From Streptomyces flavofungini (GTDB taxonomy: Bacteria; Actinomycetota; Actinomycetes; Streptomycetales; Streptomycetaceae), in contig NZ_CP128846.1 in NCBI RefSeq assembly GCF_030388665.1, positions 6,274,501 through 6,338,500 on the forward strand: 64,000 nucleotides of DNA. The letters run 5' to 3'. A program made the translations under genes and the position numbers. The notes below the pieces were generated by a model, which had not been told where the DNA came from, ran no database searches, and was given only the letters and a program-made list of their open reading frames with translations. Positions 1 through 64,000 of this stretch are shown here, one piece after another (within the stretch, counting starts at the first letter, position 1; each line of letters begins with the position of its first letter).

Positions 1-141
1 GGCGGCGCCGGTGCCGACGACGAGCCCGGCGGTGCAGTCCCACACCGGCAGCCTGCACCGGCCCACGCGCGCGGCGAGCCGTTCCCAGCCCGCCTCCTGC
101 CAGGCCGGGGCGGGAGCGGGGGAGGGCGTGGTCGTGTCCAT
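1..141 (-). CDS. N-terminus of a leftward gene, possibly MBL-fold hydrolase (partial)
   Basis: Only the first 47 codons are in the window; the gene continues past the left edge. It starts at an ATG, opens with a Thr/Pro/Ala-rich tail (MDTTTPSPAPAPAW), and then has a segment ending in VWDCTAGLVVG. A short lead into a hydrophobic first strand is how MBL-fold hydrolases next to hrcA in streptomycetes begin, as I recall them. No HxHxDH metal motif is visible because that part is missing. It is divergent from hrcA and separated from it by about 310 bases. The existence of the gene is fairly sure; its family is a guess. Confidence 0.5.
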   Translation of the reverse strand, partial: MDTTTPSPAPAPAWQEAGWERLAARVGRCRLPVWDCTAGLVVGTGAA

Positions 142-268
142 GGGGTGACGCTAACGCCGACGAGGCGGGGAGGGCAGGACGGGGGCGGGGCGACGGCGGG
201 ACGGCGGCATCCCGCGGCACGACGCGGGAGGGACGGCGAGGGACCGCGAGGCAGCACGGGGAGGGCCC

Positions 269-319
269 CCGTCAGCATGACAAGGCAGGACAAGGGCGGC
301 ACCCGTCGGCATGACAAAG
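269..319 (+). repeat. 17-bp direct repeat upstream of hrcA
   Basis: CCGTCAGCATGACAAGG (269-285) and CCGTCGGCATGACAAAG (303-319) differ at two positions and start 34 bases apart, about three helical turns. They lie just upstream of the hrcA promoter, in the gap shared with the divergent gene at the left edge. They could be regulator half-sites or a simple duplication. The rest of the 142-455 gap holds the promoter and CIRCE listed separately; 142-268 is G-rich and shows nothing else. Confidence 0.4.
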
Positions 320-329
320 AGGTCGGCCC

Positions 330-360
330 TTGCCGGGCCTGTACCCACCGGCCGTACACT
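330..360 (+). promoter_or_regulatory. Candidate hrcA-dnaJ promoter
   Basis: TTGCCG at 330-335 and TACACT at 355-360 form a vegetative-type -35/-10 pair with a 19-base spacer. Transcription would start near 367, immediately before the CIRCE element, so bound HrcA would cover the start site. Confidence 0.55.
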
Positions 361-373
361 GACTCGGTGAAGG

Positions 374-400
374 CTGGCACTCGCCCGGGGTGAGTGCCAG
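374..400 (+). promoter_or_regulatory. CIRCE operator (HrcA binding site)
   Basis: CTGGCACTC, nine bases, GAGTGCCAG: a perfect 9-9-9 inverted repeat. It matches the CIRCE consensus TTAGCACTC-N9-GAGTGCTAA except at the outer two positions of each arm. It lies between the promoter and the hrcA start, as expected for heat-inducible autorepression of hrcA-dnaJ by HrcA. Confidence 0.93.
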
Positions 401-455
401 GGAGAGGGGCCACCACCGGGGGGCTCGGGGCGAAGACGGCAGCTGGAGGTGCGCG

Positions 456-1472
456 ATGCTCAGTGAACGCAGGCTGGAAGTGCTGCGCGCCATCGTCCAC
501 GACTACGTGGGCACGGAGGAGCCGGTCGGCTCCAAGGCGCTCACCGAGCGGCACCACCTCGGCGTCTCCCCGGCCACGGTCCGCAACGACATGGCCGCGC
601 TGGAGGAGGAAGGGTTCATCGCCCAGCCGCACACCAGCGCCGGGCGCATCCCGACCGACAAGGGGTACCGCCTGTTCGTGGACCGGCTCGCGGGCGTCAA
701 GCCGATGACGGCGCCGGAGCGGCGCGCGATCCAGAACTTCCTGGACGGCGCGGTCGACCTGGACGACGTCGTCGGGCGCACGGTGCGGCTGCTCGCGCAG
801 CTGACCCGGCAGGTCGCGGTGGTGCAGTATCCCTCGCTGACCCGCTCCACGGTGCGGCACGTGGAACTGCTCGCGCTGGCCCCGGCCCGCCTGATGCTGG
901 TCCTCATCACCGACACCGGACGGGTCGAGCAGCGCATGATCGACTGCCCGGCGCCGTTCGGCGAGACGTCGCTCGCGGACCTGCGGGCACGGCTCAACAG
1001 CCGGGTCGCGGGCCGCCGCTTCACAGACGTGCCGCAGCTGGTGCAGGACCTGGCCGAGTCCTTCGACAAGGACGACCGGGGGACGGTGACCACGGTCCTC
1101 TCCACCCTTCTCGAAACGCTCGTGGAGGAGACCGAGGAGCGGCTGATGATCGGCGGCACCGCCAATCTCACCCGCTTCGGACATGACTTTCCCCTCACCA
1201 TCAGGCCGGTCCTGGAGGCACTGGAGGAGCAGGTCGTCCTCCTCAAGTTGCTTGGTGAGGCGACGGATTCGGGCATGACCGTCAAGATCGGGCACGAGAA
1301 CGCCCATGAGGGGCTCAGCTCCACGTCGGTGGTCTCCGTCGGCTACGGTTCGGGGAGCGAGGCAGTGGCCAAGCTGGGCGTGGTCGGACCGACCCGCATG
1401 GACTATCCGGGAACGATGGGAGCAGTACGCGCAGTGGCACGTTACGTCGGACAGATCCTGGCGGAGTCGTAA
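456..1472 (+). CDS. hrcA: HrcA, heat-inducible transcription repressor
   Basis: HrcA represses heat-shock genes by binding CIRCE; its folding is monitored by GroEL, so chaperone titration induces the regulon. The 338-residue product has the usual length. An N-terminal winged helix (about residues 5-80) includes [18 protein letters not shown], and the C terminus carries the conserved SVVSVGYG segment. I chose the ATG preceded by GGAGG (445-449); an upstream in-frame start would overlap CIRCE and adds residues unlike the family. dnaJ starts on the next base after the stop codon, so the two are co-transcribed and probably translationally coupled. The identity is very secure because family, operator and partner gene agree. 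Confidence 0.97.
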
Positions 1473-2612
1473 GTGGCCACGGACTACTACGCCGTACTAG
1501 GCGTGCGCCGCGACGCTTCCCAGGACGACATCAAGAAGGCCTTCCGGCGGCTCGCTCGCGAGCTGCACCCGGACGTCAACCCCGATCCGAAGACGCAAGA
1601 GCGCTTCAAGGAGATCAACGCCGCGTACGAGGTGTTGTCGGACCCGCAGAAGAAGCAGGTCTACGACCTCGGTGGCGACCCGCTGTCCCAGGCCGGCGGC
1701 GCCGGTGGCGCGGGCGGCTTCGGAGCGGGTGGCTTCGGCAACTTCTCCGACATCATGGACGCGTTCTTCGGCACGGCGTCGCAGCGCGGGCCGCGCTCGC
1801 GCACCCGGCGCGGGCAGGACGCCATGATCCGCCTGGAGATCGACCTCGAAGAGGCGGCCTTCGGCACCACGAAGGACATCCAGGTCGACACGGCCGTCGT
1901 CTGTACGACGTGTTCCGGCGAGGGGGCCGCGCCCGGCACCTCCGCGCAGACCTGTGACATGTGCCGCGGCCGCGGCGAGGTGTCCCAGGTCACCCGGTCC
2001 TTCCTCGGCCAGGTCATGACCTCGCGGCCCTGCCCGCAGTGCCAGGGCTTCGGGACCGTCGTGCCGACGCCGTGCCCCGAGTGCGCGGGCGACGGGCGGA
2101 TCCGGTCCCGGCGCACGCTCACCGTGAAGATCCCCGCCGGTGTCGACAACGGCACCCGGATCCAGCTCGCCGGTGAGGGCGAGGTCGGCCCCGGCGGCGG
2201 CCCCGCCGGTGACCTCTACGTCGAGATCCACGAGCTGCCCCACTCCGTCTTCCAGCGGCGCGGGGACGATCTGCACTGCACCGTCACGCTGCCGATGACG
2301 GCGGCCGCGCTCGGCACGAAGGTGCCGCTGGAGACGCTGGACGGCATGGAGGAGGTCGACATCCGGCCCGGTACGCAGTCCGGGCAGTCGATCCCCCTGC
2401 ACGGGCGTGGTGTCACCCACCTGCGCGGCGGGGGGCGCGGTGACCTCATCGTGCACGTCGAGGTGCTCACGCCGTCCAAGCTCGACCCCGAGCAGGAACG
2501 ATTGCTGCGGGAGCTCGCGCAGCTGCGGGGCGAGGAGCGGCCCACGGGGCAGTTCCAGCCGGGGCAGCAGGGCCTGTTCTCCCGCCTGAAGGACGCGTTC
2601 AACGGGCGTTAG
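1473..2612 (+). CDS. dnaJ: DnaJ co-chaperone (type I, hrcA-linked copy)
   Basis: DnaJ stimulates the DnaK ATPase and delivers unfolded substrates. The 379-residue protein has all type I parts: a J domain with HPD at residues 32-34, a Gly/Phe-rich linker (about 65-95), a zinc domain with four CxxCxGxG-type repeats ([32 protein letters not shown], about 140-215), and a C-terminal substrate domain. It starts at GTG directly after the hrcA stop codon. Streptomycetes usually carry a second dnaJ in the dnaK operon; this hrcA-linked copy is generally called dnaJ2. Expression should follow the CIRCE-controlled promoter. Confidence 0.96.
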
Positions 2613-2631
2613 CTGTAGGGGGCTCGACGAG

Positions 2632-2675
2632 CGGCCCGGGGTGAGCGTGGGATCCACGTTCACCCCGGGCCGTTT
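2632..2675 (+). terminator. Terminator after hrcA-dnaJ
   Basis: CGGCCCGGGGTGA pairs with TCACCCCGGGCCG across a short loop that can extend the stem (CGTGG/CCACG), followed by TTT. It ends the heat-shock operon. Confidence 0.8.
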
Positions 2676-2855
2676 CGCGTGGTGGACCTGGGCGGACCAG
2701 CTGCCCACAGCGAGGGACGTCCCCGCCCGCCCCGGTGCGGGATGACGGGTGGGCGGGTGGAGGGCATCCGCCGCGGAGCGGCGGGACAGGGCGGAGGACG
2801 AGCCCCAGGCGGACCCTGGACGAGGCGCCCCCGCCAGACGTGGCACGATGCCGGT

Positions 2856-3929
2856 ATGTCCTCCGCGTTCACCGATCTCTGTCGCTATCCGATCGTGCAG
2901 GCCCCGATGGCGGGTGGTGGCTCGACGCCGCAGCTCGTGGCCGCGGTCGCCGAGGCCGGAGGGCTGGGCTGCCTGGCCGCCGGGTACAAGACCGCCGACG
3001 GGATGTACCAGGAGATCAAGCAGGTCAGGGGCCTGACGGCGCGGCCGTTCGGGGTGAACCTGTTCATGCCGCAGCCGGAGTACGCCGACCCCGCCGCCGT
3101 AGAGGTGTACCGCAATCAGCTCGCGGGCGAGGCCACCTGGTACGAGACGCAGCTCGGCGACACCGAGGGCAAGCGCGACGACGGCTACGACGCGAAGCTC
3201 GCGATCCTGCTCGACGACCCGGTGCCGCTGGTGTCGTTCACGTTCGGCTGCCCGACCCGGGAGGTCGTCCAGGCCTTCGACCGCGTCGGCACCCGCACGG
3301 TCGTCACCGTCACCACCCCCGAGGAGGCCCGGGCGGCCCAGCGGGCGGGCGCCGACGCCGTCTGCGTCCAGGGCATCGAGGCGGGCGGCCACCAGGGCAC
3401 GCACCGTGACAACCCGGAGGCGGACGGCTCCGGCATCGGCCTGCTCAGCCTGATCGCGCAGGTCAGGGAGACGGTGCGGCTGCCTGTGATCGCCGCGGGC
3501 GGCCTGATGCGCGGCGGTCAGATCGCCGCGGTCCTCGCCGCGGGCGCCGACTTCGCCCAGCTCGGCACGGCGTTCCTGGTCACGCCGGAGTCGGGCGCGC
3601 AGCCGCTGCACAAGCAGGCCATGACGAACCCGCTGTTCGGGCACACCGAGCTGACCCGGGCGTTCTCGGGACGCCCCGCGCGCGGCCTGGTCAACCGCTT
3701 CATGCGCGAGCACGGCCCGTACGCCCCGGCCGCGTACCCACAGGTCCACTATCTGACGGCCGGGCTCCGCAAGGCCGCGGCGAAGGCCGGTGACCCGCAG
3801 GCCATGGCGCTGTGGGCGGGCCAGGGCCACCGCCTGGCGCGGGCGCTGCCCGCCGGGGAGCTGATGGAGGTCCTGGTCGCCGAACTCGACGAGGCGAAGG
3901 CGGCGTTCACCGCGCGGGGTGCGGTGTGA
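2856..3929 (+). CDS. Nitronate monooxygenase family flavoprotein
   Basis: Members are FMN-dependent TIM-barrel enzymes that oxidise alkyl nitronates (for example propionate 3-nitronate); related folds include 2-nitropropane dioxygenases and FabK-like reductases. The 357-residue product opens with YPIVQAPMAGG, the typical first strand, and has QGIEAGGHQGTH (about residues 170-181), containing the family GGH catalytic histidine and FMN contacts. The chosen ATG has CACGAT six bases upstream and no clear ribosome site, consistent with a leaderless transcript. Its TGA overlaps the GTG of rsmE, so the two are coupled. Confidence 0.88.
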   Translation: MSSAFTDLCRYPIVQAPMAGGGSTPQLVAAVAEAGGLGCLAAGYKTADGMYQEIKQVRGLTARPFGVNLFMPQPEYADPAAVEVYRNQLAGEATWYETQLGDTEGKRDDGYDAKLAILLDDPVPLVSFTFGCPTREVVQAFDRVGTRTVVTVTTPEEARAAQRAGADAVCVQGIEAGGHQGTHRDNPEADGSGIGLLSLIAQVRETVRLPVIAAGGLMRGGQIAAVLAAGADFAQLGTAFLVTPESGAQPLHKQAMTNPLFGHTELTRAFSGRPARGLVNRFMREHGPYAPAAYPQVHYLTAGLRKAAAKAGDPQAMALWAGQGHRLARALPAGELMEVLVAELDEAKAAFTARGAV

Positions 3930-4675
3930 CGGCGCCGGTCTTCGTCGTCGAGGACTTCCGGGGCGCGGCCCCGGGCAGCGCGTACGTCCTGGACGGCCCC
4001 GAGGGGCGGCACGCCGTGTCCGTGAAGCGGCTGCGCGCGGGCGAGGACGTCGTCCTCACCGACGGCGCCGGACGCTGGGCGCACGGCGTCGTCGCGGACG
4101 CCGAGGGCAAGGACCGCCTGACGGTGTCCCTGGACGCCGACGGCGTACGCGAGGAGGGCGTGGAGACGCCCCGGATCACCGTCGTGCAGGCGCTGCCCAA
4201 GGGCGACCGGGGCGAGCTGGCCGTGGAGACCATGACGGAGACCGGCGTGGACGCCGTCGTGCCCTGGGCCGCGTCCCGCTGCATCACGCAGTGGAAGGGC
4301 GAGCGCGGCCAGAAGGCGCTCGGCAAGTGGCGGGCGACGGCGCGCGAGGCGGGCAAGCAGTCGCGCCGGGTGCGCTTCCCACAGGTCGCGGAGCTCGCCA
4401 CGACCAAGCAGGTCGCGGCGCTCCTGGCCGACGCGGACCTCGCCGCCGTCCTGCACGAGGAGGGCAGCGAGCCGCTGGCCACCGCCGCACTGCCCGTCGG
4501 CGGCCACATCGTCCTCGTCGTCGGCCCCGAGGGCGGCGTCGCCCCCGACGAGCTGGCGGCGTTCGCGCAGGCGGGTGCCAAGCCCTACCGGCTCGGGCGC
4601 AGCGTGTTGCGCACGTCGACCGCGGGCACCGCCGCGACGGCCCTCCTCCTCGGCCGCACCGGACGCTGGTCCTGA
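3926..4675 (+). CDS. rsmE: RsmE, 16S rRNA (uracil1498-N3)-methyltransferase
   Basis: RsmE uses S-adenosylmethionine to methylate U1498 of 16S rRNA in the decoding region. The 249-residue product has an N-terminal PUA-like beta domain (about 1-75) and a SPOUT methyltransferase domain with the knot signature VVGPEGGVAPDEL near residue 195 and LGRSVLRTSTAGTAA near 215-230. Its GTG start overlaps the stop of the flavoprotein gene (GTGA). The VOC gene follows after a 22-base gap. In many bacteria rsmE follows dnaJ and prmA; here dnaJ is two genes upstream and prmA is absent. Confidence 0.95.
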   Translation: MTAPVFVVEDFRGAAPGSAYVLDGPEGRHAVSVKRLRAGEDVVLTDGAGRWAHGVVADAEGKDRLTVSLDADGVREEGVETPRITVVQALPKGDRGELAVETMTETGVDAVVPWAASRCITQWKGERGQKALGKWRATAREAGKQSRRVRFPQVAELATTKQVAALLADADLAAVLHEEGSEPLATAALPVGGHIVLVVGPEGGVAPDELAAFAQAGAKPYRLGRSVLRTSTAGTAATALLLGRTGRWS

Positions 4676-4697
4676 TCGCCCCCCGAAAGGCATTCCC

Positions 4698-5099
4698 GTG
4701 GAACTCGCCCAGGTACGCCTGCTCGTCACCGACTTCCCCGCCTGCTACCGCTTCTACGCCGACGTGCTCGGCCTGAAGCCCCAGTCGGGCGCCGCGAGCG
4801 GACCGTACGAGAAGTTCAGCCCCACGACCGGATCCGCGGGCATCGCCTTGCAGGACCGCAGGGTGATGGCCGAACTCCTCGGCGAGCTGGCCGAGTCGGC
4901 GACCGGGCACCGCTCCCTGGTGGTGCTGCGCGTCGACGACCTGGACGCGTACTGCGAGCGGATCAGCGAGCGCGGCGCCGAGCTGACGCACGGGCCCGCG
5001 CCCATGACGGACCGGATGCGCGTCGCCCACCTCAAGGATCCCGAGGGGAACCTGGTGGAGCTCCAGGAGTGGCTGCTGCTGCGCACGGACCGCGCCTGA
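4698..5099 (+). CDS. VOC superfamily (glyoxalase/dioxygenase-like) protein
   Basis: A 133-residue single-domain vicinal-oxygen-chelate protein. It has the beta-alpha-beta-beta-beta repeats: VRLLVTDFPACYRFYADVLGL at the start, and a final FKDPEGN-type strand (LKDPEGNLVELQEW) at residues 113-126 where a metal-binding Glu normally sits. The substrate cannot be told; such proteins include glyoxalases, extradiol dioxygenases and resistance proteins. The GTG start is supported by GAAAGG seven bases upstream. It follows rsmE closely and is probably in the same transcript. Confidence 0.85.
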   Translation: MELAQVRLLVTDFPACYRFYADVLGLKPQSGAASGPYEKFSPTTGSAGIALQDRRVMAELLGELAESATGHRSLVVLRVDDLDAYCERISERGAELTHGPAPMTDRMRVAHLKDPEGNLVELQEWLLLRTDRA

Positions 5100-5192
5100 C
5101 CGGACCCGAAAGGTCTGGGGCAGGGGCGGTCACTGGCCAGTTGGCCGCAAGCGGTCTACCGCCGTGCCGTCTGCGGTGGCACCCTGCCGCTC

Positions 5193-5807
5193 ATGGGGGT
5201 ATTGAGGCGAACACCGCGAACACCGTTACCGCGTTCCCGGTGGGCACGGCGGACACGGCGGACACGGCGGGTCCTCGTCGCCGTGACGGCCGCCGCGGCC
5301 ACCGGTGCGGGACTCGCCGCGTGCGACCCCGTCGAGGGCAACATGAGCACGTCCGCCGTCGCGATCACCACCGACAAGATGGGCACGCTGGAGCTGGAGC
5401 GGCAGCACGCCGAGGTGGACTGGCTGACCTGCACGGCCTCGTTCGTCGGCAAGGACAGGAAGGCATCGGACTCCGACGAGCAGCGGGAAGCGGACGTCGA
5501 CTGCCGGGGCCAGTCCGACGACGACAAGGTCATCACCATCAAGGGCCGGGTCACGGAGGTGCGCAACGGCGCCTGCGTCCGCGGGAACCTGACCGCCAGG
5601 GTCGGCCGCGAGGAGTGGTTCCGCGTCGACGCCCTGGGCAACTGCGACCACACGCCCGACGATGACGACAACGGCGATCAGGCCGATCACGACGGCGGCG
5701 ACGACGGCCACGAGAACGACGGCGACACCGGGCACGAGAAGCCCGCCCCCGAGCCCACCGCCACCGTCACCGTGACCGAACAACCCCACGAGGAACCGGG
5801 CAAGTGA
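5193..5807 (+). CDS. Secreted lipoprotein, function unknown
   Basis: A 204-residue protein with a strongly basic N terminus (RRTRRTRR), a hydrophobic segment and the lipobox LAAC (Cys at about residue 44), so it should be a membrane-anchored lipoprotein. Three further Cys residues lie in the middle part (in LTCTASF, DVDCRGQ and NGACVRG), and the C-terminal third is an Asp/His/Glu-rich acidic tail. The long basic n-region is encoded by tandem GGACACGGC repeats near 5245-5270, so the true start could be slightly further downstream. I do not recognise the family. Confidence 0.75.
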   Translation: MGVLRRTPRTPLPRSRWARRTRRTRRVLVAVTAAAATGAGLAACDPVEGNMSTSAVAITTDKMGTLELERQHAEVDWLTCTASFVGKDRKASDSDEQREADVDCRGQSDDDKVITIKGRVTEVRNGACVRGNLTARVGREEWFRVDALGNCDHTPDDDDNGDQADHDGGDDGHENDGDTGHEKPAPEPTATVTVTEQPHEEPGK

Positions 5808-5840
5808 TCCAAAACGACCCCGCCCCGCGCGGCGCCTGCC

Positions 5841-5846
5841 TAGGCT
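5841..5846 (+). promoter_or_regulatory. Leaderless -10 element for tricorn protease gene
   Basis: TAGGCT lies six bases before the GTG start, placing the transcript start on the initiation codon. No Shine-Dalgarno sequence is present. Confidence 0.55.
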
Positions 5847-5852
5847 GACCGT

Positions 5853-8800
5853 GTGACTCAGCCTGCCTACCTCCGGTTTCCGCACCTGCGTGGCGAGTTG
5901 ATCGCCTTCACCGCAGAGGACGACGTCTGGCTCGCCCCGCTCGACGGGGGCCGCGCCTGGCGGGTCAGCGCCGACAACGTACCCGTGACCCAGCCACGGA
6001 TCTCCCCGGACGGGACCACCGTCGCGTGGACGTCCACGCGTGAGGGCGCCCCCGAGGTGTACGTCGCGCCCGTGGCCGGCGGCCCCACCCGGCGCCTGAC
6101 GTACTGGGGCAGCGGGAAGACGTCCGTGCGCGGCTGGACCGCCGACGGACGGGTCCTCGCCGTCAGCACGCAGGGCGAGGCCTCGCTGCGCCGCACCCGG
6201 GCGCGCGCCGTGCCGCTCGACGGCGGGCCCGCCGAGGTGCTGCCGTACGGGATCGTCGGGGACGTCGCGTACGGCCCCGACGGACAAGTCCTGCTGCTCT
6301 CCGCGCCGATGGGGCGCGAGGCCGCCTGGTGGAAGCGGTACCGGGGCGGCACGGCGGGCAAGCTGTGGATCCGGCTCGGCACCGACGAGGCCGGACCCGA
6401 GCCCGGCTTCGCCCGGCTGCACGCCGACCTCGACGGGAACATCGAGTACCCGCTGTGGGTCGGCGACCGCGTCGCCTTCCTCAGCGACCACGAGGGCGTC
6501 GGCGCCGTGTACTCCTCGCTGCCCGACGGCACCGACCTGCGCCGCCACACGCCCGTCGGGGACGGCTTCTACGCCCGGCACGCCGCCACCGACGGCACCC
6601 GCGTGACCTACACCGCCGCCGGTGAGCTCTGGCTCCTCGACGACCTCTCCGACCGCGCGGACGCCGAGCCGCGCCGCCTGGACATCGTCCTCGGCGGGCA
6701 GCGCAACGACCTCCAGCCGCACCCGGTGAGCGCCGCCCGCTGGTTCGGGGCCGCCGCCCCCGACCACACCGGGCGCGGCAGCGCCGTCGCCGTGCGCGGC
6801 GCCGTGCACTGGGTCACGCACCGCGAGGGGCCCGCCCGCGCGCTCGCCGCCGAGCCGGGGGTGCGGGCCCGCCTTCCGCGCACCTTCCGGGTGGACGGCG
6901 AGGAGCACGTGGTGTGGGTGACGGACGCCGAGGGCGACGACGCCCTGGAGTTCGCGCCCGCGACCGGCCTCACGCCCGGCGCGACACCGCGGCGGCTCGC
7001 CGCCGGACAGCTCGGCCGGGTCCTCGCGCTCGCCATGGCGCCCGACGGCAGCCGGGCGGCGGTCGCCGCGCACGACGGGCGGGTGCTGATCGTGGAGCGC
7101 GAGAGCGGCGAGGTGCGCGAGGTGGACCGCGCCGAGCACGGCGAGGCCACCGGGCTCGTGTTCTCGCCCGACTCCGCGTGGCTCGCCTGGTCGCACCCCG
7201 GGCCGCGGCCGCTGCGCCAGCTCAAGCTCGCCAACACCGCCGACCTGTCGGTGTCGGAGGCCACCCAGCTCAGGTTCCGGGACTACAGCCCGGCGTTCAC
7301 CCTCGACGGCAAGCACCTCGCGTTCCTGTCCGCGCGGTCCTTCGACCCCGTCTACGACGACCACGTCTTCGACCTCGCGTTCGTCGGCGGCGCCCGCCCG
7401 CACCTGATCACCCTCGCCGCCACGACGCCCTCGCCGTTCGGGCCGCAGCGGCACGGCCGTGCCTTCGACGCCCCGGACACCCCGCACGCCGAGACCCCCG
7501 ACAGCGAGGGCACGCCCTCCACCCGAGTCGACCTCGACGGGCTCGCCGAGCGTGTGGTGCCGTTCCCCGTGGAGGCCGCCCGCTACTCCACGCTGCGCGC
7601 CGCCAAGGACGGCCTGCTGTGGCTGCGCCACCCCGTGCACGGCGTGCTCGGCGCCTCGCGTGCCACGCCGACCGACCCGGACCCCAGCTCCGAGCTCGAG
7701 CGGTACGACCTCACGCAGCACCGCGTGGAGGAACTCGCCGGTGTCGCCGAGCACTTCACGGTCACCGGCGACGGCAAGCGGGTGCTGCTGTGGGCCGACG
7801 GCAAGCTCAAGGTCGTGCCCAGCGACCGGCGGGCGTCCGGCGACGAGGACAGCGACACGAACATCACCGTCGACCTCGGCCGCGTGCGCCAGTACGTCGA
7901 CCCGGCCGCCGAGTGGCGCCAGATGTACGACGAGGCGGGGCGCCTCATGCGGGACAACTTCTGGCGGCCCGACATGGGCGGCGTCGACTGGGACGCCGTC
8001 CTGGAGCGCTACCGCCCCGTCCTCGCCCGCGTCGCCACCCACGACGACCTCGTGGACCTGCTGTGGGAGGTGCAGGGCGAACTCGGCACCTCGCACGCCT
8101 ATGTGACGCCGCGCGGCGGCTGGGGCGGCGCCGGTGCCCAGGGGATGCTCGGCGCGGACCTGTCGCGGGGCGCGGACGGGGCGTGGCGCGTCGACCGCGT
8201 GCTGCCGTCCGAGACGTCCGACCCGCACGCGCGCTCGCCGCTGGCCGCGCCCGGCGTCGCGGTGCGCGCGGGCGACGCGATCCTCGCCGTCGGGGGACGG
8301 CCCGTCGACCCGGTGACCGGGCCGGGGCCCCTGCTCGTCGGCACCGCGGGCAAGCCCGTCGAGCTGACCGTGTCGCCCGCGGGCGGCGGCGATCCCCGGC
8401 ACGCCGTCGTCATCCCCGTCGACGACGAGGAGCCGCTGCGCTACCACGCGTGGGTCGCCGACCGGCGGGCCTACGTCCACGAGCGCTCCGGCGGCCGGCT
8501 CGGCTATCTGCACGTGCCCGACATGCAGGCGCCCGGCTGGGCCCAGATCCACCGGGACCTCAGGGTCGAGGTCGCCCGCGAGGGCCTGGTCGTGGACGTG
8601 CGCGAGAACCGCGGTGGGCACACCTCGCAGCTCGTCGTGGAGAAGCTGGCGCGGCGGGTCGTCGGCTGGGACCTGCCGCGCGACTCGGGGCCGTTCAGCT
8701 ATCCCGGGGACGCGCCGCGCGGGCCCGTCGTCGCCGTCGCCAACGAGTTCTCCGGCTCCGACGGCGACATCGTGAGCGCCGCGATCAAGGCCCTCGGCAT

Positions 8801-9101
8801 CGGTCCCGTCGTGGGTACGCGCACGTGGGGCGGTGTCGTCGGCATAGACAGCCGGTACCACCTCGTCGACGGCACGCTGGTCACGCAGCCCAAGTACGCC
8901 TTCTGGATGGAGGGGTACGAGTGGGGGGTCGAGAACTACGGCGTCGACCCGGACATCGAAGTCGTGGTCACGCCCGAGGACTCCGCCGCCGGGCGGGACC
9001 CGCAGCTGGACGAGGCGGTACGCGTCGCGCTGGCGGCGTTGGACGAGACCCCGGCGAAGGCTGCGCCCGCCTTGCCCGGGACCGGGGCGCCCTCGTCCTG
9101 A
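5853..9101 (+). CDS. Tricorn protease homologue (S41 family)
   Basis: Tricorn is a large cytosolic serine protease that trims peptides released by the proteasome; a Streptomyces coelicolor enzyme has been characterised. The 1082-residue product has N-terminal beta-propeller repeats (about 10-650, with WVGDRVAFLSD- and FSPDSAWLAW-like blades), then the C1-PDZ-C2 catalytic part. Visible catalytic residues by position are Ser747-His748 in GTSHAYV, a PDZ core (about 770-840), the nucleophile Ser969 in FSGSDGD, and an acidic residue in the region after FWMEGYEWG (about 1020-1030). The length matches the family. It begins at GTG with a leaderless -10. Tricorn in an actinomycete with a proteasome fits a role downstream of it. 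Confidence 0.93.
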   Translation: MTQPAYLRFPHLRGELIAFTAEDDVWLAPLDGGRAWRVSADNVPVTQPRISPDGTTVAWTSTREGAPEVYVAPVAGGPTRRLTYWGSGKTSVRGWTADGRVLAVSTQGEASLRRTRARAVPLDGGPAEVLPYGIVGDVAYGPDGQVLLLSAPMGREAAWWKRYRGGTAGKLWIRLGTDEAGPEPGFARLHADLDGNIEYPLWVGDRVAFLSDHEGVGAVYSSLPDGTDLRRHTPVGDGFYARHAATDGTRVTYTAAGELWLLDDLSDRADAEPRRLDIVLGGQRNDLQPHPVSAARWFGAAAPDHTGRGSAVAVRGAVHWVTHREGPARALAAEPGVRARLPRTFRVDGEEHVVWVTDAEGDDALEFAPATGLTPGATPRRLAAGQLGRVLALAMAPDGSRAAVAAHDGRVLIVERESGEVREVDRAEHGEATGLVFSPDSAWLAWSHPGPRPLRQLKLANTADLSVSEATQLRFRDYSPAFTLDGKHLAFLSARSFDPVYDDHVFDLAFVGGARPHLITLAATTPSPFGPQRHGRAFDAPDTPHAETPDSEGTPSTRVDLDGLAERVVPFPVEAARYSTLRAAKDGLLWLRHPVHGVLGASRATPTDPDPSSELERYDLTQHRVEELAGVAEHFTVTGDGKRVLLWADGKLKVVPSDRRASGDEDSDTNITVDLGRVRQYVDPAAEWRQMYDEAGRLMRDNFWRPDMGGVDWDAVLERYRPVLARVATHDDLVDLLWEVQGELGTSHAYVTPRGGWGGAGAQGMLGADLSRGADGAWRVDRVLPSETSDPHARSPLAAPGVAVRAGDAILAVGGRPVDPVTGPGPLLVGTAGKPVELTVSPAGGGDPRHAVVIPVDDEEPLRYHAWVADRRAYVHERSGGRLGYLHVPDMQAPGWAQIHRDLRVEVAREGLVVDVRENRGGHTSQLVVEKLARRVVGWDLPRDSGPFSYPGDAPRGPVVAVANEFSGSDGDIVSAAIKALGIGPVVGTRTWGGVVGIDSRYHLVDGTLVTQPKYAFWMEGYEWGVENYGVDPDIEVVVTPEDSAAGRDPQLDEAVRVALAALDETPAKAAPALPGTGAPSS

Positions 9102-9370
9102 GGGGTGCCCCCCGCGGCCCCGGGGCCTCGTGCCCTGGGGTCGGCCCCGGCTCCGCCCCCGGCCGGGCCCCCTGCCGGGATTTCCCACCCGCCCACCCGT
9201 CTCGGCCGGACTCCCAGTCGCCCAGCGGCCCAGCGCCCCGTGCCCTCGACCCGCCCCCGGCCTCGCCCGCCTCCACCGCCCCCGCCCTCGACCTGCCGCC
9301 CCGTCACCCCCGCACCCCACCCCGATACCATGCGACGAAAGCGAACCCAGTGACCCGGGAGGGTGCCCCC

Positions 9371-9724
9371 ATGGCGGGAGAACCGCAGGCCGACTGCCTG
9401 TTCTGCAAGATCGTCGCGGGTGACGTGCCGGCGACCGTCGTGCGGGAGACCGAGACGACCGTCGCCTTCCGCGACATCAACCCGCAGGCGCCCACGCACG
9501 TCCTGGTCATCCCCAAGGCGCACTACCCGGACGCCGCGTCGCTCGCCGCCGCCGAGCCGGGCATCGCCGGTGACGTGCTGCGCGAGGCCGGCGAGGTCGC
9601 CGCGGAGGAGAAGGCCGAGAGCTACCGCATCGTCTTCAACACCGGCTCCGGCGCCGGGCAGACCGTCTTCCACGCGCACGCCCACGTCCTCGGCGGTCGC
9701 GGCCTGCAGTGGCCGCCCGGCTAG
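9371..9724 (+). CDS. HIT family protein (nucleotide hydrolase, HINT-like)
   Basis: HIT proteins hydrolyse nucleoside phosphoramidates or related nucleotides. The 117-residue protein is the usual size, with DCLFCKIVAGD at residues 6-16 and the histidine triad HAHAHVLGG at about residues 102-110. The ATG is preceded by GGGAGGG. Between the tricorn gene and this start are about 270 bases of C-rich, low-complexity DNA in which I see no gene. RNase Z follows after a short repeat, and a HIT-RNase Z order is plausible as an operon. Confidence 0.93.
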   Translation: MAGEPQADCLFCKIVAGDVPATVVRETETTVAFRDINPQAPTHVLVIPKAHYPDAASLAAAEPGIAGDVLREAGEVAAEEKAESYRIVFNTGSGAGQTVFHAHAHVLGGRGLQWPPG

Positions 9725-9730
9725 CCGACG

Positions 9731-9800
9731 ACAGCACCAGCAGAGCCAACAGCACCAGCAGCACCAACAGAGCCAGCAGAGCCAACAGCACCAACAGAAC
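9731..9800 (+). repeat. CAG/CAC/CAA-type low-complexity tandem repeat
   Basis: About 70 bases are built from CAGCAC, CAGCAG, AGCCAA and CACCAA triplet pairs, giving an imperfect 6- to 9-base periodicity. One frame would read Gln/His/Ser, but that frame has no start of its own and runs into the RNase Z gene out of frame, so I regard the stretch as non-coding. It fills most of the gap between the HIT stop and the RNase Z start. Confidence 0.8.
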
Positions 9801-9853
9801 CGACGGGCACCGCCCTCCCCCGCGCCCGCCCCGAACAGCTGGGACAACCTCCT

Positions 9854-10762
9854 GTGTCCGCACGTGAATTGGTGGTCCTCGGCACCGCGAGCCAGGTACC
9901 GACCCGCCAGCGCAATCACAACGGCTACGTCCTGCTCTGGGACGGCGAGGGCATCCTCTTCGACCCCGGCGAGGGCACGCAGCGCCAGATGCTGCGTGCC
10001 TCCGTCGCCGCGCACGACCTGAACCGCCTCTGCGTCACGCACTTCCACGGCGACCACAGCCTCGGCCTCGCCGGCGTGATCCAGCGCATCAACCTGGACC
10101 GCGTGCCGCACCCCGTCACCGCCCACTACCCGGCGTCCGGACAGCGCTTCTTCGACCGCCTCCGGTACTCGACCGCCTACCGCGAGACGGTCGCCCTCAC
10201 CGAGGCGCCGGTCGCCGCCGACGGCGTCGTCGCGAGCACCCCCTCGTACCGCCTGGAGACCGCGAAGCTCTCCCACCCCGTGGAGGCGTACGGCTACCGC
10301 GTCGTCGAGCCCGACGGGCGCCGCATCCTGCCCGCCCTGCTCGCCGAACACGGCATCAAGGGCGCCGACGTCGGCGTGCTGCAGCGTGAGGGCAGCCTGC
10401 GCGGAGTGACCCTCGAAGAGGTCAGCGAGGCGCGCCGGGGGCAGCGGTTCGCCTTCGTGATGGACACCCGGCTGTGCGACGGCGTGCACGCCCTCGCCGA
10501 GGGCTGCGACATGCTCGTCATCGAGTCGACGTTCCTCGACGAGGACCACCGGCTCGCCGCCGACCACGGCCATCTGACCGCGGGCCAGGCCGCGGGCGTG
10601 GCCCGGGACGCCGGGGTGCGCCATCTCGTCCTCACCCACTTCAGCCAGCGCTACGCCGACCCCGCGCTCTTCGAACAGCAGGCGCGGGCCGCCGGGTTCG
10701 AGGGCGAGCTGACGGTCGCGCGGGACCTGATGCGGGTGCCGCTGCCCAAGCGCAGGCCCTGA
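9854..10762 (+). CDS. rnz: Ribonuclease Z (tRNase Z), MBL fold
   Basis: RNase Z removes the 3' trailer from tRNA precursors. The 302-residue product is the standard short-form length. Metal ligands are visible in [10 protein letters not shown] (about residues 59-68), and [12 protein letters not shown] near residue 36 is the typical PxxGE/TQ strand. Later motifs include [15 protein letters not shown], a short HxTAxQA-type segment ([10 protein letters not shown]) and LTHFSQRY, all family hallmarks. It starts at GTG with a weak upstream AG-rich site; the repeat immediately upstream might affect leader structure. Confidence 0.94.
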
Positions 10763-10806
10763 CACCCTCAGCCCAGCCCCGAACCACCGAAGAGAAAAGC
10801 ACCACC

Positions 10807-11808
10807 ATGCCCCTCCCCAAGGCCGAACTGCACCTGCACATCGAAGGCACCCTCGAACCCGAACTCGCCTTCGCGCTCGCCGAGCGCAACGGCGTCGCGC
10901 TGCCGTACGCCGACACCGAAGAGCTCCGCAAGGCCTACCTCTTCGACGACCTCCAGTCCTTCCTGGACCTGTACTACGGCCTGATGGCCGTCCTGCGCAC
11001 CGAGGCCGACTTCGAGGACCTTGCGGACGCCTACCTCGCGCGGGCCGCCGCGCAGGGCGTGCGGCACGCCGAGATCTTCTTCGACCCGCAGGCGCACACC
11101 GCGCGCGGCGTCCCCTTCGCCACGGTCGTCGAGGGCCTCGGCCGCGCGCTCGACCGCAGCGAGGAGCGGCACGGCGTCTCCACCCGCCTCATCATGTGCT
11201 TCCTGCGCGACCAGTCCGCCGAGTCGGCCCTCGCGACCCTGGCGGAGGCCAAGCCCCATCTGCACCGCATCACCGGCGTGGGCCTGGACTCCGCCGAGGT
11301 CGGCCACCCGCCGAGCAAGTTCGCCGCCGTGTACGAGGCCGCGGGCGCGCTCGGCCTGCGCAAGGTGGCGCACGCGGGGGAGGAGGGCCCGGCCGCCTAT
11401 GTGCGCGAGGCGCTCGACGTGCTCGGCGTGGAGCGGATCGACCACGGCCTGCGCTGCATGGAGGACCCGGACCTGGTGGAGCGCCTGGTGCGGGAGCGGG
11501 TGCCGCTGACGCTGTGCCCGCTGTCCAACGTGCGGTTGCGGGCCGTCGACATCCTGGAGGAGCACCCGCTGCCGCGGATGATGGCGGCCGGACTGCTGTG
11601 CACCGTCAACTCCGACGACCCCGCCTACTTCGGCGGTTACGTCGACGACACCTTCCACGCCGTCCACGAGGCCCTGGGCATCGACCAGGAGGGGCTGCGC
11701 GAGCTGGCCCGCAACTCCTTCGAGGCCGCGTTCCTGGACGGGAGCCCCGAGGAGGAGGCGCTGCGCGCGCGGTACCTCGCGGAGGTCGCGGCCCACACGT
11801 TCGACTGA
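10807..11808 (+). CDS. Adenosine/adenine deaminase family amidohydrolase
   Basis: A zinc-dependent amidohydrolase of the ADA family, 333 residues. Metal and catalytic motifs are LHLHIEGT at residues 9-16, HAGEEGP near 190, DHGLRCMEDPDLVERL near 215, LCPLSNV, and VNSDDPAYFGGY near 272. The EGTLEP opening and SDDPAYF ending are features I associate with adenine-type and aminofutalosine-type deaminases rather than classical adenosine deaminases (which have LDGA and NTDDP). Possible reactions are adenine to hypoxanthine, adenosine to inosine, or aminofutalosine to futalosine in menaquinone synthesis. I therefore give no symbol. It follows rnz by 44 bases. Confidence 0.88.
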   Translation: MPLPKAELHLHIEGTLEPELAFALAERNGVALPYADTEELRKAYLFDDLQSFLDLYYGLMAVLRTEADFEDLADAYLARAAAQGVRHAEIFFDPQAHTARGVPFATVVEGLGRALDRSEERHGVSTRLIMCFLRDQSAESALATLAEAKPHLHRITGVGLDSAEVGHPPSKFAAVYEAAGALGLRKVAHAGEEGPAAYVREALDVLGVERIDHGLRCMEDPDLVERLVRERVPLTLCPLSNVRLRAVDILEEHPLPRMMAAGLLCTVNSDDPAYFGGYVDDTFHAVHEALGIDQEGLRELARNSFEAAFLDGSPEEEALRARYLAEVAAHTFD

Positions 11809-11883
11809 CGGCCAACGGGAGTCCCGGCGGGGCGCGCGGGCCGTCGCGGCGGCGTGCGAGGGCGGGTTGTCGGGGGCCTGGGT

Positions 11884-11889
11884 TACGTT
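11884..11889 (+). promoter_or_regulatory. Leaderless -10 element for PfkB kinase
   Basis: TACGTT ends seven bases before the A of the ATG, which fits a leaderless transcript; there is no Shine-Dalgarno sequence. Confidence 0.5.
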
Positions 11890-11895
11890 GCCCTC

Positions 11896-13050
11896 ATGGC
11901 CGTACCACCCGCCGTACCACCTGGCGTATCGCAGCAGACACCCGCCGCGGCTGCGGAGACCGTCGTCGACCCCCTCAAGTCGGCGCGCAGAGCGGGCGAT
12001 CCGCCCTGCGACGTGTACCTGACCGGGACCGTCTTCCTCGACATCATCTTCACCGGCCTCGACTCCGCGCCCGTGCGCGGCACCGAGTCGTGGGCGCGCG
12101 GCATGGGGTCGAGCCCCGGCGGCGTCGCCAACATGGCGAGCGCCCTCGCCCGGCTCGGCCTGCGCACCTCCCTGGCCGCCGCCTTCGGCGACGACCACTA
12201 CGGCGAGTACTGCTGGGACGCCCTGGAGCGCGGCGAGGGCATCGACCTGTCGTCGTCACGGACCGTTCCCGGCTGGCACTCGCCGGTGACGGTCTCGATG
12301 GCGTACGAGGGCGAGCGGACCATGGTCAGCCACGGCCACGAGCCGCCGCCCGACGCGGACTCCCCGGACGGCGGCGCCCCGAAGTGCCCGCCGCGGGCGC
12401 GGGCCGCCATCGCCTCCCTGGTGCCCGGGGCGCGGGCGCCCTGGATCGCCGCGGCGGCCCGGCGCGGCACCCGGATCTTCGCGGACGTCGGCTGGGACGA
12501 CACCGGGGCCTGGGACCTGGCCGCGCTGCCCGACCTGGCGCACTGCGAGGCGTTCCTGCCGAACGCCCAGGAGGCCATGCGGTACACGCGCACCACCTGC
12601 CCCCGCGCCGCCGCGCACGCCCTCACCGAGCACGTGCCGCTCGCCGTGGTCACCCTCGGTGCCGAGGGGGCGTACGCGGTCGACGGGCGCACCGGCGAGA
12701 CCGCGTCCGTGCCCGCCATCGAGGTGGAGGCCCTCGACCCGACCGGGGCGGGCGACGTGTTCGTGGCGGGCTTCGTCACCGGCACCCTGGCCGGATGGCC
12801 GCTCGCCGACCGGCTCGCCTTCGCCGGGCTCACCGCGGCGCTCTCGGTGCAGGAGTTCGGGGGGTCCCTCTCGGCGCCCGGGTGGGCCGAGGTGGCGGCC
12901 TGGTGGCGGCGCGTCGGCGAGTTCGACGAGCAGGACCCGGTGGCCCTGCGGCGGTACGCCTTCCTGGAGGACCTGCTGCCCGCGGGCGGCGGCCGGGCCT
13001 GGCCGCTGCGGCGCGCGGTCCCGACGATCGGCTTCGGGCGCTCCCTGTAG
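11896..13050 (+). CDS. PfkB family carbohydrate kinase
   Basis: Ribokinase/PfkB fold enzymes phosphorylate sugars or nucleosides with ATP. The 384-residue product shows GGVANMASALARLG near residues 75-90 (substrate-binding lid) and DPTGAGDVFVAGF near 285, which contains the catalytic Asp and the anion hole of the second PfkB signature. It is longer than ribokinase because of a 35-residue N-terminal extension and a C-terminal extension rich in Arg/Trp. The substrate is unknown. I chose the ATG with TACGTT upstream; a further upstream in-frame start adds an atypical Gly-rich segment. Confidence 0.88.
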   Translation: MAVPPAVPPGVSQQTPAAAAETVVDPLKSARRAGDPPCDVYLTGTVFLDIIFTGLDSAPVRGTESWARGMGSSPGGVANMASALARLGLRTSLAAAFGDDHYGEYCWDALERGEGIDLSSSRTVPGWHSPVTVSMAYEGERTMVSHGHEPPPDADSPDGGAPKCPPRARAAIASLVPGARAPWIAAAARRGTRIFADVGWDDTGAWDLAALPDLAHCEAFLPNAQEAMRYTRTTCPRAAAHALTEHVPLAVVTLGAEGAYAVDGRTGETASVPAIEVEALDPTGAGDVFVAGFVTGTLAGWPLADRLAFAGLTAALSVQEFGGSLSAPGWAEVAAWWRRVGEFDEQDPVALRRYAFLEDLLPAGGGRAWPLRRAVPTIGFGRSL

Positions 13051-13128
13051 GCCGCTGTCGGCGGGCCCCGCCCGTTCCCGCTCGTTCCCTCCTGTTCCTG
13101 CCAGTCCTCGCCTGTCCCGGAAAACGGC

Positions 13129-13158
13129 TTAGGCCTTGTCAGTGGCACGCCGTACGCT
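13129..13158 (+). promoter_or_regulatory. Weak candidate promoter upstream of phoH
   Basis: TTAGGC (13129-13134) and TACGCT (13153-13158) are 18 bases apart in the gap before phoH. The match is modest and nothing else supports it. Confidence 0.3.
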
Positions 13159-13227
13159 TGGCAGTGCAGAAGTCGCCGCGCGGCGAGTCCCTGACGAGGA
13201 GGTTGTGCAGGCCTTGAGGGCCGGCCC

Positions 13228-14337
<1,110 letters not shown>

Positions 14338-14349
14338 CGGAACAGCACC

Positions 14350-14847
14350 ATGTCGATCGACGTCAACAACGAATCCGGAACCGAGGTCGACGAGCAGGCG
14401 ATCCTCGACATCGCCCGCTACGCGCTCGCGCGGATGCGCATCCACCCGCTCTCCGAGCTCTCGGTGATCGTCGTGGACGCCGACGCCATGGAGCAGCTGC
14501 ACGTCCAGTGGATGGACCTGCCCGGGCCCACGGACGTCATGTCCTTCCCCATGGACGAGCTGCGCCCGCCCATGAAGGACGACGACGAGCCCCCGCAGGG
14601 CCTCCTCGGCGACATCGTGCTCTGCCCCGAGGTCGCGCTCAAGCAGGGCCAGGAGGCGCCGACGCAGCACTCCATGAACGAGGAGCTCCAGCTCCTGACC
14701 GTCCATGGAGTGCTGCACCTCCTCGGGTACGACCACGAGGAGCCGGACGAGAAGGCCGAGATGTTCGGCCTGCAGGCGGCCATCGTCGACGGCTGGCGCG
14801 CGGAGCAGGGCCTGACCGGTCCGTCCCCGGCGCCCACCGTCTCCTGA
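14350..14847 (+). CDS. ybeY: YbeY, endoribonuclease in 16S rRNA maturation
   Basis: YbeY is a metal-dependent endoribonuclease needed for 3' processing of 16S rRNA and ribosome quality control. The 165-residue product carries the H3xH5xH signature as [11 protein letters not shown] near residues 119-129, and the TDVMSFPMD segment typical of the family. It lies between phoH and the CorC-like gene with gaps of 12 and 4 bases, the standard actinobacterial order. Confidence 0.96.
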
Positions 14848-14851
14848 CGCC

Positions 14852-16159
14852 GTGTCCGTCCAGCTGATCGCCGGTGCGATCGCCCTGGTCGTAGTGGCCT
14901 GGCTCGCCGCCTGCGCCGAGGCGGGACTCGCCCGCGTCTCCAGCTTCCGCGCCGAGGAGGCCGTGCGGTCCGGGCGGCGCGGCAGCGCGAAGCTCGCGCA
15001 GGTCGCCGCCGACCCCGTCCGCTACCTGAACGTGGCCCTGCTGGTGCGGGTGACCTGCGAGATGGCGGCCGCCGCCCTCGTCACGTACGCCTGTCTGCAG
15101 GCCGTCGACGCCACCTGGGAGGCGCTCGCCATCGCCATCGGCGTGATGGTGCTCGTCAGCTACGTCGCCGTCGGCGTGTCCCCGCGCACCATCGGCCGCC
15201 AGCACCCGCTGAACACCGCCACCGCCGCGGCGTACGTCCTGCTGCCGCTCGCCCGCGTCATGGGCCCCGTCCCGGCGCTCCTCATCCTCATCGGCAACGC
15301 CCTCACCCCCGGCAAGGGCTTCCGGCGCGGCCCGTTCGCCTCCGAGGCCGAGCTGCGGGCCATGGTGGACCTCGCCGAGAAGGAGTCCCTGATCGAGGAC
15401 GACGAGCGCCGCATGGTGCACTCCGTCTTCGAGCTCGGCGACACCCTCGTGCGCGAAGTCATGGTCCCGCGCACCGACTTGATCTCCATCGAGCGCTACA
15501 AGACCGTCCGGCAGGCGCTGACGCTCGCGCTCCGCTCGGGCTTCTCGCGCATCCCCGTGACCGGCGAGAGCGAGGACGACGTCGTCGGGATCGTGTACTT
15601 GAAGGACCTCGTCCGCAAGACGCACATCAACCGCGACGCCGAGAACGACCTCGTCTCCACGGCCATGCGGCCCGCGACGTTCGTGCCCGACACGAAGAAC
15701 GCCGGGGACCTGCTGCGCGAGATGCAGCAGGAGCGCAACCACGTCGCCGTCGTCATCGACGAGTACGGCGGCACCGCGGGGATCGTCACCATCGAGGACA
15801 TCCTGGAGGAGATCGTCGGCGAGATCACCGACGAGTACGACCGCGAGCTGCCGCCCGTGGAGGGGCTGGACGGCGACCGCTACCGCGTCACCGCCCGCCT
15901 CGACATCGGCGACCTCGGCGAGCTGTACGGCCTGGAGTCCTACGACGACGAGGACGTCGAGACCGTCGGCGGGCTGCTCGCCAAGGCCCTCGGGCGGGTG
16001 CCGATCGCCGGGGCCTCGGCCGTCGTGGACCTCCCCGACGGGCGGGCCCTGAAGCTCACCGCCGAGGCGGCGGCCGGGCGGCGCAACAAGATCATCACGG
16101 TCCTGGTGGAGCCGGTGACCCCGCAGGACCCCGACTCCGGTGAGGGCGGCACGCGATGA
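14852..16159 (+). CDS. CNNM/CBS-pair membrane protein (CorC/HlyC family)
   Basis: A 435-residue membrane protein of the CNNM/CorC family, implicated in Mg2+/Co2+ efflux or homeostasis; the older name is hemolysin-like. An N-terminal DUF21 membrane domain with three to four helices (about 1-135) is followed by two CBS domains (about 200-325; MVPRTDLISIERYKTV and VIDEYGGTAGIVTIEDILEE) and a C-terminal transporter-associated domain (about 340-425). It starts at GTG, four bases after the ybeY stop. Its TGA overlaps the ATG of the next gene. Confidence 0.92.
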   Translation: MSVQLIAGAIALVVVAWLAACAEAGLARVSSFRAEEAVRSGRRGSAKLAQVAADPVRYLNVALLVRVTCEMAAAALVTYACLQAVDATWEALAIAIGVMVLVSYVAVGVSPRTIGRQHPLNTATAAAYVLLPLARVMGPVPALLILIGNALTPGKGFRRGPFASEAELRAMVDLAEKESLIEDDERRMVHSVFELGDTLVREVMVPRTDLISIERYKTVRQALTLALRSGFSRIPVTGESEDDVVGIVYLKDLVRKTHINRDAENDLVSTAMRPATFVPDTKNAGDLLREMQQERNHVAVVIDEYGGTAGIVTIEDILEEIVGEITDEYDRELPPVEGLDGDRYRVTARLDIGDLGELYGLESYDDEDVETVGGLLAKALGRVPIAGASAVVDLPDGRALKLTAEAAAGRRNKIITVLVEPVTPQDPDSGEGGTR

Positions 16160-16512
16160 CCCCCTCCGAGCTCCGGGCGTTCTGCCTGTCCTTCAACGAC
16201 GCCGTCGAGGAGTTCCCCTTCCGGCCCGAGACGTCGGTGTTCAAGGTCGCGGGGAAGATGTTCGCGCTGTCCTCGCTGGACGCGGAGCCGCTGACCGTGA
16301 ACCTCAAGTGCGAGCCGGAGATCGCCCTCCGGCTGCGGGCCGCCCACCCCGAGATCGTGCCGGGCTGGCACATGAACAAACGCCACTGGAACACGGTGTC
16401 CCTGTCCGGGGACCTCCCCGACCGCCAGGTCCGCGAACTCATCGAGGACTCCTACGACCTGGTGGTGGCGGGGCTGCCCCGGGCGGTACGGCTGCGGCTC
16501 GACCGGCCCTAG
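16156..16512 (+). CDS. MmcQ/YjbR family DNA-binding-like protein
   Basis: A 118-residue small protein of the MmcQ/YjbR fold. It has the typical opening LRAFCLSFNDAVEEFPF, a central FKVAGKMFALSS strand pair, and WHMNKRHWNTVSL near residues 73-85. The fold resembles MotA-type double-wing DNA-binding domains, but the cellular role is unknown. Its ATG overlaps the upstream TGA (ATGA), making it the last gene of the phoH run. It converges on the MFS gene, with 19 bases between the two stop codons and no obvious terminator hairpin. Confidence 0.9.
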   Translation: MTPSELRAFCLSFNDAVEEFPFRPETSVFKVAGKMFALSSLDAEPLTVNLKCEPEIALRLRAAHPEIVPGWHMNKRHWNTVSLSGDLPDRQVRELIEDSYDLVVAGLPRAVRLRLDRP

Positions 16513-16531
16513 CGGGCCGGACGGGCCGGGG

Positions 16532-17584
16532 TCACGGGCGGCGTCGGCGCAGGCCCACGGCCACCAGGGCCGCCGTGGCCAGGACGATCAGGGCGTCGAG
16601 GGTCAGGACGGTCCGGGTGCCCGCGAGGACGTCCGACGAGGTCGTGGCGAGGACGCCGAGGAGCGGGATGCCGATCGTGATGCCCACCTGCTGGGTGGAG
16701 GTGACGAGCCCGCCGAGGTTGCCCCAGGCGACGGTGCGGCGCCGCAGCATCGGCAGCGAGACCAGCGGCGCGGCGGCGCGCGACTCGACGTACCCGAAGA
16801 GGGCGAGCAGGCCGACGCCCGCGATCAGCGTGACGATCACGTCGGTGCCGCCGAAGCCGCGCTCGGCGGCGGTGGAGAGCGCGTAGATGAGGGCGAGCAG
16901 CCCGCCGGTGACCGTGACGGCGCCGGGGACGTCCAGGCGCGGCCGGTCCGGGGTGCGGGACTCCGGGAGCAGGCCGGGGGCCAGCGGCAGCACGATCAGG
17001 GCGAACAGCGTGAGCAGGCCCATCGTGGAGCGCCAGCCGAGGGTGTCGGTGAGGACGCCGCCGAGGACCATGCCGACGGTGAAGCCCAGGGAGAGCAGCG
17101 TGCCGGAGATGCCGAGCGCGCGGTCCCGCTGCGGGCCCTCGGGGAACGTCGTGGTGAGCAGCGACATGCCGGTCGGCACGATCGCCGCCGCGCCCACGCC
17201 CTGCAGCGCCCGCCCCGCGAGGAACGACGCCGGGTCCCACGCGAGCGTCGCGAGCAGTGAGGCCGCGCCGAACAGCGCGAGGCCGCCGAGGAACAGCCTG
17301 CGCCGCCCGAAGAGGTCACCGAACCGCCCGAAGAGCAGCAGGAAGCCGCCGGACGGCAGCGCGAAGGCGGTGACGGCCCACTGGAGCGCGGCATGGCTCA
17401 TGCCGAGGTCCGAGCCGAGGGCGGGCAGCGCCACGTTCAGGACGGAGAAGTCGAGGGCGACCATGAACTGCGCGGCGCACAGCACGAAGAGGATGAGCCG
17501 GTCGCGGCGGGAGAGCCGGGGCGGTGGCCCGGCGGGAGCGGCGGCCCGCGCGGCGGCGGACTTCGGGCCCGCGCCGGTGGCCAT
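16532..17584 (-). CDS. MFS drug-efflux-type transporter with internal deletion
   Basis: A 350-residue major facilitator of the DHA2/EmrB-QacA type; intact relatives have about 450-500 residues and 14 helices. The N-terminal part is normal: LDFSVLNVALPALG in helix 1, GRFGDLFGRRR in loop 2-3, and LGFTVGMVLGG in helix 5. After helix 8 the sequence runs WGNLGGL and directly into VTSTQQVGITIGIPLLGVL, which in intact homologues belongs to the second-last helix. About 110 residues (roughly helices 9-12) are thus missing in frame near residue 290. Its start codon abuts a regulator remnant on the other strand, and no promoter is visible. It is probably non-functional. Confidence 0.8.
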   Translation of the reverse strand: MATGAGPKSAAARAAAPAGPPPRLSRRDRLILFVLCAAQFMVALDFSVLNVALPALGSDLGMSHAALQWAVTAFALPSGGFLLLFGRFGDLFGRRRLFLGGLALFGAASLLATLAWDPASFLAGRALQGVGAAAIVPTGMSLLTTTFPEGPQRDRALGISGTLLSLGFTVGMVLGGVLTDTLGWRSTMGLLTLFALIVLPLAPGLLPESRTPDRPRLDVPGAVTVTGGLLALIYALSTAAERGFGGTDVIVTLIAGVGLLALFGYVESRAAAPLVSLPMLRRRTVAWGNLGGLVTSTQQVGITIGIPLLGVLATTSSDVLAGTRTVLTLDALIVLATAALVAVGLRRRRP

Positions 17585-17755
17585 CCGCTCGTCGGCACCC
17601 TGCACGTGGAGTCCACCGCCCTGAGGGTGCCCGCGCGGCCCGACCTCACGATCGTGCTGCACACGCCGCTGCCGCTGGCCGACACCGCGGCGAAGCTCGC
17701 CTGGCTGGCCTCCCCGGAGGCGTGGCGCGGGGCGATGTACCGGGTGGCCGGTTAG
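17582..17755 (+). pseudogene. 3' remnant of an XRE/MmyB-type regulator
   Basis: The last 57 codons before a TAG read HPLVGTLHVESTALRV, then a segment with VLHTPLPLADTAAKL, then GAMYRVAG. This resembles the C-terminal end of the MmyB-like ligand-binding domain that follows an XRE helix-turn-helix in many streptomycete regulators. Upstream in the same frame the sequence is only the antisense of the MFS N terminus, so the DNA-binding part and most of the ligand domain are gone. The break coincides with the MFS start codon. Such regulators often sit divergent from efflux genes, so one deletion may have damaged both. Confidence 0.6.
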
Positions 17756-17779
17756 GCGGGCCCGCGGCCTCCTTATGCT
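17752..17779 (+). promoter_or_regulatory. Leaderless promoter of cytidine-deaminase-like gene
   Basis: TTAGGC (17752-17757) and TATGCT (17774-17779) have a 16-base spacer, and the -10 ends six bases before the ATG, so transcription should begin at the start codon. Confidence 0.55.
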
Positions 17780-17785
17780 CGTGCC

Positions 17786-18139
17786 ATGACTGAGCGCACC
17801 GACCTCGGCCCCGAGGACCAGAAGATCGTCACCCTCGCCCGCTCGGCCCGCGCCCGCAACGGCGTGCCGGAGGGCGCGGCGGTGCGGGACGAGACGGGGC
17901 GTACGTACGTCGCCGGGACGGTGTCCCTCGCCTCCCTGGAGCTGTCCGCCCTGCGCACGGCCGTGGCCATGGCCGTGGCGTCCGGCGCGGAGTCCCTGGA
18001 GGCGGCCGCGGTCGTCTCCGCCGCGGAGGCCCTGTCCGCGGAGGATCTGGCCGCGGTACGGGATCTGGGCGGGCCCGGGACGCCGGTGTTCCTGGCGGGC
18101 CCGGACGGGGCGGTCCGGCTGACGGCGGAGACGGCCTGA
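17786..18139 (+). CDS. Cytidine-deaminase-fold protein lacking zinc ligands
   Basis: A 117-residue protein in the position, directly before era, where streptomycetes have a gene annotated as cytidine deaminase. The fold pattern is recognisable (KIVTLARSARARNGVPEG, then VAGTVSLASLELSALRTAVAMAVASG). However, the active-site C/HAE motif is replaced by ELSAL and no PCxxC appears; the protein contains no Cys at all. It therefore cannot bind the catalytic zinc in the usual way and is probably not a deaminase. A structural or regulatory role beside Era is possible but unproven. Confidence 0.75.
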   Translation: MTERTDLGPEDQKIVTLARSARARNGVPEGAAVRDETGRTYVAGTVSLASLELSALRTAVAMAVASGAESLEAAAVVSAAEALSAEDLAAVRDLGGPGTPVFLAGPDGAVRLTAETA

Positions 18140-18220
18140 AACCGGGGGATCAGCCCGCCCGGCGCTTGAGGGCGAGGCGCGAAGCGCCAAAAGGCGGGGA
18201 AAGGGGCGCAGCCCCATACG
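18140..18220 (+). repeat. Dispersed intergenic palindrome, short copy
   Basis: The gap before era contains CAGCCCGCCCGGCGCTTGAG followed by GGCGAGGCGCGAAGCGCC and GGGGCGCAGCCCC. These words recur in the intergenic repeats at about 19.3 and 31.6 kb. This copy has only one arm plus short hairpins, so it is degenerate. It may terminate the upstream transcript. Confidence 0.65.
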
Positions 18221-18261
18221 ATGGAGAACCGCCCAAGGCGCCCCCGCCCGAAAAGATCAGG

Positions 18262-18267
18262 GACAAT
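18262..18267 (+). promoter_or_regulatory. Leaderless -10 element for era
   Basis: GACAAT lies seven bases before the era ATG, with no ribosome site, suggesting a leaderless start. Confidence 0.45.
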
Positions 18268-18274
18268 GGGCGCC

Positions 18275-19228
18275 ATGAGCGTGCGTACCCAGTCACCCGA
18301 GCCGTCCGAGCAGGCCGCCCACCGCGCCGGTTTCGCCTGCTTCGTCGGCCGCCCCAACGCGGGCAAGTCCACCCTCACGAACGCTCTGGTCGGCAAGAAG
18401 GTGGCGATCACCTCGAACCGGCCGCAGACGACGCGGCACACCGTGCGCGGCATCGTGCACCGCCCCGAGGCCCAGCTGATCCTGGTCGACACCCCCGGCC
18501 TGCACAAGCCCCGCACGCTGCTCGGCGAGCGGCTCAACGACGTGGTGCGTGCCACCTGGGCCGAGGTCGACGTCATCGGGTTCTGCCTGCCCGCCAACGA
18601 GAAGCTCGGGCCCGGTGACCGGTTCATCGCCAAGGAGCTGGCGTCGATCAAGAAGACGCCGAAGATCGCCATCGTCACGAAGACCGACCTCGTCGACAGC
18701 AAGGCCCTCGCCGAGCAGCTCATCGCCATCGACCGGCTCGGCAAGGAGCTCGGCTTCGAGTGGGCCGAGATCGTGCCCGTCTCGGCGGTCGGCGAGCAGC
18801 AGGTCGACCTGCTCGCCGACCTGCTGGTCCCGCTGCTCCCCGAAGGGCCCGCGCTCTACCCCGAAGGGGACCTCACCGACGAGCCCGAGCAGGTCATGGT
18901 CGCCGAGCTGATCCGTGAGGCGGCCCTCGAAGGCGTGCGGGACGAGCTGCCGCACTCCATCGCCGTGGTCGTCGAGGAGATGCTGCCCCGGGAGGACCGG
19001 CCCGCCGACAAGCCGCTCCTCGACATCCACGCCTTCGTGTACATCGAGCGGCCCAGCCAGAAGGGGATCATCATCGGCCCCAAGGGCAAGCGGCTCAAGG
19101 ACGTCGGGATCAAGTCCCGCAAGCAGATCGAGGCGCTCCTCGGTACGCCGGTCTACCTCGACCTGCACGTCAAGGTCGCCAAGGACTGGCAGCGCGACCC
19201 GCGCCAGCTGCGCAAGCTGGGCTTCTGA
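18275..19228 (+). CDS. era: Era, ribosome-assembly GTPase
   Basis: Era binds the 3' end of 16S rRNA and acts in 30S assembly. The 317-residue product has G1 GRPNAGKST (about residues 23-31), G2 around TTRHTV, G3 DTPGLHK, G4 TKTD and a C-terminal KH domain with IIIGPKGKRLKDVGIKSR near residue 265. I chose the ATG giving MSVRTQ, the usual streptomycete N terminus; an ATG nine bases earlier is possible. Its separation from ybeY by the MFS/remnant block is notable, because the phoH-ybeY-corC-era order is often continuous. Confidence 0.96.
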   Translation: MSVRTQSPEPSEQAAHRAGFACFVGRPNAGKSTLTNALVGKKVAITSNRPQTTRHTVRGIVHRPEAQLILVDTPGLHKPRTLLGERLNDVVRATWAEVDVIGFCLPANEKLGPGDRFIAKELASIKKTPKIAIVTKTDLVDSKALAEQLIAIDRLGKELGFEWAEIVPVSAVGEQQVDLLADLLVPLLPEGPALYPEGDLTDEPEQVMVAELIREAALEGVRDELPHSIAVVVEEMLPREDRPADKPLLDIHAFVYIERPSQKGIIIGPKGKRLKDVGIKSRKQIEALLGTPVYLDLHVKVAKDWQRDPRQLRKLGF

Positions 19229-19244
19229 CCTCGCGGGGGCGCCC

Positions 19245-19461
19245 CGGTCCCACCCCTTCCCGAAACCGGGGCTCCGCCCCTGGACCCCGGGGGTTGGTGT
19301 CCCGTGCGGGTGGGACAGTCCGCCGCCGATCGCGCTGCGCGCTCGTCCTCAAGCGCCGGACGGGCTGTTCCTAGCCCGTCCGGCGCTTGAGGACGAGGCC
19401 GTTCAGGCCGATCGGGGGTCCAGGGGGCGGAGCCCCTTGGTTTCAGGAAGGGGCGGGACCG
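19245..19461 (+). repeat. Dispersed intergenic palindrome, full copy
   Basis: A long dyad between era and the convergent glucosidase gene. The core is a perfect 25-bp inverted repeat (19342-19366 and 19373-19397) around a six-base loop, including GCGCCGGACGGGCT and its complement. The outer arms carry CGAAACCGGGGCTCCGCCCC and, inverted and imperfect, GGGGGCGGAGCCCC. Related copies occur at 18.1 and 31.6 kb. It probably acts as a bidirectional terminator. Its right outer arm lies inside the last codons of the glucosidase. Confidence 0.85.
19342..19397. terminator. Bidirectional terminator hairpin between era and GH1 gene
   Basis: A perfect 25-bp stem with a GTTCCT loop between two convergent genes. 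It is the core of the dispersed palindrome. Confidence 0.75.
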
Positions 19462-20821
19462 GGGCGTTCTGCGCGAGCAGCTCCTGCCGCAGCCACCCGT
19501 AGGACGCCTTCGGCGTCCGCTTCTGCGTGGCGTGGTCCACGTGGACCAGGCCGAACCGCTGGGCGTACCCCTCGGCCCACTCGAAGTTGTCGAGGAGGGA
19601 CCAGACGAAGTAGCCGCGAACGTCGACGCCGGCCTCCAGGGCGCGGTGGAGGGCGCGCAGATGGCCGTCGAGGTAGCTGATGCGCTCCTGGTCGTCCAGG
19701 CCGTCGTAGGAGCAGCCGTTCTCGGTGATGACGAGGGGCGGGAGGCGGTCGGCGTAGCGGTCGCGGAGGGCGAGGAGGAGTTCGGTGAGGGCTTCGGGGA
19801 CCACGGGCCAGCCGAAGGACGTGGTGGGGTAGCCGGAGATCGGCCTGGGGGAGAAGGGGAGTTCGGGGGGCAGGGTGAGGCCCGAGAACTCGGTGGGGGC
19901 GGCCTCGGCCAGAGGCGCGCCCACCTTCGTGGGCTGGTAGAAGTTGATGCCGTACCAGTCGATCGGCTCCGCGACGACCGCCAAGTCGCCGTCCAGGTCG
20001 GGCACTTCGGCGCCGAGCAGCTCGCCGATCGGTTCGGGGTAGCGGCCGGTGATCAGCGGGTCGGAGAACAGCCGGTTGAGGAGCACGTCGTAGAGGTCCG
20101 CGGCCTCGCGGTCCGCGGCGGCGTCGGAGGCGGCCCAGGTCGGCCCGTGGGAGTTCGCCACGCCGATGTCACCGGCCCCGGCCGCCCGCAGCGCCCGCAC
20201 CGCGAGCCCGTGGCCGAGGAGCTGGTGGTGGGCGGCGGGCAGGGCGTCGAAGAGGAGCTGCTGACCGGGGGCGTGCTGCCCGAGGGCGTGGCCGAGGAGG
20301 GTGTGCTCGGCGGGCTCGTTCAGGGTGATCCACTTCGGTACGCGGTCCCCGATGCGGGCGGCCACCACGGCGGCGTACTCCGCGAACCGGTGCGCGGTGT
20401 CCCGCGCCAGCCAGCCCCCGGCCTCCGCCACGGCGAGCGGCGTGTCCCAGTGGAAGAGGGTCGGCACGGGGCGCACGCCCGCCGCGCACAGCTCGTCCAC
20501 GAGGCGGTCGTAGAAGTCCAGGCCCCGCTCGCTGACCTCGCCGCTGCCCCGCGGCAGCACCCGCGGCCAGGAGACGGAGAAGCGGTACGCGCCCACGCCG
20601 AGGTCGCGGATCAGGGCCACGTCCTCGCGGTAGCGGCGGACGTGGTCGCAGGCCACGGCGGCCGTGGTGCCGTCCTTGACGGTGCCGGGCAGGGCGGTGA
20701 AGGCGTCCCACACCGAGGGGCCGCGCTCGTCGGCGGCGCCCTCGATCTGGTGGGCCGATGTGGACACCCCCCACAGGAAGTCGCGGGGGAAGCGGGGCAG
20801 CGGTGCGCGCGTCGTCGCCAT
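19403..20821 (-). CDS. Beta-glucosidase, glycoside hydrolase family 1
   Basis: A 472-residue GH1 retaining glycosidase, likely cytosolic (no signal peptide). It cleaves beta-glucosides such as cellobiose or aryl-glucosides. The acid/base is Glu169 in TLNEP and the nucleophile is Glu367 in ITENG; FLWGVSTSAHQIEG at residues 15-28 and WSLLDNFEW near 405-413 are family signatures. I prefer the second in-frame ATG because the first, four codons upstream, lies inside a palindrome that looks like an operator. The last 16 or so residues (after LLAQNAPV) are encoded by the intergenic repeat and have no counterpart in typical GH1 C termini. Confidence 0.92.
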   Translation of the reverse strand: MATTRAPLPRFPRDFLWGVSTSAHQIEGAADERGPSVWDAFTALPGTVKDGTTAAVACDHVRRYREDVALIRDLGVGAYRFSVSWPRVLPRGSGEVSERGLDFYDRLVDELCAAGVRPVPTLFHWDTPLAVAEAGGWLARDTAHRFAEYAAVVAARIGDRVPKWITLNEPAEHTLLGHALGQHAPGQQLLFDALPAAHHQLLGHGLAVRALRAAGAGDIGVANSHGPTWAASDAAADREAADLYDVLLNRLFSDPLITGRYPEPIGELLGAEVPDLDGDLAVVAEPIDWYGINFYQPTKVGAPLAEAAPTEFSGLTLPPELPFSPRPISGYPTTSFGWPVVPEALTELLLALRDRYADRLPPLVITENGCSYDGLDDQERISYLDGHLRALHRALEAGVDVRGYFVWSLLDNFEWAEGYAQRFGLVHVDHATQKRTPKASYGWLRQELLAQNAPVPPLPETKGLRPLDPRSA

Positions 20822-20832
20822 GCGCGCGATCA

Positions 20833-20852
20833 TCCGTACCGGCCGGTACGGA
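20833..20852. promoter_or_regulatory. 20-bp palindrome upstream of GH1 gene, likely operator
   Basis: TCCGTACCGGCCGGTACGGA is a perfect palindrome ending 11 bases before the preferred glucosidase ATG. Its position suits a repressor site (TetR- or LacI-like). No regulator gene lies next to it. Confidence 0.6.
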
Positions 20853-20895
20853 AGTCAACGCCCGTGCGGCAAGCGGTTCCCGGCGCCCGCGGGAG

Positions 20896-21162
20896 CTACG
20901 AGCCCTCCTTGAGCACCCGCGTGATCAGCGTCCGCTGGTCCTCCGTGAGCCGGGGGTCCGAGCAGTACACGGTCCGCTCGTCGATGGTGATCTGGTAACT
21001 GAAGCCGTCGGGCACCCCGACGGGGGGTGTGCCCCGGCCGTCGGCCGCCGCCCGCTCGGCCAGGGCGTGCCACTCCTGGGCGTCGGGGCGCGCGGTGGTG
21101 TCCACCTCCGCGTACCGGTCGATGCCCGCGAAACCTCCGGTGCGCTTCACCTGGATACGCAT
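20896..21162 (-). CDS. Emfourin-like protealysin inhibitor
   Basis: An 88-residue protein opening with MRIQVKRTGGFAGI and containing FSYQITIDERTVYC and a C-terminal LTEDQRTLITRVL helix. This matches my memory of the emfourin family, small slow-tight inhibitors of protealysin-like M4 peptidases that are encoded beside their target. It lies 88 bases downstream of an M4 peptidase gene on the same strand. No signal peptide is present, so both proteins would act or accumulate in the cytoplasm, or be exported by an unusual route. The inhibitor call rests on family resemblance and linkage. Confidence 0.8.
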   Translation of the reverse strand: MRIQVKRTGGFAGIDRYAEVDTTARPDAQEWHALAERAAADGRGTPPVGVPDGFSYQITIDERTVYCSDPRLTEDQRTLITRVLKEGS

Positions 21163-21250
21163 GGGTCCTGTCTACTCCAGGTGCCCGCGCCCCGCCAGGC
21201 GGCCCCGTCAGGACCGTCGTTCATCGGCCGGGTCAGGCGTCGGGCGCCCG

Positions 21251-22324
21251 TCAGGTGGCGGGCACCTTGACCTGCGACCAGGCGTCCAGGACCGCCTTGA
21301 GCTCCTCGCCGTCGCCGTACTTGGCGCGGGCCGCCGCCACCGTCAGCTTCGCGAAGTCCGTGAAGGAGGCGTCCTGGGCCAGCTCGCCGCCGGTCAGGAC
21401 GGCGTACCAGATCTGTCCGGCCCGCTCCCAGGCGTGCCCGCCGAGCGCCTCGGCGACGAGGTGGAAGGCGCGGTTGGGGATGCCGGAGTTGATGTGCACG
21501 CCGCCGTTGTCGCGGCCGGTGCGGACGTAGTGGTCCATGTCGGCGGGCTGCGGGTCCTTGCCGAGCACGTCGTCGTCGTACGCCGTGCCGGGCTCCTTCA
21601 TGGAGCGCAGCGCCTTGCCGGTGACGCGCTCGGCGAGCAGGCCCGCACCGATCAGCCAGTCGGCCTGGTCGGCGGTCTGGCCGAGGGTGTACTGCTTGAT
21701 CAGCGAGCCGAAGACGTCCGCCATGGATTCGTTGAGGGCGCCGGGCTGGCCGAAGTAGGTGAGGTTCGCCGTGTACTGCACGACGCCGTGGGTCAGCTCG
21801 TGGCCGATGACGTCCACGGGGATGGTGAAGTCGAGGAAGATCTCCCGGTCCCCGTCGCCGAACACCATCTGCTCGCCGTTCCAGAAGGCGTTCCCGTAGT
21901 CCTCGCCGTAGTGGACGGTGGCGTTCAGGGGCAGCCCGGAGCCGTCGATGGAGTCCCGCTCGAAGTGCTTGAAGAACACCTCGAAGGTCGCGCCGAGACC
22001 GTCGTACGCGCGGTTGACGGTGGCGTCCTTGCCGGCCTTCTCGCCCTCGCCGCGCACCTTGCGTCCGGGCAGGTCCGTGCGGTGCTTGGCGTCGTGGACG
22101 GTGCGGTGCGGCTTGCCCTCCTCGGCGCCCTTGGGCGCGGCGACGGAGGGGGCGCCGACGACCGTGGTCAGGCGGCGCTGGGTGCGCTCGTAGGCGTCGC
22201 GCTGGAGGGTGCGGCGGGCGGCTCGGGCGAGCGCGGGGTCCGAGGACTGGGCGAGCCTGTCCAGGACCACGGGTGGCACGATCGTGCAGAAAACGGGCTC
22301 GAATCCCGTCGGGTTGGCGGTCAT
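21251..22324 (-). CDS. Protealysin-like M4 metallopeptidase
   Basis: A 357-residue thermolysin-family (M4) zinc peptidase. Zinc ligands are HELTH at residues 175-179 and Glu199 in NES; the transition-state His lies in GGVHINSGIPN near 290. Unlike secreted thermolysins it has no signal peptide and only a short propeptide (about 1-100) starting with FEPVFCTIVPP. Such a Cys and PP motif is typical of the short protealysin-type propeptide that blocks the active site. I used the ATG giving MTANPTG; a TTG three codons upstream is possible. The emfourin-like gene follows in the same direction. Confidence 0.92.
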   Translation of the reverse strand: MTANPTGFEPVFCTIVPPVVLDRLAQSSDPALARAARRTLQRDAYERTQRRLTTVVGAPSVAAPKGAEEGKPHRTVHDAKHRTDLPGRKVRGEGEKAGKDATVNRAYDGLGATFEVFFKHFERDSIDGSGLPLNATVHYGEDYGNAFWNGEQMVFGDGDREIFLDFTIPVDVIGHELTHGVVQYTANLTYFGQPGALNESMADVFGSLIKQYTLGQTADQADWLIGAGLLAERVTGKALRSMKEPGTAYDDDVLGKDPQPADMDHYVRTGRDNGGVHINSGIPNRAFHLVAEALGGHAWERAGQIWYAVLTGGELAQDASFTDFAKLTVAAARAKYGDGEELKAVLDAWSQVKVPAT

Positions 22325-22498
22325 GTGCGGCAATGTGGCACTGGGTCATGCCGCTGTCACTAGCTGCCACCATGATTGGTGAAATAGCCGCATACGGACC
22401 TACGGCATCCTCTTCAGGTGATATGCGGCACCTTTTGTCCGTTACGTGCCCGCGGTCCCGCATACTGATACACGCCCGCGCATTCCGCGGACCTCGGC

Positions 22499-22504
22499 TA
22501 GGCT
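22499..22504 (+). promoter_or_regulatory. Candidate -10 element for the leuA leader transcript
   Basis: TAGGCT here would start transcription near 22511, just before the leader peptide ATG. No good -35 is evident, so the call is tentative. Confidence 0.4.
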
Positions 22505-22514
22505 GCCCCGCATC

Positions 22515-24373
<1,859 letters not shown>

Positions 24374-24406
24374 TCCCGCCGGACTCCCGTTCGACCGGGC
24401 GCTTTC

Positions 24407-24441
24407 CCGGCCCCGTCCGCCCTCGTGGCGGGCGGGGCCGG
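24407..24441 (+). terminator. Terminator after leuA
   Basis: CCGGCCCCGTCCGCC pairs with GGCGGGCGGGGCCGG around a five-base loop; one mismatch. Confidence 0.75.
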
Positions 24442-24569
24442 CGCGTGTCCGGGGGCTGGTCCAGGCCAGCAACCGGCCATCTCCCGTACGGGGTACTGAC
24501 GCGGCATCATGGATGTGGCTAACATCACGCCAACGCGGCAGGGCTGCCGCGGCGTCATGGAGGTGCGTG

Positions 24570-25349
24570 GTGCTGCCAGATCGGGGACGTAAAGGCCGGG
24601 AATCCCGCATCTTCGGCAGAACCGCACCACTTGGTGACCCGGACGCCCGGGCGCCCGGGCCCTTCGCGCGGCTCCTGCACCGCGGCCGCGGCCCCCGCCT
24701 GATCGGCACCCGCACCGCGTGGACCACCGTCTGCGACGGCGAGTTCTTCTGCCCCGGCTGCGGCGGCGACCGCAACTACCAGCGTCGCACCGGCCGCCGT
24801 CGCTTCGTGTTCCTCGGCGTGCCGCTGCTCTCCCGCGGCGACGCCGGGCCCGTCGTCGAATGCGCCGCCTGCCAGGACCACTTCGGCGTCGACGCGCTCG
24901 ACCACCCCACCACCGTCCGCCTCTCCGCGATGCTCCGCGACGCCGTGCACACCGTCGTCCTCGCCGTCCTCACCAGCGGCGGCAGCACCTCCCGCAGGGC
25001 CCTCGACGCGGCCGTCACCGCCCTGCGCGGCGCCGGCTTCGACGACTGCACCGAGGAGCGCCTGGCCGCCCTCGTCGACGCGCTCGCCGCCGACACCGGC
25101 CGCGTCGGCGACCCCGACTGCGTGCCCGGCCTCGCCATCGAACTCCACGAGGCGCTCGGCCCGCTCGCCCCGCACCTCGCGCCCGCCGGACGGGAGGCGC
25201 TGCTCCTGCAGGGCGCCCGGATCGCGCTCGCCGACGGCCCGTACACGCCCGCCGAACGCGATGTGCTCGCCACCGCGGGGTGCGCGCTGACCATCGACTC
25301 CGACGACGTGGCACGGCTGTTGGTGGCGGCGACGCGGACGCCGTCCTGA
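24570..25349 (+). CDS. TerB-like (tellurite resistance family) protein
   Basis: A 259-residue cytosolic protein with an N-terminal zinc-ribbon-like part (CPGCGG near residue 60 and CAAC near 100) and a helical TerB-type domain to the end (about 120-255; LAIELHEALGPLAPHL, ARIALADGPYTPAERDVL). TerB-like domains occur in stress and tellurite-resistance proteins; here the function is unknown. It follows leuA in the common streptomycete order. The GTG is preceded by GGAGG; the N-terminal 40 residues contain a Pro/Arg-rich stretch longer than I expect. Confidence 0.8.
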   Translation: MLPDRGRKGRESRIFGRTAPLGDPDARAPGPFARLLHRGRGPRLIGTRTAWTTVCDGEFFCPGCGGDRNYQRRTGRRRFVFLGVPLLSRGDAGPVVECAACQDHFGVDALDHPTTVRLSAMLRDAVHTVVLAVLTSGGSTSRRALDAAVTALRGAGFDDCTEERLAALVDALAADTGRVGDPDCVPGLAIELHEALGPLAPHLAPAGREALLLQGARIALADGPYTPAERDVLATAGCALTIDSDDVARLLVAATRTPS

Positions 25350-25526
25350 CCCTCGTACCGCCGCGGGCCCGCCTCCCCGCCGATACTCCCCGGGGAGTAC
25401 TCCCCGCCCCCGGCCACCCCTGGATGTAAGCGCCAACTCGCACTCTGGCGCGACGATCCGCCCCCCGCACGGCGGAAGTCTGGAAGCCGTAAGCCTTCAG
25501 ACACCGCCACGGAGGGAGGCCCACCG

Positions 25527-27626
25527 ATGGGGGCCGCATCAACGACGAAGCGCCGACGGCCACGTGCCGTGCCCTGGGTGCTGCTCGGCCTGTGGGTCGC
25601 GGTGCTCGCGTTCGCGAGTCCGTTCGCCGGGAAGCTCGGGGACGTCCAGCGCGACCGGGCCGTGGACTATCTGCCCGCGAGCGCCGACTCCACGCAGGTC
25701 GCCAGGATCCAGGAGCGGCTGCCCGGCGGCGAGAGCACCGAACTGGTGCTCGTCTACCACCGCGACGGCGGCCTCAGCGCGGCGGACCGGAAGACGGCGG
25801 CCGACCAAGTTGCCGCCGTGGAGCGTGAGTTCAAGCTCGTCGCGACGCCCACGGGGGTGGCGTCGAAGGACGGCTCGACACTCATGTACCCGGTCGCGAG
25901 CACCGCGCCCGGCACGGACGAGGAGAAGCGGGACACCTTCGTCAACGACGTGCGGGACGTGGTGAAGGCGCCCAGCGGGGCCGACGGCCTGAAGGTCGAC
26001 GTCGGCGGGTCCGGCGCGCTCGCCACCGACGCCGGCGAGGTCTACGGCTCCCTGGACGGCCCGCTGCTCTACACCACCGTCGCCGTCGTCGCGATCCTGC
26101 TCGTTCTGATCTACCGCAGCCCGCTCCTGTGGCTGGTGCCGCTCGTGGTCGCCGGAGCCGCCAACTACCTCTCCATGGGCGTCGCCTACGGCCTCAACCA
26201 GGCCTTCGACACCTCGGTCAGCGGCCAGAGCTCGGGCATCATGACGATCCTCGTCTTCGGCGCGGGCACCGACTACGCCCTGCTCATCGTCTCCCGCTAC
26301 CGCGAGGAACTGCGCCGGATCGAGCGGCCGTACGACGCCATGCGCACCGCCCTGCGCGGCTGCGGGCCCGCCGTCATCGCCTCGTCGGGCACCGTCGCCG
26401 CGGGCCTGGTCTGCCTGCTCGCCGCCGACCTCAACAGCAGCCGGGGCATGGGGCCGCTGGGCGCCGTCGGCGTCCTGTGCGCGCTCGTCGCCATGCTGAC
26501 GCTGCTGCCCGCGCTGCTCGTGCTCTTCGGGCGGCGCGTGTTCTGGCCGCTGGTGCCCGCGTTCGGCAGCGAGCCGAAGAAGCGGAAGTCTCTCTTCCAG
26601 TCGATGGGTTCGTCCGCCGGACGCCGTCCCGTCACCGTGCTCGTGTCCGGCGGCATCCTGCTCGGAGCCCTGGCCCTCGGCGCGTTCGCCCTGCCCGGCA
26701 ACCTCAAGCAGGAGGACACCTTCACCAGCAAGCCCGACTCCATCAGCGCGATGGAGACCCTCGCCGCCGCCTACCCCGAACGCGGCACCCAGCCCATCAG
26801 CGTCATCGCGCCCACCGAGCGCGCCGACCGCGTGCTCGCCGACGCGCGGAGCGTGCCGGGCGTCGACAGCGCGGAGCGGGGCCGGAGTTCGAAGCAGTGG
26901 ACCGAGATCTCCGTCGTCGCCAAGGCCCCGCCGCAGTCGGCGGCGGAGACCGGGACCATCGAGAAGCTCCGCGACGAACTGGACCCCGGCGGCGCCTACG
27001 TCGGCGGGCCGAGCGCCGAACAGATCGACCTGGAGGACACCAACCGGCGTGACATGTGGGTGGTCGTGCCGATCGTCCTCGCCGCGGTCCTGCTGATCCT
27101 CGTCGTCCTGCTGCGCGCCCTGGTCGCCCCGCTCCTGCTCCTCCTCGCGGTCGTCGCGGTGTGGGGTGCCTCGCTCGGCATCGCGGGACTCGTCTTCGGC
27201 CCCGTCTTCGGCTTCGAGGGCACGGACCCGGGCCTCGGCCTGCTGTCCTTCTGCTTCCTCGTCGCACTCGGCGTCGACTACGGCATCTTCCTCATGCACC
27301 GCATGCGGGAGGAGTGCCTGGCCGGGGCGGAGACGGGACCGGCCGCGCTCACCGCGCTGCGCACCACCGGCGGCGTGATCGCCTCCGCGGGCCTGGTCCT
27401 CGCCGCCACCTTCGCCGTCCTCACCAGCATGCCGATGGTCCAGCTCGTCGAACTGGGCTTCGTCATCGCGGTCGGTGTCCTCCTGGACACCTTCCTGGTG
27501 CGGACCTACCTGGTGACGTCCGCGAGCCTCGCGCTCGGCCGGAAGGTGTGGTGGCCGGGACCGCTGTCGAAGCCGCGGCCCCCGGCGCCGGAGGCCAGCG
27601 CTCCGGAACTGGTCCGGGTGCCCTGA
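25527..27626 (+). CDS. MMPL family RND transporter
   Basis: A 699-residue inner-membrane exporter of the MMPL/RND class, driven by proton gradient and typically moving lipids or hydrophobic compounds. It has a first helix at about 15-35, an extracytoplasmic domain (about 40-170), a block of five to six helices (about 175-320), a second outer domain (about 385-495), and a final helix block. The transport motifs GAGTDYALLIVSRYREEL (near 250) and GVDYGIFLMHRMREE (near 580) are present. A strong GGAGGG ribosome site precedes it. The two-component genes follow behind a terminator and may regulate it. Confidence 0.92.
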   Translation: MGAASTTKRRRPRAVPWVLLGLWVAVLAFASPFAGKLGDVQRDRAVDYLPASADSTQVARIQERLPGGESTELVLVYHRDGGLSAADRKTAADQVAAVEREFKLVATPTGVASKDGSTLMYPVASTAPGTDEEKRDTFVNDVRDVVKAPSGADGLKVDVGGSGALATDAGEVYGSLDGPLLYTTVAVVAILLVLIYRSPLLWLVPLVVAGAANYLSMGVAYGLNQAFDTSVSGQSSGIMTILVFGAGTDYALLIVSRYREELRRIERPYDAMRTALRGCGPAVIASSGTVAAGLVCLLAADLNSSRGMGPLGAVGVLCALVAMLTLLPALLVLFGRRVFWPLVPAFGSEPKKRKSLFQSMGSSAGRRPVTVLVSGGILLGALALGAFALPGNLKQEDTFTSKPDSISAMETLAAAYPERGTQPISVIAPTERADRVLADARSVPGVDSAERGRSSKQWTEISVVAKAPPQSAAETGTIEKLRDELDPGGAYVGGPSAEQIDLEDTNRRDMWVVVPIVLAAVLLILVVLLRALVAPLLLLLAVVAVWGASLGIAGLVFGPVFGFEGTDPGLGLLSFCFLVALGVDYGIFLMHRMREECLAGAETGPAALTALRTTGGVIASAGLVLAATFAVLTSMPMVQLVELGFVIAVGVLLDTFLVRTYLVTSASLALGRKVWWPGPLSKPRPPAPEASAPELVRVP

Positions 27627-27636
27627 ACCCCATCCC

Positions 27637-27667
27637 GCGGCGCCCCTCCCTGCCGGAGGGGCGCCGC
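27637..27667 (+). terminator. Terminator after MMPL gene
   Basis: GCGGCGCCCCTCC and GGAGGGGCGCCGC form a perfect 13-bp stem with a five-base loop. Confidence 0.85.
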
Positions 27668-27691
27668 CGTACAGGAAGATGAGGGCCACGC

Positions 27692-29212
27692 ATGGCCGCA
27701 CCCGCGACCCGCGTACCGGAAGGGGGAGCCGACGACGTGCCGTACCCGCCGTCCGACTCGCGCCCGTGGTGGCCGTTCGCCGGAGCCGTGCCCGGCACCC
27801 GGCGCGCCCTGCGGGAGGACGCGCTCCTCGCGGGCGCGCTCGCCGCCCTCGCCGTCGTCCTCGCCCACCTGATCAAGGACGGCAGGACGCCGGACGCGCT
27901 CGGCTGGACGCTCCTCGTGGGCGCCCACGTCCCCATGATCTGGCGCCGCAGCAGGCCGATGACGGCGATGCTCGCCACCATGGCCCTCGTCGGGCCGTAC
28001 CACGCCCTCGACTACACGCACGCCGCCGCGACCCACGTCGGCATGGTCGCCCTCTACTCCGTCGCCGTCTCCGGACGCCCCCGCCGCGCCCTCCTGACCG
28101 GCGTGCACATCATCGCGATCATGTTCATCGTCAACTCGGGCGTCGGCGGGGACCCGGCCACGGAGGTCGTGCGGATCGCGGGCTGGATCGTCGCCGTACT
28201 GATCTTCGGTACGTACGTCCGCGTCCACCGGCAGTACGTCGCCTCCGTCGTCGAACGCGCCGAGCGCGCGGAGCGCACCCGCGAGGAGGAGGCACGGCGG
28301 CGCGTCGCCGAGGAGCGCCTGCGGGTCGCCCGCGATCTGCACGACCTGCTCGCGCACAGCATCACCCTGGTCGGCGTGCAGACCTCGGTCGCCGCGCACG
28401 TCCTCGCCGCCGACCCCGACCGCCTCGACCGCGCCGCCATCGCGAGCGCACTCGACGACATCGCCGAGACCTGCCGCACCGCTCGCGGCGAACTCCGGGC
28501 CACCCTGGAGGTCCTGCGCACCGCGGGCCCCGGACCCGCCGACGCCCCCGACGAGTCCCGCGGCCCCCTGCCCGGCCTCGACGGCCTCGTCGACCTGGCC
28601 GACGCGGCCCGCACGGCGGGCGCGAAGGTCGACCTCGCCGTCACCCTCCCCGACCCGCCGGTGCCGCCCGCGGTGGGCGCGGCCGCGTACCGCATCGTCC
28701 AGGAGGCCCTGACCAACGCGGTCCGCCACGGCGGCCCCGGGCCGAGCGTGGCGGTGGGGATACGGGAGCAGGACGGGGAGCTGAGGGTGACGGTGAGGGA
28801 CGACGGGGGGCGGCTCGTGACGGGGGGACCAGGGGTGCCTTCGGGGGTGGCCGGGCGGGCTGGGGACGGGGGCGGTACGCCTGTCCCGGCCGTCTCGGCC
28901 GCTGGTGGTTCGGCGGGTGGCGGGGGCGCGGCCTCTGCCGGGGCCGCGCGGGTGGCGGGGAACGGGGGACCGCCGCCCGCGACCTGGGGCGTCGTCCCCC
29001 GCGACGGGGAGGCGGCCCCGGGGCGGGGAGGGACCGCGGCCGGAGCCGCGGCCCGGAGCGGGACCGGCGCCCCGGACGCGCCCGGGTTCGGGCTCATCGG
29101 GATGCGGGAGCGGGCCCGGAGCGTGGGCGGGACGCTGGAGGCGGGGCCGCGGACGGGCGCGGACCGGGGGTTCGAGGTGGTGGCCGTGCTGCCACTGGGT
29201 GAGGAGAGATGA
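27692..29212 (+). CDS. NarL-type sensor histidine kinase with long linker insert
   Basis: A 506-residue membrane sensor kinase. Four to five helices cover about residues 45-180; then the HisKA_3 dimerisation helix has the phospho-acceptor His217 in ARDLHDLLAHSITLVGVQ. The ATPase domain shows the N box EALTNAVRHG (about 340) and a DDGG D box (about 370), but the G box GFGLIGMRERARSVGG only appears near 466. Between them lie about 90 Gly/Ala/Pro-rich residues, whereas usual kinases have about 10-20. It overlaps the response regulator by ATGA. The signal is unknown. Confidence 0.9.
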   Translation: MAAPATRVPEGGADDVPYPPSDSRPWWPFAGAVPGTRRALREDALLAGALAALAVVLAHLIKDGRTPDALGWTLLVGAHVPMIWRRSRPMTAMLATMALVGPYHALDYTHAAATHVGMVALYSVAVSGRPRRALLTGVHIIAIMFIVNSGVGGDPATEVVRIAGWIVAVLIFGTYVRVHRQYVASVVERAERAERTREEEARRRVAEERLRVARDLHDLLAHSITLVGVQTSVAAHVLAADPDRLDRAAIASALDDIAETCRTARGELRATLEVLRTAGPGPADAPDESRGPLPGLDGLVDLADAARTAGAKVDLAVTLPDPPVPPAVGAAAYRIVQEALTNAVRHGGPGPSVAVGIREQDGELRVTVRDDGGRLVTGGPGVPSGVAGRAGDGGGTPVPAVSAAGGSAGGGGAASAGAARVAGNGGPPPATWGVVPRDGEAAPGRGGTAAGAAARSGTGAPDAPGFGLIGMRERARSVGGTLEAGPRTGADRGFEVVAVLPLGEER

Positions 29213-29895
29213 GCCGAGTGATCCGGGTACTGCTCGCCGACGACCAGGCGCTGGTGCGGGCGGCCTTCGCCATGCTCGTGGAGTCCGCACGGGACATGGA
29301 GGTCGTGGCGCAGGCCGGGTCCGGGCGTGAGGCCGTCGACCTGGCCCGCGCCGAGCGGGCCGACCTCGTCGTCATGGACGTGCGCATGCCCGACCTCGAC
29401 GGCATCGAGGCCACCCGCCTGATCGCCGCCGACGAGGACCTGGCGGGCGTGAAGGTCCTCATGCTCACCACGTACGACACCGATGAGCACGTGGTCGAGG
29501 CGCTGCGCGCGGGGGCGTCCGGCTTCCTGGTCAAGGACACCAAGCCCGCCGAGCTGCTCGACGCCATCCGTATCGTCTCCGCGGGGGAGTCGCTCCTGTC
29601 CCCGGGCCCCACAGGCCGCCTCATCGCCCGGGTGCTGCGCCAGCCGCAGGCCCCGCACGCCGAGGCACCGGTACCCGCCGCGCTCGGCGCGCTCTCCGAC
29701 CGCGAACGGCAGGTCCTGACGCTGGTCGCGCGCGGCCTGAACAACACCGAGGTGGCGGAGGCGCTGGGGCTCAGCCCGCTGACGGCGAAGACCCACGTCA
29801 GCCGCATCATGGGGAAGCTGGGGGCGCGGGACAGGGCGCAGCTGGTGATCGTGGGGTACGAGTCGGGGCTCGTGACACCGGGGTCGGCGGGCTGA
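29209..29895 (+). CDS. NarL/LuxR-type response regulator
   Basis: A 228-residue regulator with a receiver domain (about 4-120; DDQ at 12-14, phospho-Asp57 in VMDVRMPD, Lys in LVKDTKP near 108) and a C-terminal LuxR helix-turn-helix (about 160-225; LSDRERQVLTLVARGLNNTEVAEALGLS split around the turn). It is translationally coupled to the kinase. Likely targets are nearby membrane or resistance genes such as the MMPL transporter, by neighbourhood only. Confidence 0.94.
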   Translation: MSRVIRVLLADDQALVRAAFAMLVESARDMEVVAQAGSGREAVDLARAERADLVVMDVRMPDLDGIEATRLIAADEDLAGVKVLMLTTYDTDEHVVEALRAGASGFLVKDTKPAELLDAIRIVSAGESLLSPGPTGRLIARVLRQPQAPHAEAPVPAALGALSDRERQVLTLVARGLNNTEVAEALGLSPLTAKTHVSRIMGKLGARDRAQLVIVGYESGLVTPGSAG

Positions 29896-29958
29896 GGGCT
29901 CGGGGCCGGGGGCCTCGGCGGGGTGGCGGCCGGCGGCCTCGCGTGCCGACCCGTGCGC

Positions 29959-29976
29959 GGGCCCCGGCCGGGGCCC
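29959..29976 (+). terminator. Palindrome downstream of two-component genes
   Basis: GGGCCCCGGCCGGGGCCC is a perfect 18-base palindrome in a G/C-rich gap after the regulator gene, most simply a terminator. Confidence 0.5.
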
Positions 29977-30035
29977 GGAGCCCCGGTGGTGCGACGCCCT
30001 CCCGCAAGCCGCGGGCACCCGCCTGGAGACACCTC

Positions 30036-30076
30036 CGTCACTCCCCTGCGTCAACACAGCGTCAACTCCGTCGATG
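30036..30076 (+). repeat. Four CGTCA/CGTCG direct repeats upstream of sialidase promoter
   Basis: CGTCACT, CGTCAAC, CGTCAAC and CGTCGAT start at 30036, 30049, 30060 and 30069, roughly one helical turn apart and just upstream of the putative -35. The arrangement resembles tandem activator half-sites but matches no consensus I can name with certainty. Confidence 0.4.
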
Positions 30077-30086
30077 CGCAGGGGTA

Positions 30087-30115
30087 TTGTCGTACCGCCC
30101 GGGGCGCATTAGCTT
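30087..30115 (+). promoter_or_regulatory. Sialidase gene promoter
   Basis: TTGTCG (30087-30092) and TAGCTT (30110-30115) have a 17-base spacer. The start site would be near 30122, directly before the operator repeats. Confidence 0.6.
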
Positions 30116-30123
30116 CACGCGCG

Positions 30124-30144
30124 ACGTCCTACGTCCCACGTCCT
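30124..30144 (+). promoter_or_regulatory. Operator A: three tandem ACGTCCY repeats, with core TCCCACGTCC
   Basis: ACGTCCT ACGTCCC ACGTCCT in tandem. The core TCCCACGTCC (30134-30143) recurs exactly upstream of the ABC-importer operon (38602) and, inverted, upstream of the GntR gene (38761). It lies just downstream of the inferred transcription start, a repressing position. Confidence 0.7.
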
Positions 30145-30159
30145 GTCGTGAGGAGCCGT

Positions 30160-31497
30160 ATGAGCCGTACGAGCCGCGTGATCCAGAGACGACGTACACC
30201 CGTGCGGAGCAGTCCGCGCGACCGGGGCGGCGAGGGACACGAAGGCCTCGGGGGCTCGCGGGGCTTCAGAAGTCTCCGGGGTCTCCGGGGCCTCAGGGCC
30301 CTCAGGAGCCGCCGTCACCTCTCCGCCGCCGCTCTCACCCTCTCGGCCGCCCTCGCGCTCACCGCCTTCACGAGCCCGGGCGCCGCCCCCGCCCCCCTCC
30401 TCCCCGGCTGCTCCACCTCCGTGCCGTACACCGCCGACACCAACGGCTACGACACCTTCCGCATCCCCGCCGTCGTCCGCACCGACCGCGGCACCCTGCT
30501 CGCCTTCGCCGAGGGGCGGCGTGCCAGCGCCTCCGACACCGGCAACATCGACGTCGTCCTGCGGCGCTCCACCGACGGCGGCTGCACCTGGGGCCCCCTC
30601 GCCGTCGTCGCCGCGGGGCGGGGCGACACCCGCGGCAACCCGGCGCCCGTCGTCGACCCCGTCACCGGGCGCGTCGTGCTGCTCACCTCCTACAACAGCG
30701 GTGCCGTCACCGAGGGCCAGATCATGCGCGGCGAGGTCACGGCCGCGCAGAGCCGCCGCGCCTTCGTCCAGACCAGCGCGGACGACGGCCGTACGTTCTC
30801 CTCGCCGCGCGAGATCACGGCCGCCGTGAAGCGGGCCGACTGGCGGTGGTACGCGACGGGACCCGGGCACGCCGTCGCGCTGACCCGGGGGCCGTACGCC
30901 GGGCGGCTCGTCGTACCCGCCAACCACTCCGCCGCGCCCGCGCCCGGCTCCTCCGACACCGGGCAGGAGCCCAAGTACTACGGCGGGCACGCCCTCTACA
31001 GCGACGACCACGGGCTCAGCTGGCGCATCGGGTTCGTCGACGACACCTACGACGGTGAGCACAACTCCAACGAGTCCGCCTTCGCGCAGCTGCCCGACGG
31101 GCGGTTGTACCTCAGCTCTCGGGATCAGCACGGGGTGGCCGTGGGCAATCGGCTCGACAGCTACTCCAGCGACGGCGGGCGCAGCCTCGACCGGCCCTAC
31201 GCCGTTCAGCCCACCCTCGACGACGTGCCCGTCGTGCAGGGCGGGCTCCTTCAGCTCCGGGGGTGGGGGGATCCGCTGCTCTTCTCCGGGCCCTCCGTGC
31301 CCACCGCCCGGCAGGCGATGGCGCTGTGGCGGAGCCGGGACGGGGGGCGGTCCTTCGTCAAGGCGGTGACCCTGTCCCAGGACCGGGCCGGGTACTCGGA
31401 CTTGGTGCAGGTGGGGCCCGGGGTGGTCGGGGTTCTGTACGAGACGGGTGTGGCGGGGACGTACGAGCGGATCGCTTGGCGGCGGCTGGCGGTGTAG
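30160..31497 (+). CDS. Secreted exo-alpha-sialidase (GH33-like)
   Basis: Sialidases release terminal sialic acid from glycoconjugates. The 445-residue product has an Arg-rich N terminus (RSRRHLS) before a hydrophobic segment and an Ala-Pro-rich cleavage zone (about 50-80), so it is exported, possibly by Tat. The mature part has the FRIP Arg motif near residue 100 and five Asp-box repeats (STDGGCTW at 137, SADDGRTF near 205, SDDHGLSW near 281, a degenerate one near 337, SRDGGRSF near 392), giving a six-bladed propeller. The start was chosen for GTGAGGAG just upstream. It shares an operator word with the ABC importer operon and the GntR gene. Confidence 0.9.
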   Translation: MSRTSRVIQRRRTPVRSSPRDRGGEGHEGLGGSRGFRSLRGLRGLRALRSRRHLSAAALTLSAALALTAFTSPGAAPAPLLPGCSTSVPYTADTNGYDTFRIPAVVRTDRGTLLAFAEGRRASASDTGNIDVVLRRSTDGGCTWGPLAVVAAGRGDTRGNPAPVVDPVTGRVVLLTSYNSGAVTEGQIMRGEVTAAQSRRAFVQTSADDGRTFSSPREITAAVKRADWRWYATGPGHAVALTRGPYAGRLVVPANHSAAPAPGSSDTGQEPKYYGGHALYSDDHGLSWRIGFVDDTYDGEHNSNESAFAQLPDGRLYLSSRDQHGVAVGNRLDSYSSDGGRSLDRPYAVQPTLDDVPVVQGGLLQLRGWGDPLLFSGPSVPTARQAMALWRSRDGGRSFVKAVTLSQDRAGYSDLVQVGPGVVGVLYETGVAGTYERIAWRRLAV

Positions 31498-31519
31498 GTG
31501 CCCTGCGGGGCGTTCCCCG

Positions 31520-31770
31520 GTCCCGCCCCTTCCCGAAACCGGGGCTCCGCCCCTGGACCCCGGGGTGGGTGTCCCCTCCGGGTGGGCCGGGGGCGCCCCC
31601 GAAGTCGGCGCTTCGCGCCTCGTCCTCAATCGCCGGACGGGCTGAAAACTTCCCCGGGGCGGGCTGAAGGTGCCGGGCTGTTGCTCGGCCCCGGGGATGT
31701 CTGGGCGGGTGGGTGGGAGAGAGCCCGTCCGGCGTTTGAGGACGAGGCGCGGAGCGCCGATGCGGGGGCG
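31520..31770 (+). repeat. Dispersed intergenic palindrome, split copy
   Basis: The gap between the convergent sialidase and aldolase genes carries the same words as the 19.3-kb repeat: CGAAACCGGGGCTCCGCCCC, then CTCGTCCTCAATCGCCGGAC and the inverted partner CCGTCCGGCGTTTGAGGACG. The two core arms (31618-31643 and 31722-31747) are separated by about 78 bases of GC-rich DNA instead of six. It probably still terminates both genes. Confidence 0.8.
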
Positions 31771-31777
31771 CGGTGGG

Positions 31778-32722
31778 CTACAGGAGGCCGGCGGCGGCCA
31801 GGTGTTTGCCGACCTGTTCCGTCTCCGCCCCGGACAAGGGCACCTGCGGCGCCGCCGTCAGGGGGCAGTCGATGATGCCGCGCAGGTGCAGCGCGGCCTT
31901 GAACGCACCGAGCGCCGCGGAGCTGGCACCCATCCGGAGGGGATCGCCGACCCCCACCATGCGGTACAGCGCGCACAACCGTTCCTGCTCCGCCCGGGCC
32001 CGCTCCCAGTCGCCCGCGCGGGCGTAGCGGTAGAGGCGTACGTAGCCGTGCGGGTCGACGTTCCCGAGCCCGGGGACGACACCGTCGGCGCCCATGGCGA
32101 GGGCGGAGTCGACGGTGAGCTCGGAGCCGGTGAGGACGGCGAAGGAGGCCAGGCCGGCCCGGGCGCGGGAGCCGAGGACGACGCGCCGCAGACCGCCGTC
32201 GTCGCCGCTGGAGTCCTTGAGCCCGGCCAGCGCGCCGTCCGCGGCGAGTTCCAGCACCAGGTCGGCGTCGAGCTTGGTGTGGACGGAGACGGGGAGGTCG
32301 TAGGCGAAGACGGGCAGCGCTCCGCGCTCGGCGACGAGCCGGAAGTGCCGGGTGATCTCGGCGGGGTGGGTGCGGGTGTAGAAGGGGGCGGTGACGACGA
32401 CCCCGTCGGCCCCGGCGTCGGCGGCGGCCCGGACGTGGTCGAGGACGCGCAGGGTGGCCATGTCGATGGCCCCGGCGAGGACGGGCAACTGGCCGCCGAC
32501 GTACCGCACGACGCGGTCCACGACGGTCCTGCGCTGCCCGTCCGGCAGATACGCGGCCTCGGAGGACGAGCCGAGCACGAAGAGACCGTCGACGCCGCCG
32601 TCGATCAGATGGTCGACGAGGCGTTCCAGCGAGGCCACGTCCACCTCGTTGTCCGGGGTCAGGGGGGTGCAGACGGGAGGGACGACACCGGTCAACGGGG
32701 AGGGCAGGTGCGGCAGGGTCAC
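31778..32722 (-). CDS. DapA-superfamily aldolase, possible N-acetylneuraminate-lyase type
   Basis: A 314-residue class I aldolase of the DapA/NanA superfamily. The Schiff-base lysine is Lys169 in GLKDSSGD, the catalytic Tyr is Tyr141 in AYDLP, and the pyruvate-carboxylate loop is GSSSE at 51-55. Dihydrodipicolinate synthase has an Arg five residues after the Tyr; here that place is Ser, so lysine synthesis is unlikely. The context (sialidase, importer) suggests a sialic-acid or other 2-keto-3-deoxy sugar-acid lyase, but NanA usually has LKQTSG around the lysine, so the substrate is open. It starts at GTG with AAGGAG upstream, overlapping the ATPase stop by GTGA. Confidence 0.82.
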   Translation of the reverse strand: MTLPHLPSPLTGVVPPVCTPLTPDNEVDVASLERLVDHLIDGGVDGLFVLGSSSEAAYLPDGQRRTVVDRVVRYVGGQLPVLAGAIDMATLRVLDHVRAAADAGADGVVVTAPFYTRTHPAEITRHFRLVAERGALPVFAYDLPVSVHTKLDADLVLELAADGALAGLKDSSGDDGGLRRVVLGSRARAGLASFAVLTGSELTVDSALAMGADGVVPGLGNVDPHGYVRLYRYARAGDWERARAEQERLCALYRMVGVGDPLRMGASSAALGAFKAALHLRGIIDCPLTAAPQVPLSGAETEQVGKHLAAAGLL

Positions 32723-33810
32723 GGAGTCTCCTTGGGCGTGGCCGTGGCGGCGGCCGTCGCTGCGGACGACTGGCTGACGAGGTCCCGCGTGGACTCGCCC
32801 GCCAGTACGGGGTGGTGGCACCGGTACCGATGCTCGGCACCGGCGTCCGCGACGTCCGGCATGGCCGTCGCGCACACCTCGTCGGCCTTCCAGCACCGGG
32901 TGCGGAAGGGGCACCCGCTGGGCGGCCGGGTGGCCGACGGTACCGGGCCGACGAGCGGAATCGGGTCGATCGGGTCGAGCAGGCCGGGTGTGGCCGAGAA
33001 CAGCGCCCGGGTGTACGGGTGCCGGGCGTTGTCGAGGATCTCGGCGGCGGGCGACTCCTCGACGATCCGGCCGAGGTACATGGTGATGACGCGGTCGCTC
33101 ATCCTGCGGACCGTCTGGATGTCGTGGGAGACGAAGACCAGGGAGAGGCCCAGGCGTTCCTTCAGGTCCAGGAGCAGGTTGAGGATCTGGGCGCGTACGG
33201 AGACGTCGAGGGCGCTGGTCGGCTCGTCGGCGACGACGAGCTCCGGTTCGAGGGCGAGCGCGCGGGCGATGGCGACGCGCTGGCGCTGGCCGCCGGAGAG
33301 CTGTCCGGGCAGGGCCTCGGCGAGGACGGTGGGCAGGCCGACGAGGCTCATCAGCTCGCGCACCCGGTCGGTGCGCTCGGCGGGGGTGCCGCGGCGGTGC
33401 ACGTCGAGGGGGTCGCGCAGGATCTGCCGGATCGGCAGGCGGCGGTTGAGGGCCGTCGACGGGTCCTGGAAGATCATGGCGGTGCCGGTGCCGATGGTGG
33501 TGCGGCGCTCGGCGGCGCCCATCTGCCACAGGTCCCGGCCGCGGAACGCGACGACCCCGGACGTCGGCCGCTGGATGCCGAGGAGGACCTTGGCGAGGGT
33601 CGACTTGCCGCAGCCGGACTCGCCGACGACGCCGACGGTCTCGCCGGGGGCGATGGTGAGGTCGGCGCCGGTGAGGGCGTACACCCGGTCGCGGGAGAAC
33701 AGGCCGCCGGTGCGGGCCTTGTGGACGACGTGCGCGTCGCGCAGCGTGACCAGGGCGGCGGGGTCGTCGGCGGGCAGGTCGCCGGGGGGAACAGCCTCAG
33801 CCACGGTCAC
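32719..33810 (-). CDS. Oligopeptide/sugar-type ABC transporter ATPase (DppF/OppF-like)
   Basis: A 363-residue nucleotide-binding subunit of a Dpp/Opp-type importer. Walker A is GESGCGKST, the signature is LSGGQRQR, Walker B is LVVADEPTSALD, followed by the switch His in SHD. The C-terminal extension has the Cys-rich motif of Opp ATPases (GCPFRTRCWKADEVC), which can carry an Fe-S cluster. The start is a GTG that overlaps the preceding gene by 14 bases. It pairs with the ATPase half of the fused permease upstream. H. ducreyi imports sialic acid with a transporter of this class, a useful precedent. Confidence 0.9.
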   Translation of the reverse strand: MTVAEAVPPGDLPADDPAALVTLRDAHVVHKARTGGLFSRDRVYALTGADLTIAPGETVGVVGESGCGKSTLAKVLLGIQRPTSGVVAFRGRDLWQMGAAERRTTIGTGTAMIFQDPSTALNRRLPIRQILRDPLDVHRRGTPAERTDRVRELMSLVGLPTVLAEALPGQLSGGQRQRVAIARALALEPELVVADEPTSALDVSVRAQILNLLLDLKERLGLSLVFVSHDIQTVRRMSDRVITMYLGRIVEESPAAEILDNARHPYTRALFSATPGLLDPIDPIPLVGPVPSATRPPSGCPFRTRCWKADEVCATAMPDVADAGAEHRYRCHHPVLAGESTRDLVSQSSAATAAATATPKETP

Positions 33811-35839
33811 GGACCGCCTCGCTTCCTGGGAGCCGCGGCTCCGCGCTCTCGACGACGGGTGCGGGATGGTGACAGGCCGTCCGGTGCCGGTCCTCGCCGA
33901 GGAGTTCGGGGGCGGTGGTGTGGCACAGGCCGTCGGCGAGGGGGCACCGGTCGGCGAAGCGGCAGCCCGCGGGGAAGTCGGCCGGTGAGGGGACGACGCC
34001 CTTGATCTGGGTGAGCCTTCCCCGAGCTCTCGACTTCGCTCGACCAGGGGATGCCCCACTGGCGGCGGACTCCAGGGAGAGCACGGAGCCGAGCAGGCCG
34101 CGCGTGTAGTGGTGGGTGGGGGCCTCGACGAGGTCGGCGGTCACGCCGGTCTCGACGATCTGCCCGCCGTACATGACCGCGACCCGGTCGGTGACGTCGG
34201 CGACGAGCGCCAGGTCGTGCGAGACGAGGATCAGGGCGAAGCCCAGCTCGGCCCGCAGCCGCAGCAGGAGCTGGATGACCTGGGCCTGCACGGTCACGTC
34301 GAGCGCGGTGGTGGGCTCGTCGGCGACGATCAGCTTGGGGTCGCGGGACAGGGCCATGGCGATGAGGACGCGCTGGCGCTGGCCGCCGGACAGCTCATGC
34401 GGATAGCTGCGCAGGGTGCGGTCGGGGTCGAGGCCGACGAGGGTGAGGAGTTCGGCGGGGGAGCGGTGGCCGCCGCGCCGGACGACCTGCTTGAGCTGGG
34501 CGCGTACCGTCATCGCCGGGTTCAGGGAGGACAGGGCGTCCTGGTAGATCATCGCCATGTCGTGGCCGAGGAGCCGCCGCCTGGCCCGCATGGGCAGGCC
34601 GATCAGCTCCCGCCCGGCGAAGGTGACATGCCCGCGCACCCGGGCGCCCTTGGGCTGAAGGCCCATGACGGTGAGCGCGGTCAGGGACTTGCCGCAGCCG
34701 GACTCGCCGACGAGGCCGAGGACTTCGCCGGGCCGGACCTCGAAGCTGATGCCGTCCACGATGTCGACGCCGAAGTGCCGGTCGTCGAAGCCGATGGCGA
34801 GGTCCCGCACGCTGAGCACGGGCGGCCCCTCGGGCAGCGGCCGGGCCCGTGAGCGCAGCCGCGCCGCCGCCTCGGTCAGGCCGGGCAGCTCAAGGACCTC
34901 GCCGCTGCCCGGCTCGGGCGCCTCGACCGGGTCGTCCTTGCGCCCGGGGCCGGTGACGTCACGGCCGGACGGCGCGGCCCAGGCGTCGGAGACTCCTTCG
35001 GAGAGCACGTTCAGGGAGAGCACCGTCAGGAGCATCAGCAGGCCGGGGAAGACCGTCGCCCACCAGCCGCCGATGAGCACCATGTTCTTGCCGTCGGCGA
35101 TGACGCTGCCCCAGGACGGGTCGGGGGGCCGCACGCCCGCGCCGATGAACGACAGGGACGCCTCGAACACGATCGCCTCGGCGACCTGGACGGTGCAGAA
35201 CACCAGGACGGGGGCGGCGCAGTTGATGGCGACGTGCTTGATGACGATGTGCGGGGTGCGCGCGCCGATGACGCGTTCGGCGACCACATAGTCCTCGCCG
35301 TACTGGTCGAGGACGTTGGCGCGTACGACACGGGCGATGGGCGGGGTGAACAGGAAGGCGATGGCGCAGATCAGGACGGTGATGCCGCCGCCGAAGACGG
35401 CGACGAGGACGGCGGCGAGCGCGATGCCGGGGAACGCCATGACGACGTCCAGGCAGCGCATCAGCGTCTCGTCGACCGCCTTGCGGGAGGTCGCGGCGAC
35501 GGCGCCGATGATCGCGCCGACGATCAGCGCGAGCGTCGTCGCGCCCAGGCCGATGGCGAGCGACCAGCGCGCCCCGTACATCAGCCGGCTGAGGATGTCG
35601 CGGCCCAGGCTGTCCTGGCCCATCCAGTGCTCCGCGGAGGGGTGGCCGGTGCCGTCGACGAGGGTCTGCTGGTCGAGCGGGTCGTGCGGGGCGATGAGCG
35701 GGGCGAACAGGGCGACGAGGACGACGACGGCGACCACGCCGAGACAGATGCGGGAGAGCACCGGGAGCTTCGCGAGGGCCCGCAGCCGGATGCCGGGCAC
35801 GGCGAGGCGCTCGGTGAGTTTCTTGCGCGACTGGAGCAT
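33797..35839 (-). CDS. Fused ABC permease (DppC-like) and ATPase (DppD-like)
   Basis: A single 680-residue protein with two functions normally on separate chains. Residues 1-295 form a DppC-type permease: an N-terminal helix (about 30-50), GQDSLGRDILSRLMYGARWS, four to five more helices and the ATPase-coupling loop near ERVIGARTPHIVIKHV. A linker (about 300-345) leads to a DppD-type ATPase with GESGCGKSL, LSGGQRQR and VADEPTTALD, ending in the Cys-rich Opp motif (GCRFADRCPLADGLC). Its ATG overlaps the stop of the first permease gene. The reading frame is continuous across the linker, so this is a true fusion. Confidence 0.92.
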   Translation of the reverse strand: MLQSRKKLTERLAVPGIRLRALAKLPVLSRICLGVVAVVVLVALFAPLIAPHDPLDQQTLVDGTGHPSAEHWMGQDSLGRDILSRLMYGARWSLAIGLGATTLALIVGAIIGAVAATSRKAVDETLMRCLDVVMAFPGIALAAVLVAVFGGGITVLICAIAFLFTPPIARVVRANVLDQYGEDYVVAERVIGARTPHIVIKHVAINCAAPVLVFCTVQVAEAIVFEASLSFIGAGVRPPDPSWGSVIADGKNMVLIGGWWATVFPGLLMLLTVLSLNVLSEGVSDAWAAPSGRDVTGPGRKDDPVEAPEPGSGEVLELPGLTEAAARLRSRARPLPEGPPVLSVRDLAIGFDDRHFGVDIVDGISFEVRPGEVLGLVGESGCGKSLTALTVMGLQPKGARVRGHVTFAGRELIGLPMRARRRLLGHDMAMIYQDALSSLNPAMTVRAQLKQVVRRGGHRSPAELLTLVGLDPDRTLRSYPHELSGGQRQRVLIAMALSRDPKLIVADEPTTALDVTVQAQVIQLLLRLRAELGFALILVSHDLALVADVTDRVAVMYGGQIVETGVTADLVEAPTHHYTRGLLGSVLSLESAASGASPGRAKSRARGRLTQIKGVVPSPADFPAGCRFADRCPLADGLCHTTAPELLGEDRHRTACHHPAPVVESAEPRLPGSEAVRDRG

Positions 35840-36798
35840 CAGGAGGTTCCCCTCAGGCGCGGGTTCACCAGCAGGTAGAGGATGTCGATCACCAGGTTCA
35901 CCACGACGAAGCCGACGGCCGTGGTGATGACGACGCCCTGCACGACGGCCGGGTCACCGTTCTTCACCGCGTCGATCATGAGCTTGCCCATGCCGGGCAG
36001 CGAGAAGATCGTCTCGATGACGACCGCGCCGCCGAGGAGGTAGCCGACGCGCAGGCCGAGCACGGTCAGCGGATTGATGAGGGCGTTGCGCAGGACGTTG
36101 CGGCCGACCACCACGACCGGCGGCAGGCCGCTGCCGACGGCCGTGCGGACGTAGTCCTTGTCCAGCTCCTCCACCACGGCGGTGCGCACGATGCGGGTCA
36201 TCTGCGCGGCCACCGGCAGCGACAGGGCGAGGGCGGGCAGCGTCATCGTCTTCAGCCAGCCGGTGAAGGAGTCGGCCGGGTTGACGTAGCCGCCGGTCGG
36301 GAACCAGCCCAGGTCGACCGCCAGGTACTGGATCATGAGCAGGGCCAGCCAGAAGCCGGGCGCCGCGACGCCGGTCAGCGAGACCACGCGGATGATCTGG
36401 TCGGGAAGCCGGTCGCGGTAGATCGCGGCGAGCACGCCGAGGGGCAGGGAGAGCAGCACCGCGATGCCGAGGCCGAGGAAGGTCAGCTGCATCGTCAGGG
36501 GCAGCGCGGTGGTGATCTGGTCGATGACGGGGGACCTGGTCAGGACGCTGATGCCCATGTCGCCGCCGACGAGGTCGCCCACGAAGGCGACGTAGCGCAC
36601 CGGCAGCGGGTCGAGCAGGCCGTTGTCCTCGCGGAACTGGTGCAGCTGCTCCTGGGTGGGGTTCGCGCCCTGGTAGAACGCCGACGCCGGGTCGATGTCG
36701 GAGAACCGCATCACGAGGAACACGAAGAGCACGATGCCGAGCAGCAGCGGCACGAGCAGGGCGATACGGCGGGCCAGGATGCGCAGGATCGCGGTCAC
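35839..36798 (-). CDS. ABC transporter permease (DppB-like)
   Basis: A 319-residue inner-membrane permease with the usual six helices. It begins with ILARRIALLVPLLLGIVLFVF, contains the long periplasmic loop typical of DppB/OppB, and has the ATPase-coupling loop with ELDKDYVRTAVGSGLPP near residue 215. It starts at GTG 87 bases after the lipoprotein gene stop codon; three direct repeats lie in that gap. It overlaps the fusion gene start. Confidence 0.93.
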   Translation of the reverse strand: MTAILRILARRIALLVPLLLGIVLFVFLVMRFSDIDPASAFYQGANPTQEQLHQFREDNGLLDPLPVRYVAFVGDLVGGDMGISVLTRSPVIDQITTALPLTMQLTFLGLGIAVLLSLPLGVLAAIYRDRLPDQIIRVVSLTGVAAPGFWLALLMIQYLAVDLGWFPTGGYVNPADSFTGWLKTMTLPALALSLPVAAQMTRIVRTAVVEELDKDYVRTAVGSGLPPVVVVGRNVLRNALINPLTVLGLRVGYLLGGAVVIETIFSLPGMGKLMIDAVKNGDPAVVQGVVITTAVGFVVVNLVIDILYLLVNPRLRGTS

Positions 36799-36822
36799 TG
36801 CTCAACGCTCCTCTGGTTGCTC

Positions 36823-36878
36823 ACGGCGTACGGGCTCCTCATGGGCGTACCGGCTCCTCACGGGCGTACGGGCTGGTC
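36823..36878 (-). repeat. Three ~19-bp direct repeats between SBP and permease genes
   Basis: ACGGCGTACGGGCTCCTC, ATGGGCGTACCGGCTCCTC and ACGGGCGTACGGGCTGGTC in tandem on the + strand. They fill most of the gap in the importer operon and could set mRNA stability or relative expression of the lipoprotein. Confidence 0.75.
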
Positions 36879-36885
36879 ACGTCGG

Positions 36886-38523
36886 TCAGGCCCACTTGGC
36901 CTGGAGCAGGTTGATCCCGGGGTAGGGCTGGGCGCGGACGCCGGTGAGCTGCCTTGGGTCCCACGCCGTCATCAGCTCGTTGTGCACCACGGGGTACAGC
37001 ACGGCCTCCTCGGCGACGATGTCGATGTAGTCCTGCACCATCGTCTTCTTCTTGGTGGCGTCCGGCTCGCGTGTCGCCCGGTCCATGAGGCGGAACAACT
37101 CCTTGGCGCGGGCGTTCTTCGCCCAGCGGGCGTAACCCATCCACAGGTTGTCGGGCCCGTAGTTGTAATGCATGATCAGGTCGGCCTCGACGCCGAACTG
37201 GTTGGGGTTCGAGGCGGCGGCGACGACCTGGTAGTCCTTCTTCTGGTCCAGCTTGGTGAAGACGGCCGTGGTCTCCTGCGGGTCGAGCGTGGTCCGCACG
37301 CCGATCGCGTCCCAGGACGCCTTGATGGTGGGCAGGCAGTCGACGATCCAGCTGACGTTGACCGCCATGATGTTGATCTTGAGGTTGTCGACCCCGGCCT
37401 CCTTCAGGAGCGCCTTGGCCTTCTTCGGGTCGTAGCCGTAGACGGTCTTCGCCGGGCGGTAGGTCGGGTTGCCCTCGTTGAGGAAGGACGAGGCGGCCTT
37501 GCCGTGCCCCTTCAGGGCGACCTCGATCATCTTCTCCCGGTCGATGGCGTAGTGCAGCGCCTGGCGCACCCGCACGTCGTCGAACGGCTTGTGCGCGGTG
37601 TTGAACATCAGGAAGAGGTTGTTCATGCCGGCCCCGCCCTCGACCGTCATGCCGCCCTTCTTCAGCTGCTCGATGTTGGCGTACGGGATGTTGTCGGAGA
37701 TCTCGGCGTCCGCGCCGGCGCCGGAGATCTTCGCGACGCGCGGCGCCGCGTCGACGATCGTCAGCCAGTTCATCTTCTTGAAGGCGGCCTCGCGCGGACC
37801 GTTGTAGTCGGCGAAGGCCTCGAAGGTCGTGTTCGACTTCGGGTGGTGGGCGGTCTGCCGGTACGGGCCCGAGCCGATGGCCTTGCCCTTGGTGGCGTCG
37901 TCCCAGGCGCCCGGCCGGGAGTACACGTGCTTCGGCATGATCTTGGCGAGGGTGAGCCGGGCCGCGCCGTCGGGGAAGGGGAACTTCAGGACCAGCTCCA
38001 CGTTCCGCGCGTCGACCTTCCTGACCTCCTTCAGCCAGCTCGCGAAGAAGCCCTTGGCGAGGGTCTGCGTCTTCGGGTCGAGGATCCGGTCGAACACGAA
38101 CACCACGTCGTCGGCGGTGACGGGCTTGCCGTCGTGCCACTTGGCGCCCGCGCGCAGCTCGAACTTCCACGTCGTCGCCTTCAGGTCGGTGGGCACCGCC
38201 GTGGCGAGCTGGGCGTAGGGCTCCCTGCTGATCGGGTCGGTGCCGAGCAGCGCCTCGTAGATGTGCTCGTTGCCCGCCATCGCGAACGCCGACGCCGTCT
38301 GTGTGGGGTCCCAACTGCCGTCGTTGCCATAGCCGATGACGGCGGTCAGGGTGCCGCCGCTCTTGCCGCCGCCACCGGTGTCGTTCGTCGACTCAGGTCC
38401 CGAGCAGGCCGCGAGCGTGCCGGTGAGACCCGCCGCCGCGCCCAGGGCGCCGGTGTACTTGAGGAAGGACCGGCGGTCGGGGCCGTGCCCGCCGTCGCGC
38501 GTCACGGGGATCAGGTGGCTCAC
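36886..38523 (-). CDS. ABC transporter substrate-binding lipoprotein (DppA/OppA-like)
   Basis: A 545-residue extracytoplasmic solute-binding protein of the SBP_bac_5 family, the first gene of the importer operon. The signal combines a twin-arginine motif (DRRSFLKYTG, about residues 16-25) with a lipobox LAAC near 38-41, so it is probably a Tat-exported lipoprotein. The mature part has WKFELRAGAKWHDGKPVTADDV near residue 120, the family fingerprint. Family members bind peptides, nickel, glycans or sugar acids, so the ligand is not fixed by sequence. The GTG start has GGAGG four bases upstream. Confidence 0.92.
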   Translation of the reverse strand: MSHLIPVTRDGGHGPDRRSFLKYTGALGAAAGLTGTLAACSGPESTNDTGGGGKSGGTLTAVIGYGNDGSWDPTQTASAFAMAGNEHIYEALLGTDPISREPYAQLATAVPTDLKATTWKFELRAGAKWHDGKPVTADDVVFVFDRILDPKTQTLAKGFFASWLKEVRKVDARNVELVLKFPFPDGAARLTLAKIMPKHVYSRPGAWDDATKGKAIGSGPYRQTAHHPKSNTTFEAFADYNGPREAAFKKMNWLTIVDAAPRVAKISGAGADAEISDNIPYANIEQLKKGGMTVEGGAGMNNLFLMFNTAHKPFDDVRVRQALHYAIDREKMIEVALKGHGKAASSFLNEGNPTYRPAKTVYGYDPKKAKALLKEAGVDNLKINIMAVNVSWIVDCLPTIKASWDAIGVRTTLDPQETTAVFTKLDQKKDYQVVAAASNPNQFGVEADLIMHYNYGPDNLWMGYARWAKNARAKELFRLMDRATREPDATKKKTMVQDYIDIVAEEAVLYPVVHNELMTAWDPRQLTGVRAQPYPGINLLQAKWA

Positions 38524-38601
38524 AGTGCCTCCATGAAGGAGTGGGGAGGCCTGCTCCCCAAGTGCCGGGTGAGAGGGAGGTGCAGTGCTTCCGGTGGGAG
38601 A

Positions 38602-38611
38602 TCCCACGTCC
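38602..38611. promoter_or_regulatory. Operator B (TCCCACGTCC) upstream of importer operon
   Basis: The exact core of operator A, inside GATCCCACGTCCTACGTCG, about 15-25 bases downstream of the inferred start of the leftward operon. TGGGAGATCCCA forms a small palindrome overlapping it. Confidence 0.7.
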
Positions 38612-38631
38612 TACGTCGTGCTGGCGTGGCG

Positions 38632-38660
38632 ACCATAAGAGGGCCGCGAGTGCCGGTCAA
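38632..38660 (-). promoter_or_regulatory. Promoter of SBP-importer-aldolase operon
   Basis: Read leftward, TTGACC (38660-38655) and TATGGT (38637-38632) are 17 bases apart, the best-looking promoter in the window. Transcription would begin near 38625, immediately before operator B. Confidence 0.75.
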
Positions 38661-38760
38661 GAGAACGCGCACGGATCAGAACCCGCTGTTCCCGGATCGG
38701 AATTGAGTGGCCCTCAGCCCAGGTCGGCCGCGGCGCGCGCAGAAGTCTCGTCCGGAGGTG

Positions 38761-38789
38761 GGACGTGGGATGTCATCCGTGCCTACGAT
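38761..38789 (+). promoter_or_regulatory. Operator C and leaderless promoter of the GntR gene
   Basis: GGACGTGGGA (38761-38770) is the reverse complement of the shared core. TACGAT (38784-38789) lies seven bases before the ATG and acts as -10, so the operator covers the -35 region: a layout for autorepression. Confidence 0.7.
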
Positions 38790-38796
38790 GTGGCGC

Positions 38797-39549
38797 ATGC
38801 CTCAGGAGCCCATCCGTGAACGGCCCGGGCCCGCCCCAAGGCGGTCCGGTGAACGGCGTGTGAGCGGCCAGGTGCAGCGCGAGGTGACGCAGCTGATCCT
38901 GGACCGGCGGCTGCGCCCCGGCGCCCTGCTGCCCACCGAGGCCGAGCTGATGGAGGAGCTCGGCGTCAGCCGCAACTCCGTGCGCGAGGCCCTCAAGGCG
39001 CTGCAGGCCCTCGACATCGTGGAGATCAGGCACGGCTACGGCACCTACGTCGGCCAGGCCTCCCTGACCCCCCTCGCCGACGGCCTGACCTTCCGCACCC
39101 TGGTCCAGCTCGCCGACGACACGCACGCGCTCGCCGAGATCCTCCAGGTCCGGGCGGTCCTGGAGGAAGGTCTTGTGCGTGCGGTCGCGACCGTGCTCAC
39201 CGACGCCGAGCTGAGCGGCCTGGAGGACCTGGTGCGGCGGATGGAGGAGGCCGCGGCGGCCGGCGACGCCTTCCCCGATTTGGACCGCGAGTTCCACGAG
39301 GCGCTGTACAGGCCGCTCGGCAACACCCTGGTGACCCAGCTGCTCGGCGCGTTCTGGCACGTCTTCCACCGGGTCGCGGGCGTGCGCGGCTGGTCGCGGG
39401 ACCCGGCGCCCGACGTCACCGTACGCAGGCACCGCGACATAGTGGCGGCGCTGCGCGCGGGTGACGTGGGCGCCGCGCAGCGGGCGATGGCGGACCACTT
39501 CCGCGGCATCGAGGCGCGGGCGGGACAGGAATCGAGAGGCGTGGGATGA
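38797..39549 (+). CDS. FadR-subfamily GntR regulator of the sialidase/importer locus
   Basis: A 250-residue regulator with a winged helix (about 22-90; LLPTEAELMEELGVSRNSV, then VREALKALQALDIVEIRHGYGTYV) and an all-helical FCD effector domain (about 95-240; with D-REFH and H-RDIVAALRAGD-type metal/ligand positions). FadR-type regulators usually repress and are released by a sugar acid or organic acid. I chose the third in-frame ATG because TACGAT sits seven bases upstream and longer versions would be encoded by the operator. It overlaps the GH42 gene (ATGA). Shared operator words make it the likely repressor of the sialidase and importer genes. Confidence 0.9.
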   Translation: MPQEPIRERPGPAPRRSGERRVSGQVQREVTQLILDRRLRPGALLPTEAELMEELGVSRNSVREALKALQALDIVEIRHGYGTYVGQASLTPLADGLTFRTLVQLADDTHALAEILQVRAVLEEGLVRAVATVLTDAELSGLEDLVRRMEEAAAAGDAFPDLDREFHEALYRPLGNTLVTQLLGAFWHVFHRVAGVRGWSRDPAPDVTVRRHRDIVAALRAGDVGAAQRAMADHFRGIEARAGQESRGVG

Positions 39550-41495
39550 CCCCCGACGGCACTGGCGGCACCGACGGCGGCAGCGAGAGGAGTGATAGCG
39601 GCGGCGACCTGGACCGCTTCTACGACAGGCTGACCTCCCTCGCGTACGGCGGCGACTACAACCCCGAGCAGTGGGGCCCCGACGTGCACGCCGAGGACAT
39701 CGAGCTGATGCGCGCGGCGGGCGTGAACCTGGTGACGCTCGGCATCTTCGGCTGGGCCACCACCGAACCGACCCCCGGCGCCTACGACTTCACCTGGCTG
39801 GACGCCCACATGGACCGCCTCGCGGACGCGGGCGTCGCCGTCTGCCTGGCCACGATGACGGCGTCCCCGCCCCCCTGGCTGGCCCGCCTGCACCCCGAGA
39901 CCCTGCCCGTCATGGCGGACGGCACCCGCCTGCACCCCGGCTCCCGCCAGCACTGGTGCCCCTCCAGCCCCGTCTTCCGCGGCCACGCGGTGCGCCTGAC
40001 GGAACGCCTCGCCACCCGGTACGCGGACCATCCGGCGCTCGCCCTGTGGCACATCGGCAACGAGTACGGCTGCCACATCTCGCGGCACTGCCACTGCGAG
40101 GTCTCCACGGCGGCGTTCCGCGCCTGGCTGCGCGAGCGGTACGGGACGGTCGACGCGCTGAACGACGCCTGGTCGACGACGTTCTGGTCGCAGCGCTACA
40201 GCACCTGGGAGGAGATCCACACCCCGCGCGCGGCCCCCTCCTTCCGCAACCCGGCCCAGCGCGCGGACTTCCTCCGCTTCTCCTCCGACGAACTCCTCGC
40301 CTGCTACCTGGCCGAGAAGGACGTCCTCGCCCGCGTCACCCCGCGCACCCCCGTCACCACCAACTTCGTCCCCGTCGCCAAGACCCTCGACCTCTTCCGC
40401 TGGGCCCCGCACCTGGACGTCGTCTCGTACGACTCCTATCCCGACCCGCACGACCCGGACGCCGCCCAGCGCACCGCCTTCAGCTACGACGTGATGCGCG
40501 GCCTGAAGGCAGGGCAGCCCTGGCTGCTCCTCGAACAGGCCCCCTCCGCCGTCAACTGGCGCGCCCACAACGGCCGCAAGCCGCCCGGACGGATGCGCCT
40601 GGACAGCTGGCAGGCCGTGGCGCACGGCGCGGACGCGGTGCTGTTCTTCCAGTGGCGCCAGTCGCGCGGCGGCGCCGAGAAGTTCCACTCGGCGATGGTG
40701 CCGCACGCGGGCCCGCAGACCCGCACGTTCCGCGAGGTGACGGCGCTGGGCGCCGAACTCGCCGCGCAGCCCGACCTGTTGAGGTCACGGCCGGAGCGGG
40801 CGGACGCGGCGCTCGTCCTGGACTGGCCCAACTGGTGGGCCCTGGAGACGGACGCGCACCCGAGCGAGGTGGACTACCTGGACGGGGCGCTCGCCCTCCA
40901 CAAGCCGCTGTACGACGCGTCGGTGGCGTGCGACGTGGTGCCGGTCGACGGGGACCTCGCGGCGTACCGGCTGCTGCTCGTGCCGCACCTGTACTCCCTG
41001 TCGCCGGACACGGCCGCGCGCCTCACCGCCTACGTGCGCGACGGCGGCACGCTCGTCGTGTCGTACTTCTCCGGCATCACCGACGAGCACGACCGCGTGC
41101 ACCTCGGCGGCTATCCGGGGCCGCTGCGCGAGGTCCTCGGCCTGACCGTCGAGGAGTTCGACCCGCGCCCCGACGGCGGCTGGGCGGAGGAGATCCGCCT
41201 GGAGGGTGCCGAGCGGATCCTCGCGTACGAGGACGGGGGCGGCCCCGCCGTCACCCGGCACGACTACGGCGGGGGCACCGCCTGGTACCTGGGCCTGCGC
41301 CCCGACGCCGAGACGATGCGCGAACTGCTCGACCGGGTGCGGGCGGAGGCCGGGGTGGAGCCCGTGGTGGCGGGGCTCCCGGAGGGCGTGCAGGTGCGGA
41401 CGCGGGTGACGGCGGCGGGGGAGAGGGCCCTGGTGCGCCTCGATCACCGGGACGGTTCGGTGACGGTCGAGCGCGACCAGGCCTCCCGGCAGTAG
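39546..41495 (+). CDS. GH42 beta-galactosidase, C terminus shortened
   Basis: A 649-residue glycoside hydrolase family 42 enzyme without signal peptide, so cytosolic. It removes terminal beta-galactose. The barrel begins with YGGDYNPEQW; the acid/base is Glu173 in GNEYGCH, the nucleophile Glu330 in LLLEQAPSAVNW, and a zinc-type Cys cluster (CHISRHCHC) follows Glu173. The trimerisation domain is present. The final C domain consists of only its first strand (ALVRLDH) and the frame then ends inside the antisense of the neighbouring gene, so about 40 residues appear lost. It is coupled to the GntR gene. Confidence 0.92.
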   Translation: MTPDGTGGTDGGSERSDSGGDLDRFYDRLTSLAYGGDYNPEQWGPDVHAEDIELMRAAGVNLVTLGIFGWATTEPTPGAYDFTWLDAHMDRLADAGVAVCLATMTASPPPWLARLHPETLPVMADGTRLHPGSRQHWCPSSPVFRGHAVRLTERLATRYADHPALALWHIGNEYGCHISRHCHCEVSTAAFRAWLRERYGTVDALNDAWSTTFWSQRYSTWEEIHTPRAAPSFRNPAQRADFLRFSSDELLACYLAEKDVLARVTPRTPVTTNFVPVAKTLDLFRWAPHLDVVSYDSYPDPHDPDAAQRTAFSYDVMRGLKAGQPWLLLEQAPSAVNWRAHNGRKPPGRMRLDSWQAVAHGADAVLFFQWRQSRGGAEKFHSAMVPHAGPQTRTFREVTALGAELAAQPDLLRSRPERADAALVLDWPNWWALETDAHPSEVDYLDGALALHKPLYDASVACDVVPVDGDLAAYRLLLVPHLYSLSPDTAARLTAYVRDGGTLVVSYFSGITDEHDRVHLGGYPGPLREVLGLTVEEFDPRPDGGWAEEIRLEGAERILAYEDGGGPAVTRHDYGGGTAWYLGLRPDAETMRELLDRVRAEAGVEPVVAGLPEGVQVRTRVTAAGERALVRLDHRDGSVTVERDQASRQ

Positions 41496-42322
41496 TCCGC
41501 GAAGGCGCGCGGCGCCCGGCCGGTGAGGCGGGCCACGGTGTCCGTGACGCGGTCCTCGGCCCCGTGGCGGATGGCCTCGTCCAGGGCGGCGAGGACGGGG
41601 GCGAACCCGGCGGGGACGCCGCGTTCCGTGAGCCGTTCGGTGAGTTCGTCGGCCGACACGGCGTGGTGGGTCACCGCCCGCCCCGTGACGTCGGTGAGCG
41701 TCGCCGCCACCTCGTCGTACGTCAGCGCCTGTGGTCCGGTGATCACCAGGTCGTGCTCGGGAGGGGGAGAGGCGGTGAGGGCGTGCGCGGCCACCGCGGC
41801 GATGTCGTCGGCGTCGACGAAGGCCACCCGGCCCGTGCCGGTGGCGGTCGTCAGGACGCCGTCGGTGCGGACGCTCTCGGCGTGCAGGTGGTCGCCGGTG
41901 AAGTTCTGCATGAACCAGGACGGCCGGAGCGCGGCCCACTCCTCGAACAGCCCTTCCTCGGCGAGGAGTCGGTGCACCTGACCGAGGGCGGGGCCGCCCG
42001 CCTCGATGGCCGACGAACTCAGCAGGACCGCACGGGTGACGCCCGCCGCGCGCGCCCTGCGCAGGAACGGCAGCACGACGGCGACCGGGTCGGGGTCGCC
42101 GACCGGCGCCACCAGGTAGACGCGGTCGGCGCCGTGGAGGGCGGGCGCGTGCGTCGCCTCGTCGTACCAGTCGAAGCGGGCCGCGTCGGCCCCCGGGTGC
42201 GGGGCGCGGGCCGAGCGGCTCGCGGCGCGCACGGTGTGGCCGAGGGCGGCCAGGCGGGCGGTGACGCGGCTGCCGGTGGTGCCGGTCGCGCCCGTCACCA
42301 GGACGGTGTGTCGATCAGACAC
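41444..42322 (-). CDS. NmrA/SDR-type NAD(P)-binding oxidoreductase
   Basis: A 292-residue Rossmann-fold protein with the dinucleotide motif VTGATGTTGSRV at residues 9-20 and an NmrA-like pattern (LLSSSAIEAGG, LRPSWFMQNF). Such proteins reduce quinones or act as redox sensors. No YxxxK SDR pair is obvious. It starts at GTG, overlapping the end of the SnoaL gene by eight bases. Its last ten residues overlap the GH42 3' end and look unlike the family. TetR-type control is inferred from the upstream operator. Confidence 0.87.
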   Translation of the reverse strand: MSDRHTVLVTGATGTTGSRVTARLAALGHTVRAASRSARAPHPGADAARFDWYDEATHAPALHGADRVYLVAPVGDPDPVAVVLPFLRRARAAGVTRAVLLSSSAIEAGGPALGQVHRLLAEEGLFEEWAALRPSWFMQNFTGDHLHAESVRTDGVLTTATGTGRVAFVDADDIAAVAAHALTASPPPEHDLVITGPQALTYDEVAATLTDVTGRAVTHHAVSADELTERLTERGVPAGFAPVLAALDEAIRHGAEDRVTDTVARLTGRAPRAFADYCREAWSRSTVTEPSR

Positions 42323-42746
42323 CGACGGCCTCCTTGAGGGCGCCGGGGATGCCGAGCGGGTTCCAGTAGTCGCGGTAGTGCGTGAAGTGACCGTCCCTGA
42401 CGGTGACCACGGCGACGTACGTCATGTCGAAGGGGTCGCCCGTCGTGGTGACACGGCCTGTCGCGCGCATCTCGACGACGATCCTCTCCGGGGAGGTCGT
42501 CTCGTGGATGTCGACGTACGGGAAGTCCTCGTACGCGATCTGGCCGCCGAGGCCACGCAGGTAGGCGCCGATGGCGTCCCGGCCCTCGATCCGGCGCGGG
42601 TAGCCCTCCGGCGCGAAGGGGAACTCGGCGACGCCGTCCTCGGCGAACAGGTCGACCCAGCCCGCCACGTCGTCGGCGAGGAGCAGGCGGACGCCCTCGC
42701 GGAACAGGTCGGAGGGGGTGGTGGGTGCGGCCGGTGTGGTGGGCAT
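42315..42746 (-). CDS. SnoaL-like (NTF2 fold) protein
   Basis: A 143-residue NTF2-fold protein: DLFREGVRLLLADDVAGWVDLFAED at residues 13-37 split over helix and loop, and a closing VAVVTVRDGHFTHYRDYWNP strand pair. Members are small isomerases, cyclases or ligand-binding proteins. First gene of a two-gene unit with the NmrA-like enzyme and divergent from a TetR regulator whose operator lies in its promoter. Confidence 0.85.
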   Translation of the reverse strand: MPTTPAAPTTPSDLFREGVRLLLADDVAGWVDLFAEDGVAEFPFAPEGYPRRIEGRDAIGAYLRGLGGQIAYEDFPYVDIHETTSPERIVVEMRATGRVTTTGDPFDMTYVAVVTVRDGHFTHYRDYWNPLGIPGALKEAVGV

Positions 42747-42778
42747 GCTGGTGTCCCGTCCTCTACGATGTGGACTGT

Positions 42779-42819
42779 CGGTCCGTTTGACGATACGGAC
42801 CGCCGGTCCGCTTTGTAAA
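42779..42819 (-). promoter_or_regulatory. TetR operator (three half-sites) within the SnoaL promoter
   Basis: CGGTCCG (42779), CGGACCG (42796) and CGGTCCG (42804) give two overlapping inverted repeats. The right pair, 42796-42810, is a near-perfect 15-bp palindrome inside the spacer of a leftward promoter: TTTACA (42819-42814), 18 bases, TATCGT (42795-42790). Binding would block the SnoaL-NmrA unit, and the same gap must serve the divergent TetR gene. Confidence 0.75.
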
Positions 42820-42861
42820 GGTGTCCCGCGTGAAAGGGCCGTGCGAGATGACGGTGCCCCC

Positions 42862-43455
42862 ATGACCGAACGCAAGGCGCGCGCCGACGCCGCGCGCAAC
42901 CGCGAGGCCGTACTGGCCGCCGCCGACGAGCTGTTCGCGCGCAGCGACAGCCCGCGCGGCGTGTCCATGGACCAGGTCGCCGCCGCCGCGGGCGTCGGCA
43001 AGGGCACCCTCTTCCGCCGCTTCGGCGACCGCACCGGCCTGATCCGCGCGGTGTTCGCCGCCCGCAGCGAGGCCCTGAGCGCCGCCGTCACCTCCGGCCC
43101 GCCACCGCTCGGCCCCGGCGGCCCCGCCCGCGACCGCGTGCCCGCGCTCCTGGACGCCCTGCTCGTCCTCAAGCTCGACAACCGCCATCTGTCCCTCGCC
43201 CTGGAGGAGTCGGGCGGCGGCAGCCCGTACGAGGCGGAGCACTACGGCTGGTGGCACGGCGTCCTGCGGGACGCCCTCGCGGAGACGGAGGCGGTGCCCG
43301 ACGCCGACTACGCCTCCCACGCGCTGCTCGCGGCCGTGCGGGCGGACCTGGTCGAGCACTTGGTGACGGCGGAGGGGATGTCGGGGGAGGAGATCCGGGG
43401 GCGGCTCGGGGAGTACGTGGGGAAGGTGCTGGGTCACTCCGTGCCCGCCCGCTGA
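42862..43455 (+). CDS. TetR family regulator
   Basis: A 197-residue regulator. The N-terminal helix-turn-helix (about 8-52) contains SMDQVAAAAGVGKGTLFRRFGDR; the rest is a variable helical ligand domain. It is divergent from the SnoaL-NmrA genes and probably represses them and itself through the 42779-42810 operator. Ligand unknown. It converges on the AfsR-like gene with 14 bases between the stops. Confidence 0.9.
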   Translation: MTERKARADAARNREAVLAAADELFARSDSPRGVSMDQVAAAAGVGKGTLFRRFGDRTGLIRAVFAARSEALSAAVTSGPPPLGPGGPARDRVPALLDALLVLKLDNRHLSLALEESGGGSPYEAEHYGWWHGVLRDALAETEAVPDADYASHALLAAVRADLVEHLVTAEGMSGEEIRGRLGEYVGKVLGHSVPAR

Positions 43456-43469
43456 GCCGGGCCGGGGTG

Positions 43470-46400
43470 TCAGGGAGCGAGCGGCACCCGGTCGTACAGC
43501 GGGATCCCGGCGTACAGCGCCGACGCGGCTTCCGCCTCCGCGCGAGCGGCGTCCGGCCGCCCGGCGTCCCTCAGCAGCGCGGCCAGTTCCGTACGAGTCT
43601 CGGCCTCGCCGTGCCGGTCCTGGATGCGGCGGCGGAGGGCGAGCGCCGCACGGAAGTGCCGTTCCGCCTCCGGTGAGCGTTCCAGGCGCGCGGCGGCGCG
43701 GCCCAGCTCGTGTCGGGCCATGGACGCGGTGTGGGGTTCACGGACGCGCTCGGCGACGGCGGCGGCCCGCCGGAACCACTCCGCACCCGCCTCCTGACCG
43801 CCGCCGATGCGGTCGGCGCCGATGTCGTCGACGCCGCCCCCTGACCGACCGTCGGCCTCGCCGCCCCCACCCCCGTGCGCCAGCGCGAGCCCCACGCCGA
43901 TCATCGCCCAGGCCTCCCCGTGCGGGTTGGCGATCGCCCGGGCGAGGGTGAGCGAGTCGCGGGCGTGGCGTTCGCAGGCGGCCGGGTCGCCCTGGTTCAG
44001 GGCGGTCAGGGCGAGGCCGAGCAGTCCGCTGGACTCGCAGTGCCGGTCGCCGAGGCTGCGGGACAGGGCGAGGCCGTCGCGCAGCAGGCCCGTCGCCTCG
44101 TCGTCGCGGCGCAGCCGCAGGCACAGATGGCCGAGTGAAGTCAGCGTCCACGCCTCGGTGTTGCGGTTGCCGGTTCCCGCGCACAGCGCGAGCGCGTCGC
44201 GCAGCTCGGCCTCGCCCCGGCCGTACCGGCCCGTCACCCAGTGCACGTACCCGAGCCGCTGCAGCACCATGGCCTCGCCCTGTCGGTCGCAGGTGTCACG
44301 GAAGGCGGCCAGCGCGCGCTGGTAGTGCGCGTCGGCCTCGTCCGGCCGCCCCAGATGCCACGCGGCGAGGGCGAGCCCACTGCGCGCGACGGCCTGCCCG
44401 CGCCGGTCGCCCGCCTCCTCGAACAGGGCGAGGGCGCGGCGGTGGTGGGCGGCGCACTCCTCGTAGTCGCCGAAGACCCAGTGCGCCATGCCCAGCCTGC
44501 TGGTCTCAAGAGCGTGCCCGCGTACGTCCCCGACCTCCTGGAACAGCGCGAACGCGCGCCGGTGCCGGTCCGCGCTGCGGTGGTGGGTGCCGCGCGTGAA
44601 CCAGTCGGCGAGGCCGAGCCCCGCGAGGGAGCGCGCCTCGCCGTGCCGGTCGCCCGTCTCCCGGAACACGGCGAGCGCGAGGCGGTGCTGCTCCCCGCTC
44701 TCCCTGTACCGCCCGCGTGCCGCGTGGGCCCGGCCCAGCCCGCTCCGCGCCTCGGCCACGCCGTGCGCGTCCCCGGCTTCCTCGGACAGGGCGAGGGCGC
44801 GCAGCTGGTGCTCGGCCGCCTCGTCGTGTTGGCCGAGGCCGTCGTGGACGAGGCCGATGTCCCGTACGGCGCGCGCCTGTTGGGTGAGGTCGCCGGACCT
44901 GCGGGCCGCGTCGAGGCCGAGGCGCAGGCCCGCGAGGCTGTCGGTGCCGTACGCGTGCAGGCCGAGGAAGGAGTGGGCCGCGGCGGCGAGCCGCCGGGTG
45001 CAGTCGTACCGGCCGAGGCGCGCGGTCTCCTCGGTCACGGCCGCCAGGTTGGCGCGCTCGCGCTCCAGCCACTCCAGGGCCGCCGCGGACGACGCCGACG
45101 CCGACGGCGCCGGTCCCGGGGCGGACGCCGAGCGCGGCCCGCGGTCCGGTGTCCGCCAGGGTTCGAGCCGGCGCCGCGCGTCCTCGGCGGCGTCGCAGTA
45201 CCAGTGGACGAGCCGCAGGACGGCGGCCGTACGCACCTCCTCGGCGTCCTCGGCGTGCGTGCGGCCGTGCGCGTACAGGCGCAGCAGGTCGTGGTGGCGG
45301 TAGCGGCCGTGCGCGAAGCTCTGCAGCAGGTGCTCGTCGAGCAGGGCTTCCAGGAGGTCCTCGGCCGTGTCGCGGTCCGTGCCGAGCAGGGCGGCGGCCG
45401 ACTCCGGGGTGCAGTCGGTGCCGGGGTGCAGGGCGAGGAGGCGGAAGGCCCGGCGCCGGGGCTCGGGCAGCGACTCGTACGACAGCGCGAAGGCGGCGTC
45501 CACCGTCCGCCTGCCGACGGCGAGTTGGCGCAGCCTGCCCTCGTCCGCCTCCAGGCGCCGGGCCAGGTCGGCCAGGGACCAGGAGGGGCGGGCGCGCAGG
45601 CGGCGTCCCGCAAGCGCCACGGCGAGCGGCAGGTGGCCGCAGAGCTCGGCGATGCGCAGGAGCGCGTCGTCGGACCCCGGGCCGGCCCTGCGGCGGTCCG
45701 GTGGGGCTGCCCCGGGCCGCTCCCGCTCCGTGACGCGGTCGATGAGCGCGGCGGCCTCCTTCGGGCTGAAGGGGGCGAGGCGGGTGGTGCGGGCCCCGTC
45801 GAGCCCGCCGAGGACACGGCGGCTGGTGATCAGGAGCAGGCACGATCCGGTGCCGGGCAGCAGGGGCCGCACCTGCTCCTCGTCGGCGGCGTCGTCGAGG
45901 ACCACCAGGGCCCGTCGGCTCGCGAGCCGGTCGCGGTACAGGGCGGCGCGGGCTTCCAGCTGGTCGGGCACGAGGTCGCCCGGTACGCCGAGCAGGCGCA
46001 GGAAGTCCTCGAGGACGTGGGCGGGGTCGGCGGGGGGCCGGTCCGGGGAGAAGCCCTTCAGGTCGGCCCACAGCTGGACGTCCGTGAAGTGGCCCTGGGC
46101 GACGAGCTGGTGGGCGGCGCGGACGGCGAGGCGGGTCTTGCCGACGCCCGCCATGCCTTCGATGACGGCGACGATGACGCCGGTGCCGGTGCCGGTGCCG
46201 GTGCCGGTGCCGGTGCCGATGGCGGTGCTGCTGCCGGTGCCCATGGCGGTGGTTTCCCCTACGAGCTCCCGCAGTTCGGTCTCCCGCCCCGTGAACTCCG
46301 GTATGTCCATGGGAAGTTGATGCAGTCCCTCGATGGCTCGCGCGGCGGAGGGCGGCGACGGCCCGTCGCCGTCCGGCACCCCCGCTTCCGGCACCCCCGC

Positions 46401-47255
46401 TTCCGGCACCCCCGCTTCCGGCCCGTGCGCGGAGCCCGTCACGCCCGGCCGGTCCAGCGACGGCGCGGACGCCAGGATCCGCCCGTGCAGCTCCTGCACC
46501 TCCGCCCCCGGGTCCACCCCCAGCTCCTCGCGCAGCCCGCGCCGCGTCCGCCGGTACACCCCGAGGGCGTCGCCCTGCCGCCCGCACCGGTACAGGGCCA
46601 GCATCAGCAGCGCCGCGAACCGCTCGCGCAGCGGGAAGTCGCCGACCAGGCGCATCAGTTCGGGTACGACCTCCTGGTGGCGCCCGAGGTCGAGGTCGGC
46701 CTGGACGCGTTCCTCCAGGGCGGTGGCCCGCAGCTCGGCGAGCCGGTCGCGTTCCGTGTCCAGGAAGCCGCTCGTCACGTCGGAGAGGGCGGGGGCGTCC
46801 GGTCCGTGCCACAGGGCGAGGGCCGCGCGCAGCTCCTCGGCCGCCCCTTCCGCGTCCCCGCGGGCCCGCGCGGCGCGGCCCCGGCCGACCCCGCGCTCGA
46901 AGGCGGCCGCGTCGACGTCGTCCGGGCCGACGTCGAGGACGTATCCGCCGCCGGACCAGTTCAGGACGCCCGAGGGCGCCCTGGGGCCCCGCTCGGGCTC
47001 CAGGGTGCGCCGCAGCGCGGAGACGTACTTCTGCAGCTGCGGGACCGCGTAGGCGGGGGCGGGCTCGCCCCAGACCGCCCGGACGAGCTGGTCGCGGGCG
47101 ACGGGCCGCCCCCTGCCGAGGAGCAGCACGGCGGCGACGGAACGCTGCCGCGGCGCCCCGAGGTCAAGGGCCCGCTCGCCCCGCCAGGCCCGCACGGGCC
47201 CGAGCAGCGCGAACCGTAACGGCCCCGCGGCCGCCCCGCTGTCGTCCGGTCCCAA
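43470..47255 (-). CDS. AfsR/SARP-type multidomain regulator (BTAD, NB-ARC, TPR)
   Basis: A 1261-residue cytosolic regulator in the AfsR architecture. It has an OmpR-type winged helix (about 14-105), a BTAD domain (about 110-257), a NB-ARC/STAND ATPase (P loop EGMAGVGKTRLAV near 366-378, Walker B ALVVLDDAADE near 450) and about ten tetratricopeptide repeats (about 760-1240). Such proteins activate secondary-metabolite or morphogenesis genes on ATP and partner binding. Two DNA repeats inflate the linker: three EAGVP copies (279-293) and a run of alternating Gly-Thr (347-358) just before the P loop. It starts at TTG with GGAAGG upstream. No biosynthetic cluster is adjacent. Confidence 0.9.
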   Translation of the reverse strand: MGPDDSGAAAGPLRFALLGPVRAWRGERALDLGAPRQRSVAAVLLLGRGRPVARDQLVRAVWGEPAPAYAVPQLQKYVSALRRTLEPERGPRAPSGVLNWSGGGYVLDVGPDDVDAAAFERGVGRGRAARARGDAEGAAEELRAALALWHGPDAPALSDVTSGFLDTERDRLAELRATALEERVQADLDLGRHQEVVPELMRLVGDFPLRERFAALLMLALYRCGRQGDALGVYRRTRRGLREELGVDPGAEVQELHGRILASAPSLDRPGVTGSAHGPEAGVPEAGVPEAGVPDGDGPSPPSAARAIEGLHQLPMDIPEFTGRETELRELVGETTAMGTGSSTAIGTGTGTGTGTGTGVIVAVIEGMAGVGKTRLAVRAAHQLVAQGHFTDVQLWADLKGFSPDRPPADPAHVLEDFLRLLGVPGDLVPDQLEARAALYRDRLASRRALVVLDDAADEEQVRPLLPGTGSCLLLITSRRVLGGLDGARTTRLAPFSPKEAAALIDRVTERERPGAAPPDRRRAGPGSDDALLRIAELCGHLPLAVALAGRRLRARPSWSLADLARRLEADEGRLRQLAVGRRTVDAAFALSYESLPEPRRRAFRLLALHPGTDCTPESAAALLGTDRDTAEDLLEALLDEHLLQSFAHGRYRHHDLLRLYAHGRTHAEDAEEVRTAAVLRLVHWYCDAAEDARRRLEPWRTPDRGPRSASAPGPAPSASASSAAALEWLERERANLAAVTEETARLGRYDCTRRLAAAAHSFLGLHAYGTDSLAGLRLGLDAARRSGDLTQQARAVRDIGLVHDGLGQHDEAAEHQLRALALSEEAGDAHGVAEARSGLGRAHAARGRYRESGEQHRLALAVFRETGDRHGEARSLAGLGLADWFTRGTHHRSADRHRRAFALFQEVGDVRGHALETSRLGMAHWVFGDYEECAAHHRRALALFEEAGDRRGQAVARSGLALAAWHLGRPDEADAHYQRALAAFRDTCDRQGEAMVLQRLGYVHWVTGRYGRGEAELRDALALCAGTGNRNTEAWTLTSLGHLCLRLRRDDEATGLLRDGLALSRSLGDRHCESSGLLGLALTALNQGDPAACERHARDSLTLARAIANPHGEAWAMIGVGLALAHGGGGGEADGRSGGGVDDIGADRIGGGQEAGAEWFRRAAAVAERVREPHTASMARHELGRAAARLERSPEAERHFRAALALRRRIQDRHGEAETRTELAALLRDAGRPDAARAEAEAASALYAGIPLYDRVPLAP
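46180..46215 (-). repeat. Six perfect CCGGTG hexamer repeats in the AfsR-like gene
   Basis: A 36-base hexamer microsatellite encoding alternating Gly-Thr, about eight residues before the ATPase P loop. Copy-number change would keep the frame. Confidence 0.95.
46375..46419 (-). repeat. Three perfect 15-bp repeats in the AfsR-like gene
   Basis: GGCACCCCCGCTTCC is repeated three times, encoding EAGVP units in the linker between BTAD and ATPase domains. Confidence 0.95.
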
Positions 47256-47404
47256 CAGAACACCTTCCGCCGCGCGTTCACGCCACCGTCACCTCACCGT
47301 GTACGAGCAACTGCCCGTGCATCGCCCAATGATTCACCCAGTGGTGCGCCCAACCGTCCCGCGAACACTGGTGAGCCACGGGGGAACCAGACGAAAGGAA
47401 GTCG

Positions 47405-47785
47405 ATGAGGTACGCACGGAAGCCGCTGCGAGCAGTCGCTGTCTGCGCTGTCGCCACGGCGATGCTCACGGTCCCGGCGGGGTCGGCACTCGCGGACAAC
47501 CACCAGACGTCGGCGCCCCAGCGTACGGCGTCGGCGTCGGCGCCCGGGGCCGGGGGCGAGGCGGCGGCCCCGGCGTTCCGGTGCCGGGACGTGGGCAGCA
47601 AGTCCGGGAAGACCAAGCGGAAGGCGCCCATCCGGGCGGGGATGTCGAAGCATGCCCGTATCAAGGTGAAGGTCCCCAAGGGGAAGTACGTGCGCTACAC
47701 CAAGCGGTGTGTGAGCTCCAAGGGGACGCACTGGGTGAAGACGGCGACGTGGGCGCGGGGGTATCTGTACGCCGCCCACATCTAG
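47405..47785 (+). CDS. Small secreted protein, function unknown
   Basis: A 126-residue exported protein. The signal peptide (about 1-30) has a basic start (MRYARKPLR), a hydrophobic core and an ALA-type cleavage site before DNH. After an Ala/Ser-rich spacer, the C-terminal 70 residues contain two Cys, several Lys-rich turns and YVRYTKRCVSSKGTHWVK then WARGYLYAAHI. This could be a small beta barrel similar to secreted SH3-like domains, but I do not recognise it. It is divergent from the AfsR-like regulator, with about 150 bases between them, and may be one of its targets. Confidence 0.75.
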   Translation: MRYARKPLRAVAVCAVATAMLTVPAGSALADNHQTSAPQRTASASAPGAGGEAAAPAFRCRDVGSKSGKTKRKAPIRAGMSKHARIKVKVPKGKYVRYTKRCVSSKGTHWVKTATWARGYLYAAHI

Positions 47786-47844
47786 GGCCTGTCCGCTGGG
47801 CCGGCCCCAGGTCACCGGGGGAGCCCGGGGCCTCCAGGACCGGT

Positions 47845-47928
47845 CGGCGATCCGCGCCGGGGGGAGTCATCAGCGGATCGCCGGCCTCGACCCCGCGGGG
47901 GTGGGGCAGGGCTCGGGGCCCTGCCCCA
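47845..47928. terminator. Two strong hairpins between secreted-protein and cyclodeaminase genes
   Basis: CGGCGATCCGC (47845-47855) pairs perfectly with GCGGATCGCCG (47873-47883), and TGGGGCAGGGC (47902-47912) with GCCCTGCCCCA (47918-47928). The second is a compact terminator; the first, with a 17-base loop, may be a terminator or a small structured RNA. Confidence 0.65.
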
Positions 47929-47971
47929 GGGGGCGGGGTCGGAGCGGGGGCGGGAGTGGCACGATCGGGGC

Positions 47972-48919
47972 ATGACCCGCCTGCTGACCCACAGCGACCT
48001 CATCGCCCTCCTCGACCCCGCCGCGTGTCTCGACGTGCTCGCGGACGGGTTCCGCACGGCGGACGAGGTGTCCGTCGCCGGGCAGCGTGTGCGGACGGAG
48101 CTGCCGTTCCCGGGGACGGCGACGGCGTTGATCCCCGGGCTTCTGCCGGGTGTGGACGCGTACACCGTGAAGGTCAACGCCAAGTTCCCGGGCGCACGCC
48201 CGGCGTTGCGCGGGGTGATCTGTCTGCACGGCGGCGCCGACGGCGAACTGCTCGCCCTCCTCGACTCGGCCACGGTCACCGCCTGGCGCACGGGCCTCGC
48301 CGCCGCCCTCGGCACGCACGCCCTCGCCGCCCCCGACCCCTCGGGCACCGCCGTGCTCGGCGTGATCGGCGCGGGCGCGCAGGCCGAGCTGATGGTGCGC
48401 GGGCTGCGGGCGCTGCGCCGCTTCAGTGCCCTTGCTGTGTACGACACGGACGCGGGCCGCGCCGCCGACTTCGCCGCCCGCCACGACGGCGAGGTGTCCG
48501 CGTCCGCCGCCGACGTCGCCGCCCGCGCCGACGTGGTCCTCCTCGCCACCTGGTCCCGCACCCCCCTCCTCGGCCTCGCGGACACCCGCCCCGGCCAGCA
48601 CCTCACCACCCTCGGCGCCGACGAACCCGGCAAGCGGGAGCTGGCCGCCGACCTCCTGCGGGACGCCCTCCTCGTCGTGGACGACCGTGAACTCGCCGCC
48701 ACCATGGGTGCGCTGGCCGCCGTAGGGCTCCCGGCGTCCGCCGCCGACGCCACCCTCGGCGAGGTCCTGCGCGGCGAGCACCCCGGACGCCTGGACCCGA
48801 GCGCCTTGTCCGTGTACGCGCCCGTGGGTCTGCCTTGGCAGGACCTCGCCTTGTCGTGGCTCGCCCACCGGGAGGCGGAGCGGCGCGGCCTCGGCGGCAC
48901 CGTCGACCTCCTGGGCTGA
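47972..48919 (+). CDS. Ornithine cyclodeaminase/mu-crystallin family enzyme
   Basis: A 315-residue NAD-dependent enzyme of the OCD/mu-crystallin family; members deaminate ornithine to proline, reduce imines or make alanine. The substrate end has VKVNAKFPGARPALRGVI near residues 69-86 with the catalytic-type Lys, and the Rossmann motif is VIGAGAQAELM near 130. The catalytic Asp common to OCDs lies in LGADEPGKREL. The -10-like CACGAT six bases before the ATG suggests a leaderless message. No siderophore or lantipeptide genes that often use such enzymes are adjacent. Confidence 0.87.
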   Translation: MTRLLTHSDLIALLDPAACLDVLADGFRTADEVSVAGQRVRTELPFPGTATALIPGLLPGVDAYTVKVNAKFPGARPALRGVICLHGGADGELLALLDSATVTAWRTGLAAALGTHALAAPDPSGTAVLGVIGAGAQAELMVRGLRALRRFSALAVYDTDAGRAADFAARHDGEVSASAADVAARADVVLLATWSRTPLLGLADTRPGQHLTTLGADEPGKRELAADLLRDALLVVDDRELAATMGALAAVGLPASAADATLGEVLRGEHPGRLDPSALSVYAPVGLPWQDLALSWLAHREAERRGLGGTVDLLG

Positions 48920-48987
48920 CCCGGGGTCCGCCGCGCGGCGGAGCGGCTTCGTCCCGGTGGGCGATCCGGGCAGCGGGGCGTGATCGC

Positions 48988-48993
48988 CAGGCT
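48988..48993 (+). promoter_or_regulatory. Leaderless -10 element (CAGGCT) for membrane protein gene
   Basis: Six bases before the ATG, no ribosome site. Confidence 0.4.
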
Positions 48994-48999
48994 GGTCCC

Positions 49000-49596
49000 A
49001 TGACGACCGACACCCGCACCGAACTCCCGCCCCCGACCGGCCGGTTGCGGGCCTGCTGGGCCGCCGCCCACGCCCGCGCCGACGGCGTCCCCCAGTGGGC
49101 GTGGCTGGCCGCGCTCGCCGTACCGCTGACCGTGCTGCCTTCGGGCGTCTGGCGCATCGCCGGATGGTTCCTCGACGAGAGCAGCCACGGGAAGCGGGGT
49201 GACCTCCCGGTGTGGGTGCCGGGATGGTCCTACATGCTGTTCCTGTCCCTCGTCTCCGAGCTGCTCGCCTTCACGGCGGTGGGGCTCGTCGCGCGCTGGG
49301 GCGAGGTGTTCCCGCGCTGGGTGCCGTTCCTGCGGGGGCGCGCGGTGCCGACGATGGCGGCCGTCGTCCCGGCGGCGATCGGCGCCGTGCTCGTCACGGT
49401 GCTGTGGACGGGCGCGTTCGTGGCGGAGGCGGCCGGGGTCACGATCACGGGGGAGCCCCTCGCCGACGACTACCCGACCAAGCAGGGCCCGTGGCAGGCC
49501 GCTGCCCTGTACGTGACTTACGCTCCGCTGCTGTTGTGGGGGCCCTTGCTGGGGGCGGTCACCTGGGCGTACTGGCGCCGCCGCATATCGCGTTGA
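49000..49596 (+). CDS. Membrane protein, four predicted helices, unknown
   Basis: A 198-residue integral membrane protein with hydrophobic segments at about 32-52, 72-95, 115-140 and 165-190. It has no signal peptide and no recognised motif. Streptomycetes carry many such uncharacterised proteins. Its 3' end overlaps that of the convergent DUF397 gene by 38 bases. Confidence 0.75.
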   Translation: MTTDTRTELPPPTGRLRACWAAAHARADGVPQWAWLAALAVPLTVLPSGVWRIAGWFLDESSHGKRGDLPVWVPGWSYMLFLSLVSELLAFTAVGLVARWGEVFPRWVPFLRGRAVPTMAAVVPAAIGAVLVTVLWTGAFVAEAAGVTITGEPLADDYPTKQGPWQAAALYVTYAPLLLWGPLLGAVTWAYWRRRISR

Positions 49597-49780
49597 GGAA
49601 CGCGGACCAGGCGGGGGCGCCTATGAGGGCGACGGGGCCGCCGTCGGGGTCGGCTTTGCTGTCCCGGACGGGGACGACGCCGGGGAGCCCGGCGGCGACT
49701 TCGACGCAGTTCTCACCGCCGTCGCCGCTGCTGTAGGTGCTCTTGCGCCACTGGGCGTTGCTCAGGTCGGCTTCACGCAT
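49559..49780 (-). CDS. DUF397 small protein
   Basis: A 73-residue protein with the DUF397 pattern: AQWRKSTYSSGDGGENCVEVA at residues 9-29 (key WRKSxxS and NCVEV) and VPVRDSKADPDGGPVAL, then W-SAFL. DUF397 proteins are partners of XRE/DUF5753 regulators in streptomycetes (the BldB/WhiJ-type modules), and this one starts 19 bases inside the end of such a regulator gene. The last ten residues are read from the 3' end of the convergent gene. Confidence 0.9.
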   Translation of the reverse strand: MREADLSNAQWRKSTYSSGDGGENCVEVAAGLPGVVPVRDSKADPDGGPVALIGAPAWSAFLNAICGGASTPR

Positions 49781-50604
49781 CGTCTGTGGTCCTCCGCCGC
49801 CGACTTGAGCAGTATCAGGGACGCCTCCGGCGGCAACGCGGCAGCCCTGAGGAGATCGTAGGATCCCTGCACCCGCTTCACCACTGCTGGTTCGTCCAGC
49901 AGATTCCCCCAATGCACGCCTTCTGTATAGACGGCGGGCGGCGCGTCCTCGAACTCCATGAGCCGCATCGTCTTGCCCATCCTCGTGTGCGCTCCCGCCA
50001 CGAAGGGGATCACCTGGATCAGCACCTTGTGCTCGCTGACCATCTCCCTGAGCCGGTCGAGCTGCGAGGCCATGGTGGCGGGGTCGCCGACCGGAACGCG
50101 CAGCGCGGCCTCGTGCAGGATCACCCAGTACTCGGGCCGCGTGGCGTCCTTGAGGATGTGGGCGCGGTCCATGCGTGCCTGGATCTGCTCCTCGATGTAC
50201 TCCGGTTCGGCGAACGGGTGGCTCGCCTCGTACAGAGCCCGGGTGTACTCCGGGGTCTGCAGCAGCCCGGGAACCAGCATCGGCTCGAACTCGCAGATTT
50301 TCGTCGCCAGTCGCTCCAGCTCCGCTACATGCGCGAAGTAGGCCTCAAACGGCTGGTCCTTGATGAGCTTGCGCCACATTCGCTCGAAAAGGCCATCAGT
50401 CCGTAAGGTTTCGTCAATCCGCTGGGCCACATCCAACTGCGGCTTACGAATAGCCTGTTCGAATTGGCCGATGTAGCCACCCGACACGAAGACCCGCGCA
50501 CCCAGCTCGACCTGCGTGAACGCGGCCTCCTCGCGCCTCCGCTTGAGCTCGGCGCCGAAGAACTCCCAGGCGGCCTGCCGGGATCCATGAGCACCTTTGG
50601 CCAT
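49762..50604 (-). CDS. XRE/DUF5753 regulator with a TTA codon
   Basis: A 280-residue regulator with an N-terminal XRE helix-turn-helix (about 15-70; EAAFTQVELGARVFVSGGYI) and a DUF5753 domain (about 100-275; EFEPMLVPGLLQTPEYTRALY near 105-125). It belongs to the WhiJ-type family and forms a pair with DUF397. One leucine (about residue 67, in ETLRTD) is encoded by TTA at 50404-50406, so its translation should need the bldA tRNA. The ATG has GGGGAG upstream; a longer frame upstream is not used. A divergent pair of tiny ORFs lies across the promoter gap. Confidence 0.92.
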   Translation of the reverse strand: MAKGAHGSRQAAWEFFGAELKRRREEAAFTQVELGARVFVSGGYIGQFEQAIRKPQLDVAQRIDETLRTDGLFERMWRKLIKDQPFEAYFAHVAELERLATKICEFEPMLVPGLLQTPEYTRALYEASHPFAEPEYIEEQIQARMDRAHILKDATRPEYWVILHEAALRVPVGDPATMASQLDRLREMVSEHKVLIQVIPFVAGAHTRMGKTMRLMEFEDAPPAVYTEGVHWGNLLDEPAVVKRVQGSYDLLRAAALPPEASLILLKSAAEDHRRCVKPT

Positions 50605-50720
50605 GGATGAACTCCCCTCCTCAGCCGCGCACTTGTAGCGCACAGACTCCTGCCGAGTGTAGGCGGAACGCGTCATCGTGGAGACACGAAGCGTGAAATC
50701 CGATGGCAAAGGGGAGCCAC

Positions 50721-50873
50721 GTGACGGCGATTAACGTCGCAGGCCACCGGCACTCTGCGGGTGGGCTCCAAGAGACGGAGGAAACAGTGGAAGAATTGCG
50801 CGCCGCCCCGGAACGGACAGGAATTTCTTCGCCGAAAGCGGCCGGACACGGCCGGGGGGCGGTGCGGGCATGA
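50721..50873 (+). CDS. Tiny ORF (50 aa) divergent from XRE regulator
   Basis: A 50-residue ORF starting at GTG with GGGGAG five bases upstream: MTAINVAGHRHSAGG, then ETEETVEELRAAPERTGIS. The ETVEELRA segment resembles small conserved streptomycete proteins found beside XRE/DUF397 modules. The C terminus looks truncated compared with those I recall, so it may be a shortened copy. Its TGA overlaps the ATG of the next small gene (ATGA), which supports translation of both. Confidence 0.6.
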   Translation: MTAINVAGHRHSAGGLQETEETVEELRAAPERTGISSPKAAGHGRGAVRA

Positions 50874-51085
50874 GGCTGCCGATCGGCACGTACGCGGTGG
50901 ACACGAGGTCGGGCCGGGTGGGCCGGGTGATGGGCTACGAGGGGCCGTACGTACAGCTGCGGCCGTACGGGGGCGGCCGGGAGTGGGACTGCGCCCCGGA
51001 GGTGCTGAGGACGGCGACGAGCGCGGAGCGGCTGCGCGCGGCTACGGCGTACGCGAACGCCCGCAGCCGGGGCGAGGTCCCTTGA
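50870..51085 (+). CDS. Small conserved protein next to XRE/DUF397 module
   Basis: A 71-residue protein, MRLPIGTYAVDTRSGRVGRV at the start, then YVQLRPYGGGREWDCAPEVLR. It resembles short streptomycete proteins that accompany XRE/DUF397 genes; the function is unknown. It overlaps the preceding 50-residue ORF by four bases. The beta-rich, KOW-like pattern (GRVGRVMGYEGPYVQL) suggests a small barrel. Confidence 0.7.
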   Translation: MRLPIGTYAVDTRSGRVGRVMGYEGPYVQLRPYGGGREWDCAPEVLRTATSAERLRAATAYANARSRGEVP

Positions 51086-51101
51086 CCCTGCGGGTCGGCC
51101 G

Positions 51102-51362
51102 TCAGCCGGTCCAGGTGATGTGGCAGACGTAGACGCACTCGTGGCGAGGGACGGCAAGAAACTGAATGAAGCCGCGCCCGCCTAGGAGGCTGAATACGCG
51201 CAGCCCACCCTCGCGGTCGTCTGGGCTGCCGGCCCGCACGCTGTCCGGCCCAAGGGCGGCGAGTTCGGTTGCCAAGCGCTCGATCTCGGCCACCACGCCG
51301 GGGGGCAGCCCTTCGGTGAGGAACTCCTCACTGGGGTTCCAGTCCCAGGTCCAGTCGCTCAC
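51102..51362 (-). CDS. Small RelE-sized partner of DUF6247-like protein
   Basis: An 86-residue protein with a Trp-rich start (MSDWTWDW), helix GVVAEIERLATELAALG, and strands GLRVFSLLGGRGFIQFLAV and VYVCHITW. Size and helix-plus-sheet pattern are like RelE/ParE-type toxins, though no catalytic motif is certain. Its ATG overlaps the stop of the upstream gene by four bases, so the two are translated together. Confidence 0.65.
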   Translation of the reverse strand: MSDWTWDWNPSEEFLTEGLPPGVVAEIERLATELAALGPDSVRAGSPDDREGGLRVFSLLGGRGFIQFLAVPRHECVYVCHITWTG

Positions 51363-51709
51363 CGAAGTCCGGCCTCGACTTCCGCGGCTTCCCAGATCTG
51401 GCGGATCTCTGTCACGGCGTCCATGGGCTCGCCTTCGCCAGCGTCGATGAAGAGCTCAAGCTCGCGCAATCGGGCGGCGCGCTGCGGGTGCCGATGGATG
51501 GCCACGAAGGCGGCCCAGTAGTGGATGAACGCGCGCAGGGGGGCGAGGCTCTGGGTCTGCTGCGCGTTCGTCGTTGCCTCGAAGAGGCGCCGGGTCAGTT
51601 CGGGAACCCGACTGGGCGCGATCTTGGCCACGGCGGCACGCAGTGCGTCGGGCGTCAGCTCGGGCATCGGGATCAGCGGGCCGTACGGGCCATCGGGCTG
51701 GCCGCTCAT
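51359..51709 (-). CDS. DUF6247-like protein, putative antitoxin
   Basis: A 116-residue helical protein beginning MSGQPDGPYGPLIPMPE, with LRAAVAKIAPSRVPELTRRLFE, FIHYWAAFVAIHRHPQRAARLREL and a short acidic tail. I recognise it as DUF6247-like, which in streptomycetes often precedes a small RelE-sized protein. GGAGG lies four bases before the ATG. Gene order (this first, smaller gene second, four-base overlap) fits an antitoxin-toxin arrangement, but no activity is known. Confidence 0.7.
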   Translation of the reverse strand: MSGQPDGPYGPLIPMPELTPDALRAAVAKIAPSRVPELTRRLFEATTNAQQTQSLAPLRAFIHYWAAFVAIHRHPQRAARLRELELFIDAGEGEPMDAVTEIRQIWEAAEVEAGLR

Positions 51710-51819
51710 GGAGCCTCCGGTCTGCGGGACTGATTCTCGTACGCTACCGGGTCACAGGCGGGTCTACGCGGCGAACGGCGGCCCGACGGGGCCTGGGTCA
51801 CCGCCCCCGCGCCGTACGC

Positions 51820-51825
51820 GAGAAT
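51820..51825 (+). promoter_or_regulatory. Leaderless -10 element for recO
   Basis: GAGAAT lies six bases before the recO ATG with no ribosome site. Confidence 0.5.
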
Positions 51826-51831
51826 GGCCCC

Positions 51832-52581
51832 ATGAGCCTGTTCCGTGACGACGGTGTGGTGCTGCGCACCCAGAAGCTGGGTGAGGCGGACCGCATCATC
51901 ACGCTGCTCACGCGCGGGCACGGACGCGTGCGGGCCGTGGCCCGCGGGGTGCGGCGGACGAAGTCCAAGTTCGGGGCGCGCCTGGAGCCCTTCTCGCACG
52001 TGGACGTGCAGTTCTTCGCGCGGGGCAGCGAACTGGTGGGCCGCGGGCTGCCGTTGTGCACACAGAGTGAGACGATCGCTCCGTACGGTAGCGGAATCGT
52101 CACGGACTACGCCCGGTACACCGCCGGGACGGCCATGCTGGAGACGGCGGAGCGGTTCACCGATCACGAGGGCGAGCCCGCCGTGCAGCAGTATCTGCTG
52201 CTTGTGGGCGGCCTGCGCACCCTCGCCCGCGGCGAACACGAACCGCACCTCGTCCTCGACGCGTTCCTGCTGCGCTCCCTCGCCGTGAACGGCTACGCGC
52301 CCACGTTCAACGACTGCGCGAAGTGCGGCCTGCCGGGCCCCAACCGCTTCTTCTCCGTCGCCGCGGGCGGCTCGATTTGCGCCGACTGCCGGGTGCCGGG
52401 CAGCGTCGTGCCGTCGGCGGAGACACTGACGCACCTCGGCGCGCTGCTGACCGGGGACTGGGCGACGGCCGACTCCTGCGAGGCCCGGCACGCCCGCGAG
52501 GGCAGCGGCCTCGTGTCGGCCTACCTGCACTGGCACATGGAGCGCGGCCTGCGCTCGCTGCGGTACGTAGAGAAGAACTGA
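51832..52581 (+). CDS. recO: RecO, DNA repair protein
   Basis: RecO anneals single-stranded DNA and with RecR loads RecA in gap repair. The 249-residue product has the N-terminal OB domain (about 1-80; GVVLRTQKLGEADRIITLLT), a helical part, and a zinc-binding site with CAKCG and CADC at about residues 164-186. uppS follows after 33 bases; recO-uppS is the common actinobacterial order. The start follows the -10-like GAGAAT. Confidence 0.95.
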   Translation: MSLFRDDGVVLRTQKLGEADRIITLLTRGHGRVRAVARGVRRTKSKFGARLEPFSHVDVQFFARGSELVGRGLPLCTQSETIAPYGSGIVTDYARYTAGTAMLETAERFTDHEGEPAVQQYLLLVGGLRTLARGEHEPHLVLDAFLLRSLAVNGYAPTFNDCAKCGLPGPNRFFSVAAGGSICADCRVPGSVVPSAETLTHLGALLTGDWATADSCEARHAREGSGLVSAYLHWHMERGLRSLRYVEKN

Positions 52582-52614
52582 CCAAGCAAGCTCAGCTAGG
52601 AGTGAGAGTCCCTC

Positions 52615-53442
52615 ATGGCAGTCGCACGACGCGGAATCCTCGGACGGAGCCGCCGCGAGTACAAGGTGCCGGAGCCGCACCCGTCCGGCGCGCGGCCGCC
52701 GAAGATCCCCGGCGAGCTGGTCCCCAAGCACGTCGCCGTCGTCATGGACGGCAACGGCCGGTGGGCCAAGGACCGCGGTCTGCCGCGCACCGAGGGGCAC
52801 AAGGTCGGCGAGGGCGTCGTCCTCGACGTCCTCAAGGGCTGCCTGGAGATGGGCGTCAAGAACCTCTCCCTGTACGCCTTCTCCACCGAGAACTGGAAGC
52901 GCTCCCCGGAGGAGGTCCGCTTCCTCATGAACTTCAACCGCGACGTCATCCGGCGCCGCCGGGACGAGATGGACGAGCTGGGCATCCGGATCCGCTGGGT
53001 GGGCCGCATGCCCAAGATGTGGAAGTCCGTCGTCCAGGAGCTCCAGGTCGCCCAGGAGCAGACCGTCAAGAACGACGCCATGACGCTGTACTTCTGCGTC
53101 AACTACGGCGGCCGCGCCGAGATCGCCGACGCCGCGCAGGCCATCGCACGCGACGTGGCGGCGGGCAGGCTCGACCCGGCGAAGGTGAATGAGAAGACCT
53201 TCGCCAAGTACATGTACTACCCGGACATGCCGGACGTGGACCTGTTCCTGCGCCCCAGCGGCGAGCAGCGCACGTCCAACTACCTGATCTGGCAGTCCAG
53301 CTACGCCGAGATGGTCTTCCAGGACGTCCTGTGGCCCGACTTCGACCGCCGCGACCTGTGGCGCGCCTGCCTGGAGTACGCCTCCCGGGACCGCCGCTTC
53401 GGCGGCGCCATCCCGAACGAGGAGCAGATCGCCAACAGTTGA
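52615..53442 (+). CDS. uppS: UppS, isoprenyl diphosphate synthase
   Basis: A cis-prenyltransferase that elongates prenyl diphosphates to the lipid carrier for peptidoglycan. The 275-residue product has the substrate motif [10 protein letters not shown] near residues 42-51, ENWKRS near 92-97, and the C-terminal [15 protein letters not shown] near 217-231 typical of the family. The start has AGGAG upstream. Actinomycetes have two to three such enzymes, so the chain length made here (short Z-isoprenoid or undecaprenyl) is not fixed by sequence alone. Confidence 0.94.
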
Positions 53443-53451
53443 TCAGGGGGT

Positions 53452-53476
53452 GTGGGGGGCACGAAGTGCCCCCCAC
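53452..53476. terminator. Bidirectional terminator between uppS and zur
   Basis: GTGGGGGGCAC and GTGCCCCCCAC form a perfect 11-bp stem with a GAA loop between two convergent genes. Confidence 0.85.
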
Positions 53477-53528
53477 CACCTGAAAGGGCGGGTGGGTGGG
53501 GAGTGCGGGCCCGCCACGGGCGTGCTGT

Positions 53529-53945
53529 TCAGGCCTGCGCCGAGCAGTCCGCGCACGTGCCGAAGACCTCCACCGTGTGCGCCACGTTCACGTACCCGTG
53601 CTCCGCGGCGATCGTCTCCGCCCACTTCTCCACGGCGGGGCCCTCGACCTCCACGGCCTTGCCGCAGACGCGGCAGACCAGGTGGTGGTGGTGCTCGCCG
53701 GTCGAGCAGCGGCGGTAGACCGACTCGCCCTCGTTGGTGCGCAGCACGTCGACCTCGCCGGCGTCGGCGAGGGACTGGAGCGTGCGGTAGACCGTCGTCA
53801 GACCCACGGAGTCACCGCGGTGCTTGAGCATGTCGTGGAGCTCCTGCGCACTGCGGAACTCGTCCACCTCGTCGAGCGCGGCCGCCACAGCGGCGCGCTG
53901 CCGGGTGGACCGGCCTCGTACGGGGGGTCCCGCAGCGGTCGTCAC
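53529..53945 (-). CDS. zur: Zur, zinc-responsive Fur-family repressor
   Basis: Zur represses zinc uptake genes when zinc is sufficient. The 138-residue product has the Fur fold: winged helix (about 10-85; STRQRAAVAAALDEVDEFRS, LTTVYRTLQSLADAGEVD), the metal-sensing HHHHLVCRVCGK (about 83-94) and a second Cys pair (CADC) near the end, which with the first holds the structural zinc. It starts at GTG with AGGAGG upstream. It lies downstream of znuACB on the same strand, separated by about 100 bases, and converges on uppS. Confidence 0.95.
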   Translation of the reverse strand: MTTAAGPPVRGRSTRQRAAVAAALDEVDEFRSAQELHDMLKHRGDSVGLTTVYRTLQSLADAGEVDVLRTNEGESVYRRCSTGEHHHHLVCRVCGKAVEVEGPAVEKWAETIAAEHGYVNVAHTVEVFGTCADCSAQA

Positions 53946-54049
53946 AGGTGCCTCCTAGCACTCGCCAGCACTGGTCCGCACTCTCGTGGTGCGTCGTCTC
54001 TCGCCCGGCCATTGTGCCAGGTCGCTGCCGGACGGTGACCAGAGTGATC

Positions 54050-54943
54050 TCAGACAGTGACCTCGTCGGACGTGCCGCGCGCGCCCGGCACGTCCGCCGT
54101 GCACGCCGCCTCGCGCGCCGCCGAGGCCCGTGCCCGCCTGCGCGCGAGGGGCGTCGCGAGCAGCGTGAGCACGATGAACACGCCGATCGTCAGGAGCACG
54201 ATCGTCGCTCCGGGCGGCACGTCCTGGTAGTACGACGTGACCGTGCCGCCGAGCGTCACGGAGACCCCGATGGCCACCGCGATCGCGAACGTCGCCGCGA
54301 AGCTCCGGGTGAGCTGCTGCGCCGCCGCGACCGGCACCACCATGAGCGCCGAGACGAGCAGCAGGCCCACGACCCGCATGGCGACGGTGACCGTGACCGC
54401 CGCCGTCACGGCCGTGAGGAGGTTCAGGGCCCGCACCGGCAGGCCCGTCACACGCGCGAACTCCTCGTCCTGGCTCACCGCGAACAACTGGCGGCGCAGC
54501 CCGACCGTGACGAGGACCACGAACGCGGCGAGCAGACAGATCGCCGTCACGTCCTCCTCGGAGACCGTCGAAAGGGAGCCGAAGAGGTAGGAGCTCAGGT
54601 TGGCGTTCGAGCCGCCCGGCGCGAGGTTGATCAGCATCACGCCGCCCGCCATGCCGCCGTAGAACAGCATCGCGAGGGCGATGTCGCCGCGCGTCTTGCC
54701 GTACCAGCGGATCAGCTCCATCGCGACAGCTCCGACCACCGCGACCGCCGTCGCCATCCACACCGGGGAGGTGGAGAGCAGGAAGCCGAGGCCGACGCCC
54801 GTCATCGCGACATGGCCGATTCCGTCACCCATGAGGGCCTGGCGGCGCTGCACCAGATAGATGCCGACCGCGGGCGCCGTGACGCCGACGAGGGCGGCGG
54901 CGAGCAGCGCCCGCTGCATGAACTCGTAGTTCAGGAATTCCAT
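54050..54943 (-). CDS. znuB: ZnuB, zinc ABC transporter permease
   Basis: A 297-residue membrane protein of the ABC-3 family with about eight helices. It forms the channel of the ZnuABC zinc importer. It begins MEFLNYEFMQRALLAAALVG, typical of ZnuB/MntB-type permeases, and ends in a short Arg-rich cytoplasmic tail. Ten bases separate it from znuC, so it is in the same operon and under the same Zur control. Confidence 0.94.
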   Translation of the reverse strand: MEFLNYEFMQRALLAAALVGVTAPAVGIYLVQRRQALMGDGIGHVAMTGVGLGFLLSTSPVWMATAVAVVGAVAMELIRWYGKTRGDIALAMLFYGGMAGGVMLINLAPGGSNANLSSYLFGSLSTVSEEDVTAICLLAAFVVLVTVGLRRQLFAVSQDEEFARVTGLPVRALNLLTAVTAAVTVTVAMRVVGLLLVSALMVVPVAAAQQLTRSFAATFAIAVAIGVSVTLGGTVTSYYQDVPPGATIVLLTIGVFIVLTLLATPLARRRARASAAREAACTADVPGARGTSDEVTV

Positions 54944-54953
54944 CGCCGGGTCC

Positions 54954-55730
54954 TCAGGTGAGCAGGCCGGTGCGGACCGGGGCCGCGTCGGCGTCGTGCG
55001 GGTGGACGTGGTCGTGGCCGGGCAGCGCGTGCTGGCCGACGGCCTTGGGCGGCGGGCCGTCGTGCAGCACGCAGCCGTCGCGCAGGACCACCGCGCGGTC
55101 GATCAGCGGCTCCAGGGGGCCCAGCTCGTGCAGCACGAGCAGGACCGACGTGCCCTGCGCGACCTGGTGGCGCAGGGTGGCCGCGAGGACCTCCTGGCTG
55201 GCCAGGTCGACGCCCGCCATCGGCTCGTCCATGATCAGCAGCTCGGGTTCGGAGACCAGGGCGCGGGCGATCAGGACCCGCTGGTGCTGGCCGCCGGACA
55301 GGGCGCTCACGGAGTCCTTGGCGCGGTCCGCCATGCCGACCTGCTCCAGGGCGTGCGCCACGGCCTCCCGGTCGGCCTTGCGCAGGACGCCGAAGCGGGC
55401 CCGCGAGAGCCGCCCGGACGTGACGACCTCGGCGACCGTCGCGGGGACGCCGCCCGCGGCCGTGGTGCGCTGCGGGACGTAGCCCACCCGCGCCCAGTCC
55501 CGGAAGCGCCGCCGCGGCGTACCGAAGATCTCCACCGCGCCGCCGGTGACCGGGACCTGCCCGATGACGGTGCGCACGGCCGTGGACTTGCCGGAGCCGT
55601 TCGCGCCGAGCAGCGCGACCACCTCGCCGCGCGCCACGGCGAGGTCGATGCCGCGGAGCACCGGGCGGCCGCCCAGCTCCGCCGTCACCGCGCGCAGGGA
55701 TATGACGGGCTCGCTCTTGGAGTCGGCCAT
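54954..55730 (-). CDS. znuC: ZnuC, zinc ABC transporter ATPase
   Basis: A 258-residue ATPase powering the ZnuABC importer. Walker A is GANGSGKST near residue 45, the signature is LSGGQHQR (Gln-His instead of Gln-Arg, common in this family) near 155, and Walker B is LLIMDEPMAGVD near 175. The C terminus carries a His/Asp-rich stretch (GHDHVHPHD), likely metal-binding. The ATG at 55730 is preceded by an AG-rich site, and the znuA stop is 41 bases upstream. Confidence 0.94.
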   Translation of the reverse strand: MADSKSEPVISLRAVTAELGGRPVLRGIDLAVARGEVVALLGANGSGKSTAVRTVIGQVPVTGGAVEIFGTPRRRFRDWARVGYVPQRTTAAGGVPATVAEVVTSGRLSRARFGVLRKADREAVAHALEQVGMADRAKDSVSALSGGQHQRVLIARALVSEPELLIMDEPMAGVDLASQEVLAATLRHQVAQGTSVLLVLHELGPLEPLIDRAVVLRDGCVLHDGPPPKAVGQHALPGHDHVHPHDADAAPVRTGLLT

Positions 55731-55771
55731 GGCGGATGCCTTCCGTGACGGTGACGGGCTTGTGATGGGGG

Positions 55772-56800
55772 TCACTTGGCGCCGAGCGACTTCTGGAGGG
55801 CGGCGAGATTGGACCGCATCACCTCGATGTAGTCGTCGCCCCTGGACTTCTTCGTGATGCCCTCGATCGGGTCGAGCACGTCCGTCTTGAGCTTCGTGTC
55901 CTTCGCGAGGGTCTTCGCCGTCTTGTCGCTGACCAGCGTCTCGTAGAACACGGTCGTGACGCCGTCGGCCTTCGCCATCTCCTGGAGGTCCTTGACGCGG
56001 TTCGCGCTCGGCTCGCCCTCGGGGTCGAGGCCGGAGATGGCCTCCTCGGTGAGGCCGTAGCGCTCGGCGAGGTAGCCGAAGGCCGCGTGGGTGGTGATGA
56101 AGACCTTGGTGTCGGTGTTCTTCAGGCCGTTCTTGAAGTCCGTGTCCAGGCCCTTGAGCCGCTTCACCAGGGCGGCGGTGTTCTTCTCGTACGTGGCCCT
56201 GTGGTCCGGGTCGGCCTTCGCGAAGGCCTTGCCGACGCCCTCGGCGACCTCGGCGTAGCGCACCGGGTCCAGCCAGATGTGGGGGTCCTTGCCGCCCGGG
56301 GTCTCGTGGGTGTGGCCCTCGTGGCCGTGCTCCTCCTCGGAGCCGTGCTCGTCGTGCTCGTCGTCCTTGCCGTGCTCGTCGTGCTCCGCGTGCTTGTCGG
56401 TGGACCCGCCGACCTCGGTGCCGTGCTTCTCCAGGCTGGTCAGCGAGGCGGTGTCGATCTTGGTCTTGATGCCGGACTGGCCGATGGCCTCGTCCACGGA
56501 GGGCTGCAGCCCCTTCAGGTAGAGCGCGGCGTCCGCGTTCTCCAGCTGTGCCGTCTGCTTGGCGCTGATCTCCAGGTCGTGCGGCTCCTGGCCGGGCTCG
56601 GTGAGCGTCGTGACCTCGACGTCGTCGCCACCGATCTCCTTGGCCAGGAACTCCATCGGGTAGAACGACGCCACCACGTCCAGCTTGCCCTCGTTGTTCT
56701 TGTCCGCCGCGTCGGCGGAGCAGCCGGACAGGGCGGTGACGCCCAGGACCGTGGCGGTCGCGAGGGCGGCGGTGGGTATGAGGCGTCGTCGTACGTTCAT
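55772..56800 (-). CDS. znuA: ZnuA, zinc-binding lipoprotein
   Basis: A 342-residue cluster A-I solute-binding protein that captures zinc outside the membrane. A lipoprotein signal with lipobox LSGC (Cys near residue 27) is followed by the mature domain. A long His/Asp/Glu-rich loop (about 135-170) is the typical zinc-scavenging insert; the metal site His residues lie in PHDLE, DPHIWLDP and the TTHAAFGYL segments. I chose the ATG at 56800 because a -10 element ends about eight bases before it, consistent with a leaderless message, and a Zur box overlaps that promoter. Confidence 0.95.
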   Translation of the reverse strand: MNVRRRLIPTAALATATVLGVTALSGCSADAADKNNEGKLDVVASFYPMEFLAKEIGGDDVEVTTLTEPGQEPHDLEISAKQTAQLENADAALYLKGLQPSVDEAIGQSGIKTKIDTASLTSLEKHGTEVGGSTDKHAEHDEHGKDDEHDEHGSEEEHGHEGHTHETPGGKDPHIWLDPVRYAEVAEGVGKAFAKADPDHRATYEKNTAALVKRLKGLDTDFKNGLKNTDTKVFITTHAAFGYLAERYGLTEEAISGLDPEGEPSANRVKDLQEMAKADGVTTVFYETLVSDKTAKTLAKDTKLKTDVLDPIEGITKKSRGDDYIEVMRSNLAALQKSLGAK

Positions 56801-56837
56801 GACAGTCATTTTCAACAAACTTGGAAACGGTTGTCAA
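56800..56837 (-). promoter_or_regulatory. znuA promoter with two Zur boxes
   Basis: TGACAGTCATTTTCA (56800-56814) matches the 7-1-7 Zur consensus (TGAAAATGATTTTCA-like) well; TGGAAACGGTTGTCA (56822-56836) is a weaker second site. Read leftward, TTGACA (56837-56832) and GAAAAT (56813-56808) form a promoter with an 18-base spacer, so both sites overlap it. Confidence 0.8.
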
Positions 56838-56948
56838 CAAAGTGTCGATGTGTACGCAAACGCTCGCGCTGAGCGATGGGTGTATGGCCCACCCGCCGCC
56901 GCCGTGCCCCGCGTCGCGCGGCCGGAACCCATCGTGAGCACAACCGAT

Positions 56949-56979
56949 TTGATCCGAGGGGTACGGCCGCCGGTAATCT
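56949..56979 (+). promoter_or_regulatory. glyS promoter
   Basis: TTGATC and TAATCT, 19 bases apart, with a start near 56986. Confidence 0.5.
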
Positions 56980-57056
56980 GAAGCATTCGCTCCTGAGGCA
57001 TGCGCTTCGTCAGCCCCGAAGCGTGGCTTCGCCGTCGTCGTAATGAAGAGAGCACC

Positions 57057-58436
57057 GTGGCCGCCGACAAGATCGACACCATCGTCAGCCTGAGCAAGCG
57101 CCGAGGCTTCGTCTTTCCGTGCAGTGAGATCTACGGCGGCCAGCGAGCCGCCTGGGACTACGGACCCCTGGGCGTGGAGCTGAAGGAGAACCTCAAGCGC
57201 CAGTGGTGGCGCTACATGGTCACCTCGCGGGAAGACGTCGTCGGTATCGACTCGTCCGTGATCCTGGCCACCGAGGTCTGGCAGGCCTCCGGCCACGTCG
57301 CCACCTTCACGGACCCGCTCACCGAGTGCACCTCCTGTCACAAGCGCTACCGCGCCGACCACCTGGAGGAGGCGTACGAGGAGAAGAAGGGCCGCGCCCC
57401 GGAGAGCCTCGCCGACATCAACTGCCCCAACTGCGGCACCAAGGGCCAGTTCACCGAGCCCAAGCAGTTCTCCGGCCTGCTCTCCACGCACCTCGGCCCC
57501 ACCCAGGACAGCGGCTCCGTCGCCTACCTGCGCCCCGAGACCGCCCAGGGCATCTTCACCAACTTCGCCCAGGTGCAGACCACCTCCCGGCGCAAGCCCC
57601 CGTTCGGCATCGCCCAGATGGGCAAGTCCTTCCGCAACGAGATCACGCCCGGCAACTTCATCTTCCGCACCCGCGAGTTCGAGCAGATGGAGATGGAGTT
57701 CTTCGTCAAGCCGGGCGAGGACGAGAAGTGGCAGGAGTACTGGATGGAGCAGCGCTGGAACTGGTACACCGGCCTGGGCCTGCGCGAGGAGAACATGCGG
57801 TGGTACGAGCACCCGAAGGAGAAGCTCTCCCACTACTCCAAGCGCACCGCCGACATCGAGTACCGCTTCCAGTTCGGCGGCTCCGAGTGGGGTGAGCTGG
57901 AGGGCGTCGCCAACCGCACCGACTACGACCTGTCGGCGCACTCCAAGGCCTCCGGCCAGGACCTCTCCTACTTCGACCAGGAGGCCGGCGAGCGCTGGAC
58001 TCCGTACGTCATCGAGCCCGCCGCCGGTGTCGGCCGCACGATGCTGGCCTTCCTCCTCGACTCCTACGTCGAGGACGAGGCCCCCAACGCCAAGGGCAAG
58101 CTGGAGAAGCGCACCGTCATGCGCTTCGACCACCGCATCGCCCCGGTGAAGGTCGCCGTCCTGCCGCTGTCCCGCAACCCCGAGCTGTCCCCGAAGGCCA
58201 AGGGTCTCGCGGCGGCGCTCCGGCAGAACTGGAACATCGAGTTCGACGACGCGGGCGCCATCGGCCGCCGCTACCGCCGCCAGGACGAGATCGGCACGCC
58301 GTACTGCGTGACGGTCGACTTCGACACCCTTGAGGACAACGCGGTGACGGTGCGCGAGCGCGACACCATGAAGCAGGAGCGGGTCTCCCTCGACCAGATC
58401 GAGGGCTACCTGGCGACGCGCCTCGTCGGCTGCTGA
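57057..58436 (+). CDS. glyS: Glycyl-tRNA synthetase (single-chain type)
   Basis: A 459-residue class II synthetase of the eukaryote-like alpha2 type found in actinobacteria; it charges tRNA-Gly. Motifs include [10 protein letters not shown] near residue 18, a zinc-like CTSC/CPNC pair (about 90-130), motif 2 [23 protein letters not shown] (about 195-220, split), motif 3 GVGRT near 325, and a C-terminal anticodon domain (about 355-455). The start is a GTG giving [17 protein letters not shown]; a longer frame upstream begins in the leader. znuA is divergent from it. Confidence 0.96.
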
Positions 58437-58459
58437 CGTTCACCCTTTCTTGGCGTCGA

Positions 58460-58493
58460 GGCCCCCGGTTCCGGCCACGGAACCGGGGGCCTT
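58460..58493 (+). terminator. Terminator after glyS
   Basis: GGCCCCCGGTTCC and GGAACCGGGGGCC form a perfect 13-bp stem with a six-base loop, followed by TT. Confidence 0.9.
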
Positions 58494-58510
58494 GCTGCAC
58501 ACTGGGCGCC

Positions 58511-58723
58511 ATGCCTTCGACGACCACGAGCAAGGTCACCAGATGGGACCAGCACGGGCGTGAGCACGTCGTCCACGTGCAAAGGGTGGGCGTGCAGCGG
58601 CAGTTGACCTGCGACACCTGCGGCTGGACCCGCAAGGCGCAGTTCCTGCCGTGGCTCAAGGCGGAGGAACACCTGGCCCAGGAACATCAGGCGACGGTGG
58701 ATCCGTCGGGGTCGGCCCCGTGA
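58511..58723 (+). CDS. Small zinc-finger-like protein
   Basis: A 70-residue protein with CDTCGW (about 34-39) and H-L-AQEHQ (about 53-59), giving a C2H2-like zinc-binding pattern, and a conserved RWDQHGREHVVHVQRVG start. Streptomycetes conserve this gene after glyS. The CACACT hexamer seven bases before the ATG may be a leaderless -10. Its function is unknown; a role in nucleic-acid or protein binding is only a guess. Confidence 0.75.
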   Translation: MPSTTTSKVTRWDQHGREHVVHVQRVGVQRQLTCDTCGWTRKAQFLPWLKAEEHLAQEHQATVDPSGSAP

Positions 58724-58738
58724 GGGGCGCGGGGAACC

Positions 58739-60304
58739 CTATCCGGCGCCGCGGACGAGGTCGGCCGCCTTCTCCCCGATGACCAGGGCGGCGGCGTTCG
58801 TGTTGACCGACACGATGCTCGGCATCACCGACGCGTCCGCCACCCTGAGCCCCGTGACCCCCCGCACGCGAAGGTCAGGCCCCACGACCGCCTCCGGCCC
58901 CACCCCCATCGCGCAGGTCCCCGCCAGGTGGAAGTAAGGACCGGTGGCCGCCGAGAGGAACGCCCGCAGCCCCGCCGCGTCCCGCACCCCGGCGCCCGGC
59001 AGCACCTCACGCGCCCCCCACTCGGCGAACGGGCCCGCGGCCACGGTCTCCCGCGCCACCTCTAGCCCGTGCAGCATCCGCCGCACGTCCGACTCGTCGC
59101 CGAGGTACCCCGGGTCGATCAGCGGCGCCGTCCCCGGGTCGGCGTCGGCGAGCCGCACCGAGCCCCGGGCGCGCGGAACCGTGGCCACGCCGAGGGTGAA
59201 GCCGTTCTCCGGCGCCGCCATCGTGGGCGGGTGGTACGGCACGTGGATGAACATCAGCTGCATGTCGGGGCCCGGCAGGGACGGGTCGCCGCGCCACGAG
59301 AGGGACGCCTCCGAGAGGTTCAGGGAGCCCGCGGGCACCGGCCGCCGCGCCTCGTACACGAGCCCGCACAGCGGATGGTCCTGGAGGTTGCGGCCCACCC
59401 CCGGCAGGTCGTGGCGCACGGCGACCCCGGCCCGGCGCAGCTCGTCGGCGGGGCCGACGCCGGACAGCATGAGGAGCCGGGGCGAGTCGACCGCGCCCGC
59501 GCTGACGATCACTTCGGCGCGCGCGTACGCCCGTACCGTCCGGCCGGCGCGGGTGAACTCCACGCCGGTGCACCGGTCGCCGTCGAACAGGAGCCGGTGG
59601 GCGCGGGAGTCCGTGGACACCGTCAGGTGCGGGCGGTGCGCGGTGACGGGGTGCAGATAGGCGTCGGCCGCGCTCTGCCGGACCCCGTCGGCGACCGTCA
59701 GGTCGTGCAGGCCCGCGCCTTCCTGGCGGGCCCCGTTGAAGTCGTCGGTGCGGGGGTGACCCGCGGCCACGGCCGCGTCGACGAAGGTGCGCGAGAGCGG
59801 GTGGACGTCGGCGTCCGAGGCGGGGGCGGGCCGCAACGGGCCGCGGTCGCCCCGGAGTTCGGCGCCCGCGCCGCCACCGCCGGGCACCGACTCCATCCGC
59901 CGGAAGTACGGCAGCAGGTCGTCGAACCCCCAGCCGTCGCAGCCCGCCGCCGCCCACGCGTCGTAGTCGGCGCGGTGGCCGCGCAGGAACACCATGGCGT
60001 TGATCGCGCTGCAACCGCCGAGGGCGCGGCCGCGCGGACAGGGCGGCGCGATCCGGCCGAGCCCGGCCTGCGGCACCGAGGTGTAGCCGTGGTCCACGTC
60101 CGAGCCGAACAGCGACGGCCATGCCGAGGGCGTCGCGAGGTCCGCCTTCGTCTCGCCGGGGCCCGCTTCGAGGAGCAGCACGCTGGTGTCCGCGTCCTCG
60201 CTGAGCCGCGCGGCGAGCACGCATCCCGCCGACCCGGCGCCGATGACGACGTAGTCGGCCTCGATCGCCCCTCGCGCCGCCAACTCGCTTGCCCCTGACG
60301 CCAC
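58739..60304 (-). CDS. GMC family FAD oxidoreductase
   Basis: A 521-residue flavoprotein of the glucose-methanol-choline family, oxidising an alcohol or sugar. It has the N-terminal FAD motif VVIGAGSAGCVLAARLS (about 19-35), GRALGGCSAINAM near 92-104, and the C-terminal signature with FHLAGTCAMG and a conserved His-Asn region (MPSIVSVNTNAA) near the end. I chose the GTG with AGGAGG five bases upstream rather than a GTG seven codons earlier. A TetR gene precedes it on the same strand and may regulate it. The substrate is unknown (choline-like or aliphatic alcohol). Confidence 0.9.
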   Translation of the reverse strand: MASGASELAARGAIEADYVVIGAGSAGCVLAARLSEDADTSVLLLEAGPGETKADLATPSAWPSLFGSDVDHGYTSVPQAGLGRIAPPCPRGRALGGCSAINAMVFLRGHRADYDAWAAAGCDGWGFDDLLPYFRRMESVPGGGGAGAELRGDRGPLRPAPASDADVHPLSRTFVDAAVAAGHPRTDDFNGARQEGAGLHDLTVADGVRQSAADAYLHPVTAHRPHLTVSTDSRAHRLLFDGDRCTGVEFTRAGRTVRAYARAEVIVSAGAVDSPRLLMLSGVGPADELRRAGVAVRHDLPGVGRNLQDHPLCGLVYEARRPVPAGSLNLSEASLSWRGDPSLPGPDMQLMFIHVPYHPPTMAAPENGFTLGVATVPRARGSVRLADADPGTAPLIDPGYLGDESDVRRMLHGLEVARETVAAGPFAEWGAREVLPGAGVRDAAGLRAFLSAATGPYFHLAGTCAMGVGPEAVVGPDLRVRGVTGLRVADASVMPSIVSVNTNAAALVIGEKAADLVRGAG

Positions 60305-60407
60305 TTCAGCCTCCTGATGTCCCACGGGTGTGCCGGGGTTCAGGGAACCAGGAGGGGCGGGGGCGAGTCAGCGGAACGGTGGAATCGGGCGCCCTTTCGG
60401 GTGTCCG

Positions 60408-60992
60408 TCAGGGCCGCAGGCCCCGGACGAGCAGGTCGAGCAGGGCCTGGAAGGCCTCCTCGGCGTCCGCGCGGGACCAGTCGGGCGCGTACGCCGGGTC
60501 GTGGTACCTGGCGGTGGCCTCGAACAGGGCGCGGGCTGTGACCTCGGGGTCGGACGGGGTGAACTCGCCGCCCTCGACGCCCTGTCGGACGATCGCGGCG
60601 AGCTGTCCGGTGAGGTCCGCGATGTGCTCGTCGACGACCTCGCTGGCCTCGCCGACCAGGACCGTGTACGTCCCGAACAGCTCGGGGTCGTCGCCCGCCT
60701 TGTGCTGCTTGGCCTCGAAGAGCCCGGCGAGCCAGCGCCGCAGCCGGTCCTCGGCGGGCCCGTCCGCGTCGACCACGCCGGACAGGGCGTCGGACGTCCG
60801 GTCCAGCCATCGCTTGGTGACCGCCTCGCGCAGCGCGGCCTTCGTGCGGAAGTGGCGGTACACGCTGGCGTGGCTGACGCCGAGCACACGGGCCACGTCC
60901 ACCACGGTCGCCTTGGCGGCGCCGTGCCGGCGCAGCACCTCCTCGGTCGCGGCGAGGACGCGCTCGGCGGTCAGGGTCTCGGTCGTAGCCAT
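60408..60992 (-). CDS. TetR family regulator
   Basis: A 194-residue regulator with an N-terminal helix-turn-helix (about 10-55; DVARVLGVSHASVYRHFRTK) and a helical effector domain. It lies upstream of the GMC gene on the same strand. The ATG is preferred; a TTG two codons upstream is possible. No clean operator is visible, though the tandem repeat just upstream of its start could contain one. Confidence 0.9.
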   Translation of the reverse strand: MATTETLTAERVLAATEEVLRRHGAAKATVVDVARVLGVSHASVYRHFRTKAALREAVTKRWLDRTSDALSGVVDADGPAEDRLRRWLAGLFEAKQHKAGDDPELFGTYTVLVGEASEVVDEHIADLTGQLAAIVRQGVEGGEFTPSDPEVTARALFEATARYHDPAYAPDWSRADAEEAFQALLDLLVRGLRP

Positions 60993-61023
60993 GGTCAAGA
61001 AGGTACCTGGCGCGACCGGCGGA

Positions 61024-61077
61024 CCTGACAGCGCCGACGGGCCCGACAGCGCCGACGGCGCCGGCAGGGCTGACGGC
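61024..61077 (-). repeat. Three 18-bp tandem repeats upstream of the TetR gene
   Basis: CCTGACAGCGCCGACGGG, CCCGACAGCGCCGACGGC and GCCGGCAGGGCTGACGGC are adjacent, in the gap between the aldo/keto reductase stop and the TetR start. Confidence 0.8.
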
Positions 61078-61094
61078 GCCGGTGTCCGGCCATG

Positions 61095-62111
61095 TCAGTG
61101 CTCGCTGTCCAGGTGTGCCATCTGCGCCTCGGGGTAGCGGGCGCCCGCGACGGCGTCGGCGGGGACGGCCTGCTCGATCGCGGCGAGGTCGGCGTCGTCG
61201 AGCGTGACGTCCAGGGCGCCGAGCGCCTCGGTGAGCCGGTCCCGGCGGCGGGCGCCGACCAGCGGCACGATCGCGGCGCCGGACTTCGGGCCCTGGGCGA
61301 GGACCCAGGCGATCGCGGTCTGCGCGACGCTCACGCCCTTGCCCTCGGCGACCTTGCGCAGGGCGTCGACGAGGTCGAGGTTGCGCTGCAGGTTGTCGCC
61401 CTGGAAGCGGGGGCTCATGCCGCGGAAGTCGTTCGCGGCGAGCTGCCGGTCGCGCTCGAAGTGCCCGGAGATCAGGCCGCGGGACAGCACGCCGTACGCG
61501 GTGACGCCGATGCCGAGCTCGGCGGCCGTGGGCAGGATCTCGGCCTCGATGCCGCGGGAGATCAGGGAGTACTCGATCTGCAGGTCCGAGATGGGGGCGA
61601 CGGCGGCGGCGCGGCGCAGGGACTCGGCGCCGACCTCGGAGAGGCCGATGTGGCGCACATGGCCCTTCTCGACCAGCTCGGCGATCGCGCCGACGGTCTC
61701 CTCGACGGGGACGTCCGGGTCGAGGCGGGCGATGCGGTAGACGTCGATGTGGTCGACGCCGAGGCGCTGCAGCGAGTACGCGGCGAAGTTCCGCACCGCC
61801 GCCGGGCGGCCGTCGTAGCCGGACCAGCCGCCGTCCGGGTCGCGGAGGGCGCCGAACTTCACGCTGGTCAGGGCCTGTTCGCGGTGGGCGGCGGGGGCGG
61901 TGCGCAGGGCCTCGCCGATGAGGAGTTCGTTGTGGCCCATCGCGTAGAAGTCGCCGGTGTCGAGGAGCGTGACGCCCGCTTCGAGGGCGGCGTGGATCGT
62001 CGCGATGGACTCCGCGCGGTCGGCCTCGCCGTACAGCGCGGACATGCCCATGCAGCCGAGGCCGAGGGCGGAGGTGGTGGGGCCGGTGGTGCCGAGCTTC
62101 AGGGTGCGCAT
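61095..62111 (-). CDS. Aldo/keto reductase
   Basis: A 338-residue NADPH-dependent (alpha/beta)8 reductase. Catalytic residues are Asp51-type in LLDTGDFYAMGHNE with the Tyr, and Lys in LTSVKFG near 84; the usual catalytic His region reads DVYRIARLDP, so that position is Arg or changed, as in the plant-type AKR13/IolS-like group. The C-terminal cofactor motif PLVGARRRDRL is present. It carries no signal. The AT-rich inverted repeat upstream probably holds its promoter. Confidence 0.9.
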   Translation of the reverse strand: MRTLKLGTTGPTTSALGLGCMGMSALYGEADRAESIATIHAALEAGVTLLDTGDFYAMGHNELLIGEALRTAPAAHREQALTSVKFGALRDPDGGWSGYDGRPAAVRNFAAYSLQRLGVDHIDVYRIARLDPDVPVEETVGAIAELVEKGHVRHIGLSEVGAESLRRAAAVAPISDLQIEYSLISRGIEAEILPTAAELGIGVTAYGVLSRGLISGHFERDRQLAANDFRGMSPRFQGDNLQRNLDLVDALRKVAEGKGVSVAQTAIAWVLAQGPKSGAAIVPLVGARRRDRLTEALGALDVTLDDADLAAIEQAVPADAVAGARYPEAQMAHLDSEH

Positions 62112-62220
62112 GAGGGCTCCAGAGCCTTGGGTGGACGAGGGGGTGCCCGGCCACGGGATGCCCCTGCCGGGGGGCGGGCGCGCTCCCGTGGCGGGGGCGT
62201 GGTTCCACCATGCACCCTTC

Positions 62221-62258
62221 GATGACAGATTTCAAGTTTTGTTATCTGTCATCTGTAA
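62221..62258 (-). promoter_or_regulatory. AT-rich inverted repeat at the AKR promoter and MFS stop
   Basis: GATGACAGAT (62221-62230) and ATCTGTCATC (62244-62253) form a perfect 10-bp inverted repeat around 13 AT-rich bases, followed by TGTAACTTGTCAG. Leftward TTACAG-18-TGAAAT could be a promoter. It is far more AT-rich than its surroundings, and the MFS reading frame ends inside it. Confidence 0.6.
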
Positions 62259-63692
62259 CTTGTCAGTCGAGGTGAGCCGCTCCGCCGTCCGCCGCGCGGT
62301 CTTCCGCGCCCACGCCCCACTGGTCAGGGCCCCGACGGCCAGGACCGCGCCACCGCAGCCCGCGATGATCCACCACGCGGGGCGGCTCGCCTCGGTGAAG
62401 TCGGCCGCGTACGAATCCGTGTGCGCCGCCGCGACCCCGGAGGCCAGGACCGCGCCGATCACCGCGATGCCGAGGGTCTGGCCGATCTGGCGGCTGGTGG
62501 AGGCGACGGCGGCGGCCACGCCCGCCCGGTCGCGGGGCATCCCCGCGACCGCCGTGTTGGTGATGGGCGCGTTCACGAAGCCGAAGCCGAGGCCGAACAG
62601 GACGTACGCGAGGATCCGGCTCGGGACCGCGGTCTCCGCCTCGAAGGCCGCGAAGAGCACCCCGGACGCCGTCATCGCCACCCCCGCGATCAGGAGCGAG
62701 GGACGCGGCCCCCGGGCCCCGACGAGACGCCCCGACAGCGGCGCGCACACCAGCGTCATGGCCGCCATCGGCAGCATCCACAGACCGGCGTGCAGCGCGT
62801 CGAGCCCGCGTACGTCCTGGAGGTAGAGGGTGGCGAGGAACAGGAAGCCGCCGAGGGCCGCGAACGCCGCGATCGCGATCACGGTGGCGCCGCTGAACGG
62901 CGCCGAGCGGAAGAAGCGCAGGTCGATGAGGGGTTCCGCGCGGCGGGGCTCGTACAGGAGCAGACCCGCGAACGCGGTCGCCGCGATGGCGGCGAACGTC
63001 ATGATCAGCGGCGAGGTCCAGCCCGCCGTGGGCGCCTCGATGATCGCGTACGTCAGGGCGCCGAGCACGCCGATGACCAGGAGCTGCCCGACGGGGTCGG
63101 GGCGGCGGGGCTTCGGGGCGCGGGACTCGGGGACGTAGCGGGCGGTGAGGAAGAGCGCCGCGAGGCCCACGGGCAGATTGACCCAGAAGATCGCCCGCCA
63201 CCCCACCGAGTCCACGAGAAGCCCGCCGACCAGCGGGCCCGCCGCCATCGAGATGCCGACGACACCGCCCCACACGCCGATGGCGCGGGCCCGCTCGCGC
63301 GGCTCGGTGAACGTGTTCGTGATGATCGACATGGCGACGGGGTTGAGCATCGAACCGCCGACGGCCTGCACCATGCGGAACGCCACCAGGCACTCCAGGT
63401 TGGGGGCGAGGGAGCACAGGACCGAGCCGAGCGTGAACACGAGCAGGCCCGCCTGGAACACCTTGCGGCGGCCGACGCGGTCGGCGGTCGAGCCCGCGAG
63501 CATCAACAGGGAGGCGAGGACCAGGGTGTAGGCGTCGATCGTCCACTGCATCCCCGAGACCCCGGCGCCGAACTCGCGGCGCATGGTGGGCAGCGCCACG
63601 TTCAGGACGGTGTTGTCGAGGCTCACGATCAGCAGGCTCATGCAGCAGATCGCGAGCACGAGCATCCGGCGCCGCTGACTCAGCTCGGGCAT
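62232..63692 (-). CDS. MFS multidrug exporter (EmrB/QacA, 14 helices)
   Basis: A 486-residue DHA2-type exporter of full length. It has SLDNTVLNVALPTM in helix 1, AGSTADRVGRRKV in loop 2-3, GPLVGGLLVDSVGWRAIF (motif C region) near 145-162, and about 14 helices through residue 465. The last residues (after SGAWARKTARR) include a tail, SSTDKLQMTDNKT-like, encoded inside the AT-rich inverted repeat and containing a TTA leucine codon (62256-62258), so full translation should need the bldA tRNA. Substrate unknown. The AKR gene is 120 bases downstream on the same strand. Confidence 0.92.
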   Translation of the reverse strand: MPELSQRRRMLVLAICCMSLLIVSLDNTVLNVALPTMRREFGAGVSGMQWTIDAYTLVLASLLMLAGSTADRVGRRKVFQAGLLVFTLGSVLCSLAPNLECLVAFRMVQAVGGSMLNPVAMSIITNTFTEPRERARAIGVWGGVVGISMAAGPLVGGLLVDSVGWRAIFWVNLPVGLAALFLTARYVPESRAPKPRRPDPVGQLLVIGVLGALTYAIIEAPTAGWTSPLIMTFAAIAATAFAGLLLYEPRRAEPLIDLRFFRSAPFSGATVIAIAAFAALGGFLFLATLYLQDVRGLDALHAGLWMLPMAAMTLVCAPLSGRLVGARGPRPSLLIAGVAMTASGVLFAAFEAETAVPSRILAYVLFGLGFGFVNAPITNTAVAGMPRDRAGVAAAVASTSRQIGQTLGIAVIGAVLASGVAAAHTDSYAADFTEASRPAWWIIAGCGGAVLAVGALTSGAWARKTARRTAERLTSTDKLQMTDNKT

Positions 63693-63775
63693 ACGGTCGA
63701 CGGTATCCCCGGGTGGCGCGCCTTGCCCCGGCCGGACCCCGGCCCCGGAGCGGCGCGCCCCGCCCAGGCCCGGCG

Positions 63776-64000
63776 TCAGCCGAGGTCGCGCGGCAGCCGC
63801 AGGCTCAGCACGGCGAGCCCGAGGAGCCCGGCGAGCTGGACGGCCAGGACCGTCGCGAACGCCTCCCGCAGGCCCACCCCGGAGTACAGGGCCAGGAACA
63901 GCGACCCGAGCGTCGCCACCCCCACGGCCAGGCACGACTGCTGCGCCGTCGCCGCGAGGCCGCTGCCCGCGCCCGCCCGCGCGGCGGGTACGGCCGACAG
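63776..64000 (-). CDS. C-terminal end of an MFS transporter (partial)
   Basis: An open leftward frame enters from the right edge and ends at TGA; 74 codons are visible. It reads AGAGSGLAATAQQSCLAVGVA, two hydrophobic helices, then VLSLRLPRDLG. The AGAGSGLAAT segment is the usual loop before the last two helices of DHA2-type MFS exporters. The gene continues beyond the window; its start and substrate cannot be seen. It is unusual to find two MFS genes side by side. Confidence 0.75.
   Translation of the reverse strand: MSAVPAARAGAGSGLAATAQQSCLAVGVATLGSLFLALYSGVGLREAFATVLAVQLAGLLGLAVLSLRLPRDLG

Follow-up and report, generated by a model that had tools for sequence, protein, structure and literature searches.

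In a 64,000-nucleotide stretch of the Streptomyces flavofungini genome (hereafter, the window), one shared predicted operator lies at the promoters of a secreted sialidase, of a SatABCD-like importer operon that includes an aldolase, and of a GntR regulator, as an earlier note on this DNA had proposed; its extended form, RTCCYACGTCCYAC, occurs without mismatch at these sites only in the genome, and the operator is conserved in relatives. The locus joins this gene set and operator to a genome in which neither NanE nor a GlcNAc 2-epimerase was found and to a sialidase with Arg in place of Leu at one informative position. We consider it fairly probable that a NanR-like GntR/FCD repressor controls a regulon for nonulosonic acid scavenging, the likeliest sugar being Kdn and its likely source wall teichulosonic acid. 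Binding and repression by the regulator, the inducer, the identity of the sugar and the wall source are what we infer from these data, which lean to Kdn over Neu5Ac.

Genes, promoters and predicted operators

The secreted GH33-type sialidase (positions 30160..31497, + strand; Pfam BNR_2, E 2.7e-40) is followed on the - strand by a DHDPS/NAL-family aldolase, a putative nonulosonate lyase (31778..32719; Pfam DHDPS), a SatD-like ATPase (32719..33804; ABC_tran and oligo_HPY), a SatC-like permease-ATPase fusion (33797..35839; a single ORF with BPD_transp_1 and ABC_tran), a SatB-like permease (35839..36798; BPD_transp_1) and a SatA-like substrate-binding lipoprotein with a GTG start (36886..38523; SBP_bac_5). 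The NanR-like regulator (38797..39549, + strand) carries both a GntR DNA-binding and an FCD effector domain, and its stop overlaps (ATGA) the start of a GH42 beta-galactosidase (39546..41495, + strand; Glyco_hydro_42, E 3e-154). These gene contents are as the earlier note had described them. Its inclusion of the galactosidase in the core of the regulon had to be given up, as only 17 of 57 orthologous loci have this gene, which we regard as accessory.

The 10-base word on which the proposal had been built, TCCCACGTCC, is present without mismatch at 30134(+), 38602(+) and 38761(-) and represents the core of a longer candidate operator, GACAT-CCY-ACGT-CCY-AYGTC, in which the AYRT half-sites recur at a period of 7 bp. 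The sialidase operator (30123..30142, + strand; GACGT-CCT-ACGT-CCC-ACGTC, i.e., three AYRT half-sites at a 7-bp period) is located between a probable promoter, TTGTCG-17-TAGCTT (30087..30115, + strand), which was chosen by eye and is absent from the consensus-scan output, and the ATG at 30160. The candidate operator of the importer-aldolase operon (38599..38617, - strand) sits just downstream of the promoter TTGACC-17-TATGGT (38632..38660, - strand), the only sigma-70 consensus match between 29900 and 39200 (mean of 0.2 in shuffled sequences). The third candidate operator (38755..38774, + strand) covers the -35 position of a leaderless start assigned by eye at 38797; the regulator gene is probably leaderless and autoregulated.

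A whole-genome count, which the earlier note had called for, went against the bare 10-mer and in favor of the extended word. With up to one mismatch, TCCCACGTCC has 10 matches in the window as compared to 11.4 expected, and its exact copies in the genome number 23 as compared to 20 for a reversed-pattern control; being common in both, the 10-mer by itself was rejected as evidence. The 14-mer RTCCYACGTCCYAC, on the other hand, has three exact copies in the 9.36 Mb genome, all at the three sites of the locus (6 genomic copies with up to one mismatch, as compared to 12 for the control).

Conservation of the operator among relatives

Conservation beside orthologous genes, another check that had been proposed, was observed when sites with up to two mismatches were counted upstream, with the window's own locus included. 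The importer promoters had the site in 53 of 54 cases, the regulator promoters in 52 of 58 and the sialidase promoters in 23 of 41, as compared to 0.5%, 0.3% and 1.8% of shuffled sequences, respectively. Two mismatches were found in 23 of the 53 importer sites, and that of locus L067 is placed at the regulator end. For the sialidase, no site was found in 18 of the 41 loci within the upstream region scanned; L064 and L160 have one outside it. Three variant loci (L152-L154), which keep only regulator and sialidase, retain the site before the sialidase. Locus L157, a duplicate of L088, was left out of the upstream-site, ladder and GH42 counts and kept in the residue counts for sialidase and aldolase.

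Among 55 regulator-positive genomes (regulator identity of at least 62%; a partial match in G248 included; three genomes less than 90% complete), the pattern RTCCNACGTCCYAYNT matched 78 times in 50 genomes, as compared to 5 matches for the reversed control. By reading coordinates against the regulator-search matches, 69 of the 78 were counted as lying at the locus. Two off-locus matches precede a second sialidase. For three others, one each in G014, G101 and G122, and for a tandem repeat of 7 bp in G091, the tests applied revealed no link. Another 55 hand-picked genomes, 20 listed as lacking a regulator match and 35 with a weaker paralogue only (approx. 45-52% identity where listed), yielded 20 matches (control, 2), of which 17 precede an importer gene (6) or a sialidase (11); as some of these genomes carry the system, they do not represent a clean negative set. 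Six genomes have the operator on the importer operon and no regulator match within approx. 10 kb.

A 7-bp ladder common to two groups of regulators

Allowing at most one deviation, a ladder of AYRT units at 7 bp was found for 53 of 54 focal regulators and for all 18 regulators of NanE-linked nan clusters (17 of 17 without L201, which had been found via a pattern match), as compared to 3 of 1080 and 0 of 360 shuffled sequences, respectively. Under the same rule, periods of 5, 6, 8 and 10 occurred for no focal or NanE-linked regulator, and a period of 9 occurred at one focal locus. A rule of three perfect AYRT units at 7 bp proved too strict (14/54 focal and 6/18 NanE-linked) and was abandoned. 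The NanE-linked regulators have the ladder with mostly different spacers; nevertheless, a CCY-type operator precedes the lyase of a NanE-containing cluster (G289, L201), and this operator type is therefore not confined to loci without NanE. E. coli NanR is likewise a GntR/FCD regulator of sialic acid genes with an operator of short tandem units at fixed spacing, (GGTATA)3, according to the available portions of PMC8012715. It differs in its unit, GGTATA rather than the AYRT at 7 bp of the operator predicted here, and the Streptomyces regulator, for which NanR (PRK03837) is the best NCBIfam model, scores 126 bits, below the cut-off of 260.

Importer, aldolase and absence of NanE

The best solved relatives of the binding protein are 5za4, 5z99 and 5yyb (E 3e-101); 5z99 is H. 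ducreyi SatA (PMC10017367 and PMC11364026, in excerpt), which binds Neu5Ac as stated in the excerpted PMC10017367. The precedent of H. ducreyi sialic acid import is thus borne out by sequence similarity, and the SatABCD (ST3) system likewise consists of a binding protein, a permease, a permease-ATPase fusion and an ATPase. A SatA His (probably His333), said in the accessible part of PMC11364026 to contact the carboxylate, aligns, however, with Val390 of the window protein, and Val is found throughout the clade; among NanE-linked proteins, the residue at this position is Asn or Thr in those of streptomycetes and His in the one of Propionibacterium. For the aldolase, the best solved relative is 5c54 ("dihydrodipicolinate synthase/N-acetylneuraminate lyase", E 4e-89). 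As it is 58-63% identical to the NanE-linked NanAs, with consistent differences at 6 columns only, it presents no Kdn signature, and its residues were rejected as a substrate discriminator. Identity to NanE-linked counterparts is 29-32% for the sialidase and 37-45% for the binding protein (the 45% refers to a 189-aa piece). S. avermitilis, a non-pathogenic species, has a sialidase of 71-72% identity.

Neither NanE (PF04131) nor the GlcNAc/ManNAc 2-epimerase of the Bacteroidetes-type pathway (PF07221) was found in the genome, and only 8 of the 55 regulator-positive genomes have NanE over the cut-off. The earlier note had suggested that the pathway might be undescribed in streptomycetes; sialic acid catabolism is known there, but for clusters with nanA, nanK and nanE, as the available text of Li and Huang 2022 (PMC8754123) describes. 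That survey, as far as its available text goes, counted clusters with these three genes inside 10 ORFs. Its actinobacterial clusters share with the Streptomyces locus a fadR-type regulator, an ST3 importer, nanA and sometimes a sialidase, but the locus, in a genome without NanE, does not unite the three canonical genes and would escape the count. The ordinary Neu5Ac pathway was demoted on account of the two enzymes not found.

The genome also has a nonulosonate-polymer locus of its own, which encodes NeuB, a protein of the polysialyltransferase family and a CMP-transferase/HAD fusion weakly similar to KDN-9-phosphatase. This NeuB matches both NeuB and PseI models below their cut-offs, and NeuB is present in 279 of 295 Streptomyces. 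A cell-wall polymer made up of Gal and Kdn has been reported from streptomycetes (PMC11481543 and PMC7831098, in the excerpts available). In Promicromonospora, wall Kdn can be chain-internal (PMC6801904), in which case an exo-enzyme reaches only an end of the chain.

A Kdnase-type residue in the sialidase

R199 of the sialidase occupies the position of R171 in A. fumigatus Kdnase. Arg was found here in 41 of 41 locus sialidase rows (L157 duplicating L088), in all three variants and in 14 of 14 operator-preceded sialidases of a second type (L152 belonging to both sets). Leu, conversely, was found in 12 of 12 NanE-linked sialidases and in the Neu5Ac sialidase NedA (1eur), in a comparison that includes few characterised sialidases. 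The position coincides with the R to L difference between the A. fumigatus Kdnase chains 2xcy and 4m4v, the latter being the R171L mutant. For residues 80-270, the best solved match is 7p1b, presumably a fungal Kdnase, and over the whole length it is S. pneumoniae NanA. A Foldseek search with the sialidase model (mean pLDDT 70.5) placed NEU1, NanA and NedA ahead of the fungal Kdnase (rank 48) and did not discriminate. The sialidase resembles the fungal Kdnases (2xcy/4m4n of A. fumigatus; 7p1b) in this Arg, whereas neither whole-length sequence nor fold similarity singles them out. Overall, the residue comparison indicates that the sialidase is probably a Kdnase.

Proposed mechanism and alternative explanations

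In the mechanism we favor, dimers of the regulator would bind the 7-bp ladder of AYRT half-sites and keep three promoters shut, i.e., those of the secreted sialidase, of the SatABCD-type importer with the aldolase, and of the regulator itself (with or without GH42), until the freed sugar or a product of it relieves repression. The sialidase would cut off a terminal nonulosonic acid, the ABC importer would take it up, and the aldolase would cleave it to pyruvate and a hexose. With Kdn, a deaminated sialic acid, the hexose would be mannose, and neither NanK nor NanE would be needed; the Kdn would likely come from the teichulosonic acid, made of Kdn and galactose, in the walls of streptomycetes.

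The same regulon and operator could instead serve Neu5Ac from sialylated glycans, with ManNAc passing to an unrecognised enzyme or the pyruvate half alone being used. The homology of importer, aldolase and regulator to those of NanE-linked nan clusters, the ladder common to both regulator groups, the CCY form in the NanE-containing L201 and the Neu5Ac binding of SatA (PMC10017367, excerpted) are consistent with this. We nevertheless find it rather unlikely, given that neither NanE nor a GlcNAc 2-epimerase was found in the genome, that no NanE exceeds the cut-off in 47 of the 55 regulator-positive genomes and that the sialidase has Arg, not Leu; of the substrate class originally proposed, a sialic acid-type scavenging set stands, while ordinary Neu5Ac is unlikely to be its substrate. 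We consider it improbable that the sugar is a different nonulosonic acid of bacteria, be it legionaminic acid, pseudaminic acid or a modified Kdn. In its favor, NeuB is widespread in Streptomyces and that of this genome matches both NeuB and PseI models, each sub-cut-off, but the published streptomycete wall sugar is, in the sources as excerpted, Kdn, and the Arg agrees with Kdnases.

We give similarly little credence to the operator belonging to a regulator other than the neighboring one. The six genomes with operator and importer but no nearby regulator would fit such an arrangement; the adjacent regulator's own promoter, however, has the site in 52 of 58 loci, and the loci reduced to regulator and sialidase keep it. 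That the shared word arose by chance is practically negligible, for, common as the bare 10-mer is, the RTCCYACGTCCYAC count, the RTCCNACGTCCYAYNT matches in both sets of 55 genomes and the upstream-site counts contradict it.

Conclusions

With this operator, one clade of regulators in streptomycetes gains a site that is defined by sequence and open to testing, and two look-alike systems, Neu5Ac clusters with NanE and a set without it, can be told apart. We tentatively suggest, just short of thinking it probable, a Streptomyces regulon dedicated to Kdn, in which a Kdnase, a Sat-type importer and a Kdn lyase, together with a NanR-like repressor, would harvest Kdn-galactose teichulosonic acid from the cell's own or its neighbors' walls, with a 7-bp-ladder operator common to the streptomycete, and perhaps actinobacterial, NanR family. 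If the sugar is Kdn, these genes would represent a degradation route for the major streptomycete wall glycopolymer, for which no catabolic pathway was found in the literature searched, and the generic annotation "exo-alpha-sialidase" would become a specific prediction in many genomes.

Genes of the locus and their conservation

The locus encodes proteins with the Pfam domains of a BNR_2 sialidase, a DHDPS-family aldolase, an ABC ATPase, a permease-ATPase fusion, a permease, an SBP_bac_5 lipoprotein, a GntR/FCD regulator and a GH42 enzyme. The top solved match of the aldolase was 5c54, which we take to be the C. glutamicum lyase, and the top NCBIfam model for the regulator was NanR, with a score below that model's cut-off. 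The closest solved structures to the binding protein were 5za4, 5z99 and 5yyb (E 3e-101); 5z99 has been named as H. ducreyi SatA (PMC10017367, PMC11364026). A histidine kinase and a LuxR-type response regulator lie directly upstream of the sialidase (window 27692-29895), and a large SARP/AfsR-like regulator of 1261 aa (BTAD, NB-ARC, TPR) is encoded at 43470-47255.

Searching genome contigs with the regulator yielded 51 loci, of which the 38 in Streptomyces had 66-98% identity in the best segment; with 20 further loci added to these 38 and one duplicate dropped, the comparison set comprised 57 loci, in which several contigs stop within the locus. Each of the importer and aldolase genes was found at >=60% identity in 52-53 of the 57 loci, while the sialidase was kept in 40 and GH42 in 17. 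The regulon proposed in an earlier note is supported by sequence for the sialidase, importer, aldolase and regulator, with GH42 reduced to an accessory member. A homologue of the response regulator adjoining the sialidase was present in 35 of the 57 loci.

Copies, specificity and conservation of the putative operator

TCCCACGTCC, which the earlier note had read as one operator shared by three promoters, occurs exactly at 30134 and 38602 and as its complement at 38761. This 10-mer alone is unremarkable: allowing up to one mismatch, it had 10 matches in the window against 11.4 expected, and exact copies in the genome numbered 23, as compared to 20 for the reversed pattern. The stretch common to the three sites is, however, longer than ten bases, and the extended RTCCYACGTCCYAC is matched perfectly only three times in the 9.36 Mb genome, at the three locus sites.

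The site was also conserved before orthologues, as the 14-mer (up to two mismatches, window included) was found at 53 of 54 importer, 52 of 58 regulator and 23 of 41 sialidase promoters; shuffled sequence reached this threshold in 0.5%, 0.3% and 1.8% of cases, respectively. Two mismatches were present in 23 of the 53 importer sites, and the importer site of locus L067 may not be the importer's, as it is located at the regulator end. Loci L085, L097, L152-154 and L163 had no regulator site and L096 had no importer site; some misses at the sialidase were due to the fixed search range, the site being further upstream in L064 and nearby in L160. Overall, the comparisons give good support to the shared putative operator and the gene set, both of which we regard as real.

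Among 295 Streptomyces genomes, 55 had a regulator match of at least 62% identity. In 50 of these 55 genomes the stricter pattern RTCCNACGTCCYAYNT gave 78 matches, as compared to 5 for the reversed control; 69 were at the locus, as judged from coordinates, and the other nine were at seven places. Two of these places were upstream of a second sialidase, approx. 41% identical to the window's (regions L200 and L202), one was a ladder with the CCY spacers of the focal operators (L201, near 10956), flanked on one side by a 48% NanR paralogue and on the other by the aldolase gene of a cluster containing NanE, and four had no link to the system in the tests made. The L201 cluster also contains an alpha-L-fucosidase gene. 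Away from the locus in genome G091, region L205 carries a tandem run of the 7-bp unit TCCTACG near 4752.

Of 55 genomes hand-picked from those without such a regulator match, 18 carried a total of 20 matches to RTCCNACGTCCYAYNT (control, 2); 17 of the 20 preceded either the importer gene (6) or a sialidase (11), lying no more than approx. 450 bp upstream of its aligned start. The pattern therefore located the system without prior position information, and this comparison set is not a clean negative. The six importer cases (L226-L231) have complete importer-aldolase genes, with the locus sialidase in five, and no regulator match within approx. 10 kb, so that the regulator there must be elsewhere or different. 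A variant (L152-L154) has the regulator (67-69%) and one sialidase preceded by a perfect operator sequence; no importer or aldolase homologue was found in these regions. In L152 the sialidase also has a laminin-G-like domain.

A 7-bp ladder across related regulators

In each putative operator, ACGT-like half-sites follow one another at 7-bp intervals as a ladder. On the + strand, the sialidase site reads GACGT-CCT-ACGT-CCC-ACGTC, the importer site AGAT-CCC-ACGT-CCT-ACGTC and the regulator site AGGT-GGG-ACGT-GGG-ATGTC, the first unit of the latter two departing from AYRT. Adjacent units together make the GT-N3-AC core known for FadR-type GntR proteins. A scan of 29900-39200 for consensus sigma-70 promoters returned just one, that of the importer (TTGACC-17-TATGGT), with the putative operator just downstream; the promoter of the sialidase and the leaderless start of the regulator were both assigned by eye.

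We compared the locus with 20 NanE regions from other streptomycetes. Three (L125, L128 and L134) had no homologue of the locus; the remaining regions, as far as each extends, had homologues of the sialidase (29-32% identity), aldolase (58-63%, with one 42-aa piece at 74%), binding protein (37-45%) and regulator (40-50%). The CCY-spaced 14-mer (up to one mismatch) was absent from all 20 regions except for a stray match in L125. A period-7 AYRT ladder (up to one deviation) was nevertheless found at all 18 NanE-linked regulators tested, L201 included (0 of 360 shuffles), with mostly CTG or CAG spacers, as well as at 53 of 54 focal loci (3 of 1080 shuffles) and at a Propionibacterium locus (L106). 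Periods of 5, 6, 8 and 10 gave no ladder and a period of 9 gave one, at a focal locus. The period-7 ladder was not seen at the Amycolatopsis and Actinomadura regulators tested (n = 5), nor upstream of a 47% regulator paralogue in the strain's own genome (L111, G000:C1:5910000-5929999, at 9508-10221). Its neighbours encode a GlxA/galactose-oxidase-like protein and a cellulose-synthase-like glycosyltransferase.

E. coli NanR binds as three dimers to three tandem repeats (PMC8012715). By analogy, we infer that the regulator would bind its ladder cooperatively. The open-access papers searched gave, in the passages covered, no account of the locus operator or of a Streptomyces Kdn catabolic regulon; in the sections of Li and Huang 2022 covered, nan clusters are reported to have regulators of the FadR type, and no operators are given (PMC8754123).

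Kdn or Neu5Ac as substrate

The comparisons made here tilt towards Kdn rather than Neu5Ac as the sugar released and imported. We know of no route for ManNAc from Neu5Ac without NanE and GlcNAc 2-epimerase, and neither was found in the genome by searches that each found their family in control genomes. A NanE above the cut-off was present in 8 of the 55 regulator-positive Streptomyces genomes and in 37 of the 240 others (45 of 295 in all), which indicates that NanE is not a regular companion of the locus. Position 199 of the window's sialidase is Arg, as it is in all 41 further locus rows (L157 duplicating L088), 3 of 3 variants, 14 of 14 operator-preceded second-type sialidases (L152 being also counted among the variants) and, as judged by a sequence pattern, all of the best 120 of 6899 homologue matches; it is Leu in 12 of 12 NanE-linked sialidases. 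Among solved chains, the equivalent residue is Arg in A. fumigatus Kdnase (2xcy), where it has been changed to Leu in chain 4m4v, and in 7p1b, which we take to be a fungal Kdnase. It is Leu in NedA, a sialidase from Micromonospora whose structure was determined with Neu5Ac-type ligands. The A. fumigatus Kdnase mutant, R171L, was reportedly designed to shift preference away from Kdn. A Kdn-specific lyase of bacterial origin is present in Sphingobacterium (PMC10017367).

Other observations count against Kdn. The aldolase residues gave no signature distinguishing the locus from NanE-linked aldolases, the top solved match of the full-length sialidase was S. pneumoniae NanA, and a Foldseek search with the sialidase model (mean pLDDT 70.5) ranked A. 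fumigatus Kdnase 48th. One NanE-containing cluster (L201) has a CCY-type operator, and in-chain Kdn is not an obvious substrate for an exo-sialidase. The carboxylate His of SatA is Val in the window's binding protein and Asn or Thr in the NanE-linked proteins; being replaced in both groups, this position does not separate them.

A possible source of Kdn

Streptomycete walls are decorated mainly with teichulosonic acid, a galactose-Kdn polymer (PMC11481543, PMC7831098), and NeuB was present in 279 of 295 Streptomyces. In the strain's own genome, region L198 (G000:C1:3546000-3565900) encodes, at 9352-18132, NeuB, a cytidylyltransferase-HAD fusion, a glycosyltransferase, an alpha-2,8-polysialyltransferase-family protein, a 566-aa BNR protein and a ricin-type lectin; the fusion shows KdsC/KDN-9-phosphatase-like similarity below the cut-offs of those models. 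This gene group is a probable nonulosonate polymer locus, which suggests that the strain probably makes its own polymer. Feeding on walls and turnover of the strain's own wall would both be compatible with such a source, and GH42, though accessory, would suit wall galactose.
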